Shown here: piece after piece, positions 1-38,437 of the stretch
How positions within the stretch are numbered: position 1 is the first letter of the stretch
How the letters are laid out: the number at the start of each line of letters is the position of its first letter
Assembly (NCBI GenBank): GCA_026705445.1
Contig: JAPPAR010000029.1
Span: 1-38,437, forward strand
Direction of reading: 5' to 3'
Origin: Candidatus Dadabacteria bacterium
GTDB taxonomy: Bacteria; Desulfobacterota_D; UBA1144; Nemesobacterales; Nemesobacteraceae
Length of the DNA: 38,437 nt
Notes under the pieces: model-generated
What the model saw: only the letters and a program-made list of their open reading frames with translations
Told to the model about the DNA's origin: nothing
The model's database searches: none
Position numbers and translations under genes: made by a program

Positions 1-113
1 AATTGTGACAGTGGGTTATGAAGGGATTCAGGCTTTTTTAGCCTGTGAAGTTGGGTTTAGAGTTTACGTAAAGATAAGGATATCGCCGAATCTTTTCCTT
101 AGTTGGGTGGCGT

Positions 114-1679
114 TCAGTGCCTGAAGTGTCTCTTCCCGGTAAAGACCATCGCCATTGAGTGTTCGTCAGCCGCGGCAATCACTTCGGCATCCCTTACCGA
201 TCCCCCAGGCTGCGCTATTGCCGTAATTCCCGCACGCGCCGCTTCGTCAACCCCGTCTCTGAAAGGGAAAAACGCGTCAGAAGCGAGTACCGAGCCGTCG
301 GTCGGAGTGCGGGCCTTCATCCCCGCGATCCTGACTGAATCTATCCTGCTCATCTGCCCCGCCCCTATGCCCACCGTCCTGAGGTCTCTTGCGTAGACAA
401 TGGCATTTGACTTGGTGTGCCGGCAGACTTTCCAGGCAAAGCGCAGATCTTCCATTTCCTCGGGGGTGGGTTTTCTCTTGGTCGGGACCTTTATCTCTGA
501 AAAATCATCTCCCCATCCCCTGTCGCTTTGCTGTATGAGCGCCCCTCCCGTCACTTTCTTTATGTCCCAGATTCCCGCCCCGCCGATATCCATGCCTCCC
601 GAAAGAAGCACCCGCAGATTCTTCCTTCCCCCAAACAGCATGAGCGCCTTCTCAGAAAAACCGGGGGCTATCACGACCTCGGCGAACATGCCGGCTATCT
701 CCTCGGCCGCGGTCTCGTCAACCTCCCTGTTAAAGGCGATTATCCCGCCGAAAGCGCTTTCCGGGTCGCATTCCCTCGCCCGGGAGAACGCCTCTGCCGG
801 AGTGTTCCCGAGTGCCGCTCCGCAGGGATTGTTGTGCTTCACTATTACGCATGCGGTCTCTTCAAACTCCCTTACGAGCTCGAAGGCGGAGTCGGTGTCG
901 TATATGTTGTTAAGGGAAAGCTCTTTCCCCTGGAGCTGTCTGGCGTTCGCAACGCAGTGCGCCCCTTCTATGCCGCCCTCCGTGTAGAAGGCCCCCAGCT
1001 GGTGGGGGTTCTCCCCGTAGCGAAGATCAAGCTTTTTTTCGAGGTGGAGGGTGTAGGTCGCCGGGAGCGGGTTTCTTTCGCCGTCAGGTTCGAGGAACGA
1101 GAGATAATTCGATATCGCCGCGTCGTACCTCGAGACGTAGGAAAAGGCCTTTGCCGAGAGGCGGAAATTGGTTTCGGGGGAGATTTTTCCCTTGTTTCTG
1201 CGAAGCTCCCTGAGCACGGCACCGTAGTCTTCGGGGTCGGTGAGCACGCTTACCGACGCGTGGTTCTTCGCCGCGGCCCGAAGCATCGCCGGCCCGCCTA
1301 TGTCTATGTTCTCTATCGCTTCAGAAAACGTGGTTCCCTCTTTCGCGACCACTTCCTCAAAAGGGTAGAAGTTGACCACGAGCATGTCTATCGGCTCTAT
1401 GGAATTCTCGGCCATTTCCCCAAGGTGGCGCTCATCGTCCCTCATTCCAAGAAGGCCTCCGTGTATTTTGGGGTGAAGCGTTTTCACCCTTCCTCCAAGT
1501 ATTTCGGGAAACCCCGTGTAGTCCGATATTTCCGTCACTTTCGCCCCGCCGTCCCTAAGCCTCCTGGCGGTCCCTCCGGTTGAGAGCATCTCAACGCCGA
1601 GTTCCCCCAAGCCCTTTGCGAGCCTGGTTATCCCTTTTTTGTCGTAAACGCTTATTACCGCTCTTTTTATCTTTGTCAT
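114..1679 (-). CDS. purH: Bifunctional AICAR transformylase / IMP cyclohydrolase PurH
   Basis: This enzyme performs the last two steps of IMP synthesis in the cytoplasm: formyl transfer from 10-formyl-THF to AICAR, then ring closure to IMP. The N-terminal IMP cyclohydrolase domain shows AVISVYDKKG and LSTGGTARRLRD, and the C-terminal AICARFT domain shows LRYGENPHQ, VKHNNPCG and the closing AMVFTGKRHFRH. The product of 521 aa is the usual family length. The open frame runs 37 codons further upstream to 1790, but the ATG at 1679 (MTKIKRAVI) matches the family start and is preceded by an AAGGAG Shine-Dalgarno sequence, so I start there. It is divergent from the MCE gene at 1832, and no other pur gene is in the window. 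Confidence 0.97.
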   Translation of the reverse strand: MTKIKRAVISVYDKKGITRLAKGLGELGVEMLSTGGTARRLRDGGAKVTEISDYTGFPEILGGRVKTLHPKIHGGLLGMRDDERHLGEMAENSIEPIDMLVVNFYPFEEVVAKEGTTFSEAIENIDIGGPAMLRAAAKNHASVSVLTDPEDYGAVLRELRRNKGKISPETNFRLSAKAFSYVSRYDAAISNYLSFLEPDGERNPLPATYTLHLEKKLDLRYGENPHQLGAFYTEGGIEGAHCVANARQLQGKELSLNNIYDTDSAFELVREFEETACVIVKHNNPCGAALGNTPAEAFSRARECDPESAFGGIIAFNREVDETAAEEIAGMFAEVVIAPGFSEKALMLFGGRKNLRVLLSGGMDIGGAGIWDIKKVTGGALIQQSDRGWGDDFSEIKVPTKRKPTPEEMEDLRFAWKVCRHTKSNAIVYARDLRTVGIGAGQMSRIDSVRIAGMKARTPTDGSVLASDAFFPFRDGVDEAARAGITAIAQPGGSVRDAEVIAAADEHSMAMVFTGKRHFRH

Positions 1680-1782
1680 GAAATAAAGCTCCTTTTCGGA
1701 ATCGGGGCGTGCCTCGGATGGAAAGGAATAATTCAGGTTATCACAGTCGCCCGGATTTTCAATTCTCTGCTTGCAAACAATA

Positions 1783-1791
1783 TGGTACAAT
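1783..1791 (+). promoter_or_regulatory. Candidate extended -10 promoter for the MCE gene
   Basis: TGG followed by TACAAT at 1786-1791 matches an extended -10 element (TGnTATAAT type) in the purH/MCE divergent intergenic region, about 40 nt before the MCE start codon. No good -35 hexamer is visible at the normal spacing. The call rests on the -10 alone. Confidence 0.35.
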
Positions 1792-1831
1792 ATCAGAAAT
1801 CAGGCGTGTCGGCCGCGCCGGGTGAACGCAG

Positions 1832-2608
1832 ATGGAAAAGCAGAAATCGGCCCGACTCAAGGTAGGGGTTTTCGTCCTCGCATCGATCGCTATATTCGTT
1901 TACGGAGTTTTCACGATAAGCGGCCAGGAAGAGCTCTTTGAGAGGGAGTACAAGGTAAAGACCTACTTTGACAACTCGGCTGGGTTGCTCGAGGGTGCCT
2001 ATGTGCGACTCTCGGGAGTGGGAGTGGGATCCGTGTCGACCATCCGTTTCTCGGACGATTCTTCCCTCGGGAAGGTTCAGGTCATAATGGAAATCAACAA
2101 GCGGGCGCTTTCCAGAATCTCGAAGGACTCCCACGCCACGATCAAGACCGAAGGACTTCTGGGGGCGAAGTTCGTCGAGATCGTTCCCGGCCAGGGAGAG
2201 AGCATAGGCAAGGCCCGCGACGGGACCGTGATCAGGGGTTACACGTCGCCCGAGATGCAGGAGATAATAAGCCAGTCAGAGGAATTCGTTACTAACCTCA
2301 CGTCCATCTCCAGGAGTCTCGACAAGATAGTGGGGGCGTTTGCGGATGAGAAGCGGGAGGATTTCCTGCATACTCTCATCTACGACGAGCAGTTTGCGGC
2401 CGACATGCGGAGCTTCTCCTCCAACTTGGCCGAGATTTCCCGGATGATCAGGGAAGGAGAAGGTTCGCTTGGGGCACTTATAGTCGATCCCTCGGTTCAC
2501 GACGCCCTTAAAGGAGTGCTGGGGGAGGCGGAGAGAAACAGGTTTGTTCGCTCCGCCGTTAGGTATATGATAGAAGAAAAGGAGAAGAGGGCGTCGGGAG
2601 AGCATTAG
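1832..2608 (+). CDS. MlaD/MCE-family lipid-transfer protein
   Basis: This is a single-MCE-domain protein of the MlaD/Ttg2C type. Such proteins bind lipids in the periplasm as inner-membrane-anchored oligomers, working with an MlaE/MlaF ABC transporter. One N-terminal membrane anchor is seen (about residues 9-27, GVFVLASIAIFVYGVF), then the MCE domain (about 38-120) with YFDNSAGLLEGAYVRLSGV and TEGLLGAKFVEIVPG. The C-terminal part is probably helical and may form the oligomeric channel. At 258 aa it is longer than E. coli MlaD (about 180 aa). No permease, ATPase or MlaB/C gene is nearby, so its transport partners must be encoded elsewhere. There is no clear Shine-Dalgarno sequence before the ATG. 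Confidence 0.85.
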   Translation: MEKQKSARLKVGVFVLASIAIFVYGVFTISGQEELFEREYKVKTYFDNSAGLLEGAYVRLSGVGVGSVSTIRFSDDSSLGKVQVIMEINKRALSRISKDSHATIKTEGLLGAKFVEIVPGQGESIGKARDGTVIRGYTSPEMQEIISQSEEFVTNLTSISRSLDKIVGAFADEKREDFLHTLIYDEQFAADMRSFSSNLAEISRMIREGEGSLGALIVDPSVHDALKGVLGEAERNRFVRSAVRYMIEEKEKRASGEH

Positions 2609-2677
2609 GGTTCAAGCGGACCTTGCTTCCGGCGACGTCTTGATATTGAATCAGAAAGTCTTAAGGAGGTAATAAAG

Positions 2678-3451
2678 ATGTCAGCTAGAAGGTTTTTGGT
2701 TTTTTTGATTGCTTTGGTTTTCTGTGCCGTTCCGCTCACGGCCACGCACTCGGGTGAGGCCCCGCCGGCCCCGGCCAAGTCGTTTTCGCTTCCGGGCCCG
2801 CAGCTGGTAACCGGTGCTTGGATGTTCATCGCAGCCTACAAGGCCGACCCGGAGGTTTTGAAATCGATGCTTCCGGCGGGTCTTAAGCCCCATCCGAACA
2901 ATCACGTGGTCATAAACATGTACACGGTTCCCGACAAGAACCAGACCTCGGGATTCGGGGCGTACACGCTCACCTATCTGACGATTGAGCTTGAAGGTCA
3001 CAACTCGTACGTGATGGATTCCGATATAACCTACCCCGGAAGGTACTTCGTTCATTACTACAACAGCTCTCCCACGATGAGGGAGTTCACCAAGCCTGTC
3101 GGAATTCCCGCTCAGGAGGGAATGACCACCACCGTGGTAGAGAACGGAGTGCTTAAGACAAAGCTTGAAATCGGCGGACAGTCGATGATCGAGGCCACGG
3201 CCGAGGTCGGAAGCGAACTCGGAGGATTCGGTGGAGGACACCTTAACTACTTCGGGTTTATGGAGGATAAGGGAGTGGTCAAGTACCCGATCCCGTGGAA
3301 CGGGGGAACGGTATCAATGGCTAACCCGAAAATAACGTTCACGGCTCCCGAGGGACATTCGCTTCACAAGCTTAAGCCGCTTGGGGATCCGACCTGGGCG
3401 ATCTGGACCAAGGGAAGCTTCGTCTACCCCCAGTACCAGGTAGTTAACTGA
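2678..3451 (+). CDS. Secreted acetoacetate-decarboxylase-like protein
   Basis: The mature part resembles the acetoacetate decarboxylase (ADC) fold family. PEVLKSMLPAGLKP is the typical N-terminal motif, and REFTKPVGIPA aligns with the ADC segment that carries the Schiff-base lysine. K139 sits in the catalytic lysine position, but the neighbouring lysine of classical ADC is replaced by proline (P140). A signal peptide is evident (residues 1-23: basic start, hydrophobic FLVFLIALVFCAVPL, then a small-residue cleavage site), so the protein is likely periplasmic or secreted, which is unusual for ADC. The start is firm: AAGGAGGT at 2663-2670, 7 nt before the ATG. A strong terminator follows at 3475-3519. 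The true substrate is unknown; true acetoacetate decarboxylation is only one option. Confidence 0.72.
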   Translation: MSARRFLVFLIALVFCAVPLTATHSGEAPPAPAKSFSLPGPQLVTGAWMFIAAYKADPEVLKSMLPAGLKPHPNNHVVINMYTVPDKNQTSGFGAYTLTYLTIELEGHNSYVMDSDITYPGRYFVHYYNSSPTMREFTKPVGIPAQEGMTTTVVENGVLKTKLEIGGQSMIEATAEVGSELGGFGGGHLNYFGFMEDKGVVKYPIPWNGGTVSMANPKITFTAPEGHSLHKLKPLGDPTWAIWTKGSFVYPQYQVVN

Positions 3452-3474
3452 AGGTAAGGTAAGTACAGTTTTCA

Positions 3475-3519
3475 GGGTTGTATCCCGAAGCATCCTGCTT
3501 CGGGGTGCAGCCCTTTTTT
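3475..3519 (+). terminator. Strong Rho-independent terminator
   Basis: An uninterrupted 18-bp stem (3475-3492 with 3496-3513, some G-U pairs, core CCCGAAGCA/TGCTTCGGG) with a 3-nt loop is followed directly by six T at 3514-3519. It ends the ADC-like gene's transcript. The U-tract ends only 14 nt before the ATG of the next gene. Confidence 0.93.
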
Positions 3520-3533
3520 CCCCGAAAACCCCC

Positions 3534-4148
3534 ATGACCAGATCGGATTATCCCGTTTTATTTGTAATAAGCGAGATAAACGCGTTTTTCATACTGCTTC
3601 TCTTCTTCACGCTTCGCGCCGAGATGCCCGGAGTGTACTCCAAGCTTGTGGGAGTGCAGTGGGGGATGTTCATACTGAGTCCCGTGATCCACTTTCTTTT
3701 TCTCGGGTTTTTCTCCCGTTGGTCCTCGCTGGTCCAGTTTGCAAAGTTCTGCGTCATAAGTTTTTCTAACCTCGTAATCGACTTCGGAATACTTAACCTG
3801 CTCATCTATTATTCCGGGGTGGCGGAGGGGATCCTCTACTCGGTTTTCAAGGCGGCTTCCTTTATTCTGGCAAACGTTAACGGCTATGCGTGGAACAAGT
3901 TCTGGACGTTTCGCAGCAAGGAGGTCGAGGGATGGATGAACCAGTTCATAAGGTTCTTCGCCGTCGTGGGCGTGGGGCTCGTGATAAACGTTACGGTTGC
4001 TTCGTACGTGGTTGCCGAATTTGGAGGTTCGGGGGGATCCATCTCGTCCACGGTGTGGGCGAACATAGGAGCCGCGGTATCCTTGATATTCACGCTTTTC
4101 TGGAACTTCTTCGGCCTTAAGTATCTGGTTTTTAAGAAAAGGTCTTGA
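3534..4148 (+). CDS. GtrA-family membrane protein with extra N-terminal segments
   Basis: The C-terminal about 130 residues match the GtrA family, which are small four-helix membrane proteins often linked to polyprenyl-phosphate-sugar flipping or surface-polysaccharide modification. Motifs seen are VQFAKFCVISFSNLVIDFG, NVNGYAWNKFWTF (the family's conserved N-x-W-x-F/WTF region) and the final hydrophobic helices, ending FFGLKYLVFKKRS. About 65 residues with two more hydrophobic segments precede this, giving about six helices in 204 aa rather than four. There is no Shine-Dalgarno sequence before the ATG, and a terminator ends 14 nt upstream, so the start may lie downstream (for example Met30 or Met45). 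No partner glycosyltransferase is nearby. Confidence 0.8.
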   Translation: MTRSDYPVLFVISEINAFFILLLFFTLRAEMPGVYSKLVGVQWGMFILSPVIHFLFLGFFSRWSSLVQFAKFCVISFSNLVIDFGILNLLIYYSGVAEGILYSVFKAASFILANVNGYAWNKFWTFRSKEVEGWMNQFIRFFAVVGVGLVINVTVASYVVAEFGGSGGSISSTVWANIGAAVSLIFTLFWNFFGLKYLVFKKRS

Positions 4149-4370
4149 AGAAATGATGACGGGCATTTTGCCTCGACACCTCAATCAATGCAGCTTTATC
4201 TTTTTCCGCATTTTCAAGGTTAAATAGATTTTTTCTTGGGACCCAGTTGTCCTGCTGGAAGCCTGCTAGGTGAGCACGAACAAGAGGTGAATCCTCTTGG
4301 GGACTTTTTGCCGATGTTCTGTGGAAACTACAGTGAAATGTGCTATTATGGGCGTTCACGGGACACTGAG

Positions 4371-4553
4371 ATGATCAAACTGAAACCTATTCGTACTGAA
4401 GAGGACTACGAAGCTGCGTTGGCGCGCATTGACGAGATATTTGAAGCAGAACACGGTAGCCTTGAAGGAAAAGAACTCGATGTTTTGGTCGATCTTGTTG
4501 AGTTCTACGAGAACAAGAATTTTCCAATGGAAAATCCGAATATTGCGGAATAG
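4371..4553 (+). pseudogene. Truncated HigA-type antitoxin (N-terminal part only)
   Basis: The 60 residues read MIKLKPIRTEEDYEAAL..RIDEIF..., then EGKELDVLVDLVE.YENKNFP. This is the conserved N-terminal segment of HigA-like antitoxins, which in intact proteins continues directly into a helix-turn-helix (typically ...PDPIEAIKFRMEQ). Here a TAG at 4551 ends the frame just where the HTH should begin, and none of the three downstream frames restores it before the tRNA gene. No intact HigB toxin is present upstream. It could be a decayed fragment or a short stand-alone protein; I favour decay. It lies against the 3' end of tRNA-Gly, a common insertion hotspot. Confidence 0.6.
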
Positions 4554-4631
4554 AGGGTGAAATTATCAACAAGAGCGGACTTAATATTACCACGGAAACC
4601 GGAATTGAAATAAGGCCTTCGGAGAGTGAGA

Positions 4632-4704
4632 GCGGGCGACGGGATTCGAACCCGCGACCCTTGGCTTGGGAAGCCAATGCTCTGGCCAACTGAGCTACAC
4701 CCGC
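4632..4704 (-). tRNA. tRNA-Gly (anticodon CCC)
   Basis: The 73-nt cloverleaf folds fully on the minus strand. The acceptor stem is GCGGGTG/CGCCCGC (one G-U), the anticodon arm is TTGGC-TTCCCAA-GCCAA giving anticodon CCC, and the T arm is GCGGG-TTCGAAT-CCCGT. CCA is not encoded. The HigA remnant lies immediately beyond its 3' end. Confidence 0.97.
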
Positions 4705-4792
4705 AATATCCAAAGGACTTTATACGGATATTGCGGACAAATCAAACCCCACACCGCGGACGGTTCTCCGGATAAGCGGCGCACGTTTCAGA

Positions 4793-4798
4793 TATAAT
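4793..4798 (+). promoter_or_regulatory. -10 element of murQ, consistent with a leaderless mRNA
   Basis: A perfect TATAAT ends 7 nt before the GTG start of murQ, so transcription would begin at or next to the start codon. There is no Shine-Dalgarno sequence and the -35 region is weak. Confidence 0.55.
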
Positions 4799-4805
4799 AT
4801 TCCAC

Positions 4806-5729
4806 GTGGAAAAGACTCGCCGGACAGGACACCTGCTCACAGAGAAAGTAAACCCGCGGACGGCCAGTATCGATGAACTTTCATGTTCTGAGATCATTGA
4901 TCTTATAAGCGGAGAAGATCAGGCGGCGTTTGAGGCCGTCTCAAGGGGAAAAGATTCCATTTCCCGGGCGGCGGAAATGGTTTTCCGCTCTCTTGAGCGC
5001 GGCGGCAGGGTTTTTTTCGTCGGTGCGGGGACAAGCGGACGGCTCGGGGTGATGGAAGCTGCCGAATGCCCGCCTACCTTCGGAACGGATCCCGAGACGG
5101 TGCAGGCGGTTATGGCGGGAGGGCGGGATGCGGTATGGAACTCGGTTGAGGGCGCTGAGGATTCCGCTACGGCTTCCGTGGAAACCCTCCGTGACAAAAA
5201 ACTCTCTGGGGACGACGTGGTTCTGGGAATCGCGGCGAGTTCCGGTACGCCGTTTGTGATATCGGCCCTTGAGTACGCCCGGACGGTCGACTGCGCGACC
5301 ATACTTATAAGCTGCAGCGAACCGGAGAACGTCCCAGCCGACTTGGTCATAACCCTTCTTGTCGGTCCTGAAGTGATAGTGGGGTCCACTAGGCTCAAGG
5401 CCGCAACCGCGACAAAAATGGTCCTTAACATGATTACGACGACCGCGATGGTTCTTCTCGGGAAGACTTACGGGAACCTGATGATTGATCTTAAACCCAC
5501 ATCTTCGAAGCTTGTCGACAGGGCAAGGAGAATCATAATGGAGATATGTGGCGTGGGGGAAGAAGAAGCTGCCTCGCTTTTCCGGGAAGCCGGCGGAAAT
5601 CTCAAGATTGCCGTGGTTATGAAGCTTGGGGGTCTCTTGCTTGATGAGTCAGTCAGTTTGCTAAGAGAAAATGATGAATCCTTAAAGAAAACTCTCGCGA
5701 CCATATCCCGCGGAGCGAGGAATCCGTAA
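4806..5729 (+). CDS. murQ: N-acetylmuramic acid 6-phosphate etherase MurQ
   Basis: MurQ cleaves the lactyl ether of MurNAc-6-P to give GlcNAc-6-P and D-lactate, the step after AnmK in cell-wall recycling. The SIS fold is clear: LLTEKVNP near the start, VFFVGAGTSGRLGVMEAAECPPTFG (residues about 69-93; the Glu of AECPP, E87, is the catalytic type), VEGAED near 114-119, and GIAASSGTPFV. The C-terminal segment DLKPTSSKLVDRA.RII is also typical. The 307-aa length is normal. The GTG start at 4806 gives the canonical N-terminus; it lacks a Shine-Dalgarno sequence but has a TATAAT 7 nt upstream. The rest of the recycling locus (anmK, nagZ, symporter) resumes at 8028, after an inserted accessory segment. 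Confidence 0.96.
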   Translation: MEKTRRTGHLLTEKVNPRTASIDELSCSEIIDLISGEDQAAFEAVSRGKDSISRAAEMVFRSLERGGRVFFVGAGTSGRLGVMEAAECPPTFGTDPETVQAVMAGGRDAVWNSVEGAEDSATASVETLRDKKLSGDDVVLGIAASSGTPFVISALEYARTVDCATILISCSEPENVPADLVITLLVGPEVIVGSTRLKAATATKMVLNMITTTAMVLLGKTYGNLMIDLKPTSSKLVDRARRIIMEICGVGEEEAASLFREAGGNLKIAVVMKLGGLLLDESVSLLRENDESLKKTLATISRGARNP

Positions 5730-5732
5730 TCA

Positions 5733-5843
5733 CCGGACTACGGCCCTAGTCCCGATAAGCTCGACGGACAGGGAACCTTGTTTTTCATCGGTATCAAGCG
5801 GCGTTACGTTATATCTTCTGTGGGGTAGTTCGCGTTACCAAGC
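5733..5843 (-). pseudogene. Broken remnant of mobile mystery protein B (Fic-type partner)
   Basis: Immediately after the stop of the MMP-A gene, the minus strand encodes GNANYPTEDIT in one frame and NVTPLDTDEKQG in another. The frames are separated by a 5-bp tandem duplication (TAACG-TAACG). Removing one copy gives a continuous NYPTEDITPLDTDEKQG, which resembles the conserved YP.GATPLDPDEA.G opening of mobile mystery protein B, the Fic-domain protein usually encoded right behind protein A. After EKQG the similarity stops and the frame ends at 5733, so the whole Fic domain is missing. The family match is from memory of the motif. The frameshift logic is visible directly. Confidence 0.5.
5735..5752 (+). 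other. Hairpin downstream of murQ
   Basis: GGACTA (5735-5740) pairs with TAGTCC (5747-5752) around a 6-nt loop, five bases after the murQ stop codon. No T-run follows, so it could protect the 3' end or be incidental rather than act as an intrinsic terminator. Confidence 0.3.
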
Positions 5844-6305
5844 CTAATCGTTCCACAAGTCGCTTGGCTGTTCCTTAAAAATGTTTTCTGTGATGCGTTC
5901 TATTTCGAATTCGATCTGGCTTTGAGAAAGAATCTGTTGTTCAAGTGCCATGTGTTCTGCAGTTTCCATTACGTGCCGCTTGGCTTTTTCTCTTGCGCGC
6001 CGCTTGATAAGAACTTCCGCATTTTCTTCCGGCACAAAAGCGTAAATGAAACGACAATTTACCGCTTCTGCCATGGATCGCATGGTTCTTAGAGTCACTC
6101 CGCCATTAAGTTCCGCCTTTTCCATATTAGAGATAAGGGCTCGAGTTCTGCCTAGCCGTCGCGCCAGTTGTGCCGCGGACATGCCGAGGGCTTTTCTGGC
6201 CGTGCGAATCCAGCCCTCGGGAGGCAAGGTAAAACCCCGAAATTTCAATGTGGCTTGGTTAAGCTTCTTGCGGTACTGTTTTGCGGTAATGGGCTTAACG
6301 CTCAT
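5844..6305 (-). CDS. Mobile mystery protein A: XRE-type HTH antitoxin/regulator
   Basis: The 153-aa protein has an XRE helix-turn-helix at about residues 32-85 (GWIRTARKALGMSAAQLARRLG, then RALISNMEKAE and TLRTMRSMAEAVNCRFIYAFVP). The PPEGWIRTARKALGMS entry and CRFIYAFVP exit are characteristic of 'mobile mystery protein A', normally paired with a Fic-domain protein B in a toxin-antitoxin-like pair. The C-terminal half is helical and charged. Only a frameshifted stub of protein B follows, so this is an orphan half. A weak AGGA lies about 8 nt before the ATG. It is inserted between murQ and anmK, and may now act only as an autoregulator of an AT-rich promoter. Confidence 0.8.
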   Translation of the reverse strand: MSVKPITAKQYRKKLNQATLKFRGFTLPPEGWIRTARKALGMSAAQLARRLGRTRALISNMEKAELNGGVTLRTMRSMAEAVNCRFIYAFVPEENAEVLIKRRAREKAKRHVMETAEHMALEQQILSQSQIEFEIERITENIFKEQPSDLWND

Positions 6306-6336
6306 TGTGCGTCCTGAATACTTATACGGATAAATT

Positions 6337-6374
6337 GTATAGCTACTTGCATACGTTTTAACTTAAAATGTCAA
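6337..6374 (-). promoter_or_regulatory. Candidate promoter/operator of the MMP-A gene
   Basis: On the minus strand a perfect TTGACA (plus 6369-6374) lies 15 bp before TATGCA (plus 6348-6353), in an AT-rich stretch about 45-70 bp upstream of the gene. An imperfect dyad GTAT-N10-ATAC (6337-6354) overlaps the -10 and could be an autoregulatory operator. The spacing is short, so the call is tentative. Confidence 0.35.
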
Positions 6375-6638
6375 TATATAGATATACATAATATTATGGG
6401 CGCACAGAAAAACCTACCATGTCACAGTATTACTATAAAGCGTTTGATCCGCTTGGCGTTGCTTAGTGAAATTTTGGGGAAGCTGGCTCGCTTTGTTTAA
6501 GGTTGCGGTTGAATCCTCGCACAGTAAAAAGCGAACTTTAACGCTGGAAGGTTAAATAGAATTTTTCCGCTGGACATTCTTTAGTTGGGGTTGGAAGAAT
6601 TCTAACTTACCAATATTTCCGGCAGGAGCGCGAACGGT

Positions 6639-6707
6639 TGCAAAACCGTAAATTAGACGCTCATGAAACCGTAAATCGGACGCTTGCAAAACCGTAAATC
6701 GGACGCT
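6639..6707 (+). repeat. Three tandem 23-bp repeats over the ATPase promoter
   Basis: The 19-bp core AAACCGTAAATCGGACGCT occurs at 6643-6661 (two mismatches: TA for CG), 6666-6684 and 6689-6707, at an exact 23-bp period. Copies one and three are preceded by TTGC. The last copy covers the whole spacer between the -35 and -10 of the downstream gene. The arrangement resembles iterons or operator arrays bound by a repressor. Confidence 0.85.
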
Positions 6708-6712
6708 AAAAT
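6684..6712 (+). promoter_or_regulatory. Promoter of the AAA/DUF4143 ATPase gene
   Basis: TTGCAA (6684-6689), a 17-bp spacer and TAAAAT (6707-6712). The -10 ends 8 nt before the ATG, predicting a leaderless or nearly leaderless transcript. The spacer coincides with the third tandem repeat, so a protein bound to the repeats would occlude RNA polymerase. Confidence 0.55.
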
Positions 6713-6720
6713 AATTTCTC

Positions 6721-7968
6721 ATGATTTCCGTACAGTCATTTATTCCAAGGTTGCTGGCCCCGACTATTCAGACTGCGTTAGAAGATACGCCCGTAGTTTG
6801 TCTTCTGGGTCCACGGCAAAGCGGTAAAACTACTCTTGTTAAGCAATTGGCTCCTGAACGCTCTTTCATCAGTTTTGAAAGACGCGAATACTATATTGCC
6901 GCCACCGAGGATCCGGACGGTTTCGTGGCGAGCCTTCCGGATACCGTAACTCTTGATGAAGTACAGCGGGTTCCTGAATTGCTCCACGCTATCAAGCTGT
7001 CCGTAGACGAGGACCGTCGGCCCGGCCGTTTCCTGCTGACTGGTTCAGCTAACCTTTTACTGCTGCCGACCGTTACGGAATCTCTGGCAGGAAGGATGGA
7101 AATTGTCCGGTTGTATCCATTAACAGAGGCGGAAAAGAACCGCGGACCGGGACATTTCCTCAAAGAGCTGCTTGATGACAATTTTAAACCTAGCATCGCG
7201 GCCCGCAGGCAATCTTCAGGGCCGCCGTTGGAAGAGCGGATAATCGGGGGCGGCTACCCCGAACCGTTAACCAGGACCCCCGGACGTGCGAGACAGTGGT
7301 ACAGGCAGTACCTGTCAAGCGTTATTGAGCGTGACGCCCGTGATGTTTTAAATTTAAGAGATACAGAACAACTGCTCCGCTTGCTGGAACTGGTTTCCCT
7401 GCGAGGCGGGGAGTTGCTCAGCGTCAGCAACTTGGCCAATAATCTTGCAGTACACAGAGAGTCGGTGGAGAACTGGCTAGCTGTCCTTGAGCGTCTTTTT
7501 CTGTTGCGCCGTTTACCCGCTTGGCACTCCAATACCTCAAAACGCCTGATCAAATCGCCGAAGGTGCATTTGCTTGACAGTGGGCTTGCCTCAATGCTTA
7601 TGAATCTTGGGGTTTCCGACTGGTTATCCGACAGGGGCCGCATGGGGCACCTGCTTGAGACTTTTGTTTTGCAGCAGCTTGTCGCTCAGGCGACATGGAC
7701 GAACCCTGATCTGCGTTTCTGGCACTATCGCGACAAGGACAAGGTAGAGGTGGATATTGTTATTACGCTCGGCAGGAAAACTTGGGGGATAGAAATCAAG
7801 GCGTCAAGCGGGATTACCCCAAGGGACGGACGCGGGCTTAGAAGGCTCGCGGATCGGTGTGGACCGGATTTTGTCCGCGGAATCCTGTTTTATGCGGGTT
7901 CGGATATTTTTAATTTCAAAGACGGGCGGATTCTGGCCATGCCGCTCGAAGAACTCTGGAAGCGATAG
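6721..7968 (+). CDS. AAA-type ATP-binding protein with DUF4143 domain
   Basis: The N-terminal AAA_14 domain has a Walker A at about residues 30-37 (GPRQSGKT), a Walker B-like TLDEVQRVPEL (about 77-87) and the sensor-like FLLTGSANLLLLP. The C-terminal DUF4143 region contains GGYPEPL, YLSSVIERDARD, a winged-helix-like LSVSNLANNLAVHRESVENWL, and a restriction-nuclease-like core W.YRDKDKVEVDIVI.....WGIEIKAS (D, E.K pattern). The 415-aa length is normal for these stand-alone ATPases. They are common as scattered singletons with patchy distribution, and their function is not established; a conflict or defence role is suspected. There is no Shine-Dalgarno sequence, but a promoter abuts the ATG. It lies between murQ and anmK and separates the recycling genes. 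Confidence 0.85.
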   Translation: MISVQSFIPRLLAPTIQTALEDTPVVCLLGPRQSGKTTLVKQLAPERSFISFERREYYIAATEDPDGFVASLPDTVTLDEVQRVPELLHAIKLSVDEDRRPGRFLLTGSANLLLLPTVTESLAGRMEIVRLYPLTEAEKNRGPGHFLKELLDDNFKPSIAARRQSSGPPLEERIIGGGYPEPLTRTPGRARQWYRQYLSSVIERDARDVLNLRDTEQLLRLLELVSLRGGELLSVSNLANNLAVHRESVENWLAVLERLFLLRRLPAWHSNTSKRLIKSPKVHLLDSGLASMLMNLGVSDWLSDRGRMGHLLETFVLQQLVAQATWTNPDLRFWHYRDKDKVEVDIVITLGRKTWGIEIKASSGITPRDGRGLRRLADRCGPDFVRGILFYAGSDIFNFKDGRILAMPLEELWKR

Positions 7969-8027
7969 TGTGTGTATTTGAGGAGTTTGCCTGCTAAACT
8001 ACCGCTCTATCAGGTAACTTTTTCCGC

Positions 8028-9209
8028 GTGAACTGGCTCCGTCCGATAATTTCAAAAGAAGAAAAACTGGTAGTTGGTCTCATTTCCGGGACTTCAATGG
8101 ACGGTATTGACGCGGCGCTGGTAAGGATTCGCGGCTCGGGAGAGGATGCAGAAGTGGAGGTTGAGGACTTTATCTGCCGGGAATACTCCGATGACGCAAG
8201 GAAGCTCCTTCTCTCGCCCGGCGTCCTGAACACCGCCTCACTATCCGATCTTAATTTCCTGCTCGGCCAGGAGTTTGCCGCGGCGGTCTTTGATCTTCTG
8301 CGGAAGGCGGCACTCAAAACGACCGACATTGACCTAGTGGGCACCCACGGCCAGACGGTTTTTCATAACCCTCCTTCTCTGGGACAGGAGGTTTCCTCGA
8401 CCCTTCAGCTGGGCGAAGCGGACGTTATCTGCGAGGCTACGGGAATTACCACGGTGGGAGATTTCAGGACTAGGGATATGGCGGCGGGCGGAGAAGGAGC
8501 GCCCTTTATCCCCTACGTCGACTACCTGCTGTTCTCCGGAACCGGTAAAAACGTAATAGCCCATAACATAGGGGGCATTTCCAACTGCACTCTGGTCACG
8601 AAAAAACTCGGGGAACTTCTGGCTTTCGATACGGGACCCGGCAATTCCTTGGTGGACTCGGTGGTGCGCCTTGCCTCGGGTGGCGAGAGGAGTTTCGATG
8701 AGGACGGCACGATAGCGGGGGAGGGTTCGGTTAATAAGGACATTTTCCGCAGGCTCATGAAAAATCCGTACCTTGATATAGAACCCCCTAAATCGACCGG
8801 CAGGGAGCTTTTCGGGGAACGGATGGCGGGGAGGCTTTTTTCCCTTGCCCAGAAAAAAGGGGTATCCCTTCCCGATCTCCTGCGCACCCTCGTCGAGTTT
8901 ACTGCCTGTTCTATAGTCTCTGCCTATGAAAGATTCATTTACCCTCGTGCGGATGTGGAAGAAGTCGTGCTGAGCGGCGGCGGCGCCAGAAACCCCGTAA
9001 TGGTCTCGAGGCTTCGCGAAAAGCTCGTCCCGACGCGGCTTTGCCTCTCGGATGAATACGGTGTTCCCGCAGATGCCAAGGAAGCTCTAGGATTCGCGGT
9101 GCTTGCGAATGAAACCGTGTGCGGGAACCGGACGAACGTGCCGGCAGTTACGGGAGCCCGGGATGCCACGTTTCTCGGAAAAATCTCGATTGGGAAGAAT
9201 ATCTTGTAA
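8028..9209 (+). CDS. anmK: Anhydro-N-acetylmuramic acid kinase AnmK
   Basis: AnmK hydrolyses and phosphorylates 1,6-anhydro-MurNAc to MurNAc-6-P with ATP, feeding MurQ. The N-terminal signature is VGLISGTSMDGIDAALVRI. Further actin-like-fold motifs are GTHGQTVFHNP, TTVGDFRTRDMAAGGEGAPFIPYVD, NIGGISNCT, AFDTGPGNSL and VVLSGGGARNPVM. The length of 393 aa is slightly above the usual about 370. It starts with GTG at 8028; no Shine-Dalgarno sequence is visible. A TAnnnT hexamer (8015-8020) ends 7 nt upstream, as for the leaderless candidates, but without a good -35. The nagZ start follows 3 bp after the stop, so the two are cotranscribed. Confidence 0.96.
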   Translation: MNWLRPIISKEEKLVVGLISGTSMDGIDAALVRIRGSGEDAEVEVEDFICREYSDDARKLLLSPGVLNTASLSDLNFLLGQEFAAAVFDLLRKAALKTTDIDLVGTHGQTVFHNPPSLGQEVSSTLQLGEADVICEATGITTVGDFRTRDMAAGGEGAPFIPYVDYLLFSGTGKNVIAHNIGGISNCTLVTKKLGELLAFDTGPGNSLVDSVVRLASGGERSFDEDGTIAGEGSVNKDIFRRLMKNPYLDIEPPKSTGRELFGERMAGRLFSLAQKKGVSLPDLLRTLVEFTACSIVSAYERFIYPRADVEEVVLSGGGARNPVMVSRLREKLVPTRLCLSDEYGVPADAKEALGFAVLANETVCGNRTNVPAVTGARDATFLGKISIGKNIL

Positions 9210-9211
9210 AA

Positions 9212-10729
9212 ATGTATGAGAATCCTTCAGTTTTTTCCTCAAAAGACCTCCCCGCGTCCCGGCGCGCGGCACAGTTTATTATGCCGAGAATCGATTTTCA
9301 GGACCCCGGCTCGGTCAAACGGGCGGAGCGTCTCGCGCGGGATTTCTGTGTCTGCGGCTTCATAATATTCAACGGGGATGTCGAGCGGGTGAGGGAGACC
9401 ACGCGGAGGCTTTCGGCTCTCTCCGAGTTTCCGCTCTTTTTCGGCTGCGACGTTGAAAGGGGCCTCGGTCAGCGCGTTTCGGGAGGGACTCTTTTTCCTT
9501 TCGCCATGGCCCAGGGGGCAATGGACGACGAGGAGCTTCTGAAGCGTCAGGCTATGATAACGGCCCGGGAGATGAGATACTGCGGGCTCAATCTTGCCTT
9601 CGCTCCGGTTCTTGACGTTAATTCCGAGCCACAAAACCCGATAATAAACGTGAGGGCGTTCTCTGATGATCCCGCGGTTGTCTCGAAACTGGGAGGAGTT
9701 TTTGCGGAGACCATGCAGAAAGAGGGAGCGCTAGCCTGCGGGAAGCACTTTCCGGGCCACGGCGCCACCCTCGAGGATTCCCATGCCTGCCTTCCTACAG
9801 TCGAAAGGTCTCTTGAGCGTCTCATGGAGTCGGATATTCTGCCTTTTCGGGAAGCGATTGCGAAAAGGCTTCACTGCGTGATGCCGGCCCATGTCTGTTA
9901 TACCGCCCTTGACCCTCTCGGAGTTCCTGCCACCCTATCGGAACCGATTCTGCGGGGCCTTCTGCGCGGAAGGCTCGGATTCAACGGCCTGATCGTCTCG
10001 GATTCCTTCAGAATGGACGCGCTGGGAGGGGATGAGCGGGAGGAGGAAAACATTCTGGCGGCTCTTGCGAGCGGGGTGGACATAGTTCTTGACCCAAGGG
10101 ACCCAGAGGGATTCCTCGAAAGAAGGGCGGAGGACGACTTTTTTAAAGACCCAGCTCGGGGAGAATCTCTCTCCAGGATATCCTACGCGAAGGGGCTTTT
10201 CGCCTCGGGCGGGGACGAAGCTCCGCCACCCGATTTTAAGAAAAACCGCGAGGAAGCAGGGGAAATCGCCCGCCGCTCGGCCTGTATTGTTCGAGGAGGC
10301 AGGCTTCGCGGCGAAAAAGTCTCGGTCTTTCATTTTGGCAGGGAAGATGCGGGGGAGCTTCTGGATGGGCTTCGCGAGGGATTCTCCGAGGGAGGAGTGA
10401 CGTTGGAGAAGAGCTTTTGCTGCCCCGAACTGCCGCCAAGGGAAAATGTTTCCTCGCTCGTGTGCGTTTTGTCCGCCGCCCCGGCAGGATGGACGGAGAA
10501 CTGCATTGTTCCCCCGGCGATAGCTGATTACGTAAACGGTCTCTCCTCCTTTCCGGGTGAAAAAATTCTGCTTACCTTCGGCTCTCCCTATCCCGCGGCC
10601 GAGTTTCCCTTTTTCAATACCGTGATCTCGCTTTTCGATTCGTCGCGCGCGGCGGGTCGCGCTGCCGCGGAAATCCTTGCGGGAGAGCGGATGTCGGCTG
10701 CTAAGCTTCCGGTGAGAACAGGTCCATGA
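9212..10729 (+). CDS. nagZ: NagZ-like beta-N-acetylhexosaminidase (GH3) with C-terminal extension
   Basis: This glycoside hydrolase family 3 enzyme is expected to remove GlcNAc from GlcNAc-anhydroMurNAc, giving anhydro-MurNAc for AnmK. The NagZ signature KHFPGHG (178-184) is followed by EDSH with the Asp189-His191 dyad that serves as acid/base in NagZ. The nucleophile lies in IVSDSFRMDAL (D264). No signal peptide is seen, so it is cytoplasmic. At 505 aa it is much longer than E. coli NagZ (341 aa), with about 170 extra C-terminal residues resembling the second domain of two-domain GH3 enzymes. The frame opens inside anmK, but the ATG at 9212 (MYENPSVF), 3 bp after anmK, is the natural start. 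It overlaps the symporter by ATGA. Confidence 0.9.
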   Translation: MYENPSVFSSKDLPASRRAAQFIMPRIDFQDPGSVKRAERLARDFCVCGFIIFNGDVERVRETTRRLSALSEFPLFFGCDVERGLGQRVSGGTLFPFAMAQGAMDDEELLKRQAMITAREMRYCGLNLAFAPVLDVNSEPQNPIINVRAFSDDPAVVSKLGGVFAETMQKEGALACGKHFPGHGATLEDSHACLPTVERSLERLMESDILPFREAIAKRLHCVMPAHVCYTALDPLGVPATLSEPILRGLLRGRLGFNGLIVSDSFRMDALGGDEREEENILAALASGVDIVLDPRDPEGFLERRAEDDFFKDPARGESLSRISYAKGLFASGGDEAPPPDFKKNREEAGEIARRSACIVRGGRLRGEKVSVFHFGREDAGELLDGLREGFSEGGVTLEKSFCCPELPPRENVSSLVCVLSAAPAGWTENCIVPPAIADYVNGLSSFPGEKILLTFGSPYPAAEFPFFNTVISLFDSSRAAGRAAAEILAGERMSAAKLPVRTGP

Positions 10730-12468
10730 AACTCCACGCCGTAGACTGGATGCTGCTCGGCCTCTACCTGGCCTTTTCCCTGGGAGTGGGACTTTATTTT
10801 TCAAGGAGGGCGTCCGGGAGTCTTTCAGACTATTTCGTTTCGGGGCGCGGGCTTCCTTGGTGGCTTCTCGGAACCTCGATGGTCGCCACCACTTTCGCCG
10901 CCGACACCCCGCTTGCCATAACCGGGTGGATAAGGACCGAAGGGATATGGAAGAACTGGTTCTGGTGGAACTACATCTTCAGCCACGCGCTCGTGATAGT
11001 GGTTTTCTCGAGGCTCTGGAGAAGGGCGCAGGTTATAACCGACAACGAGCTGATAGAGCTTCGCTACGGGGGCCGCCCCGCCGCGTTTCTCCGGGGGTTC
11101 AAGGCGTTTTATTTCTCGACGATTTTCAATTTCATAGTGATGGGGTGGGTTATAACCGCGATGATCAAGGTGTTTGAGGTCTTTTTCGGAGTGGGGCAGA
11201 TATATGCGGTTTCGCTTTGCGTAGGAATCGTGCTCGTCTACACGGTCTTCTCCGGGCTCTGGGGAGTCGTGATAACGGATTTCGTACAGTACGCGATAGC
11301 GCTCGGCGGCACGATCATACTCGCGGTCGTGGTAATAAATTCTGACGCAGTCGGAGGGTACGGGCAGTTCGTAAGCAAAATCGCGGAGCTTCCCCCCGAG
11401 CAGACCTCCATGTTCATTACGCAGACTGCAGGCACTGAAGAGTTTTTCTCCTCTGACTTTTTCACATTCATTATCTTCATGACTGTTGTCTGGTGGTCCT
11501 CCCACAACGCTGACGGCGGAGGTTACTTCATACAGCGGCTCTGTTCCGCAAAAGACGAGAGACACGCCCTTGCGGGCACGGCGTGGTTTGCGCTTAACCA
11601 TTACGTGCTTCGCCTCTGGCCGTGGGTTCTGGTTGCGCTGGCTTCGGTGGTAATCTTTCCCGAAGCGGCCGGGGTGGCAGGCGGGGACGATGAGTCGGTT
11701 TACCTTGTGATGATAAGGGACTTTCTCCCGCCGGGTCTTCGGGGCCTTCTGCTGGTTTCCTTTCTCGCGGCGTTTATGTCCACGGTTTCTACCCACCTTA
11801 ACTGGGGTGCCTCGTATCTCGTGAATGATCTTTACAGGAGGTTCGTGCGGCAAAGCGCCCCGCAGCGCCATTACGTGGCGGTCTCGAGGATCGCGACCGT
11901 GGTGCTTGCCGTCATCGCGGGCGCAGTGGCGCTTCAGATAAAAAACATAGGGGATGCCTGGATATTTCTCTGGGCCATGAGTTCGGGAGTCGGCCTTGTG
12001 CTCATACTCAGGTGGTTCTGGTGGAGGATAAACGCCTGGAGCGAGATAGTGGCGCTTGCATCGTCGCTTGCGACCATACTGGTTCTGATTCTCTACACAG
12101 AGGCCAGGGGCATTCCGCTTGAACTGCGCCACCAGATACTGGTTGTTCCCGTCTCGATAGCCTGCTGGGTTGCGGCCACTTTCGCCACGGCTCCCGAGTC
12201 CTGGGAAAAACTCTCGGAATTCTACTCGAGGGTAAGGCCCCCTGGCCTCTGGTCCCCTGTCCGCAAGAAAGCTGGAATTGCGCCGGGGCGGGGAGTTCTC
12301 TCTTCTGTTTTTCTTAACTGGTCGCTTGTCGTGTCCTTTCTTCTCTGTTTCATGATAGGGACGGGCAAGCTCGTTCTGGGAGACGTGGAAACCGCGCTCT
12401 GGCTTCTTTGCGGCTCTGCGCTTGCGCTTGTCCTCATCCTTCGCCGCCGCGGCAGTTTTTTCCGCTAG
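10726..12468 (+). CDS. Sodium:solute symporter (SSS family), candidate muropeptide-sugar importer
   Basis: The 580-aa polytopic membrane protein has about 13-14 hydrophobic segments and SSS-family features: an N-terminal WMLLGLYLAFSLGVGLYFSR helix, SLSDYFVSGRGLPWWLLGTSMVATTFAADTPL, the GLWGVVITDFVQYAIAL region, and FLAAFMSTVSTHLNWGASYLVNDLY (the Na+-site helix region). The substrate cannot be read from sequence. Its start codon overlaps the nagZ stop (ATGA), and anmK and murQ lie upstream, which points to uptake of a cell-wall sugar or muropeptide fragment, the job of AmpG or MurP in other bacteria. This substrate is inference only. The last about 40 residues are basic. Confidence 0.85.
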   Translation: MKLHAVDWMLLGLYLAFSLGVGLYFSRRASGSLSDYFVSGRGLPWWLLGTSMVATTFAADTPLAITGWIRTEGIWKNWFWWNYIFSHALVIVVFSRLWRRAQVITDNELIELRYGGRPAAFLRGFKAFYFSTIFNFIVMGWVITAMIKVFEVFFGVGQIYAVSLCVGIVLVYTVFSGLWGVVITDFVQYAIALGGTIILAVVVINSDAVGGYGQFVSKIAELPPEQTSMFITQTAGTEEFFSSDFFTFIIFMTVVWWSSHNADGGGYFIQRLCSAKDERHALAGTAWFALNHYVLRLWPWVLVALASVVIFPEAAGVAGGDDESVYLVMIRDFLPPGLRGLLLVSFLAAFMSTVSTHLNWGASYLVNDLYRRFVRQSAPQRHYVAVSRIATVVLAVIAGAVALQIKNIGDAWIFLWAMSSGVGLVLILRWFWWRINAWSEIVALASSLATILVLILYTEARGIPLELRHQILVVPVSIACWVAATFATAPESWEKLSEFYSRVRPPGLWSPVRKKAGIAPGRGVLSSVFLNWSLVVSFLLCFMIGTGKLVLGDVETALWLLCGSALALVLILRRRGSFFR

Positions 12469-12492
12469 CGGCTTCAGTATTTTCCCTTTCTG

Positions 12493-12501
12493 TGGTATAT
12501 A
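12493..12501 (+). promoter_or_regulatory. Extended -10 promoter of nuoI
   Basis: TGG followed by TATATA (12496-12501) matches an extended -10 (TGnTATAAT type), with a weak TTCAGT 17 bp upstream. It ends 10 nt before the ATG at 12512 and touches the alternative ATG at 12503, so the downstream ATG is more plausible. Confidence 0.4.
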
Positions 12502-12511
12502 GATGGTTGCT

Positions 12512-13129
12512 ATGGCGATAAACGTAAAAGTGCTTGAGCGACCCCGGCTTTCTTTCTGGGAGAAGCTTTACATTCCCCAGGTGCTGAAGGGCCTTATGAT
12601 CACCATAAGGCACATCACGCGTCACCAGCCGATAACCGTGAAATACCCCGAGGAGGTAAAAGCGCTTCCTGAGAACTACAGGGGGCTTCACGTAATGCCT
12701 GCCGATGACGAGGGCGAGATAAGGTGCGTTGCGTGCAAGCTCTGCGAGATCGCGTGTCCCACCCAGGCTATCTCCATAGTCTCGGAACCCGCGGACGATT
12801 ACGGAATCGAGAGAAGGCCAAAGGTATACAACATAGACTTCATGCGCTGCGTTTTCTGCGGCTTCTGCGTTGAGGCCTGCCCGTGCGACGCGCTTCGGAT
12901 GGGAATGAAGTACGAACTCTCTTCGTATAACCGCGCTGGACTCGTTCACACCAAAGAGGTTTTCTTTGACCCCAACGTAAAAAGCGACGCCCCGAGGGAC
13001 AACGCGAACTTTCTTTACAAGATGGGCAAGGGAGAGATTCTTGATTCCCCGGAGGAAATTTCAAGAATAATGGGGATGGACGGGACCTACTCGAAAGAAG
13101 AACCGGTTTCCGGATCGCCGGGCTCCTGA
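12512..13129 (+). CDS. nuoI: NADH-quinone oxidoreductase subunit I (NuoI)
   Basis: NuoI carries iron-sulfur clusters N6a and N6b in the peripheral arm of complex I. Two [4Fe-4S] motifs are present, CVACKLCEIACP and CVFCGFCVEACP, followed by the typical EVFFDP segment. The amphipathic N-terminus (WEKLYIPQVLKGLMITIRHI) matches the membrane-contacting helix of the family. The frame also has an ATG at 12503 (three more residues), but the promoter-like sequence ends at 12501, so I start at 12512 (MAINVKV). No other complex I subunit is adjacent. The C-terminal tail (TYSKEEPVSGSPGS) is unremarkable. It converges on accAD. Confidence 0.93.
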   Translation: MAINVKVLERPRLSFWEKLYIPQVLKGLMITIRHITRHQPITVKYPEEVKALPENYRGLHVMPADDEGEIRCVACKLCEIACPTQAISIVSEPADDYGIERRPKVYNIDFMRCVFCGFCVEACPCDALRMGMKYELSSYNRAGLVHTKEVFFDPNVKSDAPRDNANFLYKMGKGEILDSPEEISRIMGMDGTYSKEEPVSGSPGS

Positions 13130-13174
13130 CAAAACGCAACTGCTAGACGTGTCAGGCACCTGCGCGTGTTTTAT

Positions 13175-15022
13175 CTAGAGCCAGTCATCTTCGTAAGCGC
13201 CCTCGGGCCGCTGGTGGAAAGACCCTGTGTCGAGACTGTTTCTGAATCCCCTGAACTTTAGCAGACCGGATATAGCCGGTTTTATCTGGCTTCTTTCAAG
13301 CACTAGGTGAACCCCGCCGTATTTCTCGTAAAATTCGGAGGTCATTATTTTGGGATCAACCCCCCTGCCGCCGCTTGTGAGCTTGACGACCCGGTCCCCG
13401 GCAAAGGCTATAGTCGCTTTTTTCTCCGCTATTATAAAATCTCCCTGAACGGAATAACTTGCCAGAGCCCCTCCGGTTGTCGGGTGGCCGAGTATGGATA
13501 TGTTGGGAAGGCTGCTTTCTCTGAGTTTTATGATTGCCAGTATAGTTTTGGCCATCTGGTAAAGAGCCACCGTTCCTTCCTGCATTCTGGCTCCTCCGCT
13601 TACCGTCACGGTTAAAAGCGGAAGCCTGTGTTCTATGGCGTAGTCCACCACTATGTTCATTTTCTCGCCGAAAACGGCACTCATCGATCCGCCCATGAAC
13701 CTGAAATCGCAGACCGCTACGGCTACCGGTATGCCGAACATGGTTCCGTAGCCGGTAACGAGGGAGTCCTTGGAGTCGGTCCTCCCGGCGAGTTTCTTTA
13801 TCGAGGATGAATAATTGAAAAACTTGTAGACGGGGTCGATATCCTCAAGGCAGAGTTTGGGTTCGATCTCGTGGAAGGACATGTCGTCCAGCAGAAAGTC
13901 CAGATAGTCATCGGAACTCAGCGCCTCGGGGCGGCCGCAGTAAGGACAAGATGAATTGTTTGCGTGGAGATCTTCTTTTGTCAACTGTTTTTTGCATCCG
14001 GGGCGTATGATCTTTCCCTGACCGTCCTTTTCGTCGTTGCAGAAGTGAGGTTCCGCTCCGTAGATGGCTATCTGCATTTCGGAGATGTCGGGATTCTCCT
14101 TTTTCCTGCTGAAGTAGTGGGGAAGCCATGCTTTTATTTTTTTTGCTATTCCCTCATAGACCGGGCGCTGTTTTTTTGTCCGACCGCATCTCTCGATCTT
14201 TCTTCGCAGCTCATTTCGCAGATGCCTTACGTCAAAGCGGTCCACATCCTTTGACGCGGCAACGAGCGACGCCTGCAGGTTTTTGAGGGTTGAGGGGATG
14301 TAGCCGTCTTTTCCTAGAGGGGCTTCTTTCACTATGTCGTCTATTATTCCGTACCTCTTCATATGGGTCGCCGTGGGCTGCAGCACCTCGAGCGCTTCGG
14401 CTACCTTGTCGGCGCTTCTGAAAAGAATTGCGGAGCACCCCTCCGCGGTTATTACGGAGTATTCGGCTCTCGAGAGCATAAGCCTTCTGTGTCCCAGCTG
14501 TATGGCGATCGCGCCGCCGCTTCCCCCGAGCCCGAGTACCGTGGTTATCGTTTTCGTTCTTATGGAAATCATCTTTGACTGGCAGTAGGAAATCAGCCAG
14601 GACTGAAGCTTTTCGGCCGAGTATTCGTAGGGATCCCCGCCCACGGTGTCAATGAATGTGTATAGCTTGAGGCCGTGCTGCTCGGCGTATTCCATCATGC
14701 AGATGGAGAGTCCGTAACCGTCGGCCTTTATCATTCCGTAGTTAAGCTTCGTTCTGTCTTTTTCATTTGAAGGTGTCTGCTGGGCTATTATGGCCACTTC
14801 CTCGCCGGTGCCCTTGAACACGGCCGTACCCGCTATGAGGGCGGAATCATTGACAAACTCGATCTTCCTGCCCGAAGGGGCGTGTATGAAGTTCCTGAAC
14901 CCGTAGAGCTTGTCCCAGGGAGTGAAGTCGGTAAAAAGGGTTCCGATCAGGTGTTTTGACTTGATCCTGTCGTAACTCTTCGCTTCCTCGTGGGCCTTAA
15001 GTATTTTTGCAGTTGATGCCAT
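13175..15022 (-). CDS. Fused acetyl-CoA carboxylase carboxyltransferase (AccA-AccD in one chain)
   Basis: One 615-aa chain holds both carboxyltransferase halves that make malonyl-CoA for fatty-acid synthesis. The N-terminal half (about 30-270) is AccA-like: LKLYTFIDTVGGDP, VLGLGGSGGAIAIQLGHRRLML and YSVITAEGCSAILF. The C-terminal half (about 320-600) is AccD-like: a zinc ribbon (C328, C343, C359, C362), DFRFMGGSMSAVFGEK, SGGARMQEGTVALYQMAKT, PTTGGALASYS and TIAFAGDRVV. The order is alpha then beta. The first zinc knuckle is stretched to C-x14-C instead of the usual C-x2-C. There is no Shine-Dalgarno sequence. Biotin carboxylase (accC) and BCCP (accB) are not in the window. The reaction is inferred from the family; propionyl-CoA carboxylase-type substrates are less likely given the zinc ribbon. 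Confidence 0.9.
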   Translation of the reverse strand: MASTAKILKAHEEAKSYDRIKSKHLIGTLFTDFTPWDKLYGFRNFIHAPSGRKIEFVNDSALIAGTAVFKGTGEEVAIIAQQTPSNEKDRTKLNYGMIKADGYGLSICMMEYAEQHGLKLYTFIDTVGGDPYEYSAEKLQSWLISYCQSKMISIRTKTITTVLGLGGSGGAIAIQLGHRRLMLSRAEYSVITAEGCSAILFRSADKVAEALEVLQPTATHMKRYGIIDDIVKEAPLGKDGYIPSTLKNLQASLVAASKDVDRFDVRHLRNELRRKIERCGRTKKQRPVYEGIAKKIKAWLPHYFSRKKENPDISEMQIAIYGAEPHFCNDEKDGQGKIIRPGCKKQLTKEDLHANNSSCPYCGRPEALSSDDYLDFLLDDMSFHEIEPKLCLEDIDPVYKFFNYSSSIKKLAGRTDSKDSLVTGYGTMFGIPVAVAVCDFRFMGGSMSAVFGEKMNIVVDYAIEHRLPLLTVTVSGGARMQEGTVALYQMAKTILAIIKLRESSLPNISILGHPTTGGALASYSVQGDFIIAEKKATIAFAGDRVVKLTSGGRGVDPKIMTSEFYEKYGGVHLVLERSQIKPAISGLLKFRGFRNSLDTGSFHQRPEGAYEDDWL

Positions 15023-15032
15023 GTTATGTTAC

Positions 15033-15058
15033 GCGGTAACCGCTTAGCGAATCCGCTA
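15033..15058 (-). other. Two small dyads in the accAD leader
   Basis: GCGGTAACCGC (15033-15043, a perfect dyad around one base) and TAGCG-AATC-CGCTA (15045-15058, 5-bp stem, 4-nt loop) sit side by side, 10-36 nt before the start codon. They could form small hairpins in the mRNA leader or be protein-binding sites. No function is known. Confidence 0.35.
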
Positions 15059-15064
15059 CATGTA

Positions 15065-15092
15065 ATTATATAATCAAATTTGCTTATGCGAA
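15065..15092 (-). promoter_or_regulatory. Candidate promoter of accAD
   Basis: On the minus strand TTCGCA (plus 15087-15092), a 16-bp spacer and a perfect TATAAT (plus 15065-15070) lie about 42 bp before the start codon. The -10 is strong and the -35 matches TTGACA at 4 of 6. Confidence 0.5.
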
Positions 15093-15255
15093 AAAGAAAT
15101 CCGTTTTCCCGAAAACCATGACTTGTTGCTTATAAACCGGCTAAGAAGTCTGTTTTTTTGGCCTACAAGCACTCAGTGAATCTTCCGCGCGAAGGTTCGC
15201 CACGGGACTCGGCAAAGGTTTTGTGGGGAAAATTGAATATTGCGGATTTCTTTTT

Positions 15256-15579
15256 CTATGCGGTGAAAGACTGTCCGCAGCCGCAGGAGCCGGTCGCATT
15301 AGGGTTTTCGATCGCGAAGCCCTTTCCCTCAAGACCATCCTTGAAATCAAGAACCGATCCGTCGAGATAGGTGTAGCTGATCTCGTCGATAGCGACCTTT
15401 ATGCCGTCGGACTCGATCAGGTTGTCTCCTTCATCGGTTTCATCGTCAAATCCCATCTCGTAGGAAAACCCGGAACAGCCCCCGGGCACTATCCTTACCC
15501 TGAGAAACGCATTTTCTATGTCGTCTTCGGCAAGCAGCCTTTTTATTTCATCTACGGCTTTGGGAGTTACGGAAAACAT
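15256..15579 (-). CDS. IscA/ErpA-type iron-sulfur cluster assembly/insertion protein
   Basis: This 107-aa A-type carrier protein delivers Fe-S clusters to apoenzymes. It has the three conserved cysteines of the family: one in VPGGCSGFSYEM (C35) and the C-terminal CGCG pair (C99, C101), with the family segments ISYTYLDGSVLDF and FAIENPNATGSCGCG. The start is firm, with AGGAGGAG just upstream of the ATG. It lies alone, divergent from the M24 peptidase gene. Several products in this window need clusters (NuoI, NuoE, LipA), but no operon link exists. The exact paralogue (IscA, ErpA or SufA) cannot be decided from sequence. Confidence 0.93.
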   Translation of the reverse strand: MFSVTPKAVDEIKRLLAEDDIENAFLRVRIVPGGCSGFSYEMGFDDETDEGDNLIESDGIKVAIDEISYTYLDGSVLDFKDGLEGKGFAIENPNATGSCGCGQSFTA

Positions 15580-15681
15580 ATTTGCTCCTCCTGGCGGTGT
15601 AAATTTATTTTACCACTCCACCTAACAAAATACATCTGCCGGGGGCGGTTGTCAAAGCGTAAGCGGGTAAGCGTCCCCGGT

Positions 15682-15711
15682 TTGCCCGGCTACCCAGGTT
15701 TACTGTATAGT
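15682..15711 (+). promoter_or_regulatory. Promoter of the M24 peptidase gene, consistent with a leaderless mRNA
   Basis: TTGCCC (15682-15687), an 18-bp spacer and TATAGT (15706-15711). The -10 ends 7 nt before the GTG start, so the transcript would begin at the start codon. There is no Shine-Dalgarno sequence. Confidence 0.5.
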
Positions 15712-15718
15712 TTTCGGC

Positions 15719-16849
15719 GTGAGCAAAACGGCCTACCTTATAATCGATTCGAGCGAGCGCAATTCTGATCTTTACCACAGAACCGGTTTTTTCGTTCCGG
15801 ACCCTGTTATTTTTTTCGAGCACGACGGGGAAGGGACGCTGGTTCTCAGCGATCTTGAACTTGAGCGGGGGAAAAAAGAGGCAAGAGTAGAGCGGGTCGT
15901 CTCACTCGGGGAGTGGGTTGCCAGGATTCGCGGCGGGAAGAGAAAAAGGCCCGGTATTGCCGAGGTGGCCGCGGCAATTCTCAAGGAAAGAGGAATAAGG
16001 AGCCTGGTTGTCCAGAGGTACTTTCCGGTTTCCTATGCCGACGCGCTTCGGGGAGCCGGTTTTTTCGTCCGCACCGCGAAGAAAGATTTCCTTTTTCCCG
16101 AGCGTCTCAGGAAATCCCCGGCGGAAGTCTCACTAATAAAGAAGGCACTTTACGCTACGGCATGGGCCATGAGGATTGCCATTTCAATTATATCGGATTC
16201 AGTGGTCAAGGGCTCCGTGCTTTACCGCGACGGCAAGCCCCTTACTTCCGAGATAGTGCGCTCCGCCATAAGCTCCTATCTTGCCGAACGGGGGTATCTG
16301 GCTTCGAACACCATAGTGGCCGGAGGGGTTCAGGGTTCCATGCCCCACGAGAAGGGCTCAGGCCCTCTTAAGGCCGGATGGCCGGTGGTGATCGACATTT
16401 TCCCGAGGTCCCAGGAGGACGGCTATTTCGGCGACATGACGAGGACGGTTGTTAAGGGCGAGCCCTCGGCTGAACTTCTGAGAATGTACGATACCGTTTT
16501 GCGCGGTCAGAAAATCGCGCTTTCCATGATAAAAGACGGCGTGAGATCAAAGGACGTGCACGGCGCGGTAATAGATTTCTTCACGGAACGGGGGTTTCCT
16601 ACCACGGCTTCGGGTTCCGGAAGCCCCGAAGGGTTCATACATTCAACGGGCCACGGCCTGGGGCTTGACATCCATGAGCCGCCGAGAATCGGTCCCGGAA
16701 ACGAGATCCTTAAGGAGGGAAATGTTGTTACTGTAGAACCCGGTCTTTACTACGAGCGTCTCGGGGGAGTCAGGATAGAGGACGTGGTTCTGGTCACGCG
16801 GGACGGAAACCAGAACCTGACCCGGTGTTCGAAGAAATTTCGGGTCTAG
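15719..16849 (+). CDS. M24-family metallopeptidase (Xaa-Pro aminopeptidase type)
   Basis: The C-terminal pita-bread domain carries the dinuclear-metal ligands: VVIDIFPRSQEDGYFGDMTRT (two Asp), HSTGHGLGLDIHEPP (His) and VTVEPGLYYERLGGVRIEDVVLV (two Glu). About 140 N-terminal residues form a creatinase-like N domain. The 376-aa length is normal for aminopeptidase P/prolidase-like proteins. In the first ligand motif, IFPRSQ replaces the more usual DxGA-type surroundings, a substitution seen in some subfamilies. It begins with GTG right behind a promoter. mazG follows 15 bp downstream with its own AGGAG, so the pair is probably an operon. The peptide substrate is not predictable. Confidence 0.88.
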   Translation: MSKTAYLIIDSSERNSDLYHRTGFFVPDPVIFFEHDGEGTLVLSDLELERGKKEARVERVVSLGEWVARIRGGKRKRPGIAEVAAAILKERGIRSLVVQRYFPVSYADALRGAGFFVRTAKKDFLFPERLRKSPAEVSLIKKALYATAWAMRIAISIISDSVVKGSVLYRDGKPLTSEIVRSAISSYLAERGYLASNTIVAGGVQGSMPHEKGSGPLKAGWPVVIDIFPRSQEDGYFGDMTRTVVKGEPSAELLRMYDTVLRGQKIALSMIKDGVRSKDVHGAVIDFFTERGFPTTASGSGSPEGFIHSTGHGLGLDIHEPPRIGPGNEILKEGNVVTVEPGLYYERLGGVRIEDVVLVTRDGNQNLTRCSKKFRV

Positions 16850-16864
16850 GGTGCCCCAGGAGTT

Positions 16865-17635
16865 ATGAAAGAGGAAAAAACTTTTGACGATATAGTTTCG
16901 CTTGCGAGGCGTCTGCGCGCTCCGGGAGGCTGTCCATGGGACAGGGAGCAGACGCTTGAGTCGCTTCGGGCGTACGTTCTCGAGGAGGCCTACGAGGTAA
17001 TACAGGCAATAGAGCTTGGGGACACGGACGGACTCGTAGAGGAGCTTGGAGATTTTCTTTTCCAGGTTGTCTTCATTTCCCAGATAGCAAGCGAAGAAGG
17101 GAAATTCGGCATAGGCGATGTTACCCAGAGACTCCACGACAAACTCATAAGAAGGCACCCTCACGTGTTCGGTGAGAAAAAAGCCAAGGATGCGGACGAA
17201 GCCTTAAGGACTTGGAACGCCGAGAAGCTCAAGGAGAAAAAAGGGAAAGCCGATCTGGAGGAAATACCGAGAGCCATGCCTTCATTGATGAGGGCGCAGA
17301 GGGTCGGCGAGAAGGCGGCTCGCGCCGGGTTTGACTGGAGCGATGTTTCTTCGGTTTTTGCCAAGGTAAAGGAGGAACTGGTTGAGCTTGAGCGGGAAAT
17401 GGAGGCCGGGGAGAAAAACAGGTCCCGGGAGGAGTGGGGAGATCTTGTTTTTTCCGTCGTGAATCTGGCAAGACATCTTGACATTGACGCCGAGACTACG
17501 TCTCATGGGGCCGTCGAGAAGTTCATAGAGAGATTCTCCCGGTTCGAAGAGAAAGCGCGGACCGGGGAAAAAGAGATAAGCACTCTTTCCATGGAGCAGA
17601 TGGACGAGATCTGGGAAGAAATAAAAAAGACGTAG
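16865..17635 (+). CDS. mazG: Nucleoside triphosphate pyrophosphohydrolase MazG
   Basis: MazG hydrolyses (d)NTPs to NMP and pyrophosphate, a housecleaning and stress-related role. Two MazG domains are visible. The first contains LRAPGGCPWDREQTLESLR and LEEAYEVIQAIE...LVEELGDFLFQVVF (EExxE-x-ED metal motif). The second contains VKEELVELEREM and WGDLVFSVVNLARHL, ending with MEQMDEIWEEIKK. The 256-aa length equals the family norm. AGGAG lies 3 nt before the ATG, and it is coupled to the upstream M24 peptidase gene. Confidence 0.95.
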   Translation: MKEEKTFDDIVSLARRLRAPGGCPWDREQTLESLRAYVLEEAYEVIQAIELGDTDGLVEELGDFLFQVVFISQIASEEGKFGIGDVTQRLHDKLIRRHPHVFGEKKAKDADEALRTWNAEKLKEKKGKADLEEIPRAMPSLMRAQRVGEKAARAGFDWSDVSSVFAKVKEELVELEREMEAGEKNRSREEWGDLVFSVVNLARHLDIDAETTSHGAVEKFIERFSRFEEKARTGEKEISTLSMEQMDEIWEEIKKT

Positions 17636-17707
17636 TTTCCCCCTCGCTTCAGGGGTATTCTTCGGCCATGAACATTTCTTGAATTCATAGATACAAGGAG
17701 AAAATAT

Positions 17708-18613
17708 ATGAGACATTTTGCGGGCAACGGGTGTCTTTGGCTTGTGGCGGTTCTTGTGGCGGCCGCCTTGTCGGTGACGGATGCAGCGGCGGAAGGTTTT
17801 TATGTAGGGCTTGAAGCGGGTTTTTCAAAGTCGGGAGACATGGATGTTTCCCAGTCCTTGATTGATCACCCGACCCAATGCGATTCGTTTCTTTACCCTT
17901 CCGGTGCGACTCCACCGATGGACGCGGAGTGCACCACCGAAAAGACAACTATCATTGCAAACGTGTTTGCTCCCGGCGCTGGCTTCGCGGGGGGCGCGAC
18001 CCTTGGTTACGCATTCGGTAACGGGCTGCGTTTTGAGGCGGAGTATCTAAACCGTCGCCAAGGCTCGCAGACAAGACTCGCACGCCTCAGTTCCGGCGGC
18101 GAAACGTTCGATCAGAAGGAGAGCGAATGGGACGAAAACGATCCTCCTTCAGAACGCGTGTATGACCTCAGCGCTCATCATTTCTTCCTGAACGCCTACT
18201 ACGACCTACGCAACGACTCGCCCTTTACGCCTTATATCGGGGGCGGTATAGGTGTGGGTTCGACGGAAATGCGTTACTCCGCCAGATTTCTGCGCAGAAG
18301 CGATCTGGGCGCGGAACCGTGGCAGATTGCCGCGGCGGGCACGGTCAGCGACATAGATACAAAGCTGGGAAAAACCAGGTTCGGCTTTCAGGTTGTGGGC
18401 GGAGTCGACTACGCGCTCAGCGACGATATTTCAGTCGGCGCTAAGGCCCGCTGGACGCGCCTTAGCGATTTTGACCGCGACGACCTGTCTTGGAAGCGGG
18501 TCAGAGGCCACGAACCCATACGCGCCGACGGCGTTACGCCGCTTACGACCGATTTCGAAGTGGGTGACACAGACAGCTGGACCTTCACGGTCGGGCTCAA
18601 GTATTATCTCTGA
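17708..18613 (+). CDS. Outer-membrane beta-barrel protein (P44/OmpA-like porin fold)
   Basis: A signal peptide is clear (basic start, hydrophobic LWLVAVLVAAALSVTDA, cleavage near AAAEG). The mature chain begins GFYVGLEAGFSKSG and shows alternating amphipathic strands with GFAGGATLGYAFGNGLRFEAEYLNR, HHFFLNAYYDL, FTPYIGGGIGVG, GFQVVGGVDYALSDDISVGAKARW and the C-terminal beta-signal SWTFTVGLKYYL. This suits an 8-stranded surface-antigen barrel of the OMP_b-brl/Surface_Ag_2 type. The first large loop contains two cysteines (TQCDSF and DAECTT) that could form a disulfide on the cell surface. AAGGAG precedes the ATG. Function is unknown; adhesion or a structural role is possible. Confidence 0.85.
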   Translation: MRHFAGNGCLWLVAVLVAAALSVTDAAAEGFYVGLEAGFSKSGDMDVSQSLIDHPTQCDSFLYPSGATPPMDAECTTEKTTIIANVFAPGAGFAGGATLGYAFGNGLRFEAEYLNRRQGSQTRLARLSSGGETFDQKESEWDENDPPSERVYDLSAHHFFLNAYYDLRNDSPFTPYIGGGIGVGSTEMRYSARFLRRSDLGAEPWQIAAAGTVSDIDTKLGKTRFGFQVVGGVDYALSDDISVGAKARWTRLSDFDRDDLSWKRVRGHEPIRADGVTPLTTDFEVGDTDSWTFTVGLKYYL

Positions 18614-18619
18614 GGCGCT

Positions 18620-19831
18620 TTATTCCTGTCTGGCGACAAGCGTTCCCAATAGCTTCCAGCCTTCTTTTACATAGACTCCGCTTGCCGCGGCGCAGTCCTC
18701 GGTATAAACAAGAGAGTCATGCTTTATCGAGCGGTTCGCGGAATCAAGTATGGCAAATGGGACGGGTTCGTTCGAGTGGGTCCTGAGATCTATGGGGGTG
18801 GGGTGGTCCGAAAGTACAAGCACCCTGTATTCACCGAACTGCTCCATCCCCGCGAGTGCAGGCCCTACTACCTTTTGGTCAAAATCCTCGATCGCCTGTA
18901 TCTTGAGGCTCGCGTCTCCGACATGACCCGTTTCATCCGTTGCCTCTATGTGGATCATTGCGAGGTCCACGCGTTGCAACGACTCGATAGCGCCGCTCAC
19001 CTTTCCCGCGTAGTTGGTGTCAAGGTACCCGGTCGCTCCCGGAACCTCGATTACTTCCATCGCGGCGAATATTCCTATCCCCTTTACGAGGTCGACCGCC
19101 GATACAACTGACCCGGTGATTCCGTAAAGCTCCTGAAGGGACGGCATGTCGGGTCTTGTCCCCTCGCCCCAGAGCCATATGGAGTCCGCGGTGTTTTTCC
19201 CATCGGCTCTTCTTTTCTTGTTCACGGGATGGTCTTTAAGTATCCTGCGGGATCTCTCCATGAGGCCGAGGAGTTTTTCCGCCCCGTCTCCCGAAGGAAG
19301 CCAGGGAGCGATTTCCTTTCCGGAAATGTCATGAGGCGGCGTCGTTTGGATGTTGCTGTTTCCTCCGCGCCAGAGCAGAAGATGCCTGTAGCTTACCCCT
19401 TGGTTCAGGGAAAACTCCTCCCCGTCGAACTCTTTTTTCAGATCTTCGATGATCCCGGCCGCGTCATCGTCCGTTATGTGCCCGGCGCTGTAGTCCTCCA
19501 TGACCGTCCGGCCGTCTCTCTCGGCGAGAGATACAAGATTGCATCGCACCGTGACGTCCGTTTCCCCGAGCGAAATCCCAATGCTCGCGGCTTCAAGGGG
19601 GGATCTTCCCGTGTAGTATTTCGTGGGATCGTAGCCCAGCACCGCCAGGTTTCCCACGTCGCTTCCCGGAGGGAGAGGATCCGGAATGGTTTTTGCGGTC
19701 CCGAAAATCTCGGCCCGCTTGGCGATCGCGTCAAGGTTTGGGGTCTCGGCGACTTCAAGCGGAGTCCTGCCCTCAAGCTCGGGGAGCTTGTGGTCAGGCA
19801 TGCCGTCGCCTTGGAGTACAAGATATTTCAC
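18620..19831 (-). CDS. apgM: Archaeal-type cofactor-independent phosphoglycerate mutase (ApgM)
   Basis: This alkaline-phosphatase-superfamily enzyme interconverts 3- and 2-phosphoglycerate in glycolysis. Typical ApgM motifs are QGDGMPD near the start (metal Asp), GRTPLEVAETPNLDAIAKR, PGSDVGNLAVLGYDP (catalytic Ser in GSDVGN), YYTGRSPLEA, and the late metal-site DETGHVGD and LSDHPTPIDLRTHSNEPVPF. The 403-aa length is right for the archaeal type; the bacterial GpmI is about 510 aa. It starts with GTG at 19831, 9 nt after a TATAAT, again without a Shine-Dalgarno sequence. It converges on the barrel gene with only a 6-bp gap. Confidence 0.94.
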   Translation of the reverse strand: MKYLVLQGDGMPDHKLPELEGRTPLEVAETPNLDAIAKRAEIFGTAKTIPDPLPPGSDVGNLAVLGYDPTKYYTGRSPLEAASIGISLGETDVTVRCNLVSLAERDGRTVMEDYSAGHITDDDAAGIIEDLKKEFDGEEFSLNQGVSYRHLLLWRGGNSNIQTTPPHDISGKEIAPWLPSGDGAEKLLGLMERSRRILKDHPVNKKRRADGKNTADSIWLWGEGTRPDMPSLQELYGITGSVVSAVDLVKGIGIFAAMEVIEVPGATGYLDTNYAGKVSGAIESLQRVDLAMIHIEATDETGHVGDASLKIQAIEDFDQKVVGPALAGMEQFGEYRVLVLSDHPTPIDLRTHSNEPVPFAILDSANRSIKHDSLVYTEDCAAASGVYVKEGWKLLGTLVARQE

Positions 19832-19840
19832 AGAACGAAG

Positions 19841-19846
19841 ATTATA
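19841..19846 (-). promoter_or_regulatory. -10 element of apgM, near-leaderless
   Basis: A perfect TATAAT on the minus strand (ATTATA on plus) ends 9 nt before the GTG start of apgM. The best -35 (TTGATT) sits at a short 14-bp spacing. Confidence 0.45.
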
Positions 19847-19869
19847 CGCAAATTCAGGGGAATCAAGGC

Positions 19870-20244
19870 TCAGGATACGTCGACCGCGTGTTTTTTAAGA
19901 TCGGAGAGATCAATGATCCTGAGTACCGATTCGTGGGTCGACTGCAGGAAAACCGGGGGAGCCACGCCGCCCTCAAGCGCCTCTTTCCAGCGAAGCGCGC
20001 AAAGACACCACCTGTCTCCGGGTTTTAGCCCCTCAAAACCGAACTCGGGGCGGGGGGTTGTGAGGTCGTTTCCCCTGGACTTCGAAAATTCGAGAAATTC
20101 CTCCGTCATCTCCGCGCAGACCAGGTGAAGCCCCACATCCTCGACCGCCGCCCTGCAGCAGCCGTCCCTGAAAAATCCGGTCATCGGATCGGTGCCGCAC
20201 TCTCTCAGATCCTCGCCGAATATGTTTTTCTCTTCCGTTTTCAT
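19870..20244 (-). CDS. DUF2237 family protein
   Basis: The 124-aa protein matches the DUF2237 family, which is highly conserved and of unknown function. Diagnostic segments are NIFGEDLRECGTDPMTGFFRDGCC, VCAEMTEEFLEFSKSRGNDLTTPRPEFGF and GLKPGDRWCLCALRWKEA, with GVAPPVFLQSTHE near the end. Conserved cysteines occur at CGTDP, DGCC, VCAEM and WCLC, which could bind metal or form disulfides. No signal peptide is present. Its start is divergent from aroA across an 85-bp AT-rich region. It ends 39 bp before the apgM start codon, in the same direction. Confidence 0.9.
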   Translation of the reverse strand: MKTEEKNIFGEDLRECGTDPMTGFFRDGCCRAAVEDVGLHLVCAEMTEEFLEFSKSRGNDLTTPRPEFGFEGLKPGDRWCLCALRWKEALEGGVAPPVFLQSTHESVLRIIDLSDLKKHAVDVS

Positions 20245-20310
20245 CCCGTGTATTCGGTAAAAGACTGCACCTTATAGTAAATATTATATATTGTTTTACC
20301 GAGTTGGGTA

Positions 20311-20316
20311 TATAAT
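20311..20316 (+). promoter_or_regulatory. -10 element for the aroA operon
   Basis: A perfect TATAAT ends 13 nt before the aroA ATG, with TTGTTT at 20291-20296 as a poorly spaced (14 bp) -35. It implies a very short leader. Confidence 0.4.
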
Positions 20317-20329
20317 TCTCAGTCAGAAG

Positions 20330-21619
20330 ATGTCCGATTTCATACTCAAGGAAAAAACCCGCACGCTTGCCGGAGAGATAACCCCTCCCGGAGATAAATC
20401 CATTTCCCACAGAGCGGTCATTCTGGGCTCGCTTGGGCGGGGAAAGACCAAGGCGAGCGGGTTTCTCGCTTCCCAAGACACCCTTGCTACGGCGAACGCT
20501 TTTAGAAGCATGGGGATCGAGGTGGAAGTAGGTGCGGGAGGAGTGGAAATTGCGGGAAGGGGCCTTTTCGGCCTCAAGGAGCCCCGAAAGACTATAGACG
20601 CTGAGAATTCGGGAACCACCGCCAGGCTCCTCACGGGAGTTCTAAGCGCCCAGAGTTTCCCCTCAACCATTACCGGGGATGATTCCCTGCGTCGCCGTCC
20701 CATGTCCAGAGTGACTGTCCCGCTTCGCAGCATGGGGGCCAGAATATCGGGGGAGGGAGAGGTTCTTCCTCTTCACATAACAGGCTCGGAACTTCAGGGA
20801 ATAGATTACCGATCTCCCGTGGCGAGCGCGCAGGTAAAATCCACGATTCTGCTCGCGGGACTCTATGCCGCGGGAAGGACCAGCGTGACGGAACTCGAAA
20901 GAACCCGGGACCACACCGAAAGGATGCTGCGCTACTTCGGAGTTCCGGTGCAGGTAAGCGGAACACGTGTCTCGGTAAGCCAGGGAATGGAGTTTTCGGG
21001 AACCGAGCTTGAAATCCCCTCGGACATCTCATCGGCGGCTTTTTTTATCGTCGCCGCGCTTGTAAACCCGGGATCGGAAATCATGGTAAAAAATGTCGGA
21101 CTTAACCCGCTTAGAACCGGGGTGCTTGATATCCTGTGGGAAATGGGGGCCGACATCTCGGTTGAGAACCGCCGCCAGTGCTGCGGGGAACCGGTAGGGG
21201 ATATAATTGCCCGCCACGGCGCGCTTCGCGCCGTGCGCATAGAGGGAGAGTCGGTGTCGCGGGCCATAGACGAGCTTCCCGTTATTTCCGTGGCCGCGTG
21301 TTTTGCCGAGGGCGAAACGGTCATAAGCGGCGCGGGGGAGCTTCGGGTGAAGGAAACCGACAGGATAAGCGCCATGACGGGTGAACTTTCGAAACTTGGC
21401 GCGGACATAAGCGAAACACCGGACGGCATGATTATAAACGGCACGGGTGAGCTTCGCGGAGCCCGGTGCGAGAGCCGCGGAGACCACCGAGTCGCCATGT
21501 CTCTTGTCGTCGCTGCCACGCGGGCCCGAGGGGAGACGGTGATCGGGGATGCCGGATGCGTTTCCATTTCATTTCCTGAATTCTTCCCGCTTTTCGAGAC
21601 TCTCATAGATTCCAAATGA
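20330..21619 (+). CDS. aroA: 3-phosphoshikimate 1-carboxyvinyltransferase (EPSP synthase) AroA
   Basis: AroA transfers the enolpyruvyl group of PEP to shikimate-3-phosphate in aromatic amino acid synthesis. The motifs LAGEITPPGDKSISHRAVILG, DAENSGTTARLLTGVL (EPSPS signature), SAQVKSTILLAGLYAAG (active-site SAQ.K), RVKETDRI and GDHRVAMSL are all present. Phe or Gly positions that determine glyphosate class were not resolved. The 429-aa product starts at the ATG 20330 (MSDFILKEK); the frame opens 13 codons earlier, but the -10 element lies inside that extension. It overlaps cmk by ATGA and leads the aroA-cmk-rpsA-sppA-lapA cluster. Confidence 0.96.
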   Translation: MSDFILKEKTRTLAGEITPPGDKSISHRAVILGSLGRGKTKASGFLASQDTLATANAFRSMGIEVEVGAGGVEIAGRGLFGLKEPRKTIDAENSGTTARLLTGVLSAQSFPSTITGDDSLRRRPMSRVTVPLRSMGARISGEGEVLPLHITGSELQGIDYRSPVASAQVKSTILLAGLYAAGRTSVTELERTRDHTERMLRYFGVPVQVSGTRVSVSQGMEFSGTELEIPSDISSAAFFIVAALVNPGSEIMVKNVGLNPLRTGVLDILWEMGADISVENRRQCCGEPVGDIIARHGALRAVRIEGESVSRAIDELPVISVAACFAEGETVISGAGELRVKETDRISAMTGELSKLGADISETPDGMIINGTGELRGARCESRGDHRVAMSLVVAATRARGETVIGDAGCVSISFPEFFPLFETLIDSK

Positions 21620-22290
21620 AACAAGACAGCGACAATATCGTTACCATAGACGGACCTTCGGGAGTGGGGAAAAGCACCGTTGCTAAGCGAGTGGCCGACC
21701 TGCTCGGTTTTTCGTGTCTTGACACGGGCGCCATGTACAGGGCCGTGGCGCTTAAGGTAAGCGAGGCGGAGGTTGACCCCAACGACCCCGCTTCGCTCTC
21801 GCGGCTGCTTTCCGGAACTACGGTGGAGTTCTCTCCGGATGGCCATGTTTTTCTTGACGGGCGTGACGTCTCGAAACTTATAAGGACGGAGAGGATCTCT
21901 TCCCTTTCCTCCGAACTCGCGGAACTTGCCGAAGTAAGGGAATTTCTCATCGGCATTCAGAGAAAGATCGGGGAAGGGGAAAACATAGTTGCCGAGGGAA
22001 GGGATATGGGAACCTATGTTTTTCCCGGGGCAAAATATAAATTCTATCTCGACGCTACGGTTGCCGAGAGAGCGAAAAGGAGATTTCTTCAAAATAAGCA
22101 GGGAGATATTCCCCTCTCGGATGTTCAGGACGAGCTTCGCAGAAGGGACCGTCGCGACACGCTTCGCGCGGAGAACCCCCTTCGACCCGCCCAGGACGCC
22201 GTGGTGATAGATACGACCCGAATGAGCGCCGAAGACGTGATTGCGGCGATATTTCTTCGCACAAAAGATATCTCTCACCGCGGCGACTGA
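21616..22290 (+). CDS. cmk: Cytidylate kinase Cmk
   Basis: Cmk phosphorylates CMP and dCMP with ATP. The P-loop is IDGPSGVGKSTVAKRVA near the N-terminus, followed by LDTGAMYRAVAL (NMP-binding), the EGRDMGTYVFPGAKYKFYLDA motif and the lid region RRDRRDTLRAENPLRPAQDAVVIDTT. The 224-aa length is standard. Its ATG overlaps the aroA stop (ATGA), so the two are translationally coupled. rpsA follows after 99 bp, which is the order seen in many bacteria. Confidence 0.96.
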   Translation: MKQDSDNIVTIDGPSGVGKSTVAKRVADLLGFSCLDTGAMYRAVALKVSEAEVDPNDPASLSRLLSGTTVEFSPDGHVFLDGRDVSKLIRTERISSLSSELAELAEVREFLIGIQRKIGEGENIVAEGRDMGTYVFPGAKYKFYLDATVAERAKRRFLQNKQGDIPLSDVQDELRRRDRRDTLRAENPLRPAQDAVVIDTTRMSAEDVIAAIFLRTKDISHRGD

Positions 22291-22389
22291 AAACAATTTT
22301 TCTTCCCTAGCGCTCTTTTCATTTTAGACAGTTTTCATGTAACCTTGCCTTTATTAGTAAAAGACTGATGGCAAAGGCGGCTAAACAAA

Positions 22390-24099
22390 ATGACTCAGGA
22401 TAATGGTATTACGGATTCTAATGAGAAAAGCTTTGAGGAGTTACTTGATGAAAGTATGGAATCGCGCTTGAGCGAGCCCGAGAACGGGGAAATAGCGAAA
22501 GGAAGGGTCATAAGGGTTGATTCTGACGCTGTTTTCATAGACCTCGGGTTTAAGTTCGAGTGCATAGTTCCCATAAACCAATTTCTAAACAAAGACGGCG
22601 AATATGAAGTCTCGGTGGGCTCGGAGATAGAGGTTCTGGTCGAAAGACCTAATCCGAACACCGTCAGGGCTTCCAAACAAAAAGCAGACCAGATCAGAGA
22701 AAAAAGGGCGATCGAGGAGAAGTTCAAGAACAAAGAACCGGTCGTCACCAAGATTCTAAACAGAGTTAAGGGTGGTTTTAACTGCGATATAGGGCGGCAT
22801 ACCCCCTTCAAGGTATTTCTTCCCGGTTCCCAAGTCGGCCTGCGGCCGGTCGCGGATTTTGACGAGATGGTGGGCCAGACGATCGAAACCCGCATTATTC
22901 AGAACAACGATAACGGTATAGTGGTGTCGAGAAGGGTGATTCTCGAAGAAGAGAGGGAGGAGAAAAAGAAGGAGACGCTTGCCACCATATCGGAAGACCA
23001 GACTGTTTCCGGAAACGTGGTGAAGATAATTGACGCCGGCGCTTTCGTGGACATAGGGGGCATAGAGGGTTTTGTCCCGATAGGAGAGCTTTCCTGGGGG
23101 AGGGTAAGGCATCCGGGGGATGTCCTTAAGGAAGGCGAGGACATCCAGGTCAAGATTCTTCGCCTTGAGATCGAAAACGGGAAAATAACTCTCGGGGTGA
23201 AACAGACCACAGAGGACCCGTGGGAGAGCATACAGGAAAGATACCGAATCGGCGACAGAGTCAGGGGCAGGGTGGTCTTCGCGGCGGAATTCGGCGTGTT
23301 CGTCGAGCTTGAACCCGGGATAGAGGGACTTGTGCACGTAAGCGAACTTTCCTGGGTTAAGAATTTCCGTCATCCAAGCGAAGTAGTTTCAGTCGGAAGC
23401 GAAATAGAAGTTGCGGTTCTGGGAGTAAAGCCGAAGGAAAGAAGAATTTCGCTGAGCCTCAAGCAGATACAGGAAAACCCATGGGATGAGTTCAAGCGGA
23501 ACAATCCTCCTAACACAAGGGTTAGCGGAACCATAAGAAACGTTACGGAACTCGGGGTTTTTGTCGAAGTTGCCCCGGACATGGTCGGGCTCGTGCGTCC
23601 GGAAAATCTGAGGTGGGAGGGGGAAGTCAGCCCCCTTGAAGTTTTCTCAAACGAAGACCTGGGAAAGGAAATAGAGCTTATTGTGCTGAATGTCATCCCG
23701 AGGCAGAGAAAAATCGGGCTTGGAGTCAAGCAGCTCACCCCGGATCCGTGGAACAAGGTGCTTCGGGACTACAAGGTGAACGAGACCGTGGTCACCTCCA
23801 AGATAGAGGAAATTCTCGAAAGCGGCGTCACCGTGGCGCTTGCCGACAACGTAACGGGATTTTACGCCATCCGCGAATTTCAGGAAGATGAGTTCAGCAA
23901 GGAATCCATTAAGGTTGGAGACGAGATAAGCGGCCTAGTCACAGGTTTTAACAAGCCCAAGCATCAGGTGAATCTCAGCCGCAGAAGGCTTGAGAAGAAA
24001 CAGGAAAAAGACACGATGAGAGACTTTGTGTCTTCCCAGCAGGAAAGTTCCTCCAAGCTCGGGGACATCCTGAACGAAAAGCTCAAGGCCCTTGACTGA
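22390..24099 (+). CDS. rpsA: 30S ribosomal protein S1
   Basis: The protein binds mRNA on the small subunit and helps initiation on structured or weak-SD messages. Six S1 repeats are readable at about residues 34-98, 115-183, 204-271, 288-358, 375-446 and 463-532. Repeats three and four carry the sharpest motifs (GAFVDIGGIEGFVPIGELSW and GVFVELEPGIEGLVHVSELSW, each followed by G..I.VKILRLE or VAVLGVKPKERRISLSLKQ). At 569 aa it is slightly longer than E. coli S1 (557). It lies downstream of cmk and 11 bp upstream of sppA. If leaderless messages are common in this species, S1's role in them would be of interest. Confidence 0.95.
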   Translation: MTQDNGITDSNEKSFEELLDESMESRLSEPENGEIAKGRVIRVDSDAVFIDLGFKFECIVPINQFLNKDGEYEVSVGSEIEVLVERPNPNTVRASKQKADQIREKRAIEEKFKNKEPVVTKILNRVKGGFNCDIGRHTPFKVFLPGSQVGLRPVADFDEMVGQTIETRIIQNNDNGIVVSRRVILEEEREEKKKETLATISEDQTVSGNVVKIIDAGAFVDIGGIEGFVPIGELSWGRVRHPGDVLKEGEDIQVKILRLEIENGKITLGVKQTTEDPWESIQERYRIGDRVRGRVVFAAEFGVFVELEPGIEGLVHVSELSWVKNFRHPSEVVSVGSEIEVAVLGVKPKERRISLSLKQIQENPWDEFKRNNPPNTRVSGTIRNVTELGVFVEVAPDMVGLVRPENLRWEGEVSPLEVFSNEDLGKEIELIVLNVIPRQRKIGLGVKQLTPDPWNKVLRDYKVNETVVTSKIEEILESGVTVALADNVTGFYAIREFQEDEFSKESIKVGDEISGLVTGFNKPKHQVNLSRRRLEKKQEKDTMRDFVSSQQESSSKLGDILNEKLKALD

Positions 24100-24110
24100 G
24101 GGGTGGCGAA

Positions 24111-25010
24111 GTGAGAGTCCCCGACCTGAATTTCTTTCTTAAGACCTTTCTCTCGCTTCTGGTCATCTTCCTTATCGGTTTCGCGGGAATCCTCATAGGA
24201 GTGCTGATCTCCGATGATGGCCAGAACCCCCGCGGGGACGGAGTGGCGGTGGTAAACATCGACGGCATAATAATCGACTCCGACCCCTATATTAAAAGCA
24301 TAAGAAAAATACGCGAGACCGATTCCGTAAAGGCTGTCGTGATAAGGGTAAATTCCCCGGGAGGATCAGTCGCGGCCTCTCAGGAGGTATACGAGGAACT
24401 CAGAAGCCTGGGCGAAGCAATGCCGGTTGTGGCCAGCATGGGAACGGTTGCCGCCTCGGGAGGGTACTATATCGCCTGCGCGGCGGCCACGATTTATGCC
24501 AATCCCGGCACCGTGACCGGGAGCATCGGCGTGATAGCGCAGTTCGCAAGCTACGAGCAGCTGCTTAAGTGGACGAAGGTGGAAGTCGAGGTGATAAAGA
24601 GCGGGGAGTTTAAGGATCTTGGTTCGCCGCTTCGCAAAATGCCCGAGGCGCAGAAGGCTTACCTGCAGACTCTCATAGACGGCGCCCACTCCCAGTTCAA
24701 GGGCATGATTTCCGAAAGAAGGAACCTGCCCCCGGCGAAAGTCGCTTCGCTTTCTGACGGAAAGATATTCATCGGAAGCCAGGCGAGGGAACTCGGCCTG
24801 ATTGACCGCATCGGGACTCTTGAGGCCGCGATTGCCGAGGCGAGGAAGCTAGGGGATCTAGATGAGGATTCGTGGATCAGGGAGTATCCCATGAAGAAAA
24901 AAACGCTGCTTGATTTCGTTTTCCCCGAAACTCTTTCTGAACGCGTGACTTTTGTCTCTCCCGTGAGAACCGGGTTTGGTCTCTACTACATAGCCGACGT
25001 GGTTTACTAA
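24111..25010 (+). CDS. sppA: Signal peptide peptidase SppA (short, 36K type)
   Basis: SppA is an inner-membrane serine protease that degrades cleaved signal peptides. An N-terminal anchor (residues about 9-34) is followed by the S49 domain. GTVAASGGYY holds the nucleophile Ser116, and IKSGEFKDLGSP holds the general-base lysine. By spacing to B. subtilis SppA (52 residues after Ser) this is Lys168, the second lysine of the motif. The oxyanion region is VIRVNSPGGSV. The 299-aa length fits the single-domain type rather than the 67K E. coli form. The GTG start is 11 bp after rpsA, with AGGGG upstream, indicating cotranscription. It sits where ihfB lies in the enterobacterial operon. Confidence 0.93.
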   Translation: MRVPDLNFFLKTFLSLLVIFLIGFAGILIGVLISDDGQNPRGDGVAVVNIDGIIIDSDPYIKSIRKIRETDSVKAVVIRVNSPGGSVAASQEVYEELRSLGEAMPVVASMGTVAASGGYYIACAAATIYANPGTVTGSIGVIAQFASYEQLLKWTKVEVEVIKSGEFKDLGSPLRKMPEAQKAYLQTLIDGAHSQFKGMISERRNLPPAKVASLSDGKIFIGSQARELGLIDRIGTLEAAIAEARKLGDLDEDSWIREYPMKKKTLLDFVFPETLSERVTFVSPVRTGFGLYYIADVVY

Positions 25011-25164
25011 CCGAAGTTCCCCCTTATTCCGTATCAATCTTCGTCTTGCAGTACCTGTGCGGCGGCTTGATTTGGCTGGTATTTTCTCCAAAAACCGATA
25101 TTCTACAATACAGTACCGCTTGGCGGGTCGCACTGGTTTGGCGAAACCGTTTTTCAAACAACCG

Positions 25165-25530
25165 ATGAAACACGTAAAAAGATTTTTTCTTCTGATTATA
25201 TGCTGTTTTGTAGCCGTTTTCTTTATTCAGAACCTCGAGATAGCCACGCAGGTGTTCAGAGTCGAGCTGGGTTTTTTCTCTTTTAAGAATACGTGGGCGG
25301 TTTACAATGCCGGGATAATAGGAGCTTCGTTTCTTCTCGGCGCGTTCGTTTTTTTCCTGCTGACTTTTGCAAGAGGCCATTCCGTAAAGTCCGAATTGAA
25401 GCGGAGCAGGGAAACCGTGAAAGATCTCGAGGAAAAAGTCGGGAAGCTAGAGGTGGAGCTTCTGCAGAACAAGCCCGCCGGCTATCAGGAACGGCCTTCT
25501 TCCCATGATGTGTTCAAGACGCCGAAATGA
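25165..25530 (+). CDS. LapA-family (DUF1049) inner-membrane protein
   Basis: The 121-aa protein has two hydrophobic segments (residues about 5-23, FFLLIICCFVAVFFIQN, and about 42-70, GIIGASFLLGAFVFFLLTF) followed by a coiled-coil tail (ELKRSRETVKDLEEKVGKLEVELLQ). FIQNLEIATQVF is the usual LapA motif. In E. coli LapA works with LapB/FtsH to control LpxC and so LPS synthesis. No lapB is in the window. The frame is open back to 25057, but the ATG at 25165 (MKHVKRFF) gives the canonical start. Its last codon overlaps the lipA ATG (ATGA). Confidence 0.8.
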   Translation: MKHVKRFFLLIICCFVAVFFIQNLEIATQVFRVELGFFSFKNTWAVYNAGIIGASFLLGAFVFFLLTFARGHSVKSELKRSRETVKDLEEKVGKLEVELLQNKPAGYQERPSSHDVFKTPK

Positions 25531-26498
25531 AATCTGCCACTACTGAAACCCGGATGCCTGTTCGTACGGGGACCCGCAAAAAACCCGAATGGATAAAGGC
25601 AAAAATCCCAAGCGGTCCGAATTATACCAAGCTTAGGAGCTTGGTGCGCGAATTTGGCCTTCACACCGTGTGCGAGGAAGCGAAGTGCCCAAACATAGGG
25701 GAATGCTGGGGAGCCGGAACGCTCACTTTCATGATCCTGGGGGACGTCTGCACGAGAAGCTGCGGCTTCTGCCATGTGAAAACGGGAAGAGGCGGCGAAC
25801 TCGACTGGGAAGAGCCCGCCAGGGTGGCTGCGGCGGTCGCGGAGCTTCGGAAAAACAACGCGCGGGTTACACATGTAGTTATAACTTCGGTAAACAGGGA
25901 TGACAGAAACTACGAAAGCGCCTGCATTTTCGCACAGACCGTGAACGAGGTAAAAAAGACATCCCCGGGGGTAAAGATCGAAGTTCTGATCCCGGATTTC
26001 AAGGGGGAACACGAGGCGATTCACAAAGTGATAGCGTCATCTCCCGACGTTTTGAATCATAATATTGAAACCGTTCCGAGACTCTACTCGCTTCCCCAGA
26101 AAACTCAGTCGGGAAGAACGAGGTCCGTGAGGCCGCAGGCGGTCTACGGCAGATCTCTTGAACTTCTTTCGCTGTCCGCGAAGACGGGAAGGCCCGGGAT
26201 GCTTACCAAATCAGGCATTATGGTCGGTCTTGGGGAGAGTTTCGAAGAAATCGTCGAAACGCTTAAGGATCTCAAGAGCGCCGGTTGCGACATAGTTACC
26301 ATAGGACAGTATCTGCAGCCCACTATCGACCATATACCGGTATCAAGGTTCTATCATCCCGTCGAATTCGAATCTCTTAAAGACTACGGGCAGAAAATAA
26401 TCGGTATCCCGCACGTGGAAGCGGGACCGCTCGTCAGAAGTTCTTACCACGCGGAAAAACAGGTTCTTCAACTCTCCGACGCAATGACCGGGACGTAA
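25527..26498 (+). CDS. lipA: Lipoyl synthase LipA
   Basis: LipA is a radical-SAM enzyme that inserts two sulfurs into protein-bound octanoyl groups. Both clusters are visible: the auxiliary [4Fe-4S] motif CEEAKCPNIGECW (C49, C54, C60) and the radical-SAM CTRSCGFC (C75, C79, C82). The C-terminal R-S-S-Y-H-A region contributes the conserved serine ligand. GLGE, QPTIDHIPVSRFYHP and GPLVRSSYHAEKQ are also typical. The 323-aa length is normal. The first ATG overlaps the lapA stop (ATGA); Met10 is an alternative start. lipB is not present nearby. Confidence 0.96.
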   Translation: MKSATTETRMPVRTGTRKKPEWIKAKIPSGPNYTKLRSLVREFGLHTVCEEAKCPNIGECWGAGTLTFMILGDVCTRSCGFCHVKTGRGGELDWEEPARVAAAVAELRKNNARVTHVVITSVNRDDRNYESACIFAQTVNEVKKTSPGVKIEVLIPDFKGEHEAIHKVIASSPDVLNHNIETVPRLYSLPQKTQSGRTRSVRPQAVYGRSLELLSLSAKTGRPGMLTKSGIMVGLGESFEEIVETLKDLKSAGCDIVTIGQYLQPTIDHIPVSRFYHPVEFESLKDYGQKIIGIPHVEAGPLVRSSYHAEKQVLQLSDAMTGT

Positions 26499-26591
26499 AA
26501 GCGGACATTCTCAAAAGATGAACCGGCTGCGACTCGAAATTACACTTAAAAACAGGATGGGGCGTTTTAACGCCGGCTAAGATTTCTATTC

Positions 26592-27713
26592 TCAGTTAAA
26601 AAGCCTTTTAAACTCTTCTGCGATTGCTTCCAGCTTGTCCTCGGAAACCTCGTACTCATCTGAAATTCTTTTTATTTCCTGGGAGGATATCCGAAGTCCC
26701 GTGGGTTTCTCCGCAACGGGTTCCCGTTTCTCCCTGTCGATGAGAAGTTTGGCCACGTCCCACCTTGAGTAATGGCCCAGGGAGTCGAACACAGCTTTTA
26801 CCGCCTTTATCTGGTTTGCGTAGCAGTCGGCGTAGAGTATCGCGTCTTTTTCGAAGTGGGGTTCAAAAAGATATCTGCCGGCTGGGTTGACGATGGAGCT
26901 TCCTCCTCGAGCCCAGTCGTAATTCATGTGGTTACCGTCGCGCACATAGTGCCATCTTTCCGGGAAATCATCGTCGTCAAGATAACCGCAGGCGCTTAGC
27001 ACGAACGCTCCCGATTCAAATGCGTGAACCCTTATGAGCGCCTGTACCGTGCACCCCGCTCCGGGATCTTCCGTTTCGGCGGCAAGCAGCTTGTCGTCTC
27101 CTCTTCTCCAGTTTCCCGGCCACACCGCCACGTGGAAGTCCTGTCCGCTGTGAACCATCGCGGCCCTTACGAGAACCATGTGATTCTCCCAGCAAACAAG
27201 TCCCCCTATTCTTCCTATGTCGGTGTCGTAGGTGGTTATGTCGCTTCCGTCTCCCTGGCCCCAGTAGACTCTCTCGGTGTAGGTGGGCATGAGCTTTCTG
27301 TGCTTGCCGAGGACCTTGCCTTCTCGCGATATGAAAAGAAGGGAGTTGTAAACGGTGCGGCTTCCCTTGCGGTCGTCAAGCTCGTTGCAGCCTATTACCA
27401 CGTGAGCGTCAGCTGCCCGGGCGGCCTCTGCGAGCATCTCGGTGTCGTCTCCGGGAATCACTATGGAGTTATCCTGAAGCGCGATCATGAAATCCGTCCA
27501 GTCGTGGGGCGGGGTTTCGTAGCCGACTGTGTAGTAGGCCGGGTACCCTGGTATGAATGCCTCGGGGAATGCGATAAGTTCCGCTCCGTTATCTCCCGCT
27601 TCCCTTATCACGCGGCAGGCCTTCTCAAGTGTCCGTTCCTTGTCCATGAACACGGGAGCTGTCTGGGCAACCGCAACTTTTACTTTTTCCCTGCCGCCTA
27701 GAACTTTTCTCAT
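26592..27713 (-). CDS. Nitrilase (carbon-nitrogen hydrolase superfamily)
   Basis: The Glu-Lys-Cys triad is intact: E51 in IAFPEAFIPGYP, K140 in KHRKLMPTYTER, and C174 in GGLVCWENHM. The CWENHM context and PTYTERVYWGQGDGS are typical of true nitrilases that hydrolyse nitriles to the acid and ammonia, as opposed to amidases. The 373-aa length, with a C-terminal extension beyond the about 300-aa core, also fits branch 1 nitrilases. Substrate preference (aliphatic, aromatic or cyanide) cannot be set from sequence. It lies 22 bp behind the small acidic protein gene and is probably cotranscribed with it. It converges on lipA with a 93-bp gap. Confidence 0.9.
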   Translation of the reverse strand: MRKVLGGREKVKVAVAQTAPVFMDKERTLEKACRVIREAGDNGAELIAFPEAFIPGYPAYYTVGYETPPHDWTDFMIALQDNSIVIPGDDTEMLAEAARAADAHVVIGCNELDDRKGSRTVYNSLLFISREGKVLGKHRKLMPTYTERVYWGQGDGSDITTYDTDIGRIGGLVCWENHMVLVRAAMVHSGQDFHVAVWPGNWRRGDDKLLAAETEDPGAGCTVQALIRVHAFESGAFVLSACGYLDDDDFPERWHYVRDGNHMNYDWARGGSSIVNPAGRYLFEPHFEKDAILYADCYANQIKAVKAVFDSLGHYSRWDVAKLLIDREKREPVAEKPTGLRISSQEIKRISDEYEVSEDKLEAIAEEFKRLFN

Positions 27714-27735
27714 GAGCCTCGGGCCGCAGGCGTAC

Positions 27736-28137
27736 TCAGGTTATTATCCTGCTTCCGCCCTGGGGTTCCCCTCCGCTTTGTCTCTGCTGGTTCTGCTTGG
27801 CTCTGGCGTAGACAAGAGCGAAGAACTTCTCCTTGAAGTCATTATCGAAAGCGCACACCCCGGGGATTATGTATCCCATAAGCGCTATCTGGAGAAAGTA
27901 TTCGGTGTTTGCCTTGAGAAAGGACTCGTTTATCTCGCCGCCGTACGCCTGTGCGAAATTCTGGTATATCTGGTTTCCGAGCTCGGTCGCTATCTCTACG
28001 ACGCTTTTTGACTGGCCGGACTCCTGATGGGCCGCTACTCCGAGGTTAAAGGCCATGTTTATGGAGTTCATGAAATTGTCTTCTACTGCTCCTTCCGACC
28101 CTGTTTCCTCTTGCGGCTTTGTGTCTTCTTCTGACAT
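27736..28137 (-). CDS. Uncharacterised small acidic protein upstream of nitrilase
   Basis: I do not recognise this 133-aa product. The N-terminal about 22 residues are acidic and likely disordered. A helical core follows (MNSINMAFNLGVAAHQESGQ, then ELGNQIYQNFAQAYGGEINESFLKANTEYFLQIALMGYIIPGVCAF), and the C-terminus is Gln/Gly-rich. No signal peptide, clear membrane helix or catalytic motif is seen. GGGGGA stands 7 nt before the ATG, a good ribosome site, so it is a real gene. It shares a promoter region with the divergent cupin gene and lies directly upstream of the nitrilase on the same strand. Confidence 0.7.
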   Translation of the reverse strand: MSEEDTKPQEETGSEGAVEDNFMNSINMAFNLGVAAHQESGQSKSVVEIATELGNQIYQNFAQAYGGEINESFLKANTEYFLQIALMGYIIPGVCAFDNDFKEKFFALVYARAKQNQQRQSGGEPQGGSRIIT

Positions 28138-28154
28138 TTTAATATCCCCCGTTT

Positions 28155-28191
28155 TTGTATGGTGAAATTGTCCTGACGTATTATATTATAT
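28155..28191. promoter_or_regulatory. Divergent promoter region of the cupin and acidic-protein genes
   Basis: On plus, TTGTAT (28155-28160), an 18-bp spacer and TATTAT (28179-28184) could drive the cupin. The same AT-rich core contains overlapping TATAAT hexamers on the minus strand, suited to the acidic-protein/nitrilase unit. The two -10 regions overlap, so the promoters would compete. Confidence 0.4.
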
Positions 28192-28230
28192 GGCTACTTT
28201 GATTTTAACAATTTTGCTGGAGGAAAATCC

Positions 28231-28704
28231 ATGAAAGCCGATCACCTTATACAGAGACTCGGTCTGAAAAAGCTTCCCGGCGAGGGAGGATACTACAAAG
28301 AAACTTACAGAAGCGAGGAAATGGCCGGAGAAGACCGTAATCTTTCAACCGCTATTTACTACCTTATAACCTCAGAGGCGAATTCCAAGATGCACAGGGT
28401 GAATTCGGACGAGATTTTCCATTTTTACTTCGGTGATCCCGTCCAGATGCTGCTTCTCTATCCTACGGGAGAATCGAGGATAGTGTTCATGGGAGATAAT
28501 CTTCCCTCCGGCCAGAGAACTCAGCTTGTGATTCCAAAGGGAACCTGGCAGGGCGCGATGGTGGTGGAGGGAGAGTACGGATACGCTTTTATGGGAACTA
28601 CGATGGCCCCCGGGTTTGAGTTTGAGGATTTCGAACTGGGCGCGCAGGAGAGCCTTCTGCTGAGATTTCCCCAGCACGAAACCCTGATACGGGAGCTTAC
28701 GTAA
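28231..28704 (+). CDS. Cupin_5 (DUF985) family protein
   Basis: The 157-aa protein matches the DUF985/cupin_5 family. Seen are LGLKKLPGEGGYYKETYRS, TAIYYLITSEANSKMHRVNSDEIFHFYFGDPVQ (metal-type histidines and glutamate of a cupin barrel), LVIPKGTWQGAMV, and GYAFMGTTMAPGFEFEDFELG near the end. Family members are small metal-binding or sugar-isomerase-like barrels of unclear function. GGAGG lies 7 nt before the ATG. The DCC gene begins 34 bp downstream on the same strand and may be cotranscribed. Confidence 0.92.
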   Translation: MKADHLIQRLGLKKLPGEGGYYKETYRSEEMAGEDRNLSTAIYYLITSEANSKMHRVNSDEIFHFYFGDPVQMLLLYPTGESRIVFMGDNLPSGQRTQLVIPKGTWQGAMVVEGEYGYAFMGTTMAPGFEFEDFELGAQESLLLRFPQHETLIRELT

Positions 28705-28738
28705 ACGGGAGATAGAGATTCCAGGATCAGAAAAACCT

Positions 28739-29122
28739 GTGATTTTTTTTGACGGCGTGTGCGGGTTCTGCAACAGGTTCGTCGATTTCGTAATGTGGGC
28801 GGATGTACGCCGGGAAATATTCTTTTCCCCCGTGCAGGGAGAGACGGCCGTTGAGTTCTCTCTGTATCAGGACGAACCCCCGCGCGATTGGAAGATGGCC
28901 TACGCTGATGAAGAAGGAGTTTACGAGGGAGCTGACGCGGTTTTGCTGGTACTTAAGAGACTTGGAGGTCTCTGGACACTTCCCGCGCTTCTGATATATG
29001 TCCCCCGGCCTGTAAAAGACTATCTCTACGGGATCGTATCGAGAAACCGCTACAGTATTTTCGGAAAAAGGGATGCATGCCGGGTACCGTCCCCTGAGGA
29101 GAGGGAAAGGTTTTTGCCCTAG
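28739..29122 (+). CDS. DCC-family (DUF393) thiol-disulfide oxidoreductase-like protein
   Basis: The family signature DGVCGFCN (D5, C8, C11) lies at the very N-terminus, giving a thioredoxin-like C-x-x-C, and the rest (FFSPVQGETA, YADEEGVYEGADAVLLVLKRLGG, YGIVSRNRYSIFGKRDACRVP) is typical of DUF393. The GTG at 28739 falls at the Val of the usual KPVIFFDG opening, and the frame stays open upstream with IEIPGSEKP. The true start may therefore be a few codons earlier; GGGAG at 28707-28711 stands 6 nt before an in-frame ATT. The substrate is unknown. Its 3' end is repeated in degenerate form near 31211. Confidence 0.85.
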   Translation: MIFFDGVCGFCNRFVDFVMWADVRREIFFSPVQGETAVEFSLYQDEPPRDWKMAYADEEGVYEGADAVLLVLKRLGGLWTLPALLIYVPRPVKDYLYGIVSRNRYSIFGKRDACRVPSPEERERFLP

Positions 29123-29133
29123 GCGCTTTTTTG
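29094..29133 (+). repeat. 3' end of the DCC gene: left copy of an att-like direct repeat
   Basis: The 40 bases from CTGAGGAGAGGG to GCGCTTTTTTG end the DCC gene and recur, at roughly 85% identity with small gaps, at 31211-31249. The segment between the copies carries only the AlbA_2/GHKL gene and its flanking repeats. Confidence 0.6.
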
Positions 29134-29257
29134 TATATACTCATTGCGTATTGGAATCCTCCGCGTGGGAGCATTGTTGAAGGACCTGCTACTGTGTTTA
29201 TAGTCCGGATACATCGTATGAAGCTGGCCGAATTGAGATACGGCAGCGGAAAAACCT

Positions 29258-29366
29258 CATTTTCCAGTCAAGTAAAAACTTGTTGCGCAACACGCTGATA
29301 TGCAAGACTTTTCCCGAATTCAGCTCTGAAAAAACATCTCCAGGTGATTTTCCAGTCAAGTAAAAA
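29258..29366 (+). repeat. 109-bp direct repeat, copy 1
   Basis: Identical to 31087-31195 apart from five substitutions over 109 bp. Each copy begins and ends with the same 20-mer, ATTTTCCAGTCAAGTAAAAA (29259-29278 and 29347-29366). It also holds the 12-bp palindrome TGTTGCGCAACA (29281-29292). It begins 14 bp beyond the stop codon of the AlbA_2 gene. Confidence 0.93.
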
Positions 29367-29380
29367 TTCCGATTGTTCTC

Positions 29381-30853
29381 TCATGATGAACTCGAGGCCC
29401 AAGACGGGACGTAGCGCATGAACTTGGGGCCGGCTTCCGCGTTCTCCGGTACAATCAAACCTTCGTCAACGGTATCTTTGATAATACGTGATATCATTGC
29501 CCTGTTATTGGTTTTAATGCCGAACCTTTCTCTCAGGGAGGAGTTGGTCATGCGTTCATTACTTACCCACTTGAGGCAGGCATGAAGGTAACAGGCGCGG
29601 ATTCGGTCGGATTTATCCATATCCGCCAGCTTTTTCCGCGAGAAAAGAATAGCTCGGGTAGCATCGGGCGGCGCGTCAAAAAGCGGAGCCGGCAACTGCG
29701 CGTGTTCGACTTCAAATACAACTTTGTCAATGCCGCTGCCCTGTTCCTCGCAGATTCCAAACTGCCTCATCAACGATGCCAGCGATTCGTTGCGGGACTG
29801 CGGAGGGGCATCAACAAAGCGATCGGTTGATATCAGCGGTTCTCCGGGATTTGCTATCTCAATGCGGTCATCGAATATTTCGACCTTCGGACCGGTTCCG
29901 GTGATTGAGAAATCCTGATGAATAAGGGCGTTCGCCACCAGCTCCCGCACGGCCAGATCCGGGAACATGCGTTCCGTATTCCTGATTCCCCCTTCAATGA
30001 TTTCATGTGAGGGAAGCAGCGCGTCTATATATTCCACAAGACCTCTAAATCCGGTCGCGTACCCCATGTCCCCGGTTCGGTCCCGGTCCGTTTCCCTACG
30101 GTTTGTGCCCTTGTACTTGATTACCCGAACAGTTTTCCGTTTGAGATCCGGAAAGTCGCTTAGGCTTCTGGCGAAAAGCAGCGCTCCCAGATTGGTTATG
30201 TTCCAACCCTCAATATCATGCTGGACAATCAGCCGACTGCTCTTTAGTTCGCTGAGTATGTTCGATCTGCCCTCGGGAATAGGCTTCTTCAGAAGGTCGA
30301 AATAGGCCGGGTAATCGAGCATCTGCAGAACGGTCTCATCATCAACCTGTTCCATCGCAGATAATCTTTCAAAAGGTCTTTCGCTGAATATTCTCCACAA
30401 CCTGCGGGCGCGTTCAGGTGATGACGTGAGCTGGCGCGTGACTTTATCAATGCGGATATATTCAACATTTTTGAAACTGACTGGATGACTGGTCGCCCTG
30501 CCAATTTCAAGTACCACAACTTTCTTTTCATCAATATTCACTGTTAGGAAACGGAACGGAACTTCGGGTTTAAGCATGGAAAGCAGCCAGTGCTGCAACG
30601 GCTGGTTCTTGGCTTTTGCTTTTCCGGGGTCAAAATTAGTGCCAAGAATTTCATGTGTACAGTTCTCGATTCCCCAGACGAGGTATCCGTGGGACTGGCC
30701 ATTGAGAGCGGCTCCGTTTGAGAGAGCCGATATATATTTCCCTATATCTTCAGGGTCGGCGGCATTGTGTTTGAATTCCACCCACTCCGTTTCAGAAGGC
30801 AAGTCGCACAATTTCCGCGCCAGCTTGGCAAGAGTTTCTTCAGAATAGCCCAT
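29381..30853 (-). CDS. AlbA_2 (Schlafen-like) domain protein with GHKL-type ATPase domain
   Basis: The N-terminal AlbA_2/Schlafen-type domain (about 1-150) shows ETEWVEFKHN, IGKYISALSNGAAL and GYLVWGIEN. This fold is nucleic-acid binding and sometimes nucleolytic. The middle and C-terminal part (about 200-400) is a GHKL/HATPase_c_4 module: VRELVANALIHQDFS (N-box), IEIANPGEP (G1-like) and FGICEEQGSGIDKV (G2-like). A final winged-helix segment (SLRERFGIKTNNRAMISRIIKD) follows. At 490 aa this is a common COG2865 architecture, formerly called transcriptional regulator or RecG-like; its role is unproven, and defence or regulation is likely. GAGG lies 9 nt before the ATG. It is the only gene inside a repeat-bounded segment. 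Confidence 0.85.
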   Translation of the reverse strand: MGYSEETLAKLARKLCDLPSETEWVEFKHNAADPEDIGKYISALSNGAALNGQSHGYLVWGIENCTHEILGTNFDPGKAKAKNQPLQHWLLSMLKPEVPFRFLTVNIDEKKVVVLEIGRATSHPVSFKNVEYIRIDKVTRQLTSSPERARRLWRIFSERPFERLSAMEQVDDETVLQMLDYPAYFDLLKKPIPEGRSNILSELKSSRLIVQHDIEGWNITNLGALLFARSLSDFPDLKRKTVRVIKYKGTNRRETDRDRTGDMGYATGFRGLVEYIDALLPSHEIIEGGIRNTERMFPDLAVRELVANALIHQDFSITGTGPKVEIFDDRIEIANPGEPLISTDRFVDAPPQSRNESLASLMRQFGICEEQGSGIDKVVFEVEHAQLPAPLFDAPPDATRAILFSRKKLADMDKSDRIRACYLHACLKWVSNERMTNSSLRERFGIKTNNRAMISRIIKDTVDEGLIVPENAEAGPKFMRYVPSWASSSS

Positions 30854-30951
30854 GTCGTATCCGCCTCAAAGATAGTCACAACCGCCCTTTCAGAAATCTG
30901 GTGTTAATAAACACATGCCGTTTCGCAAAAAAACTAGAAATTCTCGGCTTC

Positions 30952-31089
30952 TTACTCGGCGACTGATACCTCATTTAACAGATTATACAGTTTATCAGAG
31001 AATATGTAATGTCTGCGATTTTCCTGGAACCGCAATTTACAGTATTTCGAATAATTTGGATGTTCTCTGAATTCGCGGGGAAACTGCAT
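30952..31089 (-). CDS. Possible small ORF or gene fragment starting at the repeat edge
   Basis: The 45-codon ORF begins at the ATG formed by the end of the 20-mer (GACTGGAAAATG) and reads MQFPREFREHPNYSKYCKL, RFQENRRHYIFSDKLYNLL and so on to SVAE. The composition (aromatic, basic, helical ending) looks protein-like rather than random, and the same frame continues through the repeat upstream. I do not recognise it. It may be a fragment of a longer gene cut by the repeat, or a chance ORF. Confidence 0.25.
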   Translation of the reverse strand: MQFPREFREHPNYSKYCKLRFQENRRHYIFSDKLYNLLNEVSVAE

Positions 31090-31195
31090 TTTCCAGTCAA
31101 GTAAAAACTTGTTGCACAACACGCTGATATGCAAGACTTTTTCCGAATTTATCCCTGAAAAAACATCTCCAGGTGATTTTCCAGTCAAGTAAAAA
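31087..31195 (+). repeat. 109-bp direct repeat, copy 2
   Basis: This copy has the same length and order as copy 1 at 29258-29366, with five substitutions. The 20-mer ATTTTCCAGTCAAGTAAAAA is at 31088-31107 and 31176-31195. The central dyad is changed by one base to TGTTGCACAACA (31110-31121). It lies 234 bp upstream of the AlbA_2 start codon. Confidence 0.93.
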
Positions 31196-31210
31196 CCTCC
31201 GGGGTTTCCT

Positions 31211-31249
31211 CTGAGGAGAGGGAAGGACTTTTGTCTGGGCGCTTTTTTG
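31211..31249 (+). repeat. Degenerate second copy of the DCC gene 3' end
   Basis: This 39-bp stretch matches 29094-29133 and reads SSEEREGLLSG in the frame corresponding to PSPEERERFLP of the DCC protein, but without a stop at that place. It lies 15 bp after repeat copy 2, and is the right-hand partner of an att-like direct repeat or the relic of a second DCC gene. Confidence 0.55.
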
Positions 31250-31300
31250 ATAAATTCCCTCGTGTATGTATATTGAAGCGCAGGAGAATTTTCATTCGAG

Positions 31301-31933
31301 ATGCCTTCACTTGAAGAACTCGTCTTAGCCGACGAGACAGCCAGCAAGATAGAGCGAGCGAGCGAGACCGCCAGAGAAGAATGGGAGAAGATAAGGGTCT
31401 CCCTAGCTCTTTGCGGGGATACGGGGGATTACTGCGGGGATGATTTCATGCTCGGAACAATTTCCGGGGAAACGATAACGCGCGAGCCGCTTGGGAGTCC
31501 GACTAAGTCCGTTTCGGTTTACTCTCCAACCTATTATCCGATGTATCTCGTGAAGAACCTGCGGGAGTTCCGGGAGAAGTTCCCGGAGAAAAACTACCGC
31601 ACAACGGAAGCCCTCTATGTCTATGTAGAGCTTGTGAACGCGGCAGCGCAGCGCCTCGGTCTTGAGGGAACGCTGGCCATGGGGTTTGCCTGCGGCTATG
31701 CGAATGTGAGAACGGGCTGGATCGCGGAGAAGGGACTTCCGGAGCAGAGCGCCGTATTCTCCGAAATGTTTTTTTCAGACAGACCTAAGAACCACGACTG
31801 GGATTTTCACTGGACCTCGGTCAGGCAGAAATTCGCGGAAATCCACGAAAAATTCGTTGCCTGGCAGCGCTCCCCCGCCCTTTACCTGGAGGAGTCGAAA
31901 TCCAAGGCGGTCGTAAAGCCCTTCATAGTCTAG
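31301..31933 (+). CDS. Uncharacterised protein convergent with dnaB
   Basis: I do not recognise this 210-aa protein. It is soluble, with no signal peptide or membrane helix. The N-terminus is a charged helix (EELVLADETASKIERASE), and a central segment is rich in Tyr (VSVYSPTYYPMYLVKNLREFREKF). GLEGTLAMGFACGYANVRTGWIAEKGLPEQSAVF then suggests a compact fold, and the end is WDFHWTSVRQKFAEIHEKFVAWQRSP. Codon use resembles the core genes, so it is likely resident. AGGAG at 31281 is 15 nt from the ATG, rather far. It shares its final CTAG with the dnaB stop codon on the other strand. Confidence 0.65.
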   Translation: MPSLEELVLADETASKIERASETAREEWEKIRVSLALCGDTGDYCGDDFMLGTISGETITREPLGSPTKSVSVYSPTYYPMYLVKNLREFREKFPEKNYRTTEALYVYVELVNAAAQRLGLEGTLAMGFACGYANVRTGWIAEKGLPEQSAVFSEMFFSDRPKNHDWDFHWTSVRQKFAEIHEKFVAWQRSPALYLEESKSKAVVKPFIV

Positions 31934-33285
31934 ACAAATCCCTCTTCGAATTCGTCCGAAGGATTCTCGAAGCTCGGAACCCCGTTTTGCTCAAGAAACA
32001 CGAGCTTCACCGTGCCCGTGGGCCCGTTTCTCTGCTTTCCGATTATGAGTTCCGCCATACCGTCTTTTTCCTCGGGGTTTTTTCTGTATATGTCCTGGCG
32101 GTGAATGAAGAGCACTACGTCCGCGTCCTGTTCTATGGCGCCGCTTTCCCTGAGGTCTGAGAGCTGGGGACGGCGGTCGGTTCTGGCTTCGGTCTGGCGG
32201 CTCAGCTGCGAGATTCCTATTACCGGAACGTCAAGCTCCTTGGCGAGTGCCTTCAGAGCGCCCGAGATCTCCGCTATCTCCCTTTCCCGGGTTTCATTTC
32301 TCGAGCTGCCTCTCATTAGCTGCAGGTAGTCGACCACGATCAGGTCGAGGCGGTTGTCCTTTTTAAGTCGTCTCGCCTTTGCCCTTATCTCAAGCACCGT
32401 GAGTGCCGGGGTGTCGTCTATAAAGATGCTTGCGCTCGCGTACCTCTCGGCTGAATCAAACAGCCTCTCCAGGTCGTCATCCCTTATGTACCCGCTTCGC
32501 ATCGCCGAAAAGCTGACTTTCGAGTTTATTGAAAGAAGCCTCATCATGAGCTGCTCCTTCGTCATCTCAAGCGAGAACATGGCCACTGAGAGGTCTTCGT
32601 TCAATGCGGCGTTGCTTATTATGTTAAGGCAGAGCGATGTTTTTCCCGCCCCCGGGCGCGCGGCGATTATCACGAGATCCGATTTCTGAAGACCCGAGGT
32701 CAGGTGGTCGAGTTTCTCAAAGCCGGTTCTTATGCCGGTTATGAGCTCCTTTTTCTTGTAGAGCTGCTCGATATTGTCTATAGCCACCGGCGCAAGGTCC
32801 CTCGAGTGCCAGAAGCTCGGCTTTATCTTGTTCTGGGCGATGTCGAGGATTGACTGCTCCGCCCTGTCCAGGAACTCGTCAACTTCGATATCGGGCCCGT
32901 ACCCGCGGTGCGCTATGTCGGTCGCGGCGAGCACCAGTTTCCTCAGGACGGACTTGTCTTTTACTATCCTCGCGTAATGAGCGACGTTTCCCGCCGTGGG
33001 AACGGTCGAGACCAGGTAGGTGAGGTAGGAGGCTCCCCCGATTTCTTCTATGATCCCCTTGGAGTTCATCAACTCATAGAGGGTGAGAACGTCGATTGGC
33101 GTGCCATCCCTGTCGAGATCTATCATGGAGTTCATTATCTTGGAGTGGCTTTCGTTATAGAAATCCTCGGCTATGAGAATTTCTAGAACCTGGTTTATCG
33201 AGCTGCTTTCAATGAGTACGGAACCAAGTACCGCGCGCTCCGCCTCTTCGTTGCTCGGAAGGGGTGATTTCGTCAGACTGTCCAT
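31930..33285 (-). CDS. dnaB: Replicative DNA helicase DnaB
   Basis: DnaB is the hexameric 5'-3' helicase at the replication fork. The N-terminal domain begins SNEEAERAVLGSVLI (primase-contacting helical bundle), then a linker and the RecA-like domain from about residue 180. Walker A is ARPGAGKTS (208-216), with SLEMTKEQLMMR, DYLQLMRGS (Walker B), ISQLSRQTEARTDRRPQLSDLRESGAIEQDADVVLFIHR and GKQRNGPTGTV all present. The 451-aa length is typical and no intein is seen. AGGAGA precedes the ATG. dnaB is encoded downstream of the glycerate kinase gene, 40 bp away on the same strand. Confidence 0.97.
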   Translation of the reverse strand: MDSLTKSPLPSNEEAERAVLGSVLIESSSINQVLEILIAEDFYNESHSKIMNSMIDLDRDGTPIDVLTLYELMNSKGIIEEIGGASYLTYLVSTVPTAGNVAHYARIVKDKSVLRKLVLAATDIAHRGYGPDIEVDEFLDRAEQSILDIAQNKIKPSFWHSRDLAPVAIDNIEQLYKKKELITGIRTGFEKLDHLTSGLQKSDLVIIAARPGAGKTSLCLNIISNAALNEDLSVAMFSLEMTKEQLMMRLLSINSKVSFSAMRSGYIRDDDLERLFDSAERYASASIFIDDTPALTVLEIRAKARRLKKDNRLDLIVVDYLQLMRGSSRNETREREIAEISGALKALAKELDVPVIGISQLSRQTEARTDRRPQLSDLRESGAIEQDADVVLFIHRQDIYRKNPEEKDGMAELIIGKQRNGPTGTVKLVFLEQNGVPSFENPSDEFEEGFV

Positions 33286-33325
33286 CGTTCGAGATTATCT
33301 CCTGTTCCGCCTGTCCGATGGTTTT

Positions 33326-34654
33326 TCATTCTCCTATCAGGACCACTCCCACGTCCATGACGTTCGTTCCCGTGCTCCCGGTTTTTATAAGATCGCCCAG
33401 GGTTTCAAAGAAAGAGTACGAATCGTTGTCGGCAAGATGGTCTCTCGCGCTTATGCCCATGGATCTCGCTATCAGGCGTGATTGCCCGTCGCATATCGCC
33501 CCGGCGGCGTCCGTGGGACCGTCTATTCCGTCGGTTCCGGCGAAAAGCCCCACGATCCCGCTGCTCCCTATTATCTCAAAGCAGAAGGAGAGGGCTGTCT
33601 CTGTGTTGCGCCCGCCGCGTCCCCGTCCCGTTACGTTCACGGTTGTCTCTCCCCCGAAAAGTATGCAGGCGGGTTTCTTAACAGGCCTTCCGAACCTTTT
33701 TACATCAAAGGAAATTCCCGCAAGCACCTTGGCCGCTTCCCTTGCCTCTCCGGATATCTGGGAGGAGAGAAAAAGCGTGTTGTACCCCATCTTCTTCGCC
33801 ATCTTCTCCATAGAGATTATCGCCTTGTGATTGTTTCCGACAACAACCGTGGTGGCTCCGCTCTGTTCGTACTGCTCGCGGTCCACCGTGGGAGAACTGT
33901 TTTTTTCCCTTCCTCTCTCAAGATGCACCACCACTCTGGGGGGGATTTTATGCTCAAGCTCAAGCGCCTCTATGACCCGCCACGCGTCCTCGTAGGTCGT
34001 GGTGTCGGGAACCGTGGGTCCCGAAGCTATGAATTCAAGCCGGTCGCCCACGACGTCCGAGAGAATCAGCGTGATGACCCGCGAGGGCAGGGCTTTTTTA
34101 AGAAGTCCTCCTCCTTTTGTCTGCGACATTTTCTTCCTCACGGTGTTGAGGCCGTAGGTGTCGACTCCGCTCAGCATCAGTCTCTGGGTCACCGCTCTTT
34201 TATCCCCTATGGTGAGCCCTTCGCTTGGCATCGCGAGTATCGAGCTTCCGCCTCCCGATATAAGGAAGATCACGAGATCCTTCTCTCCCGATCTTTCGAG
34301 AAGCGAGACTACTTTTTTCGCCGCCTCGACGCTTTTTTCATCCGGCACCGGGTGAGAGGAGAGATGAAAATCCATTTTCTGAAAAGCCTGCTCGGAACGG
34401 ACGTTCGATACCACGATTCCCTCGGTTATCCGCTCGCCGAGAAGCTTCTCAATCGCCGCGGCCATGGAGGACGCGGCCTTTCCGAAGGCCACGACGTACA
34501 CCGACTCGAAATCGGAGAGGTTGAAGCTCTTCCCTCCGACGTTGAGTTGCTTGCCCTTGAGTTTAATATGCTCCAGGACGCATTTTCCCGGGTCGGCTTC
34601 TTTCAGTGCTTGATCAAAAAGCTTCCTTGCGTCCTTTCTAAGTTTCTCGCTCAT
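33326..34654 (-). CDS. Glycerate 2-kinase (GckA/MOFRL type)
   Basis: This type phosphorylates D-glycerate to 2-phosphoglycerate, which fits with the phosphoglycerate mutase elsewhere in the window. The N-terminal DUF4147 domain shows VVAFGKAASSMAAA, SSHPVPDEKSVEAAKKVVSLLE, FLISGGGSSILAMPSEGLT and ILSDVVGDRLEFIASGPTVPD. The C-terminal MOFRL domain shows LFGGETTVNVTGRGRGGRNTETAL and GTDGIDGPTDAAGAI, ending NDSYSFFETLGDLIKTGSTGTNVMDV. The 442-aa length is typical. Its ATG overlaps the nuoE stop (ATGA), so the two are translationally coupled despite unrelated functions. Confidence 0.94.
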   Translation of the reverse strand: MSEKLRKDARKLFDQALKEADPGKCVLEHIKLKGKQLNVGGKSFNLSDFESVYVVAFGKAASSMAAAIEKLLGERITEGIVVSNVRSEQAFQKMDFHLSSHPVPDEKSVEAAKKVVSLLERSGEKDLVIFLISGGGSSILAMPSEGLTIGDKRAVTQRLMLSGVDTYGLNTVRKKMSQTKGGGLLKKALPSRVITLILSDVVGDRLEFIASGPTVPDTTTYEDAWRVIEALELEHKIPPRVVVHLERGREKNSSPTVDREQYEQSGATTVVVGNNHKAIISMEKMAKKMGYNTLFLSSQISGEAREAAKVLAGISFDVKRFGRPVKKPACILFGGETTVNVTGRGRGGRNTETALSFCFEIIGSSGIVGLFAGTDGIDGPTDAAGAICDGQSRLIARSMGISARDHLADNDSYSFFETLGDLIKTGSTGTNVMDVGVVLIGE

Positions 34655-35127
34655 CCCCTTCTCTTAATTTCATCAACTATTCTGTCAACTTCCGATTCGG
34701 TGAGGTTTTCGTAAAGAGTATCGTCCACGAGCATGGCGGGTGCGGTACCGCAGGAGGCGAGACATTCCGCTTCGAGAAAGGTTATTTTTCCGTCGGCCGT
34801 CGTTTCACCGGTTTTTACACCCAGGCGCTTGCAGAGGTGATGCTCCAATCCCTCGGCTCCGCGAAGCGCGCAGGAAAGGGTCCTGCAGAGCCACATAACG
34901 TGAGTCCCCACGGGTTCTGTGAAAAACATGGTGTAAAACGACGCGACGTTCTGAACCGAAGAGGCGGGAATATCAAGCGTCTCGGCGACTTCTTCCATGG
35001 ATTCGGTGGAAAGCCAGCCGAATTCGTTCTGCACTTCCCGCAGGACGGGAATAAGCGCCGAAAGCTTGGTTTCGTGGTCATCCGCTATTTCTTGTATCTT
35101 ATGTATGAGCCTGGGGGGGAAAGGCAC
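34651..35127 (-). CDS. nuoE: NADH-quinone oxidoreductase subunit E (24-kDa thioredoxin-like)
   Basis: NuoE carries the [2Fe-2S] cluster N1a of complex I. Cluster ligands are CRTLSC and CLASCG in the expected thioredoxin-like layout, with LREVQNEFGWLS, VASFYTMFFTEPVG and LEAECLASCGTAPAM. The related gamma subunit of NAD-dependent formate dehydrogenase cannot be fully excluded. The open frame begins with GTG at 35142, but AGGAGG (plus 35134-35139) lies inside that stretch, exactly 6 nt before the GTG at 35127. I therefore start at 35127 (158 aa, beginning PFPPRLIHKI after the initiator). nuoF and nuoG are absent; nuoI is 22 kb away. Confidence 0.88.
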   Translation of the reverse strand: MPFPPRLIHKIQEIADDHETKLSALIPVLREVQNEFGWLSTESMEEVAETLDIPASSVQNVASFYTMFFTEPVGTHVMWLCRTLSCALRGAEGLEHHLCKRLGVKTGETTADGKITFLEAECLASCGTAPAMLVDDTLYENLTESEVDRIVDEIKRRG

Positions 35128-35192
35128 TCCGAACCTCCTCACTACTTAAAGCCGGAAATTAAAAACTAACATGATATACCAATGCGGGCAAC

Positions 35193-35220
35193 TTGATGAC
35201 TGACATTTGATGACTGACAT
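35193..35220 (+). repeat. Tandem 14-bp duplication at an island edge
   Basis: TTGATGACTGACAT is repeated perfectly and head to tail at 35193-35206 and 35207-35220. It lies where the GC-rich core (nuoE) meets the AT-rich helicase block, just past the stop of the NERD-helicase gene, and may mark the junction of an insertion. Confidence 0.85.
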
Positions 35221-36956
35221 TATTTTTCAGACGAGCGAAGGCGAAGCTTTTCAATTGACCTTCTTGCCCGTTCCTCTATTATCAGGACAAGTAAGCTCTT
35301 AGCCCTAGATGTCGATACATAAAAAAGAGACTGCGAATTGTTGCCTTCTACGTCCCTTTTACCACCTAAAACGATTATAACAGGGCTTTCGAGGCCCTTG
35401 AAAGAATACGTGGTGGAAAATTTTATTGCTTTTTTCCTTTTTGTGGCTTGCAAGTTCCGTGAAATATCTGTGAGAGGAAATCCAGATATCTCTTTCACGT
35501 CTTCCAGCAGCCGCTTCGGAGAAAGGACAACTATGTCTTCCAAAGAAATTTGTTGCTGAAGCAGGAATTTGATTTTTTTGTCAAGGAGTGTGATCAAATG
35601 ATCGTATCCCTTCCAGTACTCATATTCTACAGGCAAACCATCTTCTTTTCCTGGCATGAGCGGTGGATTTTCAAATCCAGAAAGAAGATAGGTTTCTTCA
35701 GCGATAGGCCTAGTGTTTCTGCAATTGACAGTTAGGTTGTAATTGAGGTGGTTGTAGTTTTTCAGTATAGAGACTGGGTCCTCTTTTTCATCGTTAAAAG
35801 AATAAATAATCTGTCGGGAAAAATCCCCAAAGATTGCCCAGTGGCCATCAAACAATCCTCCACGTATGCTTAGATTGAAAACGTTCAATATTTCTTCTTT
35901 ACAAAGGTCCTGCGCTTCATCCATAATAAGCAAGTCAAACTGTGGCCCCAGTTCTTCGAGAGCCAGTTCCCCGTAGTGTGGGTATATTTCATCGTATAAC
36001 TCCTGATCATTTTGCGACTCTGATTTGATCTCGAGAAAATCTTTCTTATAACTACTTTTTTCTATCAGGTTTTCTACGACTCCATGGAATGTTCCAGCCA
36101 TAACATTAACATATTCTTTTGTCTGCTCTTGGAGCCATTGGCTTAGCAATTGGTTATAGCAAACAAGAAGCACTTTTTTCCCATCCGAACTTTTGCGCCG
36201 CGCAAACTCTAAAGCAAGCATTGTTTTCCCCGTTCCTGCCGCTCCCTTAAAAAGACAGCGTGGGTTGCCTTCAAGAGAATCTATTATTCTGTATTGCTCC
36301 TCAGTAAGTCTAAGCAACTCATCACTCGCTTCCTTAAGCAGGATGCTCTTTTTAAGCACTCGTTCAAAATCCGGCCTCAGATAGTTTCTGATCTTCTTTG
36401 CTTCTGAAGCAGTAGGTGCAGGTTTATTTAACAACTGCCTGTGGTTTCTTGCGGCTTTTTTTATAAAAGAAGATATAAAACGTTCCCCCGACAGGTCATC
36501 GCAATCAATGACTTCCCAACGTTTAAATTCTGGAGTGAGTTCAGGACATTCTGCGTAGGGGAAAGCAATCATGCGGCCAATAGGACAACGGGATTCACGG
36601 CAACCTTCAAACTTTTTTTCTATTGATTCTTTTAATGCAATTGTTGAGTCTTTAGCTTGCGTAAAGGGATTTTTGATTTTGTGTATTTTATTGTTTGAAT
36701 CAACGCTACTCCATTCGTCATTTTTTCGCTGAATTCCACCGCCTTTAACTTCAAGACAAACAATTCCCTCTTCTGGAATAATAATGACGAAATCTATTTC
36801 GCCATAGGGTTTTCCTACTCCTCTACTTGCCAACTCCATTGAGTGGAGAACAGTCCATCCTTCAGTATTTGGGTCATTTTTTAGTGCAGTAAAAATTTTG
36901 CGTTCAGCTTTTTTGCCCCGGTCTCGGGGACAACGCGCCGGAATCATTTTTGCCAT
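35220..36956 (-). CDS. NERD-domain nuclease fused to SF1 helicase
   Basis: The N-terminal NERD domain carries a restriction-like active site: GEIDFVIIIPEEGIVCLEVKGG (D, then E-x-K; about residues 52-73 from the chosen ATG). An SF1-type helicase core follows: Walker A GAAGTGKTM (about 238-246), DEAQD (about 346-350), FGDFSRQI (motif III), NCRNTRPI (motif IV), TTYSFKGLESPVIIVLG (motif V) and LFYVSTSRAKSLLVL (motif VI). This nuclease-helicase architecture occurs in phage-defence proteins such as the Nhi type. Base composition is distinctly AT-rich. The frame can also start at TTG 36977, overlapping the upstream stop (TTGA), but the ATG at 36956 seems likelier; neither has a good Shine-Dalgarno sequence. 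Confidence 0.82.
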   Translation of the reverse strand: MAKMIPARCPRDRGKKAERKIFTALKNDPNTEGWTVLHSMELASRGVGKPYGEIDFVIIIPEEGIVCLEVKGGGIQRKNDEWSSVDSNNKIHKIKNPFTQAKDSTIALKESIEKKFEGCRESRCPIGRMIAFPYAECPELTPEFKRWEVIDCDDLSGERFISSFIKKAARNHRQLLNKPAPTASEAKKIRNYLRPDFERVLKKSILLKEASDELLRLTEEQYRIIDSLEGNPRCLFKGAAGTGKTMLALEFARRKSSDGKKVLLVCYNQLLSQWLQEQTKEYVNVMAGTFHGVVENLIEKSSYKKDFLEIKSESQNDQELYDEIYPHYGELALEELGPQFDLLIMDEAQDLCKEEILNVFNLSIRGGLFDGHWAIFGDFSRQIIYSFNDEKEDPVSILKNYNHLNYNLTVNCRNTRPIAEETYLLSGFENPPLMPGKEDGLPVEYEYWKGYDHLITLLDKKIKFLLQQQISLEDIVVLSPKRLLEDVKEISGFPLTDISRNLQATKRKKAIKFSTTYSFKGLESPVIIVLGGKRDVEGNNSQSLFYVSTSRAKSLLVLIIEERARRSIEKLRLRSSEK

Positions 36957-36973
36957 TTTATTATTCTGTCTAT

Positions 36974-38353
36974 TCAATTAAGGATGGAAACAGCAGTATT
37001 GCCTTCTTTTGAATCAGAAGCTTCCAAATTATCGAACTCACATTCCCACCTGTTTGATTCAACGGTATAAGACGCAAGGCAGTTTGTATCTGTTCCATCA
37101 AATATTTGGACCAGAATTCCATCAGCTTTTCTAGCCCATGTGTTTGATTTTATAGTTTCTATATTGAAGCTCTCAATCGGAAAAGTTTTCCACCAGTATT
37201 TTTCATCACCCTTCCACTTGTAATAGGATTCTTTTAATTCTTTCTTAATATTGTAAGTAGGCTCTGATCCTCTTTCTTTCATGTTGCTGATCTTGACCAA
37301 GTACTTATCTGATGCTTCTCCGTCCGTTAAGGGTGGGATTCTGTCCCACCTGATAGAATAAGGCACATGTCTAGAAGAGATTAATTCTTCAAAAAATGGG
37401 GATATTTCAGTTGCACGTGTAATAATAATCAGTTGATCAACGGCACGTGTCATCGCAACATAAAAGAGTCTCCGTTCCGCTAATATTATACTCTCAAGGT
37501 CCTCTCCGAATACTTTTGTAAATATCCAATCCGGATGTATTAAAGGGTAGTGGTTTTCTATTGCGTCAAGTATGATGACAGTCTTTCTTTCAAGTCCCTT
37601 ATACTTATGGACAGTTGATACCGAGATTCTTTCCCTAAGCTCCTCCGGAAGATAAGAACGGATAAGTTTTTCAAAATTCTCAATACCTATACCCCTGACC
37701 GTTTCATCACCTGTTTCTTCCTCATTTTTTCCCTTGTGTTCTGCAACATGATTTATCCTTGAAAGTAACACAATATCTTGATTTCCTTTCAGGAATTGTT
37801 GAGCTAATCGTAGAACTGCTGGAGTAATAAAATCATTGTGGAAATCTTCCACTGGGGATCGCTCAAAATTATCCAAGTACGCAACAGCTAATATTCCGGC
37901 AGTGGTTTTATTGGATGTGGCGGGCTTTCCCAAGTCGGACATTAGTATATTGCCCGCTTTCACTATGGACCGTTGCGACCGATAATTGGTTGTCATGTGG
38001 AGACGTTTTGCATTACCGAAATGTCTGTCGAAATTTTTAAAGAAAATTAAATCAGAACCGGCGAACCCATTAATTGCCTGCCAGTCATCCCCAACACAGA
38101 ACAGTTCTATTTTCTGGTTTAGTTTCCTTATTGCTGAAACAAGCTTGTAGAACAACTCGGAAAAATCTTGGAACTCATCAATGAACATGTACTTGATAGT
38201 CCTGAGATCACACTTTGAATCTCTCCTTGTAAACTCTGCGTGTCCTGTGTTGATCTTGTTCACCGCGCGCTGCATTAATCCGTTAAAGTCTTCTTCGTTT
38301 GTGGTGGATAACCGCTCTAAATAATCCAGATAAACACACTGCATAATTTGCAA
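36974..38353 (-). CDS. UvrD/Rep-type helicase lacking N-terminal motifs (truncated or interrupted)
   Basis: The 459-aa frame contains SF1A motifs II to VI: FIDEFQDFSEL (II), FCVGDDWQAINGFAGSD (III), NYRSQRSIV (IV), VSTVHKYKGLERKTVIILD (V) and LFYVAMTRAVDQLIIIT (VI). Walker A (motif I) and motif Ia are missing. The nominal start is TTG at 38353, but reading further upstream gives EIRAKSSLIEKQFLQI, which looks like coding sequence, up to an in-frame TGA at 38393. Before the TGA the same frame is open to the window edge. A nonsense or frameshift mutation in a longer helicase, or an unusual gene split, is likely. It is AT-rich and abuts the NERD-helicase gene, forming a two-gene unit. Confidence 0.7.
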   Translation of the reverse strand: MQIMQCVYLDYLERLSTTNEEDFNGLMQRAVNKINTGHAEFTRRDSKCDLRTIKYMFIDEFQDFSELFYKLVSAIRKLNQKIELFCVGDDWQAINGFAGSDLIFFKNFDRHFGNAKRLHMTTNYRSQRSIVKAGNILMSDLGKPATSNKTTAGILAVAYLDNFERSPVEDFHNDFITPAVLRLAQQFLKGNQDIVLLSRINHVAEHKGKNEEETGDETVRGIGIENFEKLIRSYLPEELRERISVSTVHKYKGLERKTVIILDAIENHYPLIHPDWIFTKVFGEDLESIILAERRLFYVAMTRAVDQLIIITRATEISPFFEELISSRHVPYSIRWDRIPPLTDGEASDKYLVKISNMKERGSEPTYNIKKELKESYYKWKGDEKYWWKTFPIESFNIETIKSNTWARKADGILVQIFDGTDTNCLASYTVESNRWECEFDNLEASDSKEGNTAVSILN

Positions 38354-38437
38354 GAACTGTTTTTCTATTAATGAAGATTTAGCCCGGATTTCTCACGGTA
38401 AGGTATAGAAAAGGCCGTTGTTTGTGTTATAATAAAG

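What the first reader, a model, noticed from the sequence alone, without database searches (positions are those of the whole stretch)
29094..31249. A 2.15-kb single-gene module bounded by a duplicated gene 3' end
The last 40 bp of the DCC gene recur in degenerate form at 31211-31249. Between the copies lie only the AlbA_2/GHKL gene and its flanking repeats. Integration at the 3' end of a gene with duplication of that end is typical of att-site recombination, yet no integrase is present. This could be a minimal non-autonomous cargo unit or the relic of a larger island.
Basis: partly seen in the sequence, partly recalled or inferred. Interest (0 to 1): 0.62.

Follow-up and report, generated by a model that had tools for sequence, protein, structure and literature searches.

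The report
Schlafen-gene insert at a Dadabacteria hotspot
Between two ordinary genes of a Dadabacterium sits an inserted Schlafen-like gene, boxed by a long direct repeat and followed by a dead fragment of the neighbouring gene; nine of 13 sister genomes have an empty site there and two carry unrelated cargo, so this is a small gene-swap hotspot rather than a new kind of mobile element.

Summary
The DCC 3' end recurs at 31206-31249 (score 51 against 25 for the best unrelated place). Between the copies lie only the AlbA_2/GHKL gene and a 121-bp direct repeat (93%). G001 and G010 carry the same module at the same site and orientation; in G010 the gene is broken. G008 (6.9 kb) and G011 (0.8 kb) carry unrelated cargo there.

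The 40-bp att-duplicate reading is weakened. In G010 the right copy is a longer DCC pseudogene fragment (about 114 nt of coding). In G010 and G001 it resembles other species' DCC alleles more than its own neighbour. DCC is itself replaced between species: dS is 0.4-1.2, against 0.15-0.47 for six flanking genes, and identity drops sharply at about window 28781. The Schlafen copies differ about as much as their host lineages (dS 0.32-0.37).

Best reading: one old insertion that duplicated or displaced the DCC gene end, then gain and loss by homologous exchange at the flanks. An integrase origin with the integrase lost is the main rival.

The parts
28739..29122 (+). DCC1-like thiol-disulfide oxidoreductase gene; left anchor of the hotspot and itself an exchanged allele
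   Evidence: PF04134 E 2.4e-21; dS 0.85-1.0 to G001/G002/G003/G010 against 0.15-0.47 for six flanking genes
29090..29133 (+). left copy of the duplicated gene end (DCC codons ~118-127, stop, 11 bp downstream)
29134..29245 (.). left spacer, unique to this genome; no homologue in any held locus
29246..29366 (+). left direct repeat B, 121 bp, holding two copies of ATTTTCCAGTCAAGTAAAAA
29381..30853 (-). Schlafen AlbA_2 + GHKL (HATPase_c_4) protein, 490 aa; the cargo gene
   Evidence: intact 90%-identical orthologue in G001; dN/dS about 0.14
30854..31074 (.). upstream region of the Schlafen gene, conserved by eye in G001 and G010
31075..31195 (+). right direct repeat B, 93% identical to the left copy
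31206..31249 (+). right copy: degenerate DCC gene end joined to the native spacer; in G010 the corresponding fragment holds about 114 nt of DCC coding
31250..31300 (+). native spacer before the 31301 gene, continuous with the empty-site spacer of relatives
31301..31933 (+). right anchor gene, 210 aa, no Pfam or NCBIfam match, present in 40 of 41 Dadabacteria-order genomes searched

Best explanation
The gap between DCC and the 31301 gene is a gene-turnover hotspot of this Dadabacteria genus. The Schlafen module [B - AlbA_2/GHKL gene - B] was inserted there once, before the lineages of G000, G001 and G010 split. The event duplicated or displaced the end of DCC, leaving at least about 114 nt of a dead DCC fragment on the right and an intact DCC on the left. 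The locus has since been passed on and lost mainly by homologous exchange that uses DCC (left) and the 31301 gene (right) as arms. That explains the scar-free empty sites in close relatives and the swapped DCC alleles. The Schlafen protein is kept by selection, probably as an accessory defence-type factor (inferred). Shown: empty and filled sites, shared ends, other cargo at the same site, DCC allele replacement, a different-allele DCC relic, purifying selection. Inferred: single gain, loss by exchange, protein function. Not known: the enzyme or process of the first insertion.
For: Nine clean empty sites. The same module, position and orientation in G001 and G010; unrelated cargo at the same site in G008 and G011. 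Schlafen dS is 0.32-0.37 among the three, against about 0.25 for most flanking genes, so the copies are about as old as their lineages and not recent transfers. On the flank tree the presence pattern needs three changes. DCC dS is 0.4-1.2 within the clade while six flanking genes give 0.15-0.47, with an abrupt identity drop at about 28781; the pairs G000-G009 and G007-G008 stay at background. G010's right copy is a DCC fragment closest to the G001 allele (score 62), not its own DCC (32); G001's right copy matches G006, G000 and G009 alleles (61, 58, 56) better than its own (40). G000 and G001 have the same shortened right junction. [quoted passage not shown]
Against: The DCC tree does not formally reject the clade (AU p = 0.084). 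Single gain plus two losses costs the same three changes as three gains. No locus caught in the act (donor fragment) is held. The left spacer of G000 is unrelated to that of G001 and G010, which exchange alone does not explain. All genomes are draft or species-representative assemblies, and the left and right halves of the G010 module lie on different contigs.
Confidence: 0.52

Rival explanations
1. Integrase-made island relic. A satellite- or phage-like element with a tyrosine integrase integrated into the DCC gene end, as e14/phage 21 do in icd (from memory), carrying a replacement gene end and leaving the displaced end on the right; the integrase and other genes were later lost. The four same-direction 20-mers, two beside each junction, would be arm-type integrase sites.
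For: Gene-end duplication plus scar-free empty site. Relatives of the protein lie directly beside the integrase in Streptococcus satellite phage Javan309, and in the same region as the integrase in Burkholderia phage Musica. On a circle the B repeats would flank the gene-end core on both sides in the same orientation. A displaced different-allele right copy is what such integration would leave.
Against: No integrase in the module in any of three genomes. The 20-mer occurs nowhere else in the 15 family genomes beyond isolated two-mismatch hits, in no viral contig, and elsewhere in the genome collection only as single scattered exact copies, so no autonomous partner is known. The DCC divergence covers nearly the whole gene, not only the 3' end.
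Confidence: 0.25
2. Paralogue relic: DCC was tandemly duplicated, the second copy died, and the Schlafen module lies between the two.
For: G010's right copy is a DCC pseudogene fragment with a stop and a frameshift, and it differs in allele from the left copy.
Against: No relative has two DCC genes at this site; all 14 genus genomes give one DCC match. A fragment is found only where the module is present, and none is found in G008 and G011.
Confidence: 0.13
3. The module is a cassette or transposon whose ends are the B repeats (integron-like cassette, IS21-like or MITE-like ends).
For: B lies 14 bp beyond the stop codon of the gene and again upstream of it, like flanking attC sites. The two B copies of one genome look partly homogenised (98% in one half in G000 and G010).
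Against: B does not fold as DNA better than shuffles (z between -0.9 and 0.3), and the repeats are direct, not inverted. IS21-type loci of the genus carry no such motif. No solo B, and no B at another locus in the genus.
Confidence: 0.07

Closest known systems
[quoted passage not shown] 2017, PMC5635113)
   Same: variable cargo at one fixed site between core genes, no integrase in this cargo, raised exchange in the flanking gene
   Different: here the cargo also carries a duplicated or displaced piece of the flanking gene and a 121-bp direct repeat; only 14 species-level genomes were examined
Integration into the 3' end of a protein gene with a replacement gene end (e14/phage 21 in icd; named from memory)
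   Same: intact gene on one side, dead gene-end fragment on the other, clean empty site
   Different: no integrase, no known autonomous element; the exchanged part covers nearly the whole DCC gene
Streptococcus satellite phages Javan309/328/114 (carry a 37% identical AlbA_2/GHKL protein; integrase adjacent in Javan309)
   Same: homologous cargo protein; in Javan309 at an element end beside the integrase
   Different: module here is one gene without integrase, primase or packaging genes
SLFN AlbA_2 + HATPase_c_4 proteins ('ATP-binding protein', COG2865-like)
   Same: full-length domain layout; 57% identical relatives on Cupriavidus and Burkholderia plasmids
   Different: no functional test; PADLOC gives only weak partial matches

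Membership tests
Horizontal-transfer hotspot | different cargo at the same site between the same core genes in related genomes | tested here: met
   9 empty, 3 Schlafen module, 1 SDR/sulfotransferase/TnpB cargo, 1 small IS200/605-ended cargo among 14 genomes
Horizontal-transfer hotspot | raised exchange in the flanking gene | tested here: met
   DCC dS 0.4-1.2 within the clade against 0.15-0.47 for six neighbouring genes; AU test of incongruence inconclusive, p 0.084
Integrase-mobilised element | encodes or neighbours its own recombinase | tested here: not met
   only one ORF of plausible size between the repeats in G000 and G001; tyrosine recombinases exist elsewhere in the genome
Integrase-mobilised element | short identical att core at both ends | tested here: inconclusive
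   44-bp pair about 84% identical here, but the right copy is a longer, different-allele DCC fragment in G010
Integrase-mobilised element | excision to a circle | not testable with these tools
   needs reads or cells
Integron cassette | attC site folding into a hairpin on the bottom strand | tested here: not met
   DNA fold z-scores -0.9 to 0.3 on both strands of both copies
IS21 family | istA/istB and inverted multiple terminal repeats | tested here: not met
   no transposase, repeats direct; motif absent from the three full-length IstB loci of the genus
SLFN AlbA_2 / GHKL protein | both domains above the Pfam cut-off in order | tested here: met
   PF04326 69.7 bits (cut-off 25.3), PF13749 78.3 bits (cut-off 26)
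Anti-phage defence system | match to a known defence family, or tested protection | tested here: inconclusive
   PADLOC partial match to an Argonaute-associated protein only, E 7e-7; protection not testable here

The most novel reading that the evidence does not exclude
The B repeats are recombination sites, with four same-direction 20-mers flanking the gene-end core, of a minimal one-gene unit that is moved in trans by a recombinase encoded elsewhere and enters the DCC gene end while replacing it.
Probability: 0.1. Interest if true: 0.6.

Novelty: new member of a known kind. Interest (0 to 1): 0.3.

Why it matters
It documents an integration hotspot in an uncultured, largely unstudied bacterial group, with empty, filled and alternative states. 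It ties gain and loss of a defence-like gene to allele exchange in the neighbouring gene. It is also a caution that a short gene-end duplicate can be the stump of a longer displaced allele and not an att core, which only comparison with relatives shows.

Tried and rejected
IS21 ends: IstB loci of the genus lack the motif. Integron attC: no fold. RNA element: no Rfam match at E up to 1. Wider occurrence of the 20-mer: the non-Dadabacteria exact hits in 84,980 genomes are mostly lone copies in unrelated contexts, including a conserved cyanobacterial coding spot counted three times; one had a second 3-mismatch copy nearby. Viral contigs: none. Recent transfer among the three species: rejected by Schlafen dS of 0.32-0.37. 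Loss by recombination between the B repeats: no solo B found. DCC remnant at the right end of the G008 or G011 cargo: none above shuffles. Origin of the 112-bp left spacer of G000: none found. Related loci of the protein in the order: one 50% relative in G025, without direct repeats of 25 bp or more.

Full report
Observation. The pair of gene-end copies is real. Window 29090-29133 aligns with 31206-31249 at score 51, and the best unrelated place in the window scores 25. Between them lie a 490-aa AlbA_2/HATPase_c_4 gene on the minus strand and a 121-bp direct repeat at 93% identity. Each repeat copy holds two identical 20-mers, ATTTTCCAGTCAAGTAAAAA. All four lie in the same direction and are the only ones in the genome at up to three mismatches (searched with the inner 19 bases). 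The order is A - spacer - B - gene - B - A', not a simple pair of ends.

Empty, filled and alternative sites. The window lies in a Dadabacterium: two relatives match public records named Candidatus Dadabacteria. Both anchor genes occur in all 14 genomes of the genus. In G002, G003, G004, G005, G006, G007, G009, G012 and G013 the DCC stop is followed by about 65 bp of spacer (some 20 bp more in G004) and the 31301 gene, with one copy of the gene end. In G001 the same module stands complete, in the same orientation. In G010 its left and right parts are on two contigs; the gene is interrupted after about 407 residues and has an internal TAG. In G008 the site holds 6.9 kb with a polyketide-cyclase-like protein, two short-chain dehydrogenases, an IS605-type TnpB gene, a sulfotransferase and a DUF1214 protein. 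In G011 it holds 0.8 kb beginning GGGAATTATGTATTTGACTTGACA, which resembles the end of the IS605 element in G008 (by eye).

The right copy. If the right copy were a short att core it should have one length and match its own left copy. It does neither. In G010 it starts at about DCC nt 270 and covers about 114 nt of coding, with a premature stop and a frameshift; reading frame 1 gives PVKECFYRIV*RNC against PVKEFLYGIVSRNR. It scores 62 against the G001 allele and 32 against its own left DCC; the upstream part alone reached 61 for the G001 allele against a shuffle maximum of 24. In G001 the right copy matches the alleles of G006, G000 and G009 (scores 61, 58, 56) better than its own (40). In G010 the B repeat runs on to ATTGTCC before the DCC fragment begins, as B does before the Schlafen stop codon on the left. 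In G000 and G001 both B and the fragment are shortened at the same place (by eye). I read this as one original junction (B against DCC nt ~270), later shortened in a lineage leading to G000 and G001.

DCC is an exchanged allele. Between members of the clade G000/G001/G002/G003/G010, dS is 0.4-1.2 for DCC. For lipA, the nitrilase, the 27736 gene, the cupin, dnaB and the 33326 gene it is 0.15-0.47. Identity falls from 90-97% to 72-83% at about window 28781, just inside DCC, in several pairs. The pairs G000-G009 and G007-G008 stay at background, so the gene is not simply fast-evolving. The DCC tree differs from the flank tree but does not reject the clade (AU p 0.084), so the case rests on dS and the breakpoint.

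Age and history of the module. The three Schlafen genes differ by dS 0.32-0.37 with dN 0.04-0.06. They are about as diverged as their hosts and under purifying selection. On the flank tree G000's nearest relatives G009, G012 and G013 are empty, and so is G002, the sister of G010; three changes are needed. I favour one old gain and two losses. Scar-free loss is easily explained if an empty DCC-31301 stretch from another lineage replaces a filled one. The left half of the G009 spacer (AAGTGTTTTTTGATAAATTCCCC.GTATATG) looks like that of G007 from another clade, while its right half (GCGCAGGAGG) looks like that of G000. This is by eye and only suggestive.

What the cargo is. The protein has both domains well above cut-off. 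Relatives are at 57% on Cupriavidus and Burkholderia plasmids. One at 37% over the full length sits beside the integrase in Streptococcus satellite phage Javan309, and one at 48% lies in the same region as the integrase in Burkholderia phage Musica. It is typical mobile-element cargo. A defence or regulatory role is an inference; PADLOC has no good match.

What the repeats are. B was not found at any other locus of the family. It is not an IS21 end, does not fold, and matches no Rfam family. Within G000 and within G010 the left and right copies share changes (98% in one half), so they probably convert each other. They could be arm-type integrase sites of a lost element, operator sites of the protein, or a simple duplication from the insertion. 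I cannot decide.

Verdict. The observation and its main prediction are confirmed; the mechanism offered (a 40-bp att duplicate) is only partly supported. The locus is a new example of a known kind: a gene-turnover hotspot with exchange at its flank. How the first insertion happened is open.

Noticed in passing
L068 (G008:C1:415000-424000), 900-7770: Alternative 6.9-kb cargo at the same hotspot: polyketide-cyclase-like protein, two short-chain dehydrogenases, sulfotransferase, DUF1214 protein, with an IS605-type TnpB element lying between the two dehydrogenase genes.
   Followed up: partly
L071 (G011:C59), DCC to 31301 gene: A 0.77-kb insert starting with an IS200/IS605-like end at the T-run after DCC; its small coding content is unidentified.
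   Followed up: no
L069 end and L070 end (G010 contigs C37, C59): The Schlafen gene of G010 breaks off in sequences with matching inverted ends (GTGTTGCAyTTCG...), probably an insertion sequence that split the contig.
   Followed up: partly
L129:3628-6372 (G000:C13): Accessory tyrosine recombinase next to a DNA-methyltransferase-like gene and a possible restriction-type gene: a possible restriction-modification island elsewhere in this genome.
   Followed up: no
window 35220-36977: 585-aa protein with an N-terminal nuclease-like stretch and a UvrD-like helicase part (read by eye from the translation), possibly a second accessory gene close to the hotspot.
   Followed up: no
window 31301-31933: A 210-aa protein without any Pfam or NCBIfam match, present in nearly all Dadabacteria-order genomes searched, with several weaker homologues per genome in one family.
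   Followed up: no
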